Shown in pieces: positions 1-51,672 of a stretch of 51,672 nucleotides of DNA. How positions within the stretch are numbered: the stretch's first letter is position 1; each line of letters opens with the position of its first letter. Source of the stretch: Bacillota bacterium. Lineage in GTDB: Bacteria > Bacillota > Clostridia > DSM-8532. The stretch is from assembly GCA_022702935.2 (NCBI GenBank), contig JAKIML020000089.1, forward strand, positions 1 to 51,672. The letters are read 5' to 3'. Made by a program: the position numbers and the translations under genes. The notes under the pieces are model-generated. The model did no database searches, was not told where the DNA came from, and was given only the letters and a program-made list of their open reading frames with translations.

Positions 1-82
1 CTGCAAGAATCCCGAGCTTATTGATGGTACGAATATAGTCATAGAGGAGCCTGGCCTCTTTGGAAGCATTGGGGTTTGTCAA
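1..82 (-). CDS. Probable glycoside hydrolase, GH26-like (N-terminal fragment)
   Basis: Only the first 27 codons lie in the window; the gene runs off the left edge. The start is a TTG preceded by AGAGGTGA at a normal distance. The visible protein begins MTNPNASKEARLLYDYIR and continues TINKLGILA. An NPNAS-x-EA opening followed by a helix and a G-I-L-A/S-G turn is, from memory, typical of the mature start of GH26 beta-mannanase-like catalytic domains. There is no signal peptide, so the enzyme would act in the cytoplasm on imported oligosaccharides, which fits its place downstream of the sugar-transport operon. The family call rests on very little sequence and is tentative; that a gene starts here is fairly secure. 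Confidence 0.42.
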   Translation of the reverse strand, partial: MTNPNASKEARLLYDYIRTINKLGILA

Positions 83-143
83 AGTAGGTTCACCTCTTTA
101 TTGATTTTCTTACTCACCTTAATCAGGAAAAATGCACAAAAGG

Positions 144-216
144 GGCTGCAGCACCAGCCCGTCTCAAGGCGGTTCCCGTCCTGACAGTGTCAGGAAGCGC
201 GAACGGTACTGCAGCC
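144..216 (-). terminator. Structured intergenic RNA, possible terminator or processing hairpin
   Basis: Read on the minus strand, an outer stem GGCTGCAG/CTGCAGCC (209-216 with 144-151) encloses a second element in which CCTGAC pairs with GTCAGG around a three-base loop (180-194). CCGT/ACGG can extend that inner stem outward. The outer stem is followed by CCTTTTGTGCATTTTT, a broken U-rich tract. It lies between the binding-protein stop and the next start, so it could partly terminate or stabilise the upstream message. The U-tract is imperfect and the outer loop long, so full termination is doubtful. Confidence 0.45.
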
Positions 217-248
217 AATGATTCCAGAGCTAGGCAATATTAAATTCC

Positions 249-1694
249 TTATTTGAACGCATTATTCAGAGCATCCTGCAGAACGGGTTTAGCAGCCTCA
301 ACAGCCTGTGCAGGCGTGCTGGTCTTGTCAACAACAATGGGGCTCCAGATGGTAGCGCCAAAGTCGAATCCGTTCAGGGAGTTCCAGAGATCCACCTTCA
401 AATTGGAGCCGCACATATAGGCTAACTCTACGTCTTCGTCATCCAGGAAGCAGCTTTCAAACCAGGTCGGATCATCTCTGAGGTCGGTGTCACCCTGATG
501 CCAGTTCATGAATTCTTCGAAGATCTGGAAGACCTTGTCGGCATCCTTGACACCAACAGGAATCATGTACCAGTTGCCCTGAACGGGGCTGTAGGCTTTG
601 CCATCACCGCTGGGTCCGGTAGGATAGGGCACCACATGGAATTCAAAAGGCAGGCTTCCGCCATCTGCCGCAGCGGCGTCAATCTCCTGCTTGTTGAGCC
701 ATGCCTGTGCAGTCCAGAACATAACCTTGCCGTCCGACCAGGCCAGCAGGTTGTCATTCCAGTCTTCCCAGGTCCAGGGTCTTGCCGATTTGTCCACATT
801 GTACAGACGATTGATGAATTCAAGGGCTTCCATGACAGGCTTGGAGCTTAAGCCCTCGGTCTTGGAACCAGCAATGCTGCCGCCGTTGTTCATTACAAGA
901 CCATTAACAAAGTCGGTAAATACGCCGCCGTAGCCGTATACATCGGTAACACCGTCGCCGTCATTATCCCTGATGCCCTTCTTGGCATACTCGGCAAACT
1001 TTTCCCAGTTCCATTGACCTTTCTTATACAGTTCACGGGGCTGTTCAAGACCCAGTTCTTCGATCATGGTGGCGTTATAGCCCATATAAATGCCGGACTG
1101 GGGCAATCCCTGTTCAGTAAACAGATAGGTTCCGCCAAGAGCATCCAGGGGCTTAAAGATAATCTGTTCATTAAAGAGATCCGAGTTGGCGGGGGCAACC
1201 TTGGTTAAATCTTGTGCCAATCCGTTCAGAACGGCAGGAATACCGAACTGAAGGTCGGTCAAATAAAGATCACAGTCAGGGGTACCGGCTGCGATGGAGG
1301 TATTAATACTGTTGATAATACCTTCCCAGCCTAAGTTGACATATTCAATGCGGCAATTGTATTTCTGCTCAATACGTCTTACATTGTCCAGTCTCATCTG
1401 AGCAGTCAGGGCATTATTCATACCCGGGTCGTCGTTAATGCTCTTATGAGCACTGGTATAAAAGTAGTCCCACCAGATACCCACTTTGATGGTTCTTCCA
1501 CCGAAGTCAAAGGCAGGATATCTGTCAGGCTCTGGTTCGGGTGTGGCTGTTGCACTCTGGGTCGGCTCAGGTGTCGCTGTGGCTGTGGGGGTAGTGGTTT
1601 CGGTTCCAACCTTCTGAGTGCCTCCGCAGGCTGCCATCAGGAGGAGCATGGACAGCACCAAAAGCATGGATACCAGTTTCTTTGTTCTTACCAT
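249..1694 (-). CDS. Carbohydrate ABC transporter substrate-binding lipoprotein
   Basis: A 481-aa extracellular solute-binding protein. Residues 1-23 form a lipoprotein signal ending LLLMAAC, so Cys23 should be lipidated and the protein tethered outside the membrane. A Thr/Pro/Glu-rich linker (about 30-57) precedes the binding domain. Late in the first lobe it has a DNDGDG acidic loop that resembles a calcium-binding turn and is common in oligosaccharide-binding proteins of this type. It is the last transporter gene of the operon, 45 bases after a permease, with an AAGGAG ribosome binding site. With the two permeases just upstream it makes a second importer set. No ATPase is nearby, so a shared MsmK/MalK-type ATPase elsewhere is presumed. 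The ligand cannot be read from sequence; an oligosaccharide is likely. Confidence 0.9.
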   Translation of the reverse strand: MVRTKKLVSMLLVLSMLLLMAACGGTQKVGTETTTPTATATPEPTQSATATPEPEPDRYPAFDFGGRTIKVGIWWDYFYTSAHKSINDDPGMNNALTAQMRLDNVRRIEQKYNCRIEYVNLGWEGIINSINTSIAAGTPDCDLYLTDLQFGIPAVLNGLAQDLTKVAPANSDLFNEQIIFKPLDALGGTYLFTEQGLPQSGIYMGYNATMIEELGLEQPRELYKKGQWNWEKFAEYAKKGIRDNDGDGVTDVYGYGGVFTDFVNGLVMNNGGSIAGSKTEGLSSKPVMEALEFINRLYNVDKSARPWTWEDWNDNLLAWSDGKVMFWTAQAWLNKQEIDAAAADGGSLPFEFHVVPYPTGPSGDGKAYSPVQGNWYMIPVGVKDADKVFQIFEEFMNWHQGDTDLRDDPTWFESCFLDDEDVELAYMCGSNLKVDLWNSLNGFDFGATIWSPIVVDKTSTPAQAVEAAKPVLQDALNNAFK

Positions 1695-1739
1695 AGAAAT
1701 AACTCCTTTCTTTTATTGATTTGGAGAGCATTGAGAGCC

Positions 1740-2729
1740 TTAACCAACAATGCCGCTTCGCTCAAGTCCCTCCATAAAATAACGCTGTAAGAAAAGATAG
1801 AAGATTAAAATTGGCAAAAGTGCAAGGACAACCCCTGCATAGACATAGAGCTGCGAAATTAAAGGATCCTTGACCCTGTCAACAAAGGAGATGGTGGATT
1901 GAATGGTGGACAAACGGAAGGTGAGGTTTTTATCCATGGGCATGGTGAAAAGCTGGACGTAGAACATGTCGTTATATTGCCAAACCATGGAAAATATGCC
2001 CACTGTCAGCACCGCAGGCATGGCATTGACCAGCATGATTCTGAAATAGGTATAGAAGGTGCCCGCACCATCAATGAGCGCAGCCTCTTCAATCTCTTTA
2101 GGCAGCCCGCGGAAAAACTGTCTGAATATGTAGATATACAAACCGGAGCGCAGGCCCGAGGCAAAGAGTGAGAGGATATACATGGGAGTCTGGGATTGCA
2201 GCAGATTAAGCGGCTCACCTCTGAATAGGCTGATGAGGCCCAGAACATCCCAGCTTCTGAAATGCCGGTATAAAGGCAGCATGATGGTATGGGTCGGAAG
2301 GATAATGGTAATGACCACACAGGCAAATAAAAGCTTTTTAAACGGAAAATCAAACCGTGCAAAGCCATAGCCTGCCATGGAGGTGATGAAGATTTGGATC
2401 AGGGTCACCCCTGCCACATAGATTAAGGAATTGAGCAGGGTTTTAAAGTAGTCAAGCCTCATGGCCGCCAGCTTGTAATTGCCCAGATGGGGCTCTAGGG
2501 GGAAGAGAAAGACTGACGGGTTATAAACATCTGTGGGGGAAAAGAAGGAGTTGCTCACAATACTGATAATGGGCCCCAGAATGATAAATGCAATACCCGA
2601 AAGAATAACCCCCTTAAAAATGGAGAAAAGCAAGGCCTTCCCTTTGTGCATATACCGCAAGTATTTGTTCATTTTGACATCGTCGTTGACGATGCTTTCC
2701 CACTTGGATTTTATCAGATTTGCTTTCAA
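1740..2729 (-). CDS. Carbohydrate ABC transporter permease (MalG-like)
   Basis: A 329-aa inner-membrane permease of the CUT1 sugar-importer family. After a hydrophilic N-terminus of about 35 residues there are about six membrane segments. The cytoplasmic coupling loop is EEAALIDGAGTFYTYFRIML, a clear EAA---G motif that contacts the ATPase. The start is TTG with GGGAGG upstream. The gene lies 20 bases after its partner permease and before the lipoprotein binding protein, giving the usual permease-permease-SBP order. The N-terminal extension is longer than in most MalG proteins. Confidence 0.9.
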   Translation of the reverse strand: MKANLIKSKWESIVNDDVKMNKYLRYMHKGKALLFSIFKGVILSGIAFIILGPIISIVSNSFFSPTDVYNPSVFLFPLEPHLGNYKLAAMRLDYFKTLLNSLIYVAGVTLIQIFITSMAGYGFARFDFPFKKLLFACVVITIILPTHTIMLPLYRHFRSWDVLGLISLFRGEPLNLLQSQTPMYILSLFASGLRSGLYIYIFRQFFRGLPKEIEEAALIDGAGTFYTYFRIMLVNAMPAVLTVGIFSMVWQYNDMFYVQLFTMPMDKNLTFRLSTIQSTISFVDRVKDPLISQLYVYAGVVLALLPILIFYLFLQRYFMEGLERSGIVG

Positions 2730-2749
2730 TGCCCTGGCCTCCCTTTGGT

Positions 2750-3655
2750 CTAGTTATGGTAAAAGGTTTTCTTGGAAATCATCACACAGATAACGGTTAA
2801 GACAATGCAGACCATAACGGTGCTCAACACACTCATGGCCGAGCTCAACCCGTAATTGTAGCTTGAAAAAGCTGTCTCATAGGCAATGCGCACCACTTCG
2901 CTGTTGACGAAGGAATCCACAATGGTATACACCACATTGGTCAGAATAAGGGGTGATACAATGGGGAAGGTAATCTTCCAAAAGGTTTCATAGGTTGTAG
3001 CACCCTCAATTTTTGAAACCTCATAGAGGGCCGGAGATATGGACTGAAGCGCTGCCAGAAAAATGACAATCTGTATGCTGGAGGCCCGAACAATCTCATA
3101 AATACGGGAGACCAGACCCTCCACATAATCTATCAGTCTTATAGGAAGCCCCAGATCCAGAAAAACATCAATGATAATATCCATATTCACACCCGATGCC
3201 GGGGTCATTTCCTGAACCATGGCAGCAGCACCGCCCTGGATGTTTTGGGTGGCCAGCTCCAGGGTCTGGGCCACTGCTCCCGAGCCCAGTAAAATGGGCA
3301 GGAAATAAATAGCACGAACCAGGCCCCTTCCTTTAAAACGAGAGTTGAGAAGAATGGCAATAAAGAGGCTGAAGAAAATGATGAAGGGAACATCAATCAG
3401 GATATCCACTAAGGAATTGACCAAAATCTGATTGAAATCCGCATGCTCAAACAAGGCATATCTGAAATTCTCCAAACCGATAAAGGTGGAGGTATAGCCC
3501 CCGGTCTCAGCAAACTCGATTCTGCTTAAGGAGAAGCTGACGGTCTGAATAAGACTCCTTAGGTAGAAGACCAGAAAACCGATGAGCCACGGCAGGATAA
3601 AAAGCAATCCTGTGATGGAGCGTTTTTGGCTGAGTGTTAGTCCTTTGTTTTTCAT
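2750..3655 (-). CDS. Carbohydrate ABC transporter permease (MalF-like)
   Basis: A 301-aa CUT1 permease with about six membrane segments. The first follows the KRSITGLLFILPWLIGFLVF start region. The EAA loop reads LYEVSKIEGATTYETFWKIT; its second residue is V where A is usual, but the glycine and the overall pattern are kept. A large extracytoplasmic loop sits between the third and fourth helices. The ATG overlaps the stop of the upstream DUF5696-type gene by four bases, so the two are translationally coupled. It should form the heteromeric channel with the next permease. Confidence 0.88.
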   Translation of the reverse strand: MKNKGLTLSQKRSITGLLFILPWLIGFLVFYLRSLIQTVSFSLSRIEFAETGGYTSTFIGLENFRYALFEHADFNQILVNSLVDILIDVPFIIFFSLFIAILLNSRFKGRGLVRAIYFLPILLGSGAVAQTLELATQNIQGGAAAMVQEMTPASGVNMDIIIDVFLDLGLPIRLIDYVEGLVSRIYEIVRASSIQIVIFLAALQSISPALYEVSKIEGATTYETFWKITFPIVSPLILTNVVYTIVDSFVNSEVVRIAYETAFSSYNYGLSSAMSVLSTVMVCIVLTVICVMISKKTFYHN

Positions 3656-6234
3656 TGCGCTATCCCCTCCAGAACATAGCCTCTGGCAGGCAGAGTCCTT
3701 CCCCCAAGGCTGACCTCCTCATGATTGGTGTTGATATAAAGAACGCAGCCATTCTCATAGGTGATGCACCGGACGCCCTCTGCGAGAATCCGATGATCCA
3801 CCATGAGGCTTCCCCGGGTGTGCTTCAGGACCTCATTGGCCTTATGATAGAGTTCTACAGCCTGTTTCAGCCATGTTTCGTAATAGGTGGAATACATATA
3901 ATTCAAGCCGCTGTATTTCATGTCGCTGGAATTCTCATAAGTTAGGAGGAAGTGGGGCGAAGCCCCCGTCTCAATGAGCTCAAGCAGGATATCCGCTTCA
4001 TCATAACGGCTGGAGAGGTTCAGGGCCTTGCCTGTATAATCGATGCATCCATGAAGTACCATCTGATAGAAGGGAATTTCCTCGTCCACAATATAAAAGG
4101 GATTATGCCCCATGGGGACATTGACAAGGTCGCTGGCATAGGCCCAGGCGTAGTCGTATCCCCCCTGAATCATCAGATGGTCCATGCTTTGCTTTATCTT
4201 GTCCATTTGAGCCAGTACAATCTGTTTGGATTCCTGCCGGTTGATTATCTGGCTTCTGCGTTTATCGGAGGCCACCATATCCCCCATATCCCTTAAGGAA
4301 ACAGCCTTAAGTTCAACCTTTTCCATCCCTTTCAGGAAACGATCCACATGGCGCACCAGGAATTTGGGAGAAAGCACATTATACATGGTCTCATAGTAAT
4401 TCATGGGGCCAATCCTCAGCGTGGCGGGATTGACCCGTCCCATGGCCACCGACAAGCCTGAATAATACTGGGAATTCTCCAGTCTCCAGTTGTAATGGAT
4501 ACCCTCGGCCTCATAGGTAACCCGTTGAATGGCAACATCTCCATACAGCCTTCCGCCCATGTCCTTAAGCCTTTTATCCAGGCTGTACAGCGCCTTCTTT
4601 CCTCCCAGAACCGACTCTACCTTGATCTTGATGGGGACATCGTGGTAATAGCCCCCATTGAACCAGCCCAGGTAATTGACCCTCAGGGCGGAGATCCCCT
4701 GGCTGTTGAAAGCCTCCACGATCTTTTGGGCCTGATCAAATCGGGTCATGGCATGGACGCCCATATAATTCACACCCAGAATGCTTTTCTGTATTTTGAC
4801 GCCACCCAGGAGATCCAGATAGAAAGGGATATCCCCTTCCTCTTTACGGGCAGTCAGAATGCCCCTTTCAATAAGCTCGTCCCTGTAGTGATTGGCCATG
4901 CCCGAGTAGCTTGCCTCCTCGGGGCCAAGAAAGCTATAGCTGACCTTCAGCTCCAGCTTATAAAGATCCTTCTCAAGGGTTGGCAGATCTGCCGACACGC
5001 CCGTAGTCCCAAATACAGAAACCCTTTCATAGCCGCGGACCGAAAAGCTGGGATACACATAGTTGTAGCTGTTAATGCTTCCCGAGACCCGGGCGATAAT
5101 ATTGGCCAGGGTCTCCCCCCCAGTAATCTCGGCAAAAACAGCCCTGTCTCCCTTCTTAATGCCAAAGACAGGGAGCCTGATTTTCTCTGTTTCTTCCACC
5201 ACCGTAAAGGAAGGGGTGCATTCGTCCAAGCCATAGACATATTGGTTATATTTTTCGTTGGATTTACCGTTGTTGAAATAGATTAAGGAACCCGAACCAT
5301 TGGGAACAAAGAGATATCCGTCCTCATTGACCCCTCCGGCGCTGAGGAAGCAAAGCAAATCAATGGCTGCCAGCTTTCCGCTTCCCGTCTCAATGATCTG
5401 CCCCGTAGGAATACTGACCTCCAAATGCTGCCCCACCAGCCGATACTCCAAGGGTATGGTAAAGGTGGTGCGTTCCTGGGCCTCACCGCCTGAAACAAGC
5501 GCTGCGTCCTCATCGAAATCGGCAATGGTATAGCCCGCCTTCTCAAAAAGCTTATTGAGTTTCTGAAGGCCTACCTTGCTGACCCTGATACCGGCGGTCA
5601 GCTCCAGAAAGCCGGGATAGCTTTCCGATTCCATATAACTGCTTTTTATGGTTTTTGCATCTTTATCCTCCAGCCTGCTCAAAACCTTTTCCTCAAGGCG
5701 TTCCGGAGAAATAACGGGCGGAACAATGCCCGTGGGATTGGTAAGATCCCCTAAAAGGTAGACATAGCGGATGCCGTCCTTCAGCTTCTCTATTTCAAAC
5801 TGGCCCCGCTCCACGCTGAACTCATAGTTGTTCATGGTAGCCTCGGTCATGGTGATATCGTAATAGGTGAGGGTAAACTGAGAACTTAAGGCCGACTTGT
5901 TCCTTCCCGTCGCAATGGCATCCTCGCTTCTGTCGGGCGGATTGGAATAGGTGAGCTGGCCCGAGCGCTTGTCATAGACAGCGATTTCAGTTGTCTCTGG
6001 ATTGGTGTACAGCTTAAGATAATCATTTTCGGCAGCCAATACCATGCCGGGCACATGCTTGCCCTGGTCCTCAAGGGGCGAAAACGGGGTGCCCTCCTCG
6101 TAGGTATAGCCCTTGAGGTATTGCCTGTATGCATTATAAAAGAAGTAGTTTAAGCACAGGTGCAGGCCATAGCCTACCACTGCAGCCAGGACTATCCCTA
6201 TAATCACCAAACGGATCTTCTTTGCTTTACTCAC
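3652..6234 (-). CDS. DUF5696-type membrane-anchored protein, glycosidase-like fold possible
   Basis: An 860-aa protein with a GTG start and one N-terminal membrane segment (about residues 8-30), predicted to face outward. The middle and C-terminal parts look like a large secreted beta-sandwich plus barrel protein. It resembles the DUF5696 proteins usually found inside two-importer sugar operons of Firmicutes. The resemblance is from memory of the family and its context, not a search. I see no lipobox, and no catalytic pair I can name with confidence. Its place between the two transporter sets suggests it handles or senses the same glycan outside the cell. It overlaps the downstream permease by four bases. 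Confidence 0.7.
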   Translation of the reverse strand: MSKAKKIRLVIIGIVLAAVVGYGLHLCLNYFFYNAYRQYLKGYTYEEGTPFSPLEDQGKHVPGMVLAAENDYLKLYTNPETTEIAVYDKRSGQLTYSNPPDRSEDAIATGRNKSALSSQFTLTYYDITMTEATMNNYEFSVERGQFEIEKLKDGIRYVYLLGDLTNPTGIVPPVISPERLEEKVLSRLEDKDAKTIKSSYMESESYPGFLELTAGIRVSKVGLQKLNKLFEKAGYTIADFDEDAALVSGGEAQERTTFTIPLEYRLVGQHLEVSIPTGQIIETGSGKLAAIDLLCFLSAGGVNEDGYLFVPNGSGSLIYFNNGKSNEKYNQYVYGLDECTPSFTVVEETEKIRLPVFGIKKGDRAVFAEITGGETLANIIARVSGSINSYNYVYPSFSVRGYERVSVFGTTGVSADLPTLEKDLYKLELKVSYSFLGPEEASYSGMANHYRDELIERGILTARKEEGDIPFYLDLLGGVKIQKSILGVNYMGVHAMTRFDQAQKIVEAFNSQGISALRVNYLGWFNGGYYHDVPIKIKVESVLGGKKALYSLDKRLKDMGGRLYGDVAIQRVTYEAEGIHYNWRLENSQYYSGLSVAMGRVNPATLRIGPMNYYETMYNVLSPKFLVRHVDRFLKGMEKVELKAVSLRDMGDMVASDKRRSQIINRQESKQIVLAQMDKIKQSMDHLMIQGGYDYAWAYASDLVNVPMGHNPFYIVDEEIPFYQMVLHGCIDYTGKALNLSSRYDEADILLELIETGASPHFLLTYENSSDMKYSGLNYMYSTYYETWLKQAVELYHKANEVLKHTRGSLMVDHRILAEGVRCITYENGCVLYINTNHEEVSLGGRTLPARGYVLEGIAQ

Positions 6235-6247
6235 CCAAACGAACCCC

Positions 6248-6874
6248 CTAAACCCTGATAATCAATTCGGTGTAAATGCTTCTGAAGAACGAGATAATCT
6301 GAGTGACAAGATAGGCCAGAAGCAGAGCGATAAAAATGATCAATATGGCCGCAATAAAGGTCAGAAGCATGGTTAAAAGGGTTTTGCCAAAGCTGTATCC
6401 ATGGACGGTCATAATACCGATGAGGAGCAATGCAATGAAAAACACAATGGCTACGGCCTTAATCAGGTAATAGATGCTCTCCTCATCTGCCGCAATGAAC
6501 CAGGACAAAATGGTGGCCGGAATAAAGGTCAAAACCATGGGCAGCATGGAATAGCTGATCACCATAAAAATGTCCTTGAATCGCCCTTCCCCGTTCATCA
6601 GACAGGTCACCGACCAATTGGCCACCGAAAAGAGCAGCACGGCAATCCCGACACCCAAAACATCGGTGAGACTGTCAACATATAAGGGATTGAGTTCATT
6701 GACCACAAACCCGGCATACTTTCTGTTCAGCGTAAAGGACAGGCCGAACAGGAACACCAGCAGTACCGCAACAATAAGGCTGCCCTTCTCCCTGTGCCTC
6801 AGCTCATAGAATCCGTCGAAGGGATGGAAAAGAATATAAAAAGGGAATCGAAGCTTTTCCTTATTCAACGTCAA
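6248..6874 (-). CDS. Yip1-like integral membrane protein
   Basis: A 208-aa membrane protein with about five hydrophobic segments (near residues 32-48, 70-90, 110-130, 140-160 and 165-195) and a short charged N-terminus with the PFYILFHPFDGFYELR motif typical of bacterial Yip1-domain proteins. Its start overlaps the end of the NHL gene. A TTG only 3 bases after AGGAGG (6874) or the TTG two codons later are both possible starts. Function is unknown. It recurs with NHL and DUF5696 proteins in sugar-transport operons, so a role in assembling or anchoring that complex is an inference from context. Confidence 0.7.
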   Translation of the reverse strand: MTLNKEKLRFPFYILFHPFDGFYELRHREKGSLIVAVLLVFLFGLSFTLNRKYAGFVVNELNPLYVDSLTDVLGVGIAVLLFSVANWSVTCLMNGEGRFKDIFMVISYSMLPMVLTFIPATILSWFIAADEESIYYLIKAVAIVFFIALLLIGIMTVHGYSFGKTLLTMLLTFIAAILIIFIALLLAYLVTQIISFFRSIYTELIIRV

Positions 6875-8321
6875 CAGCCTCCTTCTTTCTATGTCTCATA
6901 ACCGCTGACCTGACCAACAGAGCCAGAACCACCAGAACAAGAAGGGTGAGGATGGTTCCGAGATTTTCCTTTAAAATCTCATCCCTGTATCGCTTGTAGG
7001 CTATGGAGTAATATTCCTTGTCCATGCCCAGCTTAAGGTATTCCATGGCTGTTTTGTTTTCTCCGGCCGCCAGATAGGCCTTGCCAATCCCCGAGTAGGC
7101 CAGCTCAAAATTGGAATCCCACTGAATGATCTTCTTCCAGAGCTCCACGGCGGAAGCCTCATCCCCCTCAAACCTCAAGGACACGGCCTCATCAATCAGC
7201 CTGCCGTATTCGGTGCTTTCAAAGGTGACAATCTCGTTGGTATGGGAATCCAGGACCAGAATCTTCCGATCCTTCATGTCAATGGCGGTGGGATTCTTGA
7301 AGGTGCCTGTCTGGCTTCCCTTGCCACCGAATATATAAAGGAGATTTCCTTCATGGTCATAGGTAAAAATGCGTCCGCGGGTCATGTCGAGGATGGAATA
7401 GATCCCCTTTCCCCGATACACCACATCAATGATACGGGAGGGCCCGGAGTACTCGCGGCCCAGCCGCCAATAAAGGTCGCCGCTTAAGGAGCCGTCCTTT
7501 TTCTTTTTGATAATATCCTGGCCCCGTGGATTGAGCCGTCTTACAGACTGCTTGCCATCAGGGTCGTAATTGGTGGCATAAACAAATCCGTCGGGGGCAA
7601 TATCCACATTGGTGAACTCGGTAGGAATGAACTTAACCTGTCTCTGCCTTTGCGCCTTGGTGGACAACCGCCGCCATATCTTTTCATAAAGGGTGATGGT
7701 TACCTTGATGGTCCCGGTAAATCCTGTAAAATCCCCCTTTTCATCAAAGGCCATAATGCCCTGGAACATGTTTTTGGAAACCACATAGACCCTGTCTGCA
7801 TAATCCACGGCAACCTTGAGCGGTGCAAACACAAAGTCGTCATCTAAAACCTCCGAGGTCGGGTTCTCAATGATTCTGTGAAGCAAACCCTCTTCCGTCA
7901 GGGCAACCACGCGGAAATTGCCGGTATCGGCAATGTAGATCTCATTCCTGTTGGTGACAAAAACGCCGGTGGGCGCGCTGAAGGTATCGACGCTTCCCTG
8001 ATTTGTAAATTCACTGATGATTCTCTCCACCTTCAGTGAGGCGTCGAGCACGACAATCCGGTTGTTCCCGGTGTCGGCAATATACACCCTGCCATCCTCG
8101 GCCACATACAAATCCTGCGGGGATTTAAAGGCGCCCACCCCCAGGCTGTCACCTGAGAGATTGCCCGACGGGACATAGGCGGCAGGGGTATAGTAAACAT
8201 CTCCCCAATAGTCATAGTTGTAGGTGATATAGGGAATCCCTGCGGCCGCTGAGGCCTCGCAGGAGAGTATGGACAGCACCAATATCACAATTGCAATCAA
8301 GTGGAAGATTCTAAGCTTCAT
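6861..8321 (-). CDS. Secreted NHL-repeat protein with TPR and C-terminal membrane anchor
   Basis: A 486-aa protein. Residues 1-26 form a signal peptide ending SCEASAAA. Residues about 60-370 contain NHL beta-propeller blades, seen as repeated motifs such as SPQDLYVAEDGRVYIADTGN and APTGVFVTNRNEIYIADTGN. About residues 385-440 form TPR-like helices (DEASAVELWKKIIQWDSNFE). A membrane helix near 455-472 is followed by a basic tail. The topology is an extracytoplasmic propeller anchored at its C-terminus. The GGAGGAGAG ribosome binding site fixes the ATG. It lies between the first permease pair and the Yip1-like gene. NHL propellers bind proteins or ligands; I infer a scaffolding role rather than an enzyme. 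Confidence 0.82.
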   Translation of the reverse strand: MKLRIFHLIAIVILVLSILSCEASAAAGIPYITYNYDYWGDVYYTPAAYVPSGNLSGDSLGVGAFKSPQDLYVAEDGRVYIADTGNNRIVVLDASLKVERIISEFTNQGSVDTFSAPTGVFVTNRNEIYIADTGNFRVVALTEEGLLHRIIENPTSEVLDDDFVFAPLKVAVDYADRVYVVSKNMFQGIMAFDEKGDFTGFTGTIKVTITLYEKIWRRLSTKAQRQRQVKFIPTEFTNVDIAPDGFVYATNYDPDGKQSVRRLNPRGQDIIKKKKDGSLSGDLYWRLGREYSGPSRIIDVVYRGKGIYSILDMTRGRIFTYDHEGNLLYIFGGKGSQTGTFKNPTAIDMKDRKILVLDSHTNEIVTFESTEYGRLIDEAVSLRFEGDEASAVELWKKIIQWDSNFELAYSGIGKAYLAAGENKTAMEYLKLGMDKEYYSIAYKRYRDEILKENLGTILTLLVLVVLALLVRSAVMRHRKKEAVDVE

Positions 8322-8331
8322 GCCTCTCCTC

Positions 8332-9210
8332 CTAATCCTTCATGCCGGAAGTTGCCATGGTCTCGATAATATTGCTCTGGCAGAGAATGAAAAACAGAAT
8401 GGGAACAGCGGCAATTATCAGGGTGACCACTGCTGCAGCCCCTTGTCGTGCCGGTCCGCCATTGATGATTTGCTGCAGGGAATACTGAAGGGGCTTAAGC
8501 TCTTCATTTCTTAAAAAGGTGCTGCCCGTGTTGCCCCACATCTGCTGGAACTGCAGCACGGCCAGTGTCAGCCAGGCAGGCTTTACATTGGGCATGATAA
8601 TGGACCAATAGATGCGAAACTCTCCCGCACCGTCCAAAACGGCTGACTCAATCATGGAGTCGGGAAGCTGCTCCATGAACTGCTTCATCAGATAAAGTCC
8701 CAGGCCAAAGGCAAAGGATGGCAGAATCAGCGCCAGATAGGTATTGTTGATGCCCAGCTTGGAAATGATGAGGTAGTTCGGAATCTGGGTTACCTGCCAG
8801 GTGAACATGATGGACAGCACCACAATATTGAAAAGGAGTTTTCTTCCGGGAAAATCCCGCTTAGCCAGCGGATAGGCGGCCATGGAGGCAATGATGACAT
8901 GGCCCACAGTTCCCCCTGCAACGATAATAATAGTATTCAGAATATACCGGGTCAGGGGGACCCATGAGTTGGACATGAGCACCACCAGATCCGAGAAATT
9001 GTCCATGCTCGGATTCTTGGGAAATAGCATGGGCGGATAGCGGAACAACTCGTCCAGGGGCTTGAAGGCATTACTGATGATTAAGACCAGGGGCGCCGCC
9101 ATAAACACGCCGCAAATGCCCATAAAGACGAAAAGCATCACATTTCCGGCCATGGACCGGTTCAGGGAATGGTGGGTTAATCTTTTCCTTATCCTCTTTT
9201 GCTTCATCAC
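8332..9210 (-). CDS. Carbohydrate ABC transporter permease (MalG-like)
   Basis: A 292-aa CUT1 permease with six predicted membrane segments and the EAA loop MIESAVLDGAGEFRIYWSII, where EAA is changed to ESA. The GTG at 9210 overlaps the last base of the upstream permease's stop. An ATG one codon later is also possible, and AAGGTGGG serves either. It pairs with the preceding permease and the 981-aa binding protein as the first importer set of this operon. The presumed ATPase is not encoded here. Confidence 0.9.
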   Translation of the reverse strand: MMKQKRIRKRLTHHSLNRSMAGNVMLFVFMGICGVFMAAPLVLIISNAFKPLDELFRYPPMLFPKNPSMDNFSDLVVLMSNSWVPLTRYILNTIIIVAGGTVGHVIIASMAAYPLAKRDFPGRKLLFNIVVLSIMFTWQVTQIPNYLIISKLGINNTYLALILPSFAFGLGLYLMKQFMEQLPDSMIESAVLDGAGEFRIYWSIIMPNVKPAWLTLAVLQFQQMWGNTGSTFLRNEELKPLQYSLQQIINGGPARQGAAAVVTLIIAAVPILFFILCQSNIIETMATSGMKD

Positions 9211-10139
9211 TATTCACCCACCTTTCTGAGAATCCTCTGAGCCAGCTTATTGGTACCCACCATCAGCAGGAACAGGATGGTGGCAATGGCCGAAGCATAG
9301 CCCATTTCATAGCGTATGGAACCGGTATCCATAAGATGGGTGACAATGGTAGCACCGGCATAATTGACACTGGGATTGCCCGCCAGATTAATGGACACAT
9401 CGGCAATGGCAAAGGACTGGGTGATCTGCATGACAGCGCCGAACATCAACTGGGGCCTCATAGAGGGCAGGGTCACATACCAAAGCTCCTGCCATCTGTT
9501 CTTAACCCCGTCCACTGCCGCAGCCTCGTAAAGGGAACGATCAATGGTCTGAAGGCCTGCGATAAAGGTCAGAAAACCCGTGCCAAGGCTCAGCCAGAGC
9601 TGCACAATGATGAGAAAGAGCATGACATATTTTTCGGTCTTCATCCAGACAATGGGCTGAGTGATGAGGTTCAGATCCATCAGCCAGCCGTTTAAAAGCC
9701 CGTAGCGATCGCCCCGGAGAATCAGATTCCATACCAGGTAGGCATTACCCGAAATGGAAGGTGCATAGAAGATGAGAGTCAGGATGGAACGGACTCTGGG
9801 CTTAAATTCGTTGATAATCCATGCAAACAGAAGACACATGAAATAGCTGATGGGACCGGTGATAACAGCAAACACCAGGGTATTCTTTATGGCAATCTTA
9901 AAGATATCGTCATCCAAAAACAGACGTATGTAATTGTCCCATCCTGTAAACACCGGGGGCTCAAGCACATTGAAGGTGGTAAAGCTCAGAAAGATGGAGG
10001 ACAATACGGGCAGTACGGTAAACAGGAAGAACAAAATAAAGTAGGGCGCCAGCATCAGATAGCAGGCCTTGTTCCTTCTTATTCGGTTATAGAGCGACCA
10101 CTCGTAGTTTCTATTGAGCAGGACATCCATCTTTTTCAT
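9210..10139 (-). CDS. Carbohydrate ABC transporter permease (MalF-like)
   Basis: A 309-aa CUT1 permease with six membrane segments, starting after a basic N-terminus (NRIRRNKACYLMLAPYFILF). The EAA loop is LYEAAAVDGVKNRWQELWYV, a textbook coupling motif. It starts 3 bases after the stop of the large binding protein, which shows tight co-transcription, and has GGGGGT upstream of the ATG. It should form the pore with the next permease. Confidence 0.9.
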   Translation of the reverse strand: MKKMDVLLNRNYEWSLYNRIRRNKACYLMLAPYFILFFLFTVLPVLSSIFLSFTTFNVLEPPVFTGWDNYIRLFLDDDIFKIAIKNTLVFAVITGPISYFMCLLFAWIINEFKPRVRSILTLIFYAPSISGNAYLVWNLILRGDRYGLLNGWLMDLNLITQPIVWMKTEKYVMLFLIIVQLWLSLGTGFLTFIAGLQTIDRSLYEAAAVDGVKNRWQELWYVTLPSMRPQLMFGAVMQITQSFAIADVSINLAGNPSVNYAGATIVTHLMDTGSIRYEMGYASAIATILFLLMVGTNKLAQRILRKVGE

Positions 10140-10142
10140 AGA

Positions 10143-13088
10143 CTAACCCCCGAATCCATCAGCCGTGGGAAGACCGAATTCTTTTCGTTTGAAGGTAATC
10201 TCCTCATTGATATAGCGGACATACTCCATCAGGGCTTCCCTGGGCTGCATCTTATGCTTGTCTTCGGCGATAACCACCCGGTAGAAGGCATTGTTGACAT
10301 TGCGCCATGAGAAATAGCCTCCGGGCACCTGGGGAATGCCCTTCATCCATTCAAACTGACGCATAAGGGTTTGATAGTCCCCGGTGGGCCAGGGCAGCAG
10401 ATTGAATGCTTCCACATTGGCCGTAGGATAACGGGCAGACGCACCCAAAATAGCCTCCATCTCACGGCCGTACTGCGCCTGAATCTCGGTAGAGGTCCAC
10501 CATTTCATAAACTCCCAGGCGGCCTCCTTTTCTTTGGTTTGGCTCATCATCACCGTGGCGGTCCCCGTACTGGAAACAGAATGGTCCACTGTACCATCCT
10601 CCCTCACCGTCCCGGGCACCATGGCAAAGCCCCACAGGCCCTTGATATCGGGAGCCGAAACCTGCAACTGATTATAGAGGGTGAAGTCGGCTATGATAAT
10701 GGGGGCCTCCCCCGTCCTGAAGCGCTGATCCACGGGGGCCACTCTGTCCAGCCTGTAATCGGTATAGAACTCACAATATTTCTTAAAGGCGCTGACGGCA
10801 ATGTCGCTGTCCAGGGCTGAAGCGGTGGCATCCTCATTGTAGTACTCCCCGCCATGCTGGAAGAGAAGGGATGCAAAGACCTGCTCGGCCAACTGAGGAA
10901 CAATATTCTCAGGGAGCATGCCCAGATCCATTTGATTCTTGCTCAGAACAGAAAGGACGGTCTGCATTTCATCCCAGGTGGTGGGGACCTTGATGCCCAG
11001 CTCATCCAGAATATCCTTTCTGTAGAACATCATCAGACAGGTTTCGGTTTCGGGAAGCGCAAAGGTATGGCCATCAAATTCATAGGGCACCAAAGCACTC
11101 TGCCTGAACCGGCTTCTCACTTCTCCAATATCGGGGAATTGGGCCAGATCTACCACCGCATTGCGCATGCCGTAGTTCATGGGCAGATCATTGGCCACCT
11201 GAATGGCCACATCGGGCCCCTGCCCTGCCAGGGTGGCCTGCAGCAGCGTGGATATGTCCACCAACTGAAGCTTCACATTGATATTGGTTCTGGGTGTAAA
11301 GGTCTCGTCTATCAGAGACTTGATCACATTGGCCTGGTCACGGGCTGTCCCCACCCATACGGTGATGGTGGTGACCTTTTGTCCTTCCTCAGCCACGTTG
11401 CCAATGGTGTTGTAATCGATAATGAAGGAATAGAACAGGGTCAGGATCATATGTACAATTCTGTCCCAAAGGGAATTCTTAGGCTTGGGCACCTCGGTAT
11501 CGGGTGAATGGATATAGATGGCATCCAGCGCCAGGGGCTGATCCTGCACCCCTGAAATCCAGTTTCCCAAGGCACTCATATCCATTTTAAAGGCGGGGAG
11601 AATCTGGGGGAAACGCTCCACATCCTCTATGAGATATTGGAGCTGATCCAGCATGGTGTTGATGGCCGCCTCACGATCGCTGCCCGTTCCGGCCACGGCC
11701 CGAAGCTTTGTTGCAGTTTTGTCCAGCTTTTCTTTGACGCTTTTCAGTTCATCGGTCAGACCCGGTATATTATGGGTTAAGTTGTAATCCCGGTACTTGT
11801 CGGGCTCAACACCCGTAATGCGGATGACCTTGCGGTAGATAGCGTTAATATCCTTGACCGCTTCCTGCACACCGCTCACAATCTCAGCAAAATCACCCAG
11901 CACCACCTCCATCTTGAGGGTGTGCCTGCCCTGTTCCAGATAGAAACGCATGGTTTGTCCGCTGTCGTCGGTCAGGCTCTCAAGATGCCAATCATTCTTG
12001 TAGGTGAAGCCATAGGCATTAAGCTCGTCATAAGGCACCTTATCATCGATCATGATCCTTCTGGAGGTGTAAATGCCCCGGACAAAGTTCTGGCGCGCAT
12101 GAAGGGTGATATAATAATAACCGCTCTGCTCCACTTCAAAATCCCATTCCAGCCATTGCCCCAAAATACGCCAGTTGCTGTTGCTGCCAATCGTATTGTT
12201 CTTCAGTTCCTTGGGACTGTAGGGATAGACTGCAGGAGAGCTTCGATCCTGTGAGGGATAAAGCATCTGAGATGATTTTCTGTCAGCATTCTCGGCCTGG
12301 ATAATAATAAGCTGACCGGTTGAATCACTGATCCCCTTTGCATCCAATGCCGCTTTTTCCTCAAGATAGGATCCGGCTTCCGAAGAATTGTTCAAAATGA
12401 TGCGGCGAAGGAGCATGGGCTCACGCCTGGAATACAGGCCAATCCGGTGTTTGCCCTTTGATAAATAGACTGACAGTTTACGGGTCTCATAGCCTTCACT
12501 GTCATATAAGTAACTGATCCGCCATTCAGGGGCCTCAATCTGCTGGGGCTTTAAATCATTGCCGCGATTGTCCACATCCCACTGGTCAACAGCATTGACC
12601 CAGATTCGGGAGAACTCAACCAATCCAAGCTGGTAATATGGAAGGGCACCATCAATAAAAACAGCTCTTTGAATGGCGGCGCTTTTCCCTTCGATGGGGT
12701 AATACTGGACGGCAAGATCATAAAGACCTTCCTCCTGAATTTCCACTTCATATTCAATGAGACCCTGTTCCTGGGTATAAATCGAAACCCCTTCCATACC
12801 ATCGTAGTCTATGTATGTCTCTACCTGCATGTCCTCTACATGGGTATAGTCCCTGGCCTCAATTACATATTCTTTATTGGGTCTTGCAGCTCCCTGATGC
12901 ATGGACAGGTAGTCGCTATAGCTTATACCTGTTCTTTCAGATTGACTTATAAGCTCCCTCTCATCCTCCAGAGGAGATGTTGAATCAGCCAATGATGCAG
13001 AAACACCAACTATAGCACACTGGGAGCAGAGCGTCAAAAAAAATACAGCCATTGCTTTTTTCCACATTTTCGCTTTACGCTTCAACAT
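10143..13088 (-). CDS. Large binding protein: carbohydrate-binding-like repeats fused to an SBP domain
   Basis: A 981-aa secreted protein. I chose ATG 13088 because it follows AAGAAGGGGAC and opens a good signal peptide (MLKRKAKMWKKAMAVFFLTL, cut near VSASLA); an in-frame start 11 codons earlier has no such site. About residues 55-240 and 265-430 look like two CBM6/35-type beta-sandwich repeats (each has a Y-x-L/V-E/I-x-A-x-D opening and a GxHxx-L/I end). A helical linker follows (430-530), then a hydrophobic stretch near 560-575, then a type-1 SBP domain from about 590 to the end. It is the first gene of the operon. At about twice the usual SBP length, it may both dock on a polysaccharide and deliver fragments to the permeases. 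Confidence 0.85.
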   Translation of the reverse strand: MLKRKAKMWKKAMAVFFLTLCSQCAIVGVSASLADSTSPLEDERELISQSERTGISYSDYLSMHQGAARPNKEYVIEARDYTHVEDMQVETYIDYDGMEGVSIYTQEQGLIEYEVEIQEEGLYDLAVQYYPIEGKSAAIQRAVFIDGALPYYQLGLVEFSRIWVNAVDQWDVDNRGNDLKPQQIEAPEWRISYLYDSEGYETRKLSVYLSKGKHRIGLYSRREPMLLRRIILNNSSEAGSYLEEKAALDAKGISDSTGQLIIIQAENADRKSSQMLYPSQDRSSPAVYPYSPKELKNNTIGSNSNWRILGQWLEWDFEVEQSGYYYITLHARQNFVRGIYTSRRIMIDDKVPYDELNAYGFTYKNDWHLESLTDDSGQTMRFYLEQGRHTLKMEVVLGDFAEIVSGVQEAVKDINAIYRKVIRITGVEPDKYRDYNLTHNIPGLTDELKSVKEKLDKTATKLRAVAGTGSDREAAINTMLDQLQYLIEDVERFPQILPAFKMDMSALGNWISGVQDQPLALDAIYIHSPDTEVPKPKNSLWDRIVHMILTLFYSFIIDYNTIGNVAEEGQKVTTITVWVGTARDQANVIKSLIDETFTPRTNINVKLQLVDISTLLQATLAGQGPDVAIQVANDLPMNYGMRNAVVDLAQFPDIGEVRSRFRQSALVPYEFDGHTFALPETETCLMMFYRKDILDELGIKVPTTWDEMQTVLSVLSKNQMDLGMLPENIVPQLAEQVFASLLFQHGGEYYNEDATASALDSDIAVSAFKKYCEFYTDYRLDRVAPVDQRFRTGEAPIIIADFTLYNQLQVSAPDIKGLWGFAMVPGTVREDGTVDHSVSSTGTATVMMSQTKEKEAAWEFMKWWTSTEIQAQYGREMEAILGASARYPTANVEAFNLLPWPTGDYQTLMRQFEWMKGIPQVPGGYFSWRNVNNAFYRVVIAEDKHKMQPREALMEYVRYINEEITFKRKEFGLPTADGFGG

Positions 13089-13111
13089 AGTCCCCTTCTT
13101 TCGGGCAATGG

Positions 13112-13132
13112 AATAGTGCATTTATTATGCAT
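13112..13132. promoter_or_regulatory. Candidate operator A, TGCAT-N5-ATGCA
   Basis: A perfect inverted repeat TGCAT-TTATT-ATGCA (13117-13131) preceded by AATAG. It lies 14-28 bases after the predicted transcription start and just before the ribosome binding site of the 981-aa binding protein, so a bound protein would block the operon. Similar sites lie at 13309-13330 and before the LacI-type gene. Assignment to that regulator is an inference. Confidence 0.5.
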
Positions 13133-13151
13133 TAATTTACCTTGTGTGTGC

Positions 13152-13180
13152 ATTATAGCATATGTATATTTCAAAAACAA
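13152..13180 (-). promoter_or_regulatory. Sigma-A promoter of the sugar-transport operon
   Basis: On the minus strand, -35 TTGTTT (13175-13180), a 17-base spacer and -10 TATAAT (13152-13157). The -10 is preceded by TGC, giving an extended -10. The start is expected near 13145, about 57 bases before the ATG at 13088. A TGCA (13149-13152) overlaps the end of the -10. Confidence 0.75.
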
Positions 13181-13308
13181 GTGCGTTAATTGTATATTTG
13201 CTATAACTATTTCTGATTTATTCGTTTTATTTATATACAATATGCTTATTGCGCGGAGAATATTATCTAAACCCCCTCTCCATTTCATTGTGCACATTCT
13301 AGCGCTTT

Positions 13309-13330
13309 AATAGTGCATATCTTATTGCAT
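13309..13330. promoter_or_regulatory. Candidate operator B, TGCA-N8-TGCA
   Basis: AATAGTGCAT followed 6 bases later by TGCA (13314-13317 and 13326-13329). The left ten bases, AATAGTGCAT, are identical to those of site A (13112-13121). It lies about 165 bases upstream of the operon start site and could act as an auxiliary operator for looping, or serve the divergent chemoreceptor gene. Confidence 0.4.
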
Positions 13331-13513
13331 AAACAAATTCCGGTTATTTTGACCTTAACCCGAAACACGACAGGAGGCCTAGAAGTCCCCCAAAAAGTCC
13401 CTATGTTTATTTCTAAAATCAGGTTGGTATTATCAATAATGTATGGTTTGTGGAGAAGATGGCAGATTTTTATGACAAGCAGAAACAACTTTGTCTAGGG
13501 GTAGGAGAAGTAT

Positions 13514-13530
13514 AATCGTTATAAACGATT
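13514..13530. promoter_or_regulatory. Inverted repeat AATCGTT-ATA-AACGATT upstream of the chemoreceptor
   Basis: A perfect 7-base inverted repeat that overlaps a TATAAT (13511-13516) and ends 17 bases before the chemoreceptor ATG. It could be an operator or a 5' hairpin. I find no -35 at the right distance from that TATAAT, so the promoter is uncertain. Confidence 0.4.
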
Positions 13531-13547
13531 GATTGGGGGTTTCTTTA

Positions 13548-15587
13548 ATGAATACTAAAGCTGACCGAAAAGTCAGAAGCCTGAAGTTTAGGTTCTTTTC
13601 CATCTTCGCGCTCTGTATGCTCATTCCTATGCTGGTCGCCCTGTTCACATCCAGTTACTTTTCAGAAAAGTACCTATCGGATTCTACCAGTGATGCACTG
13701 CTGAATATTGCTGCAGAAAAGAGAAATCAGCTTGAACTGGCCTTCGCCGATATTGAGCGCCATGCCAATTCCGTTGCTATGCAGCCTGCGATTGTGGACA
13801 TACTCAATCGCGCCATGAACCATAACAGCAATCCCAGCGATGCCGAATTACAAACCCTGTCCAAGATTCTTCAGGATAATTTTGAGCTGGGAGACGGCCT
13901 TTTCGAGAATGTCTATGTGATGTATAAGAACAAGGATATTGCTGACGGTATAGGCGGCAAATCTGTTGGATGGGAGAATGAGGAGGTAGGAAGTGCTAAG
14001 GCGCTGCTCATTCGTGATGCCAAGGCCTCACCCACAACGGGGCGCCCGGTCATGGCCATTGTAACACCCATCCTGGATAGCGGCAGACATCTGGGCACAC
14101 TCGCTATGGCCATTGAGCTCAACAATGTATCACAGAAAGTCATCGACAGCAATTCCACAAACAGTGATATCAAAACCTTTATCATCAACTCCGCAGGCCT
14201 CGTTATTTCCTCCAACAATCCGGAGTATGTATTGACTCTGAACTTCCAGGATGAAGCCAGCGGTTTAATGGATTTATATCAAACCATCCGGACAAAAGGT
14301 TCAGGGGTGGGCTATTTCACACTGGACGGCACCGATTACGTTACAGGCTTCAACGCCAGCGAGAAATATGGCATGTATGTATTAACTTACAAGCCCGTTG
14401 CCACCTATGTTAAGCCTGCCAATGACTTAAAGCTCCTGTTGGTCTTCGTGGTGCTGGCCAGCGTACTTATCACATCGGTCATCATCTATGTCATTGCTAA
14501 TCGACTGACCAAACCCATCCTGGTGGTGGCTGATCGCGCAGAGAAGCTGGCTAAAGGCGATCTGTCCGTGGAGATACCACAGGATCTTGTTAAGAAGAAG
14601 GATGAATTGGGCAAGCTGGCAAACGCCTTTGCGCTCATGGTGACCGACCTGAAGAACATTATCTCGAAAATCACAGCGGCCTCAGAACAGGTTGCCAGAT
14701 CAAGCCAGGGCCTGTATGCATCGGGTGAACAGGTGGGCAAAGCCGCTGAAGATGTAGGCAATACCATCATGGATATTGCTGCAGGCGCTCAAGAGCAATC
14801 GGCCCAGATCGATACCGCCCTGTCCAACCTCAGCGATCTGGTCAAGCAGATCCATGAAGTACATTCAAGCACTGAAACCATGGAGAAGACCACCACGCAT
14901 ATCATGAGTGACATTGCCCGCGGCAGCAACTCGGTAACTGAATCAGTCACCAGAATCAACAACCTGAAGGAAGATACCGAAGATGTATCCAAGGTTATTT
15001 TCAATCTTGGCAATGCATCCAACCAGATAGGCCAGATAACCGAGGTCATGAGCGGAATTGCCGCTCAGACCAATATGCTGGCGCTCAATGCGGCCATAGA
15101 AGCAGCGAGAGCCGGAGAAGCCGGCAGAGGATTCAGCATTGTGGCTTCGCAGATCAGGAAGCTGGCTGAGGAATCAGCAGAGGCCAGCAAGAATATCGCT
15201 GATCTGGTGGTAGAAATCAAGAATGGCGTGGACATCGCCGTCAACAAGATGGATGGCAGCTTAAAAGCAGTGAATTCCAGCGTCAGTGCCATTGAAGAAA
15301 ACGGCGATATTTTCAAAGTCATCAACGACCAGGCTGAACAGCTCAGGGAGATTGTGGCCCATGTGGCTCAAAACGTAAGAGTTATGGCTGAAAGCAGCCG
15401 TGATTTTGAGCTCACCATGCAGGATATCAGCAAGGCAAGCCATGAGTTCTCCGCTAATTCAGAAACCGTTTCGGCAGCCAGTGAGGAGCAGGTGGCTTTG
15501 ACCAATGAAATTGTCAGTGCATCAAAGTCAATGGCTGAAATGTCAGAGCAGCTTTCAAGCCTCATTAAAATGTTTAAAATCTCATAA
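13548..15587 (+). CDS. Methyl-accepting chemotaxis protein with extracellular Cache-type sensor
   Basis: A 679-aa chemoreceptor. I chose the ATG at 13548, 8 bases after GGGGGT; a TTG five codons upstream overlaps that site. A first membrane helix lies near residues 20-42, an extracellular dCache-like ligand domain near 45-285 and a second helix near 290-312. A HAMP domain follows ([20 protein letters not shown]), then a long helical signalling domain whose tip reads [20 protein letters not shown], the conserved CheA/CheW-binding hairpin. It lies divergent to the sugar operon and beside the LacI regulator, which suggests it senses the same sugars or their binding protein. A strong terminator follows. 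Confidence 0.95.
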
Positions 15588-15601
15588 CAACTTACAGCAG
15601 G

Positions 15602-15644
15602 AAAGGGCTTGGATGGTTTACACCATCCAAGCCCTTTTTCTTTT
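15602..15644 (+). terminator. Intrinsic terminator of the chemoreceptor gene
   Basis: A 15-bp stem, AAAGGGCTTGGATGG (15602-15616) with CCATCCAAGCCCTTT (15623-15637), a six-base loop and a T-rich tail CTTTTTCTTTT. It sits between converging genes and may also slow minus-strand transcripts, where the tail is poorer in T. Confidence 0.92.
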
Positions 15645-15697
15645 GATGATTCAATACAATGACTCAGTACGAAAGACTTTGAATAAATAAAGTGTTA

Positions 15698-16741
15698 CTA
15701 AATCCGTCTTTCAGAGGACTTACGGTTAATAACCTCCACACCAATATAAATAATTTCGTTGGGGAAGGTCTCATTCTCGCTCCGCCATATCAACTGCTGG
15801 ACAAGCCTTCTTCCCAGGCGCTGATTATCCACCTTGACAGTAGTCAGGAAGGGTTCAAACTGGGACATGCTTTCCACATCGTCATAGCCAGTGACAGCCA
15901 CATCGTTGGGTACCGATAAGCCCTTTTCCTTAAGGCATTTAATGACATCCAGAGCGATATCGTCATTGGCACAGACAATAGCATCGGGGATATAGGCAAA
16001 CCGGGCAAGGGCCATTCTGACATCCTCGATGGCGTAAAATCTGGACTTGGCATGATAGGAAGCTATGACCGATTCATCCAGAGGAATCCCTGCAGCCTGA
16101 AGAGCCTCTGCATACCCTCTATAGCGGTCATAGATGGATTTGCAGTAGGTAATGTCTCCGATAAAGCCAATTTTTTTGAAGCCTTTATCAATAAGGGACT
16201 CGGTGATCTTCCGCACACTGTTTTTCCCCTCACAAAGGATGGTATCCCCATATTGGTTATGGGTGTCCAGATCGACGGGACCGTCCAGGAAAACAACGGG
16301 GGTATTCTGATTGACAATTTTCTCAACATATTCCGGTGAGAAGACACTGAGCATGATAATACCGCTGATATCCCCCTGAAGCTCCAGAGGTGTCACCAGC
16401 TCCCTCTCGTCCTGTTCACTGATAAAGTTAATCTGCAGCTTGCAGCCGTTTTTATTAAGCTCATCAGATATACCCAGGATAATACTGTTCCAGAAAACCG
16501 AGAGCTCTCTTCTGGCAAGAACCACAATGGTCTTGGTCTTTGCCGTCTTATTATGAATCTTGAACTGGTTCAAAACGACGGGAGAAAGCTTGGAGTACCC
16601 CATTTCATAAGCCTTCTCAACCACAAGAAATCGGGTTTCCCAGGATACCTTATCACTGTTGTTTAAGGCTTTCGCCACGGTGTTTCGTGATAGACCAAGT
16701 TCTTTTGCCACATCCTGAATTGTTACCTTTGTCATTGCCAC
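15698..16741 (-). CDS. LacI/GalR-family transcriptional regulator
   Basis: A 347-aa regulator with a GTG start 7 bases after GAGGGGTG. Residues 4-25 (TIQDVAKELGLSRNTVAKAL) are the LacI helix-turn-helix. The rest is a periplasmic-binding-protein-like effector domain, with the expected CANDDIALDVIKCLKEKG and VAVTGYDDV motifs. The hinge region lacks the usual R/K-N-x-x-A-R-x-L sequence and reads SPVVLNQFKIHNK, so DNA bending may differ from LacI. It probably represses the nearby sugar operon until a sugar ligand is bound; TGCA-repeat sites upstream of both support this. CcpA is unlikely given the local context. Confidence 0.9.
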   Translation of the reverse strand: MAMTKVTIQDVAKELGLSRNTVAKALNNSDKVSWETRFLVVEKAYEMGYSKLSPVVLNQFKIHNKTAKTKTIVVLARRELSVFWNSIILGISDELNKNGCKLQINFISEQDERELVTPLELQGDISGIIMLSVFSPEYVEKIVNQNTPVVFLDGPVDLDTHNQYGDTILCEGKNSVRKITESLIDKGFKKIGFIGDITYCKSIYDRYRGYAEALQAAGIPLDESVIASYHAKSRFYAIEDVRMALARFAYIPDAIVCANDDIALDVIKCLKEKGLSVPNDVAVTGYDDVESMSQFEPFLTTVKVDNQRLGRRLVQQLIWRSENETFPNEIIYIGVEVINRKSSERRI

Positions 16742-16796
16742 GCTTCAACACCCCTCTTGTATCCCGCTTATATTATCTTTCATGGCTAAGCGCATA

Positions 16797-16840
16797 TTGC
16801 AAAAAAATGCATAAAGAATTGCATAATAAAAGTGTACTAT
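16797..16840. promoter_or_regulatory. Candidate operator C, triple TGCA cluster
   Basis: TGCA occurs at 16798-16801, 16808-16811 and 16820-16823, followed by TAATAAAAGTGTACTATAG. The right part matches sites A and B read on the other strand (TGCATAATAAA then G-T/C-ACTAT). It lies 56-100 bases upstream of the LacI-family start, as expected for autoregulation. Confidence 0.45.
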
Positions 16841-16980
16841 AGTTGCGCAAAAAATACAAGAAAGATCACACAGCAATACGAACAATCATTTTAAATAACT
16901 GCTGTCAGGTGCTTTGCACGAATTTGCATTGACTTACATTCCACTGTCGTCAGGCAGGATGAGCCATATTCATTTTAAAG

Positions 16981-17035
16981 AAAAAAAACAAGGGATCCAC
17001 CTTTTGCAGCCCATCCTGCAAACTGAAGATCCCTT
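16981..17035 (-). terminator. Intrinsic terminator of the DUF3787-like gene
   Basis: On the minus strand, AAGGGATC (17028-17035) pairs with GATCCCTT (16990-16997), with an inner stem TTTGCAG/CTGCAAA, followed by TGTTTTTTTT. It is well formed and starts 13 bases after the stop codon. Confidence 0.88.
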
Positions 17036-17047
17036 TGGCTTTCTGCT

Positions 17048-17215
17048 CTATTTTTCGTTGTCGTCCACATACTCCTTCGCATTGTCTACCTGGAACTCGC
17101 TGGGCATGGTCACCCCCGAAACAGGCTTTTTATCCTGAATATTTGCCCACGCTGCAGTCCCATGCTTCTCAATGGGAGGCTTCACAAAACCAGATCTATC
17201 CTTATTTTTCGCCAT
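17048..17215 (-). CDS. Small DUF3787-like protein (55 aa)
   Basis: A 55-aa gene with ATG 17215 preceded by AAGGAAGGTGA and followed by a strong terminator, so it is clearly a real gene. The core reads PPIEKHGTAAWANIQDKKP, then VSGVTMPSEFQVDNAKEYV and an acidic tail. From memory this matches the DUF3787 family of small clostridial proteins, some of which are described as spore-surface proteins. It is hydrophilic, with no signal or membrane segment. It follows the HD phosphohydrolase by 69 bases and may share its transcript. The spore link is known for family members but not shown here. Confidence 0.78.
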   Translation of the reverse strand: MAKNKDRSGFVKPPIEKHGTAAWANIQDKKPVSGVTMPSEFQVDNAKEYVDDNEK

Positions 17216-17284
17216 AGGCTCACCTTCCTTTGTTTTATCAGATGCTCTTCTTAATCCATCCTGCCCCGGCGCACGGTTTTGTAT

Positions 17285-17824
17285 TCACTTTTGATAAAGA
17301 CAATCAAACAAGTCTAAAAACGCCTTCTCCACTTTCTTAAAATCTCTTTGCTCAAAATCATGCTGTCCGACCAGCTCAGGAGGCTCATCAAACAACCGGA
17401 CATTCATAAGGGTCTCAAATTCTTTGTACAGAAGCGCATCATCCACTGATCTGATTAAGGCCAGGTCAGCTTGGGTGAGATCTCCTAAGCCAAACTTCTC
17501 ATAGATGGTCCTTTGCAACTTCTCCTCAATAAGGTAGTAGGCGTTAAGATACTGCTTAACCGGCCTTGTGATATCCGAAATATAACTTTCACTGGCATCA
17601 TGGAGCAGGCATCCCAACTGAATACGCCTTGTATAGCCTCTGGCCTCGGCCTCCCGCGCACAGTTCACCGAATGCTGCCCCACCGAAAAGAAATGCTTAA
17701 AATGGCCATTGGCTCTTGTCATCAACGAAAGGGAATGGGCAATGTCCTCAATACGGATATCCTCGGGCCGCGGCTCCATGGGATAGAACTTAATGCCCGA
17801 AAAGGTAAGAATATAGGTCTGCAT
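17285..17824 (-). CDS. HD-domain phosphohydrolase, YfbR-like
   Basis: A 179-aa cytoplasmic metal-dependent phosphohydrolase. The metal ligands are visible as His in SVGQHSV (about residue 52), the HD pair in LLHDASESYISDITRPVK and Asp in RSVDDALLYKEF. The HDASE-x5-D-x2-x-PVK stretch closely resembles the E. coli 5'-deoxynucleotidase YfbR. The gene follows the Nudix gene by 10 bases with an AAGGAGG site. I infer a role in clearing nucleotides together with its two neighbours. The exact substrate is unknown. Confidence 0.8.
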   Translation of the reverse strand: MQTYILTFSGIKFYPMEPRPEDIRIEDIAHSLSLMTRANGHFKHFFSVGQHSVNCAREAEARGYTRRIQLGCLLHDASESYISDITRPVKQYLNAYYLIEEKLQRTIYEKFGLGDLTQADLALIRSVDDALLYKEFETLMNVRLFDEPPELVGQHDFEQRDFKKVEKAFLDLFDCLYQK

Positions 17825-17834
17825 AGCGCCTCCT

Positions 17835-18224
17835 TCAGGACGGATATTTTTCCTTGAGCATCTTCAGAAGGTCAATATCGGCAGGCAAAAAATCATAGTT
17901 CTCTAGCTCCCTGATGGGTGCCCAGTGCGCCGCATAATGCACCTTAAGCTCCATCTGGCCCGAAAGAATGCGGGCCTCATAGGCAATAAGGCGAATGGAG
18001 CCCCAACTGTAGGAATACTCCACAACACCGAAAAGATTTAATACCTCAACATTGAGATTGAGTTCCTCCAGGATTTCACGCTTCAGACAGTCTTCAGGGG
18101 TCTCGCCCGCCTCCAGCTTTCCTCCGGGAAACTCCCATTTCAGAGGATGCTTGTCCTCCGGGGGTCTTTTGGTAATCAATACCCTGTCCTGCTGTCTGAT
18201 AATGGCCGCGGTTACCTCCAGCAT
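17835..18224 (-). CDS. Nudix hydrolase, MutT-like (8-oxo-dGTP or dNTP pyrophosphohydrolase)
   Basis: A 129-aa Nudix protein. The Nudix box is complete (GGKLEA followed by GETPEDCLKREILEEL), with the REILEE metal site intact and N-L after EEL where G is usual. The N-terminus VTAAIIRQQDRVLITKRP and the PLKWEFPGGK stretch are typical of MutT/CTP pyrophosphohydrolase members. Length is normal. It is preceded by AGGAGTGAG and lies between the HAD and HD genes in one minus-strand operon. Likely job: cleaning oxidised or non-canonical nucleotides. Confidence 0.88.
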   Translation of the reverse strand: MLEVTAAIIRQQDRVLITKRPPEDKHPLKWEFPGGKLEAGETPEDCLKREILEELNLNVEVLNLFGVVEYSYSWGSIRLIAYEARILSGQMELKVHYAAHWAPIRELENYDFLPADIDLLKMLKEKYPS

Positions 18225-18255
18225 ATTCTCACTCCTGCAACCAAGGATTTTATGC

Positions 18256-18912
18256 TTAATGGCTCACAAGGAACCGGGTCAGCGCTTCAACCGTGTCCAC
18301 AATGTAATCGGCTCCAGCTTGCTCCAGTTCATTCTCTTCGGCATAGCCAAACCGCACGCCCACCGAATGGATGCCGCAAGCCTTGGCCCCCAGAATATCG
18401 AATTTTCTGTCACCCACCATCAGGGCCTGTTGCTGCTGTTCGGGTGAAAGCTTAAGACGCCGGAAGACCTCCAGAATAACCTCGGCCTTTTCACTGCGGG
18501 TTCCGTCCAGCTCACTGCCCACAATACAATCAAAGAACGCTATGAGCTGATATTTTTCAAGAATGCGAAGGGCATGAACTTCGGGTTTGGAGGTGGCGAG
18601 GGCTACCACCTTCCCATGCTTCTTCAGCGCATCCAGCATTTCATGGACACCCTCAAAAGCACCGTTCTCAAATATACCAATGGTGTTGACCCGCTCCCGG
18701 TATTTTTCAACGGCCTGCTTCGCCTTCTGTTCATCAAAGCCGTAAAACTCCCGGAAGGACTGAACCAGGGGCGGGCCAATAAAATGGGTCAGCGCATTGG
18801 GATCGGGTTCATCAATGCCAAAATGCTTCAGAGCATACTGGACACAGCGCGTAATCCCCTCCTTGGGATCGGTCAGCGTTCCATCCAGGTCAAATAAGAT
18901 GTATTGATACAT
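18256..18912 (-). CDS. HAD-family phosphatase (phosphoglycolate phosphatase-like)
   Basis: A 218-aa HAD hydrolase. I chose ATG 18912 because GAGGTGG lies 5 bases upstream; a GTG three codons earlier is inside that site. Motif I is FDLDGTLTD (nucleophile Asp8, Asp10), motif II VALATSKP, motif III Lys in the TRSEKAEVI region, and motif IV MVGDRKFDILGAKACG. A helical cap domain (about 18-85) places it with Gph/PpaX-type phosphatases. The substrate could be phosphoglycolate, pyrophosphate or a nucleotide; its neighbours favour nucleotide clean-up. Confidence 0.86.
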   Translation of the reverse strand: MYQYILFDLDGTLTDPKEGITRCVQYALKHFGIDEPDPNALTHFIGPPLVQSFREFYGFDEQKAKQAVEKYRERVNTIGIFENGAFEGVHEMLDALKKHGKVVALATSKPEVHALRILEKYQLIAFFDCIVGSELDGTRSEKAEVILEVFRRLKLSPEQQQQALMVGDRKFDILGAKACGIHSVGVRFGYAEENELEQAGADYIVDTVEALTRFLVSH

Positions 18913-18993
18913 AGTCTCCACCTCAAACTGTCAAAGGGTTTTAAACAGTATAGCAGTTATTTCCTCATTTTGAAATACCGCATTTTGTATATA

Positions 18994-19842
18994 TCACGGG
19001 GATTCGCCAACATAGCGCAAAAACGCCAGGGCCCTGTCCTTGTGGCTGGCATTTGAGGGGATAACGGCAACCCATTCCTTATTGTCATTCTTAAAATTGC
19101 ATAGATAGCGATACAGGGTGGTATCAGGGTTCACCCTTATTCCCTTTGGGGCAGGTATTCCCTTGGATACTGATGCATGGACGGTCTGCTCCTGTGAATT
19201 CCAAAGAGGCATAGGCTCAAAGCCCATCTCCAATAGCTTTGAAAACTGCTGCTCTTTCAGAATCAATACATCCACATCCTCGGGCGGATAAAGGGTGAGA
19301 CCGCCAACAGGCATGCCCGTGTCCACAAAGAGACTGTAATACTCGACAATGGGCTTATCGAGGCAGAGATACTCCTTCAACTCGCTCTGATAGGCCCGAA
19401 CAAGCTGAATGCGATATTGATACTCCATCATACTGGCCGTCGGATCATGGAGGACCATAATCCTCAGATCCACGGGTTTGTAGTTGACAATGCCAAGGAT
19501 AATCAGCGTCAGCACCAGCATAACGACGGTATAAATGACCTTGGCCCGATGCTTTTTTAGAAAAGGGCCTGCCAGACGGGTGCCATACCGCCATGCCCTG
19601 CTGCTTAAGCTCTGGCTTTCCAGGGGATAGAGCCATTCCAGCTCTTCATCGGTGATTCTTTTATATAAAAGACTTTCATAGGCTTCCTTCATCTCCTCTA
19701 ACTGTTGAGGAGTGTACTCCAGGGCCTCGCCCATTAGATGCCTCTTATAGAGCTTTACAAAAAGTTCGTATTTCTTCTCTATATCCGATAAACTTGTACC
19801 TGGCTTAATTTTCAGAATGCTGTAGGCTTTCCAGTCATTCAT
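18994..19842 (-). CDS. Membrane protein with degenerate J-domain-like N-terminus
   Basis: A 282-aa protein I do not recognise as a whole. Residues 1-65 look like a DnaJ-type helical hairpin (WKAYSILKIKPGTSLSDIEK, then EEMKEAYESLL), but the HPD tripeptide needed to stimulate DnaK is absent; the loop reads KRHLMGEALEY. A membrane helix lies near 103-120 (VIYTVVMLVLTLIILGIV). The C-terminal 160 residues should face outward and carry no motif I know. It ends 82 bases before the HAD start and is divergent from the histidine kinase gene, so it may be linked to either. Confidence 0.65.
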   Translation of the reverse strand: MNDWKAYSILKIKPGTSLSDIEKKYELFVKLYKRHLMGEALEYTPQQLEEMKEAYESLLYKRITDEELEWLYPLESQSLSSRAWRYGTRLAGPFLKKHRAKVIYTVVMLVLTLIILGIVNYKPVDLRIMVLHDPTASMMEYQYRIQLVRAYQSELKEYLCLDKPIVEYYSLFVDTGMPVGGLTLYPPEDVDVLILKEQQFSKLLEMGFEPMPLWNSQEQTVHASVSKGIPAPKGIRVNPDTTLYRYLCNFKNDNKEWVAVIPSNASHKDRALAFLRYVGESP

Positions 19843-19971
19843 CTTATAACGAGCTCCTTCAAAATGTCATTCATGGCTAGTATGTGCAGATCGAATCGAA
19901 AAAACAGACTTCCTGCTACCCGGTTTTGTGTTATAGTATAAATATTACAATTTTAAATATGGATCGGTACT

Positions 19972-21198
19972 ATGGACAAAAAAAGCCACATCCTTCTCAC
20001 GGCAATCATTTATCTATGCCTAGTGTTAACTTTTATAACAACCCTGTCAGGAAACCCGGACCAAGCGTTCAAGCTTCTTCCCCTGTTTCTTTTACTGATT
20101 CTTTCCTTTTACTTGAGAAGAATTTTTCTTGAAAGAACTGGCTTCTATCAGGTCTTGGCAAGACTTATATTTATAGTGGATGTTCTCCTGGTTTATTTTA
20201 TCTCCATGCTGGATATGTCCAAGGTTTCTGAGCTTTACTTCTATGTGCTTATGATTGATGCCATCCTGTGGTATCCCCTCAGATTCAGCATTCTCACAGG
20301 TTTTGTTACATATCTGGCCTACCTGTTTGTTCGGTTTGCGCGCTACATAAAATGGAATGTCTTTGATTTCGACTATTTTGCGCCCTCACTCTATGATAAC
20401 GCCCTTTACTTTATATTAATCTTCCTTATTGTTTATATTGCAAAAAAGCAATTTATACAGAGCCAGATTCTGGCCAGCACCATGTCCCAGTTGGAAGCAC
20501 GAACCCAAACACTTCAGGAAACCAATCTCAAACTCAAGGAATCCTTAAAGGAGCTCGAGAAAATGACCGCCATCAATGAACGCAACCGGATCGCCCGGGA
20601 GATTCATGATACTGTAGGGCATACGCTGACCACGGTTCTCATTGAAATAGAGGCGGGCAAGCGACTGATCAACAAAAACAATACATTGGCTGCTGAAAAA
20701 CTGGAGCTGGCCCAGAGCCAGGTTCGTAAAGGTCTTGAGAGCATCCGTCAATCGGTTCGTGCCTTAAAGGAAGGGGATGACATTCTCTCGCTGATCCCGG
20801 CCATAGAATCCCTTATCCGTGAAACCAAGACCCATGCCGATGTAAAAATAGATTTTACCTACGATTCAGATCTGGCTATTTCCGAGGCTCAGGGGAAGGT
20901 ACTTTTCAGTGCTCTTCAGGAAGGGTTGACCAATGGAATACGGCACGGTCAATGCACGGCTTTTACCTTTTCCCTGAAAAACAGGAAGGATCATATTCTC
21001 TTTCAACTCAAGGATAATGGTCTAGGCTGCGAACATATCAATTTTGGTTTTGGGCTGACCGCCATGAAAGAACGGGTACAGGCTCTCGGCGGAGACCTTA
21101 GCATTAGGTCAGACGTTAACCAAGGATTCGAGCTAACCATTATGATGCCTGTTGGTGAGGTGGAACTTAATGAAGAAAATCAGAATGCTTATTGCTGA
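19972..21198 (+). CDS. Sensor histidine kinase, HisKA_3 type (LiaS/DesK-like)
   Basis: A 408-aa kinase with five to six membrane segments in residues 8-157 and short outer loops, so it probably senses membrane state or a membrane partner. A coiled coil (165-200) leads to the HisKA_3 dimerisation helix NERNRIAREIHDTVGHTL with phospho-acceptor His212. The ATPase domain has the N-box EGLTNGIRHG (Asn321), DNGLG (348-352) and GFGLTAMKERV. The start is ATG without a clear Shine-Dalgarno. The response regulator start lies inside its 3' end, so the pair is coupled. It heads the unusual transport array. Confidence 0.93.
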   Translation: MDKKSHILLTAIIYLCLVLTFITTLSGNPDQAFKLLPLFLLLILSFYLRRIFLERTGFYQVLARLIFIVDVLLVYFISMLDMSKVSELYFYVLMIDAILWYPLRFSILTGFVTYLAYLFVRFARYIKWNVFDFDYFAPSLYDNALYFILIFLIVYIAKKQFIQSQILASTMSQLEARTQTLQETNLKLKESLKELEKMTAINERNRIAREIHDTVGHTLTTVLIEIEAGKRLINKNNTLAAEKLELAQSQVRKGLESIRQSVRALKEGDDILSLIPAIESLIRETKTHADVKIDFTYDSDLAISEAQGKVLFSALQEGLTNGIRHGQCTAFTFSLKNRKDHILFQLKDNGLGCEHINFGFGLTAMKERVQALGGDLSIRSDVNQGFELTIMMPVGEVELNEENQNAYC

Positions 21199-21835
21199 TG
21201 ATCAGACCCTTATGAGGGATGGATTAAAGACCATCTTTGATCTGGAGGATGACATAGAGGTCATTGCGACCGCAGAAAACGGGGAGCAAGCCCTTTTATT
21301 AACGCAACAGCTTCGTCCCGACGTGGTTCTCATGGATATTCGCATGCCCATCATGGATGGCGTCGAAAGCACACGTCTTATAAAAAAACAGTTTCCTGAG
21401 GTCATTGTTATCATTCTGACCACCTTCAACGATGATGAATATATCGTTCAAGCTCTCAGTTTTGGGGCCAGCGGCTATCTTTTAAAGGATATGCCCGGGG
21501 AACGACTAATCCAAGCTGTTCGGGACGGTATCACAGGGAATCTTATGATGCCTTCCTCGGTTGCGGCAAAGCTTGCCGGACGCTTAAGCAATATGCGGAA
21601 GGCCGAAATGGATCGCATAAAGGAGCTATCGGAACGTGAATTAGAGATCGCAAAGCTTATTGTACAGGGAAAAAGCAATCGGGATATAGCCAATATGCTC
21701 TATATCACCGAGGGTACCGTAAAAAACTACATCAGTGCCATCTACAACAAGGTGGGTACTAACGACAGAGCCAAAGCCATTGAGATATTAAAGCATACTC
21801 TAGATAGAACTGATGGGGAGAGTGAGGTTTCATGA
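21170..21835 (+). CDS. Response regulator, NarL/LuxR family
   Basis: A 221-aa regulator. I chose ATG 21170, preceded by GGTGAGGTGG; an upstream in-frame GTG is inside the kinase gene. The receiver domain has the acidic pair LIADDQ, phospho-acceptor Asp56 in VVLMDIRMPIMDG, Thr in ILTTFND and Lys in YLLKDMP. The C-terminal LuxR-type helix-turn-helix reads LSERELEIAKLIVQGKSN followed by TEGTVKNYISAIYNKVG. It overlaps the kinase by 29 bases and the next gene by 4. Likely targets are the operon itself and the repeated boxes at 23083-23124. Confidence 0.94.
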   Translation: MKKIRMLIADDQTLMRDGLKTIFDLEDDIEVIATAENGEQALLLTQQLRPDVVLMDIRMPIMDGVESTRLIKKQFPEVIVIILTTFNDDEYIVQALSFGASGYLLKDMPGERLIQAVRDGITGNLMMPSSVAAKLAGRLSNMRKAEMDRIKELSERELEIAKLIVQGKSNRDIANMLYITEGTVKNYISAIYNKVGTNDRAKAIEILKHTLDRTDGESEVS

Positions 21836-23082
21836 GAAGAATAGCCTTTTTATTCATCGCTATTCTCCTGCTAACTCTCCAGGGCTGCAGCTTGTTCTCT
21901 GCATACCAGGAAAGCGTAAACACCATAGATGTGCCTCGAGTTATAGAACCTCTTGATCTGCATCGGACTATCCTGGATGATTTGCCCGGCTACAATGCTT
22001 ATAGCAAGGAGGCCATGCAGGTTGACTTGCGCGGCTACGACCTGACCAATCTCAAGATCAATGATCGCCTGAATACGCTCCTGTTTGCAGATTTTGACAA
22101 TCATACCAAATGGCCTTATTGGTTGCCGGAGGGGTTTGATCCCAAAAAGATCATGGCTTATGGAAAAAACCCCGGACTAGGCATAAAAAGCCTCCATCAA
22201 CAGGGCATCACAGGAAAGAATATTGGTATTGCAATTATCGATGATGTGCTCTTACCCGATCACATTGAATACCAGCATGCTTTGGCATGCTATGAAGAGA
22301 TTACTGCGATGAACACGGAAGCCTCCGTCTCCGGAGGGCAGCTGGCATCACTGACTGTTGGAAAAACGGTTGGAATCGCCCCTGATGCCAAGCTCTACTA
22401 CTTTGCTGAATACCACCTATCCGAACCCGCTGTCTCCTCCTACCTTGACACACGCAGCGATTACAAGGTACTGCAATATCAACCTCTGGTGGAAGCCATC
22501 AACAGAATTCTTGAGCTGAATGAGATGCTGGATGAATCCCATAAAATACGGGTCATATGTATTGGTCAATCCATTCCCCCCTACAGCCAAGCCTTTTACT
22601 ATGTGGAGAAATCCATAAAAAGGGCTCAAGAAAAGGGGATCTTTGTTATTTCATCCCTTCTTTATGAGACCTCAGACTACACCATGGATTTTAATGGGCT
22701 GGGAAGGGAGCCCATGGCCGATCCCGATGATTTGTCATCCTATATGCCAGCCATCAGCTATTCTTCCAACTTTTATACCTTCGGTCGGTACGTTCATGCA
22801 CAGGAGGGCTTGTTACTGCCTATGGACGCCAAGTGTACTGCCGCACCCACAGGAAAGAAGGACTATGCATTCTACCGGCAAGGCAATAAAGGCATAAGTA
22901 TGGCTTATATTGCCGGGATGTATGCCCTGGCCTGTCAGGTAAACCCGGAGATCACGCCTGAAGCCTTCTGGGAAGCGGCCCTCAAAACAGGTGATGCGCT
23001 GACATTCACCAAGAACAGTACTGATTTTACACTCAAAAAGATCATCAACCCCGTCAGACTCATTGAAGAAATCTCTTCATAG
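21832..23082 (+). CDS. Subtilisin-like lipoprotein, probable pseudoprotease
   Basis: A 416-aa lipoprotein (lipobox LLTLQGC, Cys19). It follows the S8 subtilase fold: an Asp motif IGIAIIDDVLLPDH (Asp137 or 138), GIAPDAKLYYF matching the usual GVAPxAKL, and a Ser motif GNKGISMAYIAGMYAL (Ser356). Where active enzymes have HGTHVA, this one has VSGGQLAS (about 166-173), with no His. The oxyanion Asn region reads FVISSLLYET instead of an A-x-G-N motif. Both losses point to a non-catalytic fold. It is translationally coupled to the response regulator by an ATGA overlap, so it may be a sensor or binding partner of the kinase rather than a protease. Confidence 0.8.
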   Translation: MRRIAFLFIAILLLTLQGCSLFSAYQESVNTIDVPRVIEPLDLHRTILDDLPGYNAYSKEAMQVDLRGYDLTNLKINDRLNTLLFADFDNHTKWPYWLPEGFDPKKIMAYGKNPGLGIKSLHQQGITGKNIGIAIIDDVLLPDHIEYQHALACYEEITAMNTEASVSGGQLASLTVGKTVGIAPDAKLYYFAEYHLSEPAVSSYLDTRSDYKVLQYQPLVEAINRILELNEMLDESHKIRVICIGQSIPPYSQAFYYVEKSIKRAQEKGIFVISSLLYETSDYTMDFNGLGREPMADPDDLSSYMPAISYSSNFYTFGRYVHAQEGLLLPMDAKCTAAPTGKKDYAFYRQGNKGISMAYIAGMYALACQVNPEITPEAFWEAALKTGDALTFTKNSTDFTLKKIINPVRLIEEISS

Positions 23083-23124
23083 TCATATGACTTAACTTAT
23101 GACTTTCATGGATTATCATATGAC
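23083..23124. promoter_or_regulatory. Repeated TCATATGAC boxes, candidate response-regulator site
   Basis: TCATATGAC occurs at 23083-23091 (inside the palindrome GTCATATGAC) and at 23116-23124, exactly 33 bases apart, about three helical turns. A related CTTATGACT lies between them at 23096-23104. They sit directly after the pseudoprotease stop and 66 bases or more before the binding-protein array, so the array may have its own regulated promoter. No clean -35/-10 could be fixed. Confidence 0.4.
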
Positions 23125-23189
23125 ACTCCTGTATGTTACTTTTTTATTGGATCCTTTTTCCATACCAGTCTCGTACAGGAGATATTAAG

Positions 23190-24057
23190 ATGAAACACCT
23201 TATTACGTCCCTCTTAATACTGGCCCTGCTTTTGACCTGTACATCCTGTCAGAGTATGGATGGTACTGGTCGCAACTCAGATCTCAGCATTTATCTTCTT
23301 GATTATGATTACTTGACAAAACAGTCTGTTGAGAAGCTTAACTCGGGTCGGGAGAAGGGGAAGGTTAATATAAAGATTTTTAATAGAGAAGATATACAGG
23401 AATATCAGGATACTCTGCTTTCAGAGCTGTCCCATGGCACCGGACCTGATATCATTGTTTTGTACCCTCATTATATTGAAAATATCGCCCAATATCTCAA
23501 CCTCGATGCCTTTTATAACATCAATGAGCTCATCCAGAAGGACAGAAAATTCAACATTGCAGATTATGATAACCGAATATTATCATTCCATTCCCCACCG
23601 CTGAGATCGGGTCCAAATTCCCCGCAAAACTAAGCGATGTTGTCAGTATCAATGCAAAGTGCAAATATCAACAAGCTGCTTTTGACTTTGTCAAGATTCT
23701 TTTATCAGAGGACATACAAAGAGAATCTTTAGGCTACGGCGTTCCACGCATTGCCATCAATAAAGACGCTTTTATGAAGGAGATCGATTCAGCAAAGAAA
23801 CAAGACAGCGGCTACTTCTACACTTATTATGGACCCAATCTGAGCTCAAGAAAGGAGATTAAAATGTTGCTTTACCTGATGCACTCGTTGACGCAGCCAT
23901 TGGCTTAATGAATCATATGGCCGCTCCTGCCCCCTTGGATATGGAAGTCGAAAAAATTATCAACGAAGGACTTCAGGCTTACCTTTCAGGGAAGCGCACC
24001 GCAGAACAGGCCGCAAAAGAGATCGATGAAAAAGTCACACTCTTCTTGAATGAGTAA
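23190..24057 (+). pseudogene. Collapsed double-domain binding-protein gene (internal deletion, frameshift)
   Basis: This is the wreck of a third copy of the two following genes. The ATG (23190, after ACAGGAGA) opens the same lipoprotein signal and the first ~127 residues of domain 1, up to DYDNRIL. The sequence then jumps at about 23583 to the last part of domain 2: in another frame it reads FPTAEIGSKFPAKLSDVVSI and onwards. A second frame change lies near 23850-23868, after which LPDALVDAAIGLMNHMAAPA runs to the shared C-terminus and a TAA at 24055-24057. About 580 codons are missing. The first open frame ends at 23633 (147 aa). A short secreted fragment could still be made, but no transport function is expected. 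Confidence 0.85.
23983..24034 (+). repeat. Near-identical C-terminal repeat, copy 1
   Basis: About 50 bases encoding the LSGKRTAEQAAKEIDEKV segment at the 3' end of the pseudogene. The same DNA recurs at 26619 and 29262 with only two to four differences, far closer than the rest of the genes, as expected from recent duplication or gene conversion. Confidence 0.8.
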
Positions 24058-24101
24058 TTAAATGCTTTTATTAACGTTTACGATACAGGAGGAATACCAA
24101 A

Positions 24102-26693
24102 ATGAGACGATCTATCATATTTCTTTTAATACTTGCACTGCTTTTAACCTGTACATCCTGCCAGAGCAAGGACACAAGCACCAATAATTCGGATCTCACC
24201 ATTTATCTTTTGGACTCGGATCTATCCACAAAACAGGCTGTGAATAGATTTAACTCAGCACGGGAAAAGGGCCGGATTAACATAAGGACCTTTTTCACAG
24301 ATGAGATACAGAAGCTTGGAGATACTCTTTTTTCCGAGCTTTCCAACGGTACCGGGCCCGATATCATTGTATTATACGCTACCTATATACATAACCCCAC
24401 CCAATATTTCAACCTTGATGCCTTTTATGATATCAATGAGTTCATCAGGAAAGATAAAGCGTTCAAAACCGAAGATTATGACAACAGAATCTTAGACTGT
24501 GGGGTCAAAGACGGGAAGCGGTACCTGATACCCTTATCCTATACAGTGGATGCGCTGTTCACCACAGGAGAATTATTGCAAACCCATAATCTTAACACAG
24601 ATAAGAAGATTCTGTCTCTTGATGACCTGAATACTCTGGCTAAAAGCTTTACGCCTCAAGATGGTACCGCATTTATTAATTCTCTCCCATACATAAGCTT
24701 CCTCAATTATTTCGTTGACCCCATGAAGCAGACAGCTTCTTTTGATACTGAAGAATTCAGAATTTTCATGGATCAATATCAAGCCCTTAATCAATCTGCT
24801 ACAGTAGTTACCGAAAATTCATGGGATTTATCTTTGCTATCTCAAGGCAAGGTTGCACTTTTTAATATGCCTATAAGCAATGCAAACAACACATTCTGGC
24901 CATATCAAACCTATTATAAGAATGGTGTAGATCCTGTCCTCCTGTGCTATACTTTATCCGATCAGGAATATAGCATACCGGCAACACCCTCGGTAATGGT
25001 GGGCATCAATAAAAACTGCGCCAATAAAGAAGCCGCTTATGAGTTTATCAAGCAGCTTCTTTCAACCGAAGATCAACAGGCAAGGGGCAAAAATGAAGCT
25101 TTTCCTGTCAATCTTGCGGCATATGAAAAAGTCATGGAGGGTAACCTTGATTTTAACACAGAACAATCCGCCAGTAGTATCGACAATGCGGCTATGATTC
25201 GTTTGATTGCTCAGATGGATGAAATGGCTAAAGGAAAGCTCATATGCAGGGTTCAGGATTACAAGATAGGTGATATCGTTCATGAGGAGCTCATGAACTA
25301 TCAGACAGGCAGCAAGACCAGGGAGATGGCCAGCAGAGATATACAGAGCAGGGTCATAGCTTATTTTAAAGAGGTTCCCTCTGTCAACGCACCTTCTTCT
25401 CAGTCAGACACCCCCTCTCAGGTTGAAAAATTAACCCTGCACTTTATGGAGTTTAATGCTTATATTAAGAATGCCATCCGCGCCTTCAACGAGAAGTATA
25501 CAGATGTTCAGATCGAAGGAACATCGTATCCCGTTTCAAATTTTGAAAACTATAAAACACAGTTGACCACCAGTGTTATGGCCGGTGAAGGCCCCGATAT
25601 TCTCATCTATAGAACATTCTTCTTTAATTCGTTATCAAAGACCATGGCCACCGGAGCTTTTGCTGATCTGAACCCATTGATTGAGAATGATTCTTCCTTC
25701 GACACCACGGCGTTTTATCCGGAGATCTTTAATGCCGGAATAATCAATGGCAAGAGGTATTTTATTCCACTCTACTTTACCATCCCGAATCTTTATGCAA
25801 AAAAATCAGGACTTGCTGAATTAGGTTTAACTGCCGCTGAATCTGGATGGACATTGAATGATCTTAAGGATATCGTTACCAAATGTAAGGCTTCAAATCC
25901 TGCCGGTGATCAGTACCTCTTTAACTCCCCCATGGATTTTCTTTCGTTTGTCCATTCCAGCGGATTACAGCTTGTCGATTATCAGAATAAAACTACCAAC
26001 TTTCAATCAAAGGAATTTATCGACCTTATGGTGCTTTATAAAGAAATGGCCCCATTAATTTTATCCAGTGAAGCAGAGTTGAATTTGGGCATCTCCCCGG
26101 CTCTCTTGAAGGATGACAAAGTCAGGATGATTTACTTAGGTGACCTGGCACCAACTAACCTGACAGTATATAACTCCGTCATGACTCATCTGATGGGTGA
26201 TGACTTTATTATTCTGCCGTTCCCTACCGCGGAAACCGGGGCCAAGTATCCTGCAGAGCTGAAGGACGTGGTCTCCATCAATGCAAGGTGCAGGAATCCG
26301 CAAGCTGCCTTTGATTTTATCAAGATTCTTCTGTCTGAAGATATACAAAGAACCTTTGACAGCCATGGGATTAATAATATTCCTTCGGGGCAACCCGTAA
26401 ATAAAAACGCCTATATCAAGGATATTGAGGCAGAAAAGAAGAATCCCAGCGGTAATCTGATCACTATGAGTGATGGCATTAGAACAATGACGTTTAAGGG
26501 TGTTCCTTTAACGGATACAGTTGCTGACATGGGTGTTAACCTAACCAACCATATGGCTGCCCCTGCTCATCTGGACTATGAAATTGAAAATATAATCAAC
26601 GAAGGGGTTCAGGCTTATCTTTCAGGGAAGCGCACCGCAGAGCAGGCCGCAAAGGAAATCGATGAAAAAGTTGCTCTCTATTTAAATGAATAA
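24102..26693 (+). CDS. Lipoprotein with two tandem substrate-binding domains (copy 2)
   Basis: An 863-aa lipoprotein (signal ending LLTCTSC, Cys20; AGGAGGA ribosome site). Domain 1 spans about 32-430 and domain 2 about 445-863, joined by a Ser/Pro/Gln linker. The two halves align with each other: NGTGPDIIVLY with AGEGPDILIYR, DGKRYLIPLSYTVDALF with NGKRYFIPLYFTIPNLY, KEAAYEFIKQLLS with PQAAFDFIKILLS. Both resemble type-1 sugar-binding proteins. Two linked sites on one anchor could raise avidity for a long ligand or feed the permeases in turn. It is followed by a close paralogue and two CUT1 permeases. The ligand is unknown. Confidence 0.87.
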   Translation: MRRSIIFLLILALLLTCTSCQSKDTSTNNSDLTIYLLDSDLSTKQAVNRFNSAREKGRINIRTFFTDEIQKLGDTLFSELSNGTGPDIIVLYATYIHNPTQYFNLDAFYDINEFIRKDKAFKTEDYDNRILDCGVKDGKRYLIPLSYTVDALFTTGELLQTHNLNTDKKILSLDDLNTLAKSFTPQDGTAFINSLPYISFLNYFVDPMKQTASFDTEEFRIFMDQYQALNQSATVVTENSWDLSLLSQGKVALFNMPISNANNTFWPYQTYYKNGVDPVLLCYTLSDQEYSIPATPSVMVGINKNCANKEAAYEFIKQLLSTEDQQARGKNEAFPVNLAAYEKVMEGNLDFNTEQSASSIDNAAMIRLIAQMDEMAKGKLICRVQDYKIGDIVHEELMNYQTGSKTREMASRDIQSRVIAYFKEVPSVNAPSSQSDTPSQVEKLTLHFMEFNAYIKNAIRAFNEKYTDVQIEGTSYPVSNFENYKTQLTTSVMAGEGPDILIYRTFFFNSLSKTMATGAFADLNPLIENDSSFDTTAFYPEIFNAGIINGKRYFIPLYFTIPNLYAKKSGLAELGLTAAESGWTLNDLKDIVTKCKASNPAGDQYLFNSPMDFLSFVHSSGLQLVDYQNKTTNFQSKEFIDLMVLYKEMAPLILSSEAELNLGISPALLKDDKVRMIYLGDLAPTNLTVYNSVMTHLMGDDFIILPFPTAETGAKYPAELKDVVSINARCRNPQAAFDFIKILLSEDIQRTFDSHGINNIPSGQPVNKNAYIKDIEAEKKNPSGNLITMSDGIRTMTFKGVPLTDTVADMGVNLTNHMAAPAHLDYEIENIINEGVQAYLSGKRTAEQAAKEIDEKVALYLNE
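26619..26670 (+). repeat. Near-identical C-terminal repeat, copy 2
   Basis: Second copy of the ~50-base block encoding the shared binding-protein C-terminus. The conservation covers synonymous positions as well as amino acids. Confidence 0.8.
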
Positions 26694-26735
26694 CTGAATA
26701 ACCAGTCTTTGTAATTCTATAAAGGAGTCATTCCT

Positions 26736-29336
26736 ATGAAACGCTTTATCACACTCCTCTTAATGCTTGGTATACTTCTGTCCTGTACATCCTGTCTGAG
26801 CATAGATACAGCCAGGAGCAACTCAGATATAAGCATTTATCTCTTTGAACAGGATACGGCAACAAGGCAGTCTGTTGAGAAGTTTAATCTAGGCCGCCAG
26901 AAGGGTAAGATTAACATTCAAACTGTTGCTGCGGAACGGATTGAGGATTATCAGAACGCTCTTCTTTCAGATCTTTCCAACGGCAAAGGGCCTGATATCA
27001 TCATGCTGTACCCCAGCTATATTGACAGTCTCGCCCAGTATCTCAACCTTGATGTCTTCTATGATCTCAATGCGCTCATCAAGGATGATAAAGCCTTTAA
27101 ACTGGATGACTATGCTGACAGAGTTATAGACTGTGGGGTTAAAGACGGAAAAAGGTATCTGTTCCCCCTGGCCTACACCGTGGAAGCGCTATTCTCAACA
27201 GAAGAGATACTTAAGACCCATAATCTGAGTATAGACAAGAGGGTTCTGTCTCTTGAGGATATGCTGGCCTTATCCAAAAGTTTTAAAGAAGCGCAGAACG
27301 GAGACATGTTTATCAATGCTCTCCCCTCCATGGGTTACATCAATCATTTTGTTGATCCCTTGACCCAAACAGCTTCTTTTGACAATGAGGAGTTCAAAAT
27401 GTTCATGGAGCAATACCAGGCGCTTCATCAATCGGTCACAGTCGTTGCTGAAAACTCCTGGGATTTATCCTTACTCCCCCAGGGCAGGGTGGCCTTGCTC
27501 AATTTGCCTATTTACGGTGTTCACAGTACTCTTTTACCCTACCAGCTATATGATAAGGCAGTGTCAGATCCCGTCCTCCTTAGCTATTCACCATGGGGTC
27601 AGGAAGGGAATGCCATAGCCACCCCCTCTGTCCTGGTAGCTGTCAATAAGAACTGTGCCAATAAAGAAGCAGCCTTTGAGTTTATAAAAACCCTACTTTC
27701 AACCGATGCTCAGATGGAACGAGGTCAAATTGACGGTATTCCGGTAAATTGGGAGGCCTATGAAGAAATTAAGGAAGACAGCAGCAACAGAATCTCTGCG
27801 TCGACAGGGGGTATCAGGGATGAGGAAGCGCTGCGCCGTCTCACAACCCAACTGGATGAAATCATTAAAGGGGATCTTATCTGCAGGATTCAGGATCCGG
27901 GAGTCGGTAATATCATTAGTAAAGAGTTGATGAACTATCTGGCAGGAAGCAAGACCAAAGAAGCTGCAAGCAAGGATATGCAGGACAGGGTGAACAGCTA
28001 TTTTAAAGGTATTCCTTCCCCGGAGCAGACTCCAACCCCTACGCCTGCCGCTCCCCGAAACGTCACCAACCTGACCCTCCACTATATGGAAGATCAATTA
28101 TTTGTTAAGAATGCTATTCGTTATTTCAACGATAGCCATACAGACGTACAGATTAAAGGAACCATGCATTCCAGTAAAGATATTGAGAACTTCAAAACCA
28201 TGCTGACCACCAGTGTTATGGCTGGCGAAGGCCCTGATCTTCTTGTCTATAGACCCAATCTTTTTAATTCATTGACAAAAACAATGGCAACCGGAGCCTT
28301 TGCTGATCTGAACCCATTAATAGAGGGGGATCCCTCTTTTGATACGTCCGCATTTTATCCGGAAGTTTTTAATGCAGGCGTATTCAATGATAAAAGGTAC
28401 TTCATTCCACTTTACTATGAAATTTCAACCCTTGTAACCTCTAAAACATCACTATCCTCATTGGCCCTGACATTGGATGAGGCAGGATGGACAATGAACG
28501 AACTTAAAGACGCTATTCATAATTATAAGGCTTCAAATCCATCGGGCAGTCAGTACTTCTTTGATCATTACATGAACTTTCTTTCACTGCTCCGTTCCAG
28601 CGGATTGCAGCTTGTGGACTACCAGAATAAAACAACAAGCTTTCAGTCAAAGGGATTTATCGAGCTTATGGTGCTATATAAAGAAATAGCCCCTCTGGTT
28701 CCTTCTCTGGATACAGAATTGAGTCTGGGCCTAACTCCGGTTCTCTTGAGGGACAATGTCGTCAGGATGATTTATTTGGATCCCCAAAAACCCAGTTACC
28801 TGGCCCGGAACAATGCTATTGCAACAAGCTATCTGGGGGATGACTTCGTTATTGTGCCGTTCCCCACTTATGAAGCCGGGGCCAAATACCCTGTAAGGCT
28901 GTTTGATGTGGTGTCCATCAATGCACAGTGCCAAGACCAGCAAGCTGCTTTTGATTTCATCAAGATTCTTCTTTCTGAAGAAATTCAAAAGACAAAAACC
29001 AGCCATGGATTCTACAATGACACAAGCGGTATGCCCGTAAATAGATATGCCTACTTAAATGAGATAGAGGAGCTAAAGGCTCCCTCAAACAATGTGGGAC
29101 TCATCGCTGTCAGCAATGGCGTGGAAACAACCTCGGTGAAATCTATTCCTTTGACTGATGAAGTCGCTGACATGGCCATGGGCATTATTAATCATATGGC
29201 TCCTCCCATTCACCTGGATCAGGAAATAGAAAACATTATCAGTGAAGGGCTTCAGGCTTATCTTTCAGGGAAGCGCACCGCAGAACAGGCCGCAAAGGAA
29301 ATCGATGAAAAGGTATCTCTCTTCTTGAATGAGTAG
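26736..29336 (+). CDS. Lipoprotein with two tandem substrate-binding domains (copy 3)
   Basis: An 866-aa paralogue of the preceding gene with the same layout: signal ending LLSCTSC (Cys20), domain 1 to about 430, a linker EQTPTPTPAAP, and domain 2 to the end. Its domain repeats are visible as DGKRYLFPLAYTVEALF and NDKRYFIPLYYEISTLV. Divergence from copy 2 is spread over most of the protein, but blocks such as MATGAFADLNPLIE and SSGLQLVDYQNKTT are almost unchanged. It is 43 bases after copy 2 (AAAGGAGT site) and 9 bases before the first permease. The copies may bind different ligands for one shared pore. Confidence 0.87.
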   Translation: MKRFITLLLMLGILLSCTSCLSIDTARSNSDISIYLFEQDTATRQSVEKFNLGRQKGKINIQTVAAERIEDYQNALLSDLSNGKGPDIIMLYPSYIDSLAQYLNLDVFYDLNALIKDDKAFKLDDYADRVIDCGVKDGKRYLFPLAYTVEALFSTEEILKTHNLSIDKRVLSLEDMLALSKSFKEAQNGDMFINALPSMGYINHFVDPLTQTASFDNEEFKMFMEQYQALHQSVTVVAENSWDLSLLPQGRVALLNLPIYGVHSTLLPYQLYDKAVSDPVLLSYSPWGQEGNAIATPSVLVAVNKNCANKEAAFEFIKTLLSTDAQMERGQIDGIPVNWEAYEEIKEDSSNRISASTGGIRDEEALRRLTTQLDEIIKGDLICRIQDPGVGNIISKELMNYLAGSKTKEAASKDMQDRVNSYFKGIPSPEQTPTPTPAAPRNVTNLTLHYMEDQLFVKNAIRYFNDSHTDVQIKGTMHSSKDIENFKTMLTTSVMAGEGPDLLVYRPNLFNSLTKTMATGAFADLNPLIEGDPSFDTSAFYPEVFNAGVFNDKRYFIPLYYEISTLVTSKTSLSSLALTLDEAGWTMNELKDAIHNYKASNPSGSQYFFDHYMNFLSLLRSSGLQLVDYQNKTTSFQSKGFIELMVLYKEIAPLVPSLDTELSLGLTPVLLRDNVVRMIYLDPQKPSYLARNNAIATSYLGDDFVIVPFPTYEAGAKYPVRLFDVVSINAQCQDQQAAFDFIKILLSEEIQKTKTSHGFYNDTSGMPVNRYAYLNEIEELKAPSNNVGLIAVSNGVETTSVKSIPLTDEVADMAMGIINHMAPPIHLDQEIENIISEGLQAYLSGKRTAEQAAKEIDEKVSLFLNE
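29262..29313 (+). repeat. Near-identical C-terminal repeat, copy 3
   Basis: Third copy of the ~50-base 3' block. It differs from copy 2 at only a few positions. Confidence 0.8.
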
Positions 29337-29344
29337 GTAAAAGT

Positions 29345-30238
29345 ATGAAGAAACAACATTCCCATGGTCCCTTCTTAAAACTGAAGACAAAAGAGGCCCT
29401 TGCAGGGCTGGGTTTCGCATTGCCCAGCCTTGCCGGCTTCGGCCTGTTCTTTGTGGTGCCTTTCTTTTTAAGCCTGTATTATTGTTTTACCGAAGGTATT
29501 GGAGATATGCGCTTTGTAGGGCTTAAAAACTTCCAGTCCCTCTTTCAAAGCAGCTCGTTTCGGCTTGCTTTGAAGAACACCCTACGGTTCACTGTCCTCA
29601 GCCTACCGCTTATTTTTATTGTTTCCCTGAGCTTTGCCCTGATTTTGAATACAAAGATGAAGGGGCTTCCCTTTTTTCGCAGCCTATTTATCCTGCCCCT
29701 CGTCATTCCTGTAGCCTCAGTCATTTTAGTATGGCAGATTGTTTTTCATGATAAAGGCTTTCTCAATACTGTCCTGAGCTTTTGGGGTATCCCTGCCATA
29801 GACTGGCTCAACAGCGAGAACGCCTTGGCCATCCTTATTATGCTCTACATCTGGAAGAACTGCGGCTATAACATGATCCTGCTATTGGCGGGACTGAACA
29901 ATATTCCCAAGGAGTATTATGAATCGGCACGTATAGATGGTGCCGGGTCCTTGCTATGCTTTTGGAAAATCACGCTGCCCTATCTGGCCCCGTCAGGATT
30001 CTTTGTCCTGGTTATATCCATTATCAACGCCTTCAAAGTTTTTCGCGAATCCTACCAGTTAGCAGGCAACTACCCCCATCAAAGCATTTACATGCTTCAA
30101 AATTTTATGAACAACAATTTTCATAATCTCTCCTTACAGAGGTTGTCCACAGCAGCCCTTTTAATGCTTATCATTATAGGGCTCCTCGTCTCTTTCTTAT
30201 TCAGAATAGAAGCACGGATGAGGAGGAATCTGTCGTGA
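29345..30238 (+). CDS. Sugar-type ABC permease (MalF-like)
   Basis: A 297-aa CUT1 permease with six membrane segments. The EAA loop is YYESARIDGAGSLLCFWKIT. It lies 9 bases after the third binding-protein gene and overlaps the next permease by 4 bases, so all are on one transcript. It should form the pore of an importer fed by the tandem-domain lipoproteins. Sugar specificity is only the family default; peptides or other envelope molecules cannot be excluded given the odd partners. Confidence 0.9.
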   Translation: MKKQHSHGPFLKLKTKEALAGLGFALPSLAGFGLFFVVPFFLSLYYCFTEGIGDMRFVGLKNFQSLFQSSSFRLALKNTLRFTVLSLPLIFIVSLSFALILNTKMKGLPFFRSLFILPLVIPVASVILVWQIVFHDKGFLNTVLSFWGIPAIDWLNSENALAILIMLYIWKNCGYNMILLLAGLNNIPKEYYESARIDGAGSLLCFWKITLPYLAPSGFFVLVISIINAFKVFRESYQLAGNYPHQSIYMLQNFMNNNFHNLSLQRLSTAALLMLIIIGLLVSFLFRIEARMRRNLS

Positions 30239-31113
30239 GCATCATTATCAAAAGAAGTCTCTCACAGGGGATTAGAAAGCTATTTGTTTATACCGTCCTG
30301 GTATTGGCAGCCATACTCCTGCTTTTTCCCATTATCACCATGCTGTGCAACGCAATGATGGAAAGCAGAGAGGTCATTGAAGCCTATGCCTTTCTTGGCA
30401 GTGGTGTTAAGATAGAAGGAAATATTGGCCTTAAGCTTATTCCGGATAAGGTCACACTTATCCAGTACTACAATGTACTATTCAGAAAACCCACCTTTTT
30501 AATGATGTTCTGGAACTCAGTGATTATCACTGTCCCCATTGTAGTGGGACAAATTGTCGTGTCGGTATTGGGGGCCTATGCCTTTGCCAAATTAAAGTTC
30601 CCATTAAGAGAGCCCTTGTTCTTTACCTATATCATCGTAATGCTGATGCCCTTCCAGGTCACCCTGGTCCCCAATTTCATCATGCTGAGGCAATTAAAAC
30701 TCCTGGGCTCCTATGCAGCGGTTATCCTCCCCGGCATCTTCTCCACTTTTGGTGTATTCCTTTTACGGCAGTTCATGGTTCAGATTCCGGACGAATATTG
30801 CGAAGCGGCAAAAATGGATGGTGCCGGTTACTTTTTTACTTTTTTCAAGATTATCCTTCCCCAATGCAAGGGAGCTGTTGCTTCACTGGCTATTCTTGTA
30901 TTTATTGATAACTGGAATATCGTTGAACAACCTCTCATCTTTCTTGATAATGCGTCCAAGTACCCTTTATCGGTTTTCCTATCCCAAATTAACCTCAGCG
31001 AGCTGGGTGTTGCCTTTGCCTGCGGTGTACTTTTCATGCTTCCAGCCCTGCTTGTTTTTCTCTACGGCGAAAACTATCTGGTAGAGGGTATTCAACACTC
31101 GGGACTTAAATAG
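30235..31113 (+). CDS. Sugar-type ABC permease (MalG-like)
   Basis: A 292-aa CUT1 permease with six membrane segments and the EAA loop EYCEAAKMDGAGYFFTFFKI. It starts at a GTG that overlaps the stop of the partner permease. Residues about 50-75 form a longer extracytoplasmic loop than usual (SGVKIEGNIGLKLIPDKV). The HlyD-type adaptor gene follows after 11 bases with a GGAGGAG site, placing importer and adaptor in one operon. Confidence 0.9.
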   Translation: MSIIIKRSLSQGIRKLFVYTVLVLAAILLLFPIITMLCNAMMESREVIEAYAFLGSGVKIEGNIGLKLIPDKVTLIQYYNVLFRKPTFLMMFWNSVIITVPIVVGQIVVSVLGAYAFAKLKFPLREPLFFTYIIVMLMPFQVTLVPNFIMLRQLKLLGSYAAVILPGIFSTFGVFLLRQFMVQIPDEYCEAAKMDGAGYFFTFFKIILPQCKGAVASLAILVFIDNWNIVEQPLIFLDNASKYPLSVFLSQINLSELGVAFACGVLFMLPALLVFLYGENYLVEGIQHSGLK

Positions 31114-31124
31114 GAGGAGTCATT

Positions 31125-32804
31125 ATGACCGGTTCAAAAAAGAGTATTATAAAGCATACTGCCATAGTCTTCTTACTCACAACGCTTTTATTGACCTTCT
31201 TTTCCAGGACCATTAATCAATATTTGCTTCCAGAGGTCGAAGTAAGGCTTGCTTCCCGTGGTACCCTTCAAAATGAAACTAAAGCCTCGGGTGAGGTTAA
31301 AATCCTACATACCAAGAAAATATACTCCCCAGGAAGTCTTGACATAAAAGAGGTCCATGTTAAGAAGGGCGACACCGTATCATCGGGGGCAATTCTTTTA
31401 ACAGTGGACACTTCCCAAGCCAAACTGGAAATCAAGAGCATGGAGCTTGAGCTCTTAAGATTAAGAAATGATCTGAAGGATTATGAGGAGAGCCTTAAGC
31501 CCTTTGATGCGGTACCCTATGAAAATGAGATTGCGCTGGCGCAGAAGACCGTAGAGAGAGAGAAACAGAATCTTGATATCATTCGAGCCATATACAGCAA
31601 GGATGTGCAGGATCATATCGATGCCGCGTCCGAAAGGGTGAAGCAGGCTAAAAAGGATTTGATTGATAAGGAAAAACTCCTGGAAGAAAAAAAGAAAGAG
31701 GCTGAAAATGAAAAAGAAGTTTATGAACGTACTGTTAAGGAAATGAAGCTTGCAATTGCGATTAAGGACATGGAGATTGGTCAGGTCCTTGAAAACCATT
31801 CTAATTTGTCTTATGATGACCAGCTTATCCTTCTCAACAGGCTTGAGCTTGAATACCAGCAGCTTAAAAATCAATTGGAGATCTACAAATTAAACTACAC
31901 CCCCATCGACATCACCTTCTACGAAGAGGCTATTACCATTGCAAAGGAGACCCTTGCCCAGGAAGAGGAAAACCTCAAACAGGTTATCGAGAGCTATGAG
32001 CAGAGCTCTGAGAATCGTTTGCGCCTGTTTAATGCCCAATGCAGCCTTGAGAATGCCGAGGTGGCTTTGATGGAAAAGCAGGAGCAGCTCATAAAAAAGC
32101 AGGAAGAATCCCTTTCCGAGCAAGAGCGTCTTGCACGTAATATTTCAGAAAAGAAAGCTGAAATCCAGTTCAAGTCGCAGCAACTGGACAATCTGAAAAA
32201 GTCCATTCCTAAAGACGGAAAAATTACTGCCCCATGTGAGGGTGTGATAAGATCGGTGGGTGTGGAAAGCGGTCAAATCAGCAACAATCAACAGGTCCTT
32301 TTTGAGATTCTGGAGAGCGATTCGACATTTTCTGTTCAATGGCTGATGAATCCGGCGCAATCAGAGCATGTCAAGGCAGGAGACAAGGTCAGCCTGAAAA
32401 TTAAGGGTGAGAGTGATATCTACATAGATGGTCTCGTTGACGAAAAAACTTTCTCTTCCGCGCATGGTATGTATCTTTTTACATCAGATATCTCCGCACA
32501 GGCTGAATATCCTCTGGAGGAAGGCCAGGAGGTTGAGGTAACCATACAGGAAGCAAGCAAAAGCTATGATCTCATTGTCCCCACCCGCTGCATATCCATG
32601 CAAAACGGTATGAACTATATCTTTGTCCTCAGAGAGCGACAGGGCGCTTTGGGTCATGAATACTACGTGGAACAGGTGAATGTCACCATCATCGAATCAG
32701 ATGTTCTTAATACAGCCATTAACGGATATATCAACCCCGAGGACAAGGTGGTGGTTGATAGTTCTAAAGCCCTATTCCATAACGCACAGGTGAAGTTGAG
32801 GTGA
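31125..32804 (+). CDS. HlyD/MacA-type membrane fusion (adaptor) protein
   Basis: A 559-aa adaptor. One N-terminal membrane anchor (about 10-28) is followed by a first lipoyl/barrel half (VKKGDTVSSGAILLTVD), a very long coiled coil (about 95-360, rich in K/E/L/Q) and the second lipoyl half (KITAPCEGVIRSVGVESGQI). A beta-barrel and membrane-proximal region then run to the C-terminus. The coiled coil is long enough to span a good part of the Gram-positive wall. Such proteins normally work with a MacB-like ABC permease, and one follows 6 bases later. No outer-membrane channel is expected in this organism. Confidence 0.88.
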   Translation: MTGSKKSIIKHTAIVFLLTTLLLTFFSRTINQYLLPEVEVRLASRGTLQNETKASGEVKILHTKKIYSPGSLDIKEVHVKKGDTVSSGAILLTVDTSQAKLEIKSMELELLRLRNDLKDYEESLKPFDAVPYENEIALAQKTVEREKQNLDIIRAIYSKDVQDHIDAASERVKQAKKDLIDKEKLLEEKKKEAENEKEVYERTVKEMKLAIAIKDMEIGQVLENHSNLSYDDQLILLNRLELEYQQLKNQLEIYKLNYTPIDITFYEEAITIAKETLAQEEENLKQVIESYEQSSENRLRLFNAQCSLENAEVALMEKQEQLIKKQEESLSEQERLARNISEKKAEIQFKSQQLDNLKKSIPKDGKITAPCEGVIRSVGVESGQISNNQQVLFEILESDSTFSVQWLMNPAQSEHVKAGDKVSLKIKGESDIYIDGLVDEKTFSSAHGMYLFTSDISAQAEYPLEEGQEVEVTIQEASKSYDLIVPTRCISMQNGMNYIFVLRERQGALGHEYYVEQVNVTIIESDVLNTAINGYINPEDKVVVDSSKALFHNAQVKLR

Positions 32805-32810
32805 GAAAAG

Positions 32811-34175
32811 GTGACTGATAAAAGCATACAGAAATATGCCTTCCGAAAAACCGCCCTATCCCTTGCCTTGCTTCTCCTCTTCTCTTTAGCTGTACCGGCG
32901 TTCAACGCCTGTTTTCGGTTAAGTGAGTCAGAAAGCTATGAAAGGGTGGAGCTTCGCGCTTTAAACATGGGTTCTGATGCCCTGATGCAGATGGATGATC
33001 TGAAGCTTCTGCAGGAGGAGTTTAAGGGGGCAACACTCTCCTTTTCCTCACTGGTTTCCACCCATCTTAAAAGCGGGGTTCAAACATTCCCCGTGTCGGC
33101 CGTTCTGACTGATTCCAATTTTGCCACATTCGCTGACTGGACCCTTACAAAAGGCAACTTCATTACCGAGGATGCCTACCTACGGGGACGTAATGTGGCG
33201 GTTATCAGCGAAGCCCTCGCAAGCAAGCTTTTTATGAGCCTCAATGTCATTGGCAACCGTGTCCAGCTCTGGGATAGGGAATATACCATTGTTGGCTTAT
33301 ACAAGCTGCCCGAGTCACTGGTTACTACCCTCAACGCCAACGGGGTGGAACAAGTCTATATTCCTATGACCAGCCATCAGGACATGAGTAAGCTGCCTCT
33401 TCAAACCGTGTTTATCAAAAGCCCTTCCCTGGCCAAGGTAACCTTTAAAGAGACCGCCTTAAACGAGGTAATGATAAAAAAACTCAAGCTTGATATTAAT
33501 GCATACAAAATAGTGCTCTATGACAAGAAACCGGCTCTTCTTGCACAGTTTCAGGATATCCTTAACTTTTGCGTAGCCTTGGGATTGAGTATAAAAATCA
33601 TCAGGCTTTTGCTGTATTTTTGGAGAAAGAGTCTTTCATTCATAAAGAGCAACCTGGAAAATATGTATTTAGGCAGTTTCATAAAGCGCTATTTCATCCG
33701 CTGTCTTATGTTCCTTATCATCACCTTTGCAGGTGTAGGCGCGATTTATATTGTTTTTCGATGCTTCCAGCCCCAAATCTATATTCCTTCCCAGTATCTG
33801 CCCCAGGAGAACATCTTTGACTGGAAGTTCTATATAGAGACAGCTAAAAAAGAGATTCAGCATCACAACGCTATGTATCATTATCTGCCTACAGCACTGG
33901 AATCAAGCTATTCTACACTTTTGGTGATCAATCTCATACTGCTGGGATTATCCCTTCCTGCCCTATTCTCCTTATCCAAAGGGATTAAGCTGAACCAATA
34001 TCTCAAAATGGGTATTGGCACCACTATCGCCATGGGTATGTCTGCTCTGCTCATGGCTGTCTCAGGCCATATGCTCCTCACTTTATGGGGATTCTATGAA
34101 TGGGTGTTCCCCATCAAAGGCCTCTTGCTCCTTATGGCCTATTACATCGTCAACAGCATAGCCATTAAGGATTAA
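32811..34175 (+). CDS. MacB/FtsX-like permease without ATPase domain
   Basis: A 454-aa membrane protein with a GTG start after GAGGTGAG. One helix lies near residues 15-32, then a MacB-type periplasmic core (about 35-235) with motifs WTLTKGNFITEDAYLRGRNV, NVIGNRVQLWDREYTIVGLY and VYIPMTS. Further helices lie near 245-260, 290-315, 368-390, 400-425 and 430-450. The core-then-FtsX layout is that of MacB/LolC-type permeases that move lipoproteins, peptides or signals across the outer face. No nucleotide-binding domain is attached and none is encoded nearby. Its 3' end overlaps the converging flavoprotein gene by 11 bases. Confidence 0.75.
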   Translation: MTDKSIQKYAFRKTALSLALLLLFSLAVPAFNACFRLSESESYERVELRALNMGSDALMQMDDLKLLQEEFKGATLSFSSLVSTHLKSGVQTFPVSAVLTDSNFATFADWTLTKGNFITEDAYLRGRNVAVISEALASKLFMSLNVIGNRVQLWDREYTIVGLYKLPESLVTTLNANGVEQVYIPMTSHQDMSKLPLQTVFIKSPSLAKVTFKETALNEVMIKKLKLDINAYKIVLYDKKPALLAQFQDILNFCVALGLSIKIIRLLLYFWRKSLSFIKSNLENMYLGSFIKRYFIRCLMFLIITFAGVGAIYIVFRCFQPQIYIPSQYLPQENIFDWKFYIETAKKEIQHHNAMYHYLPTALESSYSTLLVINLILLGLSLPALFSLSKGIKLNQYLKMGIGTTIAMGMSALLMAVSGHMLLTLWGFYEWVFPIKGLLLLMAYYIVNSIAIKD

Positions 34176-34842
34176 TCTTTGTGTCAGAAGACTTTAGTAC
34201 ATTCGCTACTAGAGGGCGAATACGTTCCTCAATAAGGGCCCAGTTCTGTGCGATGTCAGGAAAAACAGCATCTGCTCTGGGCTGTATGCAGGAATCATCC
34301 TCAAGCCCAAAGGGTGCTCCCAGGGGGAAGTGCTCATTAAGTTCTGCTATGACAAAGCCAAAGCTTTTCAAGGTGCTGGCTATGGGCTTTATCAACCCAT
34401 CATGGTAATAGCGCAGGCTCTCCTGATTCTCGGCCATTCCGCCATGGCCAATGATCCCCACCACCTTTCCGGTAAAGGGGGACTCAAACTGGGGAATCTT
34501 CAGCCAGCTTCCATAGATGATCTCGTTTATTTTTTCAAAAAGGGCGACAAGCTTTGAAGGGATGGGTGAGTAATGCGGCACAACGATAAAAATTCTGTCG
34601 GCCTCCCTCATTCGGTCAAAAACCTCGTTGAATTCCCTGTCATAAGGGCACTGGCCTTCCTCACTGCAATCACCGCATAATAAGCAGAATTTGATACGTT
34701 GATTCATGAGCGTAAGAATTTCAACCTCGTGGTCGCCATTGATTTCCTTGACGATTTTCTCAATAAGACCACAGGTCTTGTAAGAGGTACTGTTCATACC
34801 CATATGCTGTGTGTTGGAAGCTGATATGCAGAGGATTTTCAT
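34165..34842 (-). CDS. Flavodoxin-fold NAD(P)H-dependent FMN reductase family protein
   Basis: A 225-aa flavoprotein. The N-terminal MKILCISASNTQHMGMNSTS is the FMN-phosphate loop, and DRIFIVVPHYSPIPSKLVAL is the second FMN contact. A Cys cluster CLLCGDCSEEGQCP (about 53-66) resembles that of iron-sulfur flavoproteins, and could hold a cluster or be redox-active. About 40 extra C-terminal residues follow the core. The substrate is unknown. It converges on, and slightly overlaps, the MacB-like gene, with no terminator between them. Confidence 0.8.
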   Translation of the reverse strand: MKILCISASNTQHMGMNSTSYKTCGLIEKIVKEINGDHEVEILTLMNQRIKFCLLCGDCSEEGQCPYDREFNEVFDRMREADRIFIVVPHYSPIPSKLVALFEKINEIIYGSWLKIPQFESPFTGKVVGIIGHGGMAENQESLRYYHDGLIKPIASTLKSFGFVIAELNEHFPLGAPFGLEDDSCIQPRADAVFPDIAQNWALIEERIRPLVANVLKSSDTKINP

Positions 34843-34874
34843 AGGTTTTCCCTGGTCATATCCTTCCCCGAAGG

Positions 34875-35765
34875 CTACCCCTCCACGCGATTTCTGCCTC
34901 CTTGCTTGGCTTTATAGAGATTTTCATCAGCACAGCCAATATAGGCATCAGGCGTTATGGCCTGAGAGGGTTTCATACTGCAAACCCCAAAGCTGGCCGT
35001 TATGTTCAGCGTATGCTCCAGCGCCTTAACCGGCGTGCTCTCTATCTTCTTTCTCATAAACTCGGCGATTTCCCGAGCCTTTTCAGGCTTGGCACCGGGA
35101 AGACAAATCAGGAACTCTTCCCCGCCAAAGCGGCCCACCCAGTCGCTTTCACGCTTAAGGCAGGATACGAGCAGCTCTGAAAAGGCCTTCAGCACCTCAT
35201 CGCCCACAAGATGGCCGTAGGTATCATTGACCTTTTTAAAGAAATCGATGTCGGCAAGAATAATGGTCAGGTGTTGGTTGGTAATGGTCATATTTACGAT
35301 GTCTGCCGGCAGTCTCTCATTGATATAGCGGCGGTTGTAAAGGCTGGTCAGGGCATCCTTTATGACCAGATCATTCAGGGAATAGTTAATATTGATATCG
35401 TTTTTGCTGATTAATTCGTGATCCACTACCAAGCAATGGGTGATATCCTTAAGCAGTTCGAGGACCACCCTTCTGCTGCGATGGTATAATTCCAGGGGGA
35501 TGGCTGTGACAAGGAAGATCCGCTCTCCCTCATACTCCAGTTTTACGAAGGTCTTGTTTTCTTTAAACGCACGCATGGCGATGCAGCTATCACAAACCTC
35601 GTTCCTCCCCCAATAGGTGTAACAGAAGATATCGGTGTCGCAGAGGGCGTTGTTTCGAAAGTTAAGAACCTGTTTCAGCGCAGGATCAACCAGACGGATG
35701 GATTCGTACATCCGCTCAAACAGCTTCAGACTGCTGAGAATGGCTTCAAATTCCTGATTGATCAT
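34875..35765 (-). CDS. Diguanylate cyclase with Cys-containing PAS-like sensor
   Basis: A 296-aa cytoplasmic protein. The C-terminal GGDEF domain (about 130-296) has the active-site GGEEF (214-218) and an inhibitory I-site RESD (205-208) five residues before it, so it should make cyclic di-GMP and be product-inhibited. The N-terminal domain contains FCYTYWGRNEVCDSCIAMRA (Cys48, 58, 61), a Cys pattern that could bind metal or sense redox state, and ends in LELLKDITH like a PAS domain. There are no membrane segments. Its own promoter has a TGGTATAAT extended -10 at 35795-35803. Confidence 0.9.
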   Translation of the reverse strand: MINQEFEAILSSLKLFERMYESIRLVDPALKQVLNFRNNALCDTDIFCYTYWGRNEVCDSCIAMRAFKENKTFVKLEYEGERIFLVTAIPLELYHRSRRVVLELLKDITHCLVVDHELISKNDININYSLNDLVIKDALTSLYNRRYINERLPADIVNMTITNQHLTIILADIDFFKKVNDTYGHLVGDEVLKAFSELLVSCLKRESDWVGRFGGEEFLICLPGAKPEKAREIAEFMRKKIESTPVKALEHTLNITASFGVCSMKPSQAITPDAYIGCADENLYKAKQGGRNRVEG

Positions 35766-35794
35766 GGGCCCCCCGCATAAATGGTTTTCAAATT

Positions 35795-35803
35795 ATTATA
35801 CCA
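35795..35803 (-). promoter_or_regulatory. Extended -10 promoter of the diguanylate cyclase
   Basis: TGGTATAAT on the minus strand, 30 bases before the ATG. No good -35 is seen; the extended -10 may compensate. Confidence 0.55.
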
Positions 35804-35837
35804 TTTTATTCATCAATTGGATATTATTTTTTACAAA

Positions 35838-38528
35838 TTAACCCTTCGTTCTATCAAGTTTTCTTTTATTCTTAAATTCCCTGACGATGCTGTTGATAAT
35901 GGGAACCAGAAGGCTGATGCCCCCCGCAATCATCCAGTCAGAGAGGGACAGGGCTGCTGTGCTGAATACCGACTTCATAAAGGGCAGATAGATCACGCCC
36001 ACCAGCATGAGAATGGAGCTCAGTACGGCCAATACCAGATAGGGATTGGAAAAGAGCTTGATCTCAAAGAGTCCCCGGGTCTCCGACTTACATTCAAACA
36101 CATGGATCAACTGGGAGAGAACCAAAGTGACCAGAGCACCGGTTCTGGCGTGGGTCAGGCTTTTGCTGAGCACATAGATCAGCAGGAAGCTGGCCAGGGT
36201 GGACAGTGCAATGAGGATTCCCCGAATCACTATGACAAAGGATAGCCCATGGGCAAAGACGCTTTCATTGGGAGAACGGGGTGGCTGCCGCATGGCGTCA
36301 GGATCACCGGGTTCCAGGCCCAGTGCAATGGCCGGAAGCCCATCGGTGGCCAGATTGACAATGAGTATCTGAGCGGGTAGCAAGGGGATGGGAAGACCAA
36401 TCAGCGTGGCCAGGAACATGGTCAAAACCTCGCCCACATTGCAGGACAAAAGATAGCGGATAAATTTGCGGATATTGGCGTAGATGTTCCGGCCCTCCTC
36501 CACCGCAGCCACAATACTTGAAAAGTTATCATCCATCAGGATCATGGCCGCAGCCTGGCGGGTGACATCGGTACCCGACTTGCCCATGGCAATGCCGATA
36601 TCGGCGTCCTTAACGGCAGGGGCATCGTTGACCCCGTCGCCGGTCATAGCCACAATATGTCCCTTTTTCCTGTAGGCTCTGACAATGCGAAGCTTATGCC
36701 GCGGGAAAACCCGTGCGAAGACCGTGGCCTTATCGCAGGCTTCTTCCAGTTCCTTATCGCTCATCTCATCCATCTCGGCCCCGGTGAGAATAATGTCTCC
36801 CTCATGGTAGATACCAATCTTGGATGCAATAGCCGCTGCTGTTTGCTTGTGATCGCCGGTGATCATAACGGTTTTAATCCCTGCCCTGTGACATTGGGCC
36901 ACCGCATCCATGGCTTCCTGCCTGGGCGGATCAGTCATACCGGCCAAGCCCACAAAGACAAAGTCCTGCTCGATTTTATCGCTCCATAACTGCTGGGGCT
37001 GGACCGTCCTATAGGCAAAGCCCATAACCCGCAGGGCCTTGGAGGACATATCCCGGCATTCCTCCATGATATTCTCCCTGTCATCAAAGGTCATGGCTCG
37101 TTCCCGGTCAGCTACCAGAATATGGGTACACCGTTCCAGAATAATCTCGGGGGCTCCCTTGGCAAAGAGGATTAAGTCCCCTGTAGGGGTTCGGCAGATC
37201 ACGCTCATGAGCTTTCGATCCGAGTCGAAGGGAATCTCCCTGACCCGGCGGTAATGGGCTTCCACACTGCTTCTGTCCATGTCGATGTCCAGGGCGGCTC
37301 TCACCAAAGCCACCTCGGTAGGATCTCCCTCAATGTCCAGGGCCTTTTGGTCGCCCGATGTGTTCTGAATCCGTGTATTTCCGCAGAGCAAGCCTATTTT
37401 CAGCAGGAGCTTTAAGCCGAAGGTCTTTTCGGTATGTACTTCCCGGCCTCTGCAATAAGCGGCCAGCCTTCCTTCGCTGTTCTTCTCCAGAGTATAGGGA
37501 TTTTTCCCCGCATAGGCCCGGACAACCGTCATTCGGTTCTCGGTTAAGGTACCGGTTTTATCTGAGCAAATTACTGTGGCACAGCCCAGGGTTTCAACGG
37601 CAGGAAGTCTTCTTATCAGGGCATTACGCTGAACCATGCGGCGTACCCCGATGGCCAGTGCAATGGTCACCACGGCGGGCAGCCCTTCGGGAACGGCGGC
37701 AACGGCCAGGCTGATGCCGCTTAAGAGCATCTGTATCAGGGGCTCCCCTCTGATAACCCCGAGGAGGGAAACTACAGCACAGATGGCCAGACACACGGTG
37801 ACCATGACCTCGCCCAGGCGTTCCAGCTTCTTCTGCAGGGGTGTTTCCTGGGTGCCTGCCGTCTCAATCATATCGGCAATCTTCCCCATCTCGGTCTCCA
37901 TCCCCGTGCTGACCACCAGGGCCTTACCCGTACCATTGGTAATCATGCTTCCCATATAAACCCGGTTGCTGGGTGAAATGCCATTGAGCTTCATTTTGCT
38001 TTCATCGGTTTTCAGTTTATGGGCAGGAACAGATTCGCCGGTCAGCATGGATTCGTCGGCATAGAGGTTATTGGCCTCGATGAGCACTGCATCGGCAGGA
38101 ACACGGTTTCCTGCCTCAAGGAGAACCACATCCCGCGGAATCACCAAATCGGCCGGTATATCCTTCACCACACCATCCCTCAAAACCCGGGCATGGGGCG
38201 CAGCCATATTCATCAGGGCCTCAAGGGCCTTTTCGGTGCGCATCTCCTGAAAGAAACCCAGTAAGCCGTTGAGGATGACAATGGCCAGAATGGCGATGGC
38301 TTCACTATTTTCACCCATAATAAAAGACACGGCGGCCGAGGCTATCAGAATAATGATCATTAAATCAGTAAACTGAGAGACAAGGGCTTTCAGCCATGTC
38401 TTTTTCTTATGAGGCTTAAGTACGTTCTTTCCATATACCTCAAGGTTTTTAGCGGCTTCTTGCTCACTGAGCCCGTACATATTCTGTTTGATATCATCAT
38501 ATACGAGCACACGATTTAGTGCTTCCAC
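35838..38528 (-). CDS. Calcium-type P-type ATPase (SERCA/PMCA-like)
   Basis: An 896-aa cation pump. I chose GTG 38528, which has GGGAG 7 bases upstream and gives the usual family length; an ATG 35 codons earlier has no ribosome site. Phosphorylation motif SDKTGTLT (Asp about 323), TGES in the actuator, FAKGAPE in the nucleotide domain, and [11 protein letters not shown] are all present. Helix 4 has [12 protein letters not shown] and helix 6 [14 protein letters not shown], the Ca2+-site sequences of SERCA-type pumps. It exports Ca2+ (possibly Mn2+) from the cytoplasm. It follows exonuclease III by 182 bases on the same strand. Confidence 0.92.
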
Positions 38529-38710
38529 AATACCACTCCCTATGCGATCAATCAGTGCAGGACAATCTATCCTATGCACGTCCCACAGGGAATAGACCAA
38601 GCCGGGAAAGCCGCATTCCATGGGCCTGTCCATGAGTCTATTGTATACGGGGAAGCATATTATTTCCTGGAATTTCCGGGTTCACTTTAAAACCCTTAAG
38701 TCTAAACTTT

Positions 38711-39478
38711 CTAGAACAAGTCCTCCTCAATCATAAGCACCACGGGGCAATGATCCGAGCCCATGACCTGGTCAAGAATGAGGGCATCCTTAATTTTTGC
38801 GGCCAGCCTTTTGGACACGCAGAAATAGTCAATACGCCACCCTACATTCTTCTCCCTGGCCTTGAACATATAGGACCACCAGGTATAGGCATCGGTCTTA
38901 TCGGGATAGAAATAGCGGAAGGTGTCTACAAATCCCGCTTCCAATAGCTCAGTAAACTTCCCTCTCTCCTCATCGGTAAAGCCAGCGCTGTGTCTGTTGG
39001 ATTTGGGATTCTTAAGATCGATCTCAGTGTGGGCCACATTCATGTCCCCGCATACAATGACGGGCTTGACACTGTCCAGGGACAGCAAATACTTTCTGAA
39101 ATCGTCCTCCCAGATCATACGATAGGACAGACGCTCCAACTCCCGCTGGGCGTTGGGGGTATATACATTGACCAGAAAGCAATCCTTAAATTCGAGGGTG
39201 ATGATGCGGCCCTCGTGGTCATGCTGGTCAATCCCCATGCCATAGGTCACCTTCAAGGGCTTGATGCGGGTATATATTGCCGTTCCCGAGTATCCCTTCT
39301 TCTCAGCGTAATTGAAATAGCGTTCATAGCCATCCAGAACCAGATCCAGCTGCCCCTCGGACAGTTTGGTTTCCTGCAGGCATAAAATATCGGGTTTCTC
39401 CGTATCGAAGAAATCGAGAAACCCTTTACCCATAACGGCTCTTAAGCCGTTAACATTCCATGATATCAGCTTTAGCAT
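38711..39478 (-). CDS. xth: Exodeoxyribonuclease III (AP endonuclease)
   Basis: A 255-aa base-excision repair enzyme that cuts at abasic sites. The motifs are complete: [21 protein letters not shown] (catalytic Glu), a Tyr-Arg region [15 protein letters not shown] (Asp/Asn) and GSDHCPVV at the C-terminus. Its ATG (after GAGGAGT) lies inside the 3' end of the MutS-like gene, a 29-base overlap, so the two DNA-maintenance genes are coupled. Confidence 0.95.
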
Positions 39479-41183
39479 TGTTGTACTCCTCTTTCTTTAG
39501 AACCGGCCACTGGTTGTTTTTCTCAAAGCAAGCCACGGCCTCTTCTGCACTATTGATAATATCGTCCTCAAAGCCCATGAGTTTTAGGAGCTTTATGGCA
39601 TTTCGCGTGGTGGCCTTACCCTCCTTGAGGGTATAGTCAAAGGTTATGTCCTTGTCGGTAATATGCTCCTCAAAATGCTTGTTTTCAAATACATCCCTGA
39701 GAATGGAGGTGAGCTCCACATCATGGGTGGCGGCAAAGATGCATGTATTGAGCCGGGCCAGGGCGCTCAGTATCCGGCTGGATGCCGCAATACGCTCAAT
39801 GGTATTGGTTCCGCGAAGCACTTCATCAATAATGCATAGGCATCTTACAGAGCCTGAGGCAAGGGCAAATATTCTTCTTAAGGACTTGATCTCAGCGACA
39901 TAATAGCTCTCTCCATTAAGTATACTATCTCTTAAGGCCATGGAGGTCATGGGAAAAAGCGGATGTGAGATCCATTGCTCAGCGTAGCACAGACACAGAG
40001 TATGGGCGGTTAAGGTGTTGATGGCCACGGTTTTCAGGTAAGTGGATTTCCCCGAGGCATTGGAGCCCGTAAGCAGTGTGGCTTTCGCAGCCCGTATAGG
40101 GTTGGGAGTGCAATGCTGGATCAGGGGATGCACCACCTTTTCTGCTTCAATGAAATAAGGGTGTTTGGGGGCTTCCCATTGGATTTGGGGTATGCACCAG
40201 ACAGACAGGCTTTGCCGATAGGAGGCGATGGCCAAAGTCGCGTCCAATTCCCCAATCTCCTTAATGAGCTTTATCAACTCGGCCTGGTGCTTTTTGATAA
40301 TATTTATGGAAGCCTGATAGCTCCAGATATCGAAAAGAAAGAGCATCTTTAATATGGATGCCATATCGGTGGCCATGTCCCCGATAAAGCTGATGTAGAG
40401 ATTATTGATATGCCCCTTTTGGGCAAGTGCATCAAGGCCCTTTAAGGATTCCCTAATGGACTGGAACCTTTCTTTGAGGGCCTCAACAGGTATCCGGATC
40501 AGTCCTTTGGCCAGGGCAACCACGCTGACCGCTTGTGTGACAGCCTCCAGACCTGCATGCAGTTTTTTGATGCTGAGCTCATGATAAAGTGCGTTGCATG
40601 CCAGGCTTACAATAGCAAAAATAAGGCCGCCCCCTACACTCAAGAAAAATAGGGGCACAGACACAAAAGGAAGAAAGGTCAGTACCTTATACAGCCATTT
40701 ATCCTTGAACTCCAGGTAATCATTGGGCTCCATCCAGACATTAAGCCTGTCGGGAAAAAACTTACCCGTCCTCGCCAGCACTGATTGAATCTTCTCCCGC
40801 ATCTCAGGGTGATTTTCCCAGTACTCAATGAGTGCTTTTCTTTCGGTCCATTGCTCCTGAGAATAAACAGGGGTCCTTAACAGGGAATACAGGGCCTGAT
40901 CCCCCATGGAGGTCCAGGTGCTGTTGATTTGACTGAATAAGAGATCCATCTCCAGGTCATTCCAGGTGGTATCATCAACAACGTGTACGGTGGCTTTGCT
41001 GTCATGCAGATAGAAAAGCTGGGAGAGAGTTTTTAAGTCAGAGGGTTCATATTGGTTTTGCGGTACCCGGCCCCAGGCCTCTTTAATGCGCCGCGCAAGC
41101 TTTATCTCTGCCTTCCTTTTGTCATACCATATTTTGAGCAAAGCAAGTGCAATAATGACAACGACGATGACAATGTATTCCAT
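39450..41183 (-). CDS. Membrane-anchored MutS-like ATPase
   Basis: A 577-aa protein with a MutS core and ATPase domain but no mismatch-recognition domain. Residues 2-18 are a membrane helix and 165-200 hold two more. The core helices lead to Walker [10 protein letters not shown] (373-381) and Walker [18 protein letters not shown] (about 449-465), with a His switch in FAATHDVEL. Clostridia and Bacteroidetes carry similar proteins of unknown role. Membrane anchoring makes classical mismatch repair unlikely. A good promoter lies just upstream, divergent from pyrR. Confidence 0.88.
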
Positions 41184-41210
41184 TAATAGACAACCTCCAA
41201 TTCCCTGTCA

Positions 41211-41239
41211 ATTATACCCTTCCGTACCTTATCATTCAA
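41211..41239 (-). promoter_or_regulatory. Promoter of the MutS-like/exonuclease III operon
   Basis: -35 TTGAAT (41234-41239), 17 bases, -10 TATAAT (41211-41216), with GGAGG before the ATG at 41183. Confidence 0.75.
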
Positions 41240-41261
41240 ACAAATTCACCCAAGATTTGAG

Positions 41262-41290
41262 TTGCAATACATTATACAGGATGATAGAAT
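41262..41290 (+). promoter_or_regulatory. Promoter of pyrR-uraA
   Basis: -35 TTGCAA (41262-41267), 17 bases, -10 TAGAAT (41285-41290). The transcript would begin near 41297, leaving a ~175-base leader that carries the PyrR attenuator. Confidence 0.75.
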
Positions 41291-41317
41291 AGGTACGAAC
41301 AATATATCTTTAAGTTT

Positions 41318-41340
41318 GGTACAGAGATGCCAACAAGATA
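41318..41340 (+). promoter_or_regulatory. PyrR-binding loop in the leader RNA
   Basis: GGTACAGAGATGCCAACAAG (41318-41337) matches the PyrR anti-antiterminator consensus as I recall it (CAGAGA then GC then CAAG). TTGG (41316-41319) pairs with CCAA (41330-41333) to present the loop. The downstream part, CCAACAAGAT, is also complementary, with one bulge, to ATCTTGTTTGG in the terminator stem, so the two structures exclude each other. Confidence 0.75.
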
Positions 41341-41403
41341 TTGCATAGGGATTTTATAGGGTTTACTGTGCCTTTGTGCCCAGCCTTATTCTGTGTGTGG
41401 ATT

Positions 41404-41434
41404 AATCTTGTTTGGTTTCAAACAAGATTTTTTT
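41404..41434 (+). terminator. PyrR-controlled attenuator terminator
   Basis: An 11-bp stem AATCTTGTTTG (41404-41414) / CAAACAAGATT (41419-41429), loop GTTT, then a run of T. It lies 36 bases before the pyrR start and should close when PyrR with UMP/UTP binds the upstream loop. Confidence 0.88.
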
Positions 41435-41470
41435 GTTGTTTAAAGTCGATCACGCAAAGGAGCGCCAATC

Positions 41471-42016
41471 GTGAAGCTAAAAGCGCAAATTATGGATGAC
41501 ATCGCGGTTGAAAGAGCAATAGTGCGTATTGCACATCAAATCCTGGAGAAGAACCGGAGTGTGGAGCAGCTCTGCATCATCGGTATCAAGACCCGGGGCG
41601 TCCCCATCGCTTCAAGACTGGTTAAGGCCATTCAAAGAATTGAGGACGTTACCGTGGATATGGGAATTCTGGATATCAGCCTCTACCGTGACGATTTGGC
41701 CGAGGTCAATAAGGATCCCACCCTGAACGCATCCGAAATACCCTTTTCTGTTGTAGGTAAAAACGTCATCCTGGTGGACGACGTCATATATACCGGAAGA
41801 ACCGTCAGGGCCGCATTGGACGCCATTATCAATCTGGGAAGGCCGGCCACCATTCAGCTTGCCGTTCTCATAGATCGCGGACATCGCGAGCTTCCCATTC
41901 GTGCTGATTATGTGGGTAAGAACATTCCCACCGCCAAATCCGAGGTGGTGGCCGTTCACATGGAAGAGTGTGACGGAGAAACCTGCGTACAGCTTTTTGA
42001 AAAAGTACCCAATTAA
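41471..42016 (+). CDS. pyrR: PyrR pyrimidine regulator / uracil phosphoribosyltransferase
   Basis: A 181-aa dual-function protein. It binds pyr leader RNA when UMP or UTP is high, and makes UMP from uracil and PRPP. The PRPP loop VILVDDVIYTGRTVRA (about 98-113) is intact, as are the N-terminal IVRIAHQILEKN and the basic RNA-facing residues near RGHRELPIRADYVGKNIPT. Length is normal for the family. The start follows AAAGGAGCG. It controls its own operon through the leader at 41318-41434, and the uracil permease gene follows after 29 bases. Confidence 0.97.
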   Translation: MKLKAQIMDDIAVERAIVRIAHQILEKNRSVEQLCIIGIKTRGVPIASRLVKAIQRIEDVTVDMGILDISLYRDDLAEVNKDPTLNASEIPFSVVGKNVILVDDVIYTGRTVRAALDAIINLGRPATIQLAVLIDRGHRELPIRADYVGKNIPTAKSEVVAVHMEECDGETCVQLFEKVPN

Positions 42017-42045
42017 ATTTATCATAATCAAGGGGGATTTTAATC

Positions 42046-43431
42046 ATGGCTAACAAACAACAGGTTATCGGGTACCTTCCCGACGAAAGGCCGCCTATTT
42101 GGAAGCTTTTGCTCTACGCCATCCAGCAGGTTATTGTTATGTTTCCTGCCACCGTGGCCGTAGCCATCATCACAGGCTTCCACATCTCGACCACCATCTT
42201 TGCCAGTGGTCTTGCAACCATCTGCTTCCTTTTGGTCACCGGAGGGAAAATCCCATTGTACTACGGCTCCAGCTTCTCCTATGTTGCTGCCATTGGAAGC
42301 CTTATGGCCTCTGAAGCTTTGGCCGGTTCAACACTTGACGAGAAGATCGCTGTTGCACAGTTCGGTATCGTCATGTCCGGTTTCGTATCCATAATTGCCG
42401 GTTTGATCATAAACTTCTTCGGTCGGGAGTCTATAGAAAAGATCCTTCCTGCCTCCATCACCGGTCCCATTGCTATGGTTATCGGCTTAACCCTTGCCGG
42501 AACAGCCTTGACCGATGCTGCTTCATTCAGCGGCGCAAGAGCTGTAGCCGATTCACAGGCTGCGCTTGCTCAGAACATGGCCTGGACCGTGTCCCTGATT
42601 ACAATGATCTCCACCATCCTGTTCTCGGTTTATTTAAAAGGTATGGCCGGCCAGTTGCCTCTGCTGTTGGGCCCCATCATCGGCTGTATCGCTGCCTTTG
42701 TCATTAAGGTGATTACAGGTATTGACTTATTTAAGGTTCTCCCTGCTGAAGTGGCCGGCAATGGTATTCTGGCTCTGCCCCACTTTACCTTGCCCAAACC
42801 CTCGTGGATGGCGGTAGCGGCCATCATGCCCATTGCCATCGCCACCATTCCTGAGTCAACCGCCCATGTCTACCAGCTCGACATTTATGTCAATGACCTG
42901 GCTAAGAAAAAGGGCACCGAAAAGCGCTACAATATTGCGGACAAGCTGGGGCTCAACCTCATTGGTGACGGTATTGGCGACATTGTTTCAGGCTTTGTTG
43001 GTGGCCCTGCAGGCACCAATTACGGTGAGAACATCAGCGCCATGGCTATCACCAGAGTCTTCTCTGTTCCTGTGCTGATTGCGGCTTCTATCATTGCTAT
43101 GGTCATTGCTTGCTTCACACCGCTCATCAATGCCATCTACGCCATTCCCACCGCAGTTATTGGCGGTCTGGAGGTATACCTCTTCGGAGCCATTGCCGCC
43201 CAGGGTGTGGCCATCATGATTGAGAAAAAGGTTGACATGTTCAGTGCCAGAAACATTGCGGTCATGTCCACCATCATGATTATCGGACTTGGCGGAAACT
43301 ACGGCTTCGGCGGCAACATCCCCTTCTTCGGCCTTGAGATTCCCTGTGTGGCCGGTGCAGCCATCTTCGGTATCCTGCTCAATCTGCTCTTGAGCATTGG
43401 AGCCAAAAAGGAAGTCAAGTCTGAAGAATAG
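42046..43431 (+). CDS. uraA: Uracil permease (NCS2 family)
   Basis: A 461-aa inner-membrane uracil:proton symporter with about 14 membrane segments. Family signatures are visible: PIYYGSS-type KIPLYYGSSFSYVAA, AIATIPESTAHV (Glu of the substrate site) and GGPAGTNYGENISAMAITRV. It is co-transcribed with pyrR, so uptake falls when pyrimidine pools are high. A long hairpin follows the gene. It could also be named pyrP. Confidence 0.95.
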   Translation: MANKQQVIGYLPDERPPIWKLLLYAIQQVIVMFPATVAVAIITGFHISTTIFASGLATICFLLVTGGKIPLYYGSSFSYVAAIGSLMASEALAGSTLDEKIAVAQFGIVMSGFVSIIAGLIINFFGRESIEKILPASITGPIAMVIGLTLAGTALTDAASFSGARAVADSQAALAQNMAWTVSLITMISTILFSVYLKGMAGQLPLLLGPIIGCIAAFVIKVITGIDLFKVLPAEVAGNGILALPHFTLPKPSWMAVAAIMPIAIATIPESTAHVYQLDIYVNDLAKKKGTEKRYNIADKLGLNLIGDGIGDIVSGFVGGPAGTNYGENISAMAITRVFSVPVLIAASIIAMVIACFTPLINAIYAIPTAVIGGLEVYLFGAIAAQGVAIMIEKKVDMFSARNIAVMSTIMIIGLGGNYGFGGNIPFFGLEIPCVAGAAIFGILLNLLLSIGAKKEVKSEE

Positions 43432-43487
43432 AGACTACGCGGTTCGATAAGCGCAAGTAAATAAGGGGCGCATTAAACCCAATAAAC

Positions 43488-43560
43488 AGGCCATGGTGTT
43501 CTCATCTTTTCTCTATAAAGATTGCAGATGAGCGCATCATGGCCTTCTGTTTTCTGTCTG
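43488..43560 (+). terminator. Probable terminator after uraA
   Basis: AGGCCATG (43488-43495) pairs with CATGGCCT (43538-43545), with an inner stem CTCATC/GATGAG, followed by TCTGTTTTCTG. The U-tract is interrupted, so strength is uncertain. Confidence 0.6.
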
Positions 43561-43598
43561 TTTTGGGGACAGCTCCATCTTACTCTTTCGGCTATTAA

Positions 43599-44084
43599 TT
43601 ATTCTGACGCATGGATATATTTCTTAAGGTACTCGTCAATCAACGCCTTGTTCTCATTGCGGATAACCGTATACCGCTCCTGATGATTATGGTTCTTGGG
43701 CTTAAGCCTTAAAACCAGATAGCTGTTGTTATCCATGAAGTGGGGTCTCCACTCATAGCTCTCCACATCCTCCCAGGGTGTAAAGGACAGGAAAGCAAAA
43801 AGCCCCTTCTCGGAGATGCCCTCGCCATGGGAGGCCGAGATAATGCAGGAATAGACAGCCACGACCAATAGACCTAAGACTGCAAGCTGATCCAGCAGGG
43901 TACCTTTATTGACGGCATCCGCAAGCTTACCCATCACCACCAGGGCGATAAGGATTTGAAGCGCAAGGCTTCTGATAATCCCCCGCTTGAACTGATAGAT
44001 ATAGTCCCTGGCATAGGTCGCAACCACGTGGAGGTTATACAGCACTATGAGCCATATGATGACTAATAGCAAATAACTGAGCAT
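43599..44084 (-). CDS. Small membrane protein, DUF5673-like
   Basis: A 161-aa protein with helices near residues 3-22, 38-55 and 63-85, then a soluble tail. The tail motif GISEKGLFAFLSFTPWEDVE followed by SYEWRP resembles DUF5673/YcxB-type proteins (a W-x-D/E-V-x-x-Y element after an x-E-x-G start). Function is unknown. It stands alone between uraA and topB, on the opposite strand. Confidence 0.6.
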   Translation of the reverse strand: MLSYLLLVIIWLIVLYNLHVVATYARDYIYQFKRGIIRSLALQILIALVVMGKLADAVNKGTLLDQLAVLGLLVVAVYSCIISASHGEGISEKGLFAFLSFTPWEDVESYEWRPHFMDNNSYLVLRLKPKNHNHQERYTVIRNENKALIDEYLKKYIHASE

Positions 44085-44207
44085 CCTGCCCTCCTCATAA
44101 CGAGAAGCATTATATTAAGAATACCATTCACATGAAGAATTGTCTGAAAAGGCTGAGCCATAGTTATTAATTAACCAAACCCTTCGTTTTTGCCGGTGCA
44201 TTTAGTG

Positions 44208-44213
44208 TATAAT
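44208..44213 (+). promoter_or_regulatory. Possible -10 of topB
   Basis: TATAAT 32 bases before the ATG. The -35 region (CGTTTT at 17 bases) is poor. Confidence 0.35.
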
Positions 44214-44245
44214 AAGGTTATTCGTTGATTGATGAAAGGTATGCT

Positions 44246-46420
44246 ATGAGTAAGACACTTGTATTAGCCGAGAAACCCTCGGTGGCTAAGGATATCGCAA
44301 GGGTGCTCCAATGCACCCAGAATAATAATGGTTATATACAGGGTTCCCGTTATATTGTCACCTGGGCTTTGGGCCATTTGGTGACACTGGCCGACCCTGA
44401 GGTTTATGATGCCAAATATAAGACCTGGAAGCTGGAGGATCTCCCCATGCTGCCTAAGAGAATGGAGCTGGTGGTCATCAAGGAGACAGCCCGGCAGTTT
44501 GGTATTGTCAGAAGCCTTCTCCACCGGGAGGATGTCAGTGACCTGGTCATTGCCACGGACTCAGGCCGTGAAGGGGAGCTGGTGGCCCGATGGATCATTG
44601 AGAAAGCAGGCTTTAAAAAGCCCATCAAACGATTATGGATCTCGTCCCAGACCGACAAGGCCATCCGCGAGGGCTTTCAAAACCTCAAACCCTCAAAAGC
44701 CTATGATAACCTGTACCTGTCGGCTCAAAGCCGTGCCGAGGCCGATTGGCTGGTGGGTCTTAACGTGACCCGCGCCTTAACCTGCAAATATAACGCCCAG
44801 CTTTCGGCGGGCAGGGTCCAAACCCCGACCCTGGCCATGATTGTTGAACGGGAGAATGAGATAAGGCGCTTTGTGCCCAAGGATTACTGGACCATCCAGG
44901 CCGGCTTTAAGGGTTTTAAGGTCTACTGGCAGGACAGGAAAACCGGACAGACACGCCTGTTTGACAAGGCAAAGGCTGAGGCCATTGTGGCTAAAACCGC
45001 AGGACAAGTCGGCTCTGTGATAGAGGTTGTCAAGGAGAGCAAGAAGGAACTGCCACCCCTGGCCTATGACTTGACCGAGCTTCAGAGGGATGCCAACCGA
45101 AGGTACGGTTATTCGGCCAAGAAAACCCTCTCCCTCATGCAGCGCCTTTATGAAACCCATAAGCTGGTGACCTATCCGCGTACCGACTCCCGGTATATCA
45201 CCGAGGATATGGTTCCCACCCTTATGGACAGACTCAAGGCCATTGCTGTGGGCCCCTATATGAGGAGCGCCTCCAGCCTTATCCGCAATAAGTTCACACC
45301 CACCAAACGCCTGGTGGACAACAGCAAGGTCACCGACCACCACGCCATTATTCCCACCGAGCAATATGTGGATTTATCGGCCCTTACCAATGAGGAGCGG
45401 CATATCTATGACCTTATTGTCAAGCGCTTCCTGGCCGTTTTAAGCCCGGCCTTTGAGTATGAGCAGACCACCGTGAAGGTGGAGATCGGCGGAGAGATCT
45501 TTAAAGCCAAGGGGCGCATTGTCTCATCCCTTGGGTGGAGGAGCATCTATGATAACAATACCGGTTCGGACGAGGATGAGGGCGATGAGGAAGACAAACA
45601 CCAGACCCTCCCCAACCTTGTAAAGGGCCAGACGGAGCAAGTCAATGCAGTGAAGATGATTAACGGAAAGACCACACCCCCGCCCCGCTTTACCGAAGCC
45701 ACCCTGCTCTCGGCCATGGAGAATCCCGGCAAGTATATGGAAGACAAAACCCTCAGGGAGTTCATCCAAAGCACCAGCGGACTGGGCACTCCTGCCACCC
45801 GGGCCGATATTATTGAGAAGCTCTTTGACTGTTTCTATGTAGAGCGCAGAGGCAAGGAGATTGTACCCACCTCAAAGGGCATCCAGCTTATAGAACTTGT
45901 GCCCTCCGACCTCAAGTCCCCCGAACTCACCGCCAAGTGGGAGCAGCAGCTTCAATTAATCAGCAAGGGCCAGGCCGATCATAAGGCCTTTGTGGGCAGT
46001 ATGAGGGACTATGCGGTTCGCCTGGTGAGGGATGTTGTTGCCAGCACCCATGTTTATAAGCATGAGAACGTAACCCGTGAACGCTGTCAGTGCGACAAGT
46101 TCCTGCTGGAGGTGAACGGCAAGCGCGGTAAGATGCTGGTATGCCCCGACAGGGAATGCGGATACCGAAAGATGATTTCTCAGACCACCAATGCCCGCTG
46201 CCCCGAATGCCATAAGGCCATGGAAATCCGCGGCGAAGGCGAGGACAAGACCTTCTACTGCACTTGCGGTTATCGCGAAAAAGTCTCGGCCTTCAAAAAG
46301 CGAAAGTCTGAGACGGTGAGCAAGAAGGAAGTTACCCAGTTTCTGCGGAAACAAGAAAAAAACGATTCCATCAACTCCGCCCTGGCCGAAGCCCTGGCGA
46401 AGTTGAAGAAGGAGCAGTAG
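44246..46420 (+). CDS. topB: DNA topoisomerase III
   Basis: A 724-aa type IA topoisomerase. I chose ATG 44246 (AAAGG 6 bases upstream), which puts the TOPRIM start TLVLAEKPSVAKDIA at the usual place. TOPRIM acidic residues lie in IATDSGREGEL, and the catalytic Tyr310 in LVTYPRTDSRYI. The C-terminus has a Cys-rich zinc-ribbon segment (CQCDKF, then CPDRECGY and CPECHKAME with CTCGYRE) followed by a basic tail. It relaxes negative supercoils and decatenates DNA. Topoisomerase III is also carried by conjugative elements, but I see no mobile-element genes here. Confidence 0.95.
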   Translation: MSKTLVLAEKPSVAKDIARVLQCTQNNNGYIQGSRYIVTWALGHLVTLADPEVYDAKYKTWKLEDLPMLPKRMELVVIKETARQFGIVRSLLHREDVSDLVIATDSGREGELVARWIIEKAGFKKPIKRLWISSQTDKAIREGFQNLKPSKAYDNLYLSAQSRAEADWLVGLNVTRALTCKYNAQLSAGRVQTPTLAMIVERENEIRRFVPKDYWTIQAGFKGFKVYWQDRKTGQTRLFDKAKAEAIVAKTAGQVGSVIEVVKESKKELPPLAYDLTELQRDANRRYGYSAKKTLSLMQRLYETHKLVTYPRTDSRYITEDMVPTLMDRLKAIAVGPYMRSASSLIRNKFTPTKRLVDNSKVTDHHAIIPTEQYVDLSALTNEERHIYDLIVKRFLAVLSPAFEYEQTTVKVEIGGEIFKAKGRIVSSLGWRSIYDNNTGSDEDEGDEEDKHQTLPNLVKGQTEQVNAVKMINGKTTPPPRFTEATLLSAMENPGKYMEDKTLREFIQSTSGLGTPATRADIIEKLFDCFYVERRGKEIVPTSKGIQLIELVPSDLKSPELTAKWEQQLQLISKGQADHKAFVGSMRDYAVRLVRDVVASTHVYKHENVTRERCQCDKFLLEVNGKRGKMLVCPDRECGYRKMISQTTNARCPECHKAMEIRGEGEDKTFYCTCGYREKVSAFKKRKSETVSKKEVTQFLRKQEKNDSINSALAEALAKLKKEQ

Positions 46421-46519
46421 AGACTATCCCGAATTATTATAGGAGAGTGTAATTTAGACTCTGCCCAGTTATCATGTGCTTTTCTCCGTGTTTACTTCCA
46501 GTCCTATCCGACAAACTGC

Positions 46520-46548
46520 AACTGCCGCCAGAAAACCCAGCGGCAGTT
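46520..46548. other. Perfect 9-bp hairpin without T-tract
   Basis: AACTGCCGC (46520-46528) and GCGGCAGTT (46540-46548) around an 11-base loop. Neither side carries a run of T, so it is not a normal terminator. Confidence 0.5.
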
Positions 46549-46713
46549 ACCCTTGGTGCATATTTTTTATACAGATGATGGCTGTCCATCAGCATATAAA
46601 TCCTGTCTCCGTGGTCATCAATTTAAAGCCAGTTAAGATTAATTTTGTTTATTTTCTATCTTTATATGGTATGGATTAAGCTGCAATATTTCAGTAAAGT
46701 CATTTTAAGAGGT

Positions 46714-46755
46714 AAAAAAGCAACCCCGGGTCATTTCCCTTAGGGCTGCTTCTTT
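46714..46755 (-). terminator. Second terminator downstream of PFOR
   Basis: On the minus strand AGCAGCCC pairs with GGGTTGCT, followed by TTTTTTACC. It backs up the first hairpin. Confidence 0.6.
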
Positions 46756-46774
46756 CGATAAAGGCTCACTATGC

Positions 46775-46801
46775 AAAACGAGAGGGCTTAAGCCCTCTCG
46801 T
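46775..46801 (-). terminator. Terminator of the PFOR gene
   Basis: A near-perfect palindrome with arms CGAGAGGGC (46779-46787) and GCCCTCTCG (46792-46800), loop TTAA, followed on the minus strand by TTTT. It starts 17 bases after the stop codon. Confidence 0.8.
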
Positions 46802-46817
46802 AATTTTAAAGTATTGT

Positions 46818-50398
<3,581 letters not shown>

Positions 50399-50442
50399 AA
50401 AAGTTACATTTGTCCCTTTTGGCAAATGGACGTTCAGAAAAT

Positions 50443-50470
50443 ATTATAACATAATTTTCATGGGTCACAA
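50443..50470 (-). promoter_or_regulatory. Promoter of the PFOR gene
   Basis: -35 TTGTGA (50465-50470), 16 bases, -10 TATAAT (50443-50448); start near 50436, giving an ~85-base leader with a CATTTG/CAAATG hairpin (50408-50428). Confidence 0.65.
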
Positions 50471-50504
50471 GGGATTTTTTCGCTTTTGTGAAAAAAGAAA
50501 CAAA

Positions 50505-50531
50505 AAGAAAATCCCGAGAAGTCATCGGGAT
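50505..50531 (-). terminator. Terminator of the receiver/GGDEF-like gene
   Basis: ATCCCGA (50525-50531) pairs with TCGGGAT (50511-50517) on the minus strand, followed by TTTCTTTTT. It overlaps the stop codon. Confidence 0.8.
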
Positions 50532-51438
50532 TACATGAATCTGCGATATTGTCTGATTTTTTGCTTATAGCTCTCAAGCTCGTTCTTGGACAGGGTATTT
50601 AAGGGGACCTTTATGCTGGTCACGGTCATGCTGTTGCCAATACCGTTTTTCAACCGCTCCAGAAGCTTTTCGGCAGACCTCTCATCAATCGGATAGGTGG
50701 CTGAAAAGAGAAACAGGTTGATATGGTGTCCGGGTTTGCCAAACTCGGCTTCAAAGGCCCTTCTGAACTTCTGTTCAAGGACCAGGGCAAACTCCTTCTC
50801 GGTATAGGGAAAAATACCGAGAAAGTCCTTGTCATCCATCTTGATAAGCCTATCAGTATCCCGCAGACAGGCCTTCAATCTATTATAGAAGTCCGGCGCC
50901 TTCCGGCTCTCCTCCCCGTCAGGCAGGCCATGACCAGGGTAACGGGGTAATTTCCCCGCTGGGCATGCTTTAAAGCGACAGTCAAGGTCTCCACAACATC
51001 GGGCTTCTTAATCAAATCACTAAGAGCCGCCTGGGGCAGCGCAACGGGAGCGGACCACTGATCATAATAGGGCTGAAGCTTGTCCTGAATGACCTTGCGG
51101 TAGAGCTCCTTGCTTTTGGGTATGTACAGAATGTCCTTGATGCCGGAACGCGCTGCGAAGCCTACGATTTCAGCAGTATCCTTGGAAACCAGAGCCATGA
51201 CCGGTGTTTGAGGGATGACCTCCTTAATGCGGTCCAGCTTTTCCTTAATGATATCCTTATTCTCGTCGGTAATCTCCAGAAGCACAAGGCGAATTTGAGG
51301 CCCAAAGCCACTTAATTTAAGATTTAAGTCGTCCCGGTCAACAATCTCCAAAACACCAATACGGGCTGCGGTGATGGATTTGAGCAGGACCCCTTTTAAG
51401 AATCGGTTCTCAACATAGAGAAGTACTATATCGTCCAT
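50531..51438 (-). pseudogene. Receiver-like plus GGDEF-like protein split by a frameshift
   Basis: Two frames make one protein of about 302 residues. The first (from ATG 51438, AAAGGAT upstream) is a receiver-like domain (IRLVLLEITDENKD, TPVMALVSKDTAE, IKDILYIPKS) and the start of a GGDEF-like domain (KHAQRGNYPVTLVMACLTG); it then stops after an alien tail. The -1 frame continues directly with EESRKAPDFYNRLKACLRDT, then DRLIKMDDKDFLGIFPYTEK, to a stop at 50531. Restoring one G in the GGGG at 50914-50917 joins them. The active-site GGDEF is replaced by KDFLG, so cyclase activity is unlikely. It could be a sequencing error, a real mutation or recoding. Confidence 0.8.
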
Positions 51439-51463
51439 AGGACATGCCATCCTTTGCATTTAT

Positions 51464-51483
51464 AAGTAAAATCCGTTTTACTT
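51464..51483. promoter_or_regulatory. Palindrome AAGTAAAA-TCCG-TTTTACTT
   Basis: A perfect 8-base inverted repeat located 5-24 bases after the predicted start of the frameshifted gene. It may be an operator for the divergent TetR-type regulator, or a 5' hairpin. Confidence 0.5.
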
Positions 51484-51494
51484 TATAGAACTTT

Positions 51495-51523
51495 ATTATA
51501 CCACCCTCAAATTCAGTTCACAA
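51495..51523 (-). promoter_or_regulatory. Promoter of the receiver/GGDEF-like gene
   Basis: -35 TTGTGA (51518-51523), 17 bases, extended -10 TGGTATAAT with TATAAT at 51495-51500. Confidence 0.72.
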
Positions 51524-51553
51524 CCATTTGCTGTCTAGGCTTTGATCATTTTC

Positions 51554-51583
51554 TTGCACATTGCATACATTCATGTTAGTATG
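51554..51583 (+). promoter_or_regulatory. Promoter and CATAC-N10-GTATG palindrome before the TetR-type gene
   Basis: -35 TTGCAC (51554-51559), 17 bases, -10 TAGTAT (51577-51582). CATAC (51564-51568) and GTATG (51579-51583) form an inverted repeat across the spacer, as expected for autoregulation. Confidence 0.5.
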
Positions 51584-51605
51584 TAAATGTGCGAGGTGGA
51601 AGATT

Positions 51606-51672
51606 TTGAGAAGGACCAAAGAAGATGCCGAGAGAACCAGAAAGCAAATTATGACGGCTGCCCTGAAGCTGT
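51606..51672 (+). CDS. TetR/AcrR-family regulator (N-terminal fragment)
   Basis: Only 22 codons are visible before the window ends. A TTG start follows GAGGTGGA and encodes MRRTKEDAERTRKQIM, then TAALKL. This is the typical opening of TetR-family DNA-binding domains (T-R-x-x-I-x-x-A-A-x-x-L). It is divergent from the frameshifted receiver gene, whose leader carries a palindrome. Confidence 0.72.
   Translation, partial: MRRTKEDAERTRKQIMTAALKL

Follow-up and report, generated by a model that had tools for sequence, protein, structure and literature searches.

A probable cell-envelope sensing and uptake array that joins a pseudo-subtilase lipoprotein to a CUT1 importer

Gene content and recurrence of the array

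What task could unite a two-component system, a protease-like lipoprotein, solute-binding lipoproteins (SBPs), importer permeases and an HlyD/MacB-like pair in a single run of genes? Such an array is present in the window, that is, the whole stretch of 51,672 nucleotides analyzed here (Table 1). As shown by the open reading frames and Pfam matches, all its genes are on the + strand between positions 19,972 and 34,175, and neighboring genes overlap or are separated by no more than about 50 bp, which agrees with the tight one-strand arrangement reported in the preliminary description. The count of eleven genes given there holds only when the fragments of a remnant are counted separately; otherwise, the array contains nine intact genes and one decayed gene. 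It is composed of two units, one for sensing (kinase, regulator, and pseudo-subtilase) and one for transport (SBP, permeases, HlyD, and MacB-like protein). The promoter and terminator scans were uninformative, with 36 promoter-like sites against 27.5 by chance and 13 terminator-like sites against 13.7.

Table 1. Genes and gene remnant of the array, with the evidence for each annotation
Feature	Position	Strand	Evidence
Sensor histidine kinase (HisKA_3 + HATPase_c)	19972..21198	+	Pfam HisKA_3 6e-17
NarL/LuxR-type response regulator	21173..21835	+	Response_reg 5e-30, GerE 9e-16
Pseudo-subtilase lipoprotein (pS8) with S8 fold and lipobox Cys19, without the catalytic His and Ser	21832..23082	+	Profile, AlphaFold, triad alignment
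Decayed third double-domain SBP gene (start, internal deletion, broken end)	23133 to about 24054	+	Fragments match SBP3
Tandem-domain solute-binding lipoprotein, SBP_bac_1/8	24102..26693	+	Pfam 6.7e-26, two stretches
Second tandem-domain solute-binding lipoprotein	26736..29336	+	Pfam 2.5e-31; 60% identical to preceding SBP
CUT1 permease PermA, MalF/UgpA type	29345..30238	+	BPD_transp_1 8e-16
CUT1 permease PermB, MalG/UgpE type	30235..31113	+	BPD_transp_1 1e-12
HlyD/MacA-type adaptor, one N-terminal TM helix	31125..32804	+	HlyD_3 4e-11; hydropathy
MacB-like ectodomain protein that lacks an ATPase, an FtsX domain and the coupling motif	32811..34175	+	Only MacB_PCD 2.5e-16

If these genes form a system, the set had been expected to recur with conserved synteny, and it does. 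It is complete in G056 (order HK-RR-pS8-SBP-PermA-PermB-HlyD-MacB) and in G032 (SBP-HK-RR-pS8-PermA-PermB-HlyD-MacB), where PermA is 52–63% identical to that of the window, and decayed remains of it are found in G030. Because the gene set recurs in other genomes, the array is more than a chance assembly. The combination had been called unfamiliar, and this is true of the attachment of the kinase to the pseudoprotease, which is rare; the SBP-permease-HlyD-MacB part, on the other hand, is common in Clostridia. PermA, PermB, HlyD, and MacB occur together in 38 loci of Clostridia and other Bacillota, all with PermB relatives. A minimal HK-RR-pS8-SBP set, with no permease, HlyD, or MacB genes, is present in G008 and G600, and since the kinase and pS8 thus occur without the transporter, the sensor and transport units may be only loosely coupled. 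In the open-licence papers searched, no description was found of either the kinase-linked pseudo-subtilase or the SBP-permease-HlyD-MacB module.

The kinase and its pseudo-subtilase partner

By hydropathy and alignment of the seven pS8-linked kinases, the sensor kinase has about six predicted TM helices and no extracytoplasmic domain; in the window copy, the longest loop between predicted helices is of 17 aa. A KWNYFDF-like motif is common to all seven. The regulator probably starts at about 21,173, while the listed reading frame opens at 21,152. With a HisKA_3 kinase and a GerE regulator, the pair resembles the LiaRS/NarXL class, but it differs in the six or so TM helices, in the pseudoprotease partner and in the scores of the kinase, which are far below the cut-offs for LiaS (61 against 450 bits) and UhpB (98.6 against 408).

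The pS8 family profile matches subtilisins with an E-value of 2.6e-15, and the AlphaFold model (pLDDT 91) aligns to a subtilase over 258 residues with a Z-score of 26.5 and an rmsd of 3.4. The subtilase fold is thus present, but the Asp-His-Ser triad is not: aligned to triad-bearing homologues, the D/H/S columns read D/S/G in the window protein, so that the earlier observation of a missing catalytic His was right, if understated. An intact triad was found in none of the seven kinase-linked copies, compared with 35 of the 37 unlinked homologues. The seven copies group in a single clade (support 93/99, recovered in 96% of bootstraps); two of them are on long branches, and the support drops to 78 once the catalytic columns are removed. 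In all six cases in which this could be judged, an SBP gene adjoins the kinase-pS8 unit. The contig search that used the pS8 alignment as query returned 16 loci, several of which are solitary subtilases, while the contig search with the single window protein and the plasmid search with pS8 gave no matches.

Catalytically dead subtilisin-like proteins that act in signaling are known from Clostridioides difficile, namely CspC and CspA (PMC6636752, PMC12880746). By description, these resemble pS8 as dead subtilisin-like proteins of Clostridia with a signaling role; however, they are soluble and function in spore germination, whereas pS8 is a lipoprotein encoded beside a histidine kinase. Because the kinase lacks a sensor domain outside the cell and the lipoprotein is a pseudoprotease in all seven kinase-linked copies, it is plausible that the signal reaches the kinase through lipoproteins.

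The importer and its HlyD and MacB-like proteins

The SBPs and the two BPD_transp_1 permeases together make up a CUT1 importer. As previously proposed, the SBPs have tandem domains: on alignment, identity between the two halves is 25% across some 430 residues (E 9e-33), which identifies a true internal duplication. The fragments of the decayed gene match residues 1–132, 703–784, and 803–866 of SBP3, indicating a third double-SBP gene whose middle was lost.

No ATPase gene was found in the window array. In 14 loci, the module has an attached ATPase gene of the UgpC/MsmX type, and the one that was scored reached 469 bits against a UgpC cut-off of 432. The window's genome encodes, on another contig (C107), an orphan ATPase of the same type that is 60% identical to a module-linked one; the 9 kb or so to each side of it showed no permease gene. 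This ATPase may serve the window importer. Sharing of this kind is established for type I CUT1 importers, which are energized by a common MsmX/UgpC ATPase in, for example, Bacillus subtilis (PMC7658222, PMC5730181). The array has the same SBP and MalF/MalG-type permeases, the same lack of an ATPase in the operon and an orphan UgpC/MsmX-type ATPase in the genome, but differs from those importers in its fixed HlyD and MacB-like proteins, its double-domain SBPs and its dedicated sensor.

The preliminary description counted the HlyD/MacB pair as a second transporter, which the present results do not bear out. The adaptor and the MacB periplasmic core domain of a MacAB exporter are both above cut-off (HlyD_3 and MacB_PCD), and the MacB-like model (pLDDT 85.8) aligns to 5xu1_M over 323 residues (Z 18.9); the MacB-type ATPase, the FtsX domain, and the coupling motif, however, are all absent. 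The EIGIRKALG coupling motif occurs in 0 of 40 module MacB-like proteins, compared with 16 of 17 ordinary MacB permeases, the latter being sampled weak-E hits of the first search round, mostly matching in the core domain only and not counted as module members. The Pfam FtsX domain is present in the canonical MacB of the window's genome and absent from the module proteins, many of which have two TM helices only. A plasmid search with the MacB-like protein gave no matches. Among the fetched loci with full flanks, the pair is found apart from CUT1 permeases of this type only in the distant L249. By its domain content, the MacB-like protein does not qualify as an ABC exporter. Because these exporter parts are missing and the attached ATPases are of the UgpC/MsmX type, HlyD and the MacB-like protein are probably accessory subunits of the importer. 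The module thus shares with the Gram-positive pumps YknWXYZ (PMC4887032) and Spr0693-0695 (PMC5768738) an HlyD/MacA-type adaptor beside a MacB core domain protein of MacB-like fold, but lacks their MacB-type ATPase, FtsX domain, and coupling motif, and some of its copies have only two TM helices.

Proposed role and alternatives

The surroundings of homologous modules bear on the ligand. In nine loci of other Bacillota (L181–L183 and L195–L200), the transport module is downstream of VanR-VanS, usually with a D-Ala-D-Ala carboxypeptidase, and VanR, VanS, VanG, VanI, and VanW beside the module all score above the NCBIfam cut-offs. The Van link belongs to these other taxa; clostridial copies mostly have no cell-wall genes alongside. 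The paper describing vanI makes no mention of a transporter (PMC4229326). With the vanI/vanG glycopeptide resistance loci, the array shares the homologous module, but differs in its NarL-class pair and in having no Van genes (VanR-VanS or Van ligase) in the reading frame list or the Pfam and family scans. This linkage gives indirect support to the earlier guess of a cell-wall or antimicrobial ligand, and because the importer is also found inside vancomycin-type resistance loci, the array is probably an unrecognized machine for cell-envelope sensing and uptake.

We favor, with a probability of about 0.5, a single ligand-responsive importer encoded together with its own sensor; we infer that it may sense an envelope ligand, either a cell-wall fragment or an antibiotic. 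The double SBPs would bind this ligand (a cell-wall oligosaccharide, a muropeptide, or a cell-wall-active antibiotic), and HlyD and the MacB-like protein would serve the importer as an extracytoplasmic stalk or gate, guiding or shielding a bulky molecule. PermA and PermB would then import it, powered by the shared orphan ATPase encoded elsewhere in the genome. Keeping the binding fold without the catalytic residues, pS8 would convey the state of the ligand to the helices of the kinase, and array expression would be adjusted by the LuxR-type regulator. In other Bacillota, the transport module lies behind VanR-VanS instead. More tentatively, and with less than even confidence, we propose a new class of ABC importers for cell-wall ligands, in which a motorless MacA/MacB-derived stalk is a fixed CUT1 subunit and which different envelope-sensing kinases have repeatedly recruited (VanRS, an OmpR-type pair with HtrA, and the six-helix kinase with its lipid-anchored pseudoprotease co-sensor). 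If so, importers can incorporate extramembrane parts of efflux pumps, the HlyD and MacB-like genes currently interpreted as efflux genes in many Clostridia would gain functions, VanRS-linked loci would gain a transporter component, and the pseudoprotease-kinase sensor would offer a dead protease comparable with triad-bearing homologues.

Because SBPs of family 1 usually bind oligosaccharides, the array may instead serve plain sugar uptake. It would then be an ordinary oligosaccharide operon with its own two-component regulator, in which HlyD and the MacB-like protein aid polymer capture at the surface, with no cell-wall or antibiotic role. CUT1 permeases with SBP_bac_1 proteins are typical of such uptake, the ATPase type fits, and a GH9 cellulase with a CBM3 lies two genes after the module copy L240. 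However, in the fetched loci, of whose neighbors few were family-scanned, no glycoside hydrolase accompanies the module consistently, and the genes that recur nearby are regulatory or envelope-related (VanR-VanS, D-Ala-D-Ala carboxypeptidase, VanG ligase, and HtrA), which makes this account rather unlikely.

Quite improbable is removal in the manner of BceAB-BceRS, where the transporter would free the envelope of a bound peptide or glycopeptide antibiotic and the kinase would read transporter flux, not the pseudoprotease. A kinase without a sensor domain, the VanR-VanS link elsewhere, and the ATPases adjacent to the module in L159 and L237, which resemble lantibiotic-protection or PmtA transporters at scores below cut-off, would agree with it; but the array has no BceB-type permease or its ATPase, the MacB-like protein having neither FtsX domain nor ATPase, the permeases are of the importer type, and the kinase, pS8 and SBP genes also occur as a unit with no transporter genes. 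Compared with these readings and with the sensor-coupled importer that we prefer, it is very improbable that HlyD and the MacB-like protein are an independent efflux or lipoprotein-handling pump borrowing a LolD/MacB-type ATPase from elsewhere, as the two transporters of the preliminary description imply, for although the MacB-like model can be aligned to MacB/Spr0695 along its entire length and a canonical HlyD-ATPase-MacB locus (L031) is present in the window's genome, the missing coupling motif and FtsX domain, the many two-helix relatives, which leave no permease bundle, the UgpC type of the attached ATPases, and the nearly complete linkage to CUT1 permeases all argue against it.

The array and its recurrence

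We rate the array as a CUT1 importer that has accessory proteins derived from MacAB and, in this locus, an unusual sensor coupled to it. The preliminary description placed it on one strand; the array was borne out, on the forward strand, by the list of open reading frames (ORFs) and the Pfam matches. Against the eleven genes or remnants of that description, the best count is nine intact genes and one decayed gene. Each of the large solute-binding lipoproteins (SBPs) contains an internal duplication, whose halves share ~25% identity over ~430 residues.

Features of the window with their positions and contents
Feature	Position	Strand	Content
Second transporter array	249-13121	-	Strand opposite to main array; we take it to encode an SBP, a pair of permeases, an 860-aa protein, a small membrane protein, an NHL-repeat-like protein, a second permease pair and a 992-aa protein whose C-terminal part is SBP-like
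Flanking gene, divergent, upstream of kinase (ORF list)	18994-19842	-	One TM helix and a weak match to the J domain (E 0.04); C-terminal part SBP-like by eye
Main array, gene order	19972-34175	+	Kinase, regulator, subtilase-like lipoprotein, SBP remnant, two double SBPs, two CUT1 permeases, HlyD, MacB_PCD protein
SBP remnant	23133-24054	+	Third double-SBP gene, middle deleted
Flanking gene (ORF list)	34165-34842	-	
PyrR binding-site RNA	41303-41437	+	Rfam RF00515, 55.1 bits, just above cut-off 54

Homologues of the S8-like lipoprotein (pS8) were found in 8 of 119 relatives, a count that includes the window's own genome, and further ones came from wider samples. Their neighbourhoods are of two kinds, kinase-linked (seven copies) and solitary (the rest). 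The linked copies (in the window and in genomes G031, G056, G032, G008, G600, and G597) lie directly 3' of the same kinase-regulator pair (HK-RR), and wherever the neighbourhood was long enough (six copies), an SBP gene adjoins the trio. The full order HK-RR-pS8-SBP-PermA-PermB-HlyD-MacB, PermA and PermB being the two permeases, was observed in G056, and a permuted one, SBP-HK-RR-pS8-PermA-PermB-HlyD-MacB, in G032; the array thus does recur in other genomes, and the objection that it might not, raised at the outset, fails. G008 and G600 have HK-RR-pS8-SBP only. Locus L154 of G030, with a truncated kinase beside the end of an SBP gene, PermA, the start of a PermB-like gene fused to HlyD, and MacB, reads as a probable decayed copy of the cassette. 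A decaying copy was also seen in G024 (L163), as a MacB end at the contig edge. In a limited search of the open-licence literature, we found no description of the module or of a kinase-linked pseudo-subtilase.

The sensor unit

The lipoprotein had been described as lacking a catalytic His, and in fact an intact Asp-His-Ser triad stands at the aligned positions in 0/7 linked copies, while 35 of 37 unlinked proteins retain it (Fisher p ~1e-6, although the sequences are related, so that one or few events lie behind the contrast). A branch of the tree (93/99, 96% of bootstraps) sets the linked copies apart within a set whose other members are all unlinked, and they stayed together, with lower support (78), when the catalytic columns were removed. 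All seven carry a lipobox-like cysteine. Subtilisins are the match of the family profile (2.6e-15), and AlphaFold gives a model (pLDDT 91) with the subtilase fold (Z 26.5). Hence, with the triad-bearing solitary relatives as comparison, pS8 is a catalytically dead subtilase and a fixed member of a signalling unit; for dead subtilases acting in signalling, CspC of C. difficile is a precedent (PMC6636752). The solitary, triad-bearing subtilases form a large family in Clostridium-like genomes, such as C. carboxidivorans P7 (L080-L107 and others), and two solitary copies (L024 and L092) have lost the triad too.

Common to the seven linked kinases are a KWNYFDF-like motif and an N-terminal membrane region whose loops are short, measuring 17-21 residues in the four copies for which all six helices pass the hydropathy cut-off. 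No extracytoplasmic domain was found in any of the seven by hydropathy or alignment. The window kinase is of the HisKA_3 class and scores below the curated cut-offs of the named families. A kinase without an external sensor, encoded beside a binding-fold lipoprotein, is consistent with lipoprotein co-sensing, in which pS8 would act as the co-sensor.

The transport module and its neighbours

Searches with the MacB-like protein and with PermB, followed by inspection of the neighbourhoods, gave 38 loci with PermA, PermB, HlyD, and MacB-like genes all present, and an SBP gene in most. Because the other loci were selected for MacB, linkage is tested more fairly by the PermB search; among the loci it fetched, only L249, whose PermB is more distant (35%), lacks HlyD and MacB despite full flanks, while the neighbourhoods of L226 and L245 end at contig ends. 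Gene order is permuted in some loci (L159 and L248), which argues for selection on linkage and not recent shared ancestry alone. SBP genes stand in a row before the permeases in L161 (four) and L162 (two), the latter also having the whole module a second time, in partly truncated form. At L159, L237, L238, and L241, ABC ATPase genes and a membrane partner adjoin the module, those of L159 and L237 being lantibiotic-protection/PmtA-like, below cut-off.

Our main reading, with a probability of about 0.5, is an importer of an envelope ligand with lipoprotein-mediated sensing. Nine loci (L181-L183, L195-L200) have the module downstream of a VanR-VanS pair, above the NCBIfam cut-offs in 5/5 VanR (421-430 vs 350) and 6/6 VanS tested (400.3-412 vs 400, a value that the lowest barely exceeds). 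A D-Ala-D-Ala carboxypeptidase gene lies between pair and module in eight of the nine (Peptidase_S11 in 3/3 scanned). In L197 and L198, the gene after the SBP encodes a VanG-type D-Ala-D-Ser ligase (572 and 578 vs 495), to which a shorter ORF in L195 is related. FemX-like, VanW, and VanI genes lie upstream of the module in L183. The published vanI cluster is described as vanX-murF-vanK-W-I-R-S, with no transporter mentioned (PMC4229326). L243 and L244 have, immediately before the module, genes for an OmpR-type pair and an HtrA-like protease, and one further gene that is endonuclease III-like. Judged by gene neighbourhood, the Van and HtrA-type genes support a probable envelope role, but the Van-linked loci are from other taxa and most Clostridial copies lack such genes. 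Plain oligosaccharide uptake through the CUT1 permeases is a less probable second reading; a Bce-like module removing antibiotics, which the Van genes might suggest, is distinctly improbable beside importer-type permeases.

The MacB-like protein

The predicted model of the window's MacB-like protein (pLDDT 85.8) aligned over its whole length with Spr0695-type/MacB chains (Z 18.9, 323 residues, rmsd 5.7), showing descent from MacB-type proteins. MacB_PCD is its only Pfam match, whereas the canonical MacB of the same genome (L031) has MacB_PCD and FtsX. The motif EIGIRKALG, which follows the second TM helix at the site of coupling between MacB and its ATPase, was found in 16 of the 17 canonical permeases in the sample vs 0/40 module proteins, three loose pattern matches among the latter being judged not to be this motif. 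By hydropathy, a large group (e.g. L233-L234, L236-L244, L250, and L251) lacks a bundle and shows a single strong TM helix close to either end. On these features the module protein is apparently not an exporter permease.

An ATPase gene is part of the module at 14 loci and is of the UgpC/MalK type, as assigned by scanning one (469 bits vs cut-off 432) and by similarity for the others. A relative that shares 60% identity with a module-linked one is encoded in the window genome, where no neighbouring permease gene was seen; it might serve as a shared ATPase. Taking these features together, the simplest reading is that HlyD and the MacB-like protein, possibly as a stalk, would be accessory subunits of the importer. 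The second transporter proposed for this pair was not borne out, and an independent pump, despite the MacB ancestry, is the least probable of the alternatives. MacB proper uses ATP hydrolysis to power work on the far side of the membrane by mechanotransmission (PMC5985334), whereas in the module protein this motor is gone.
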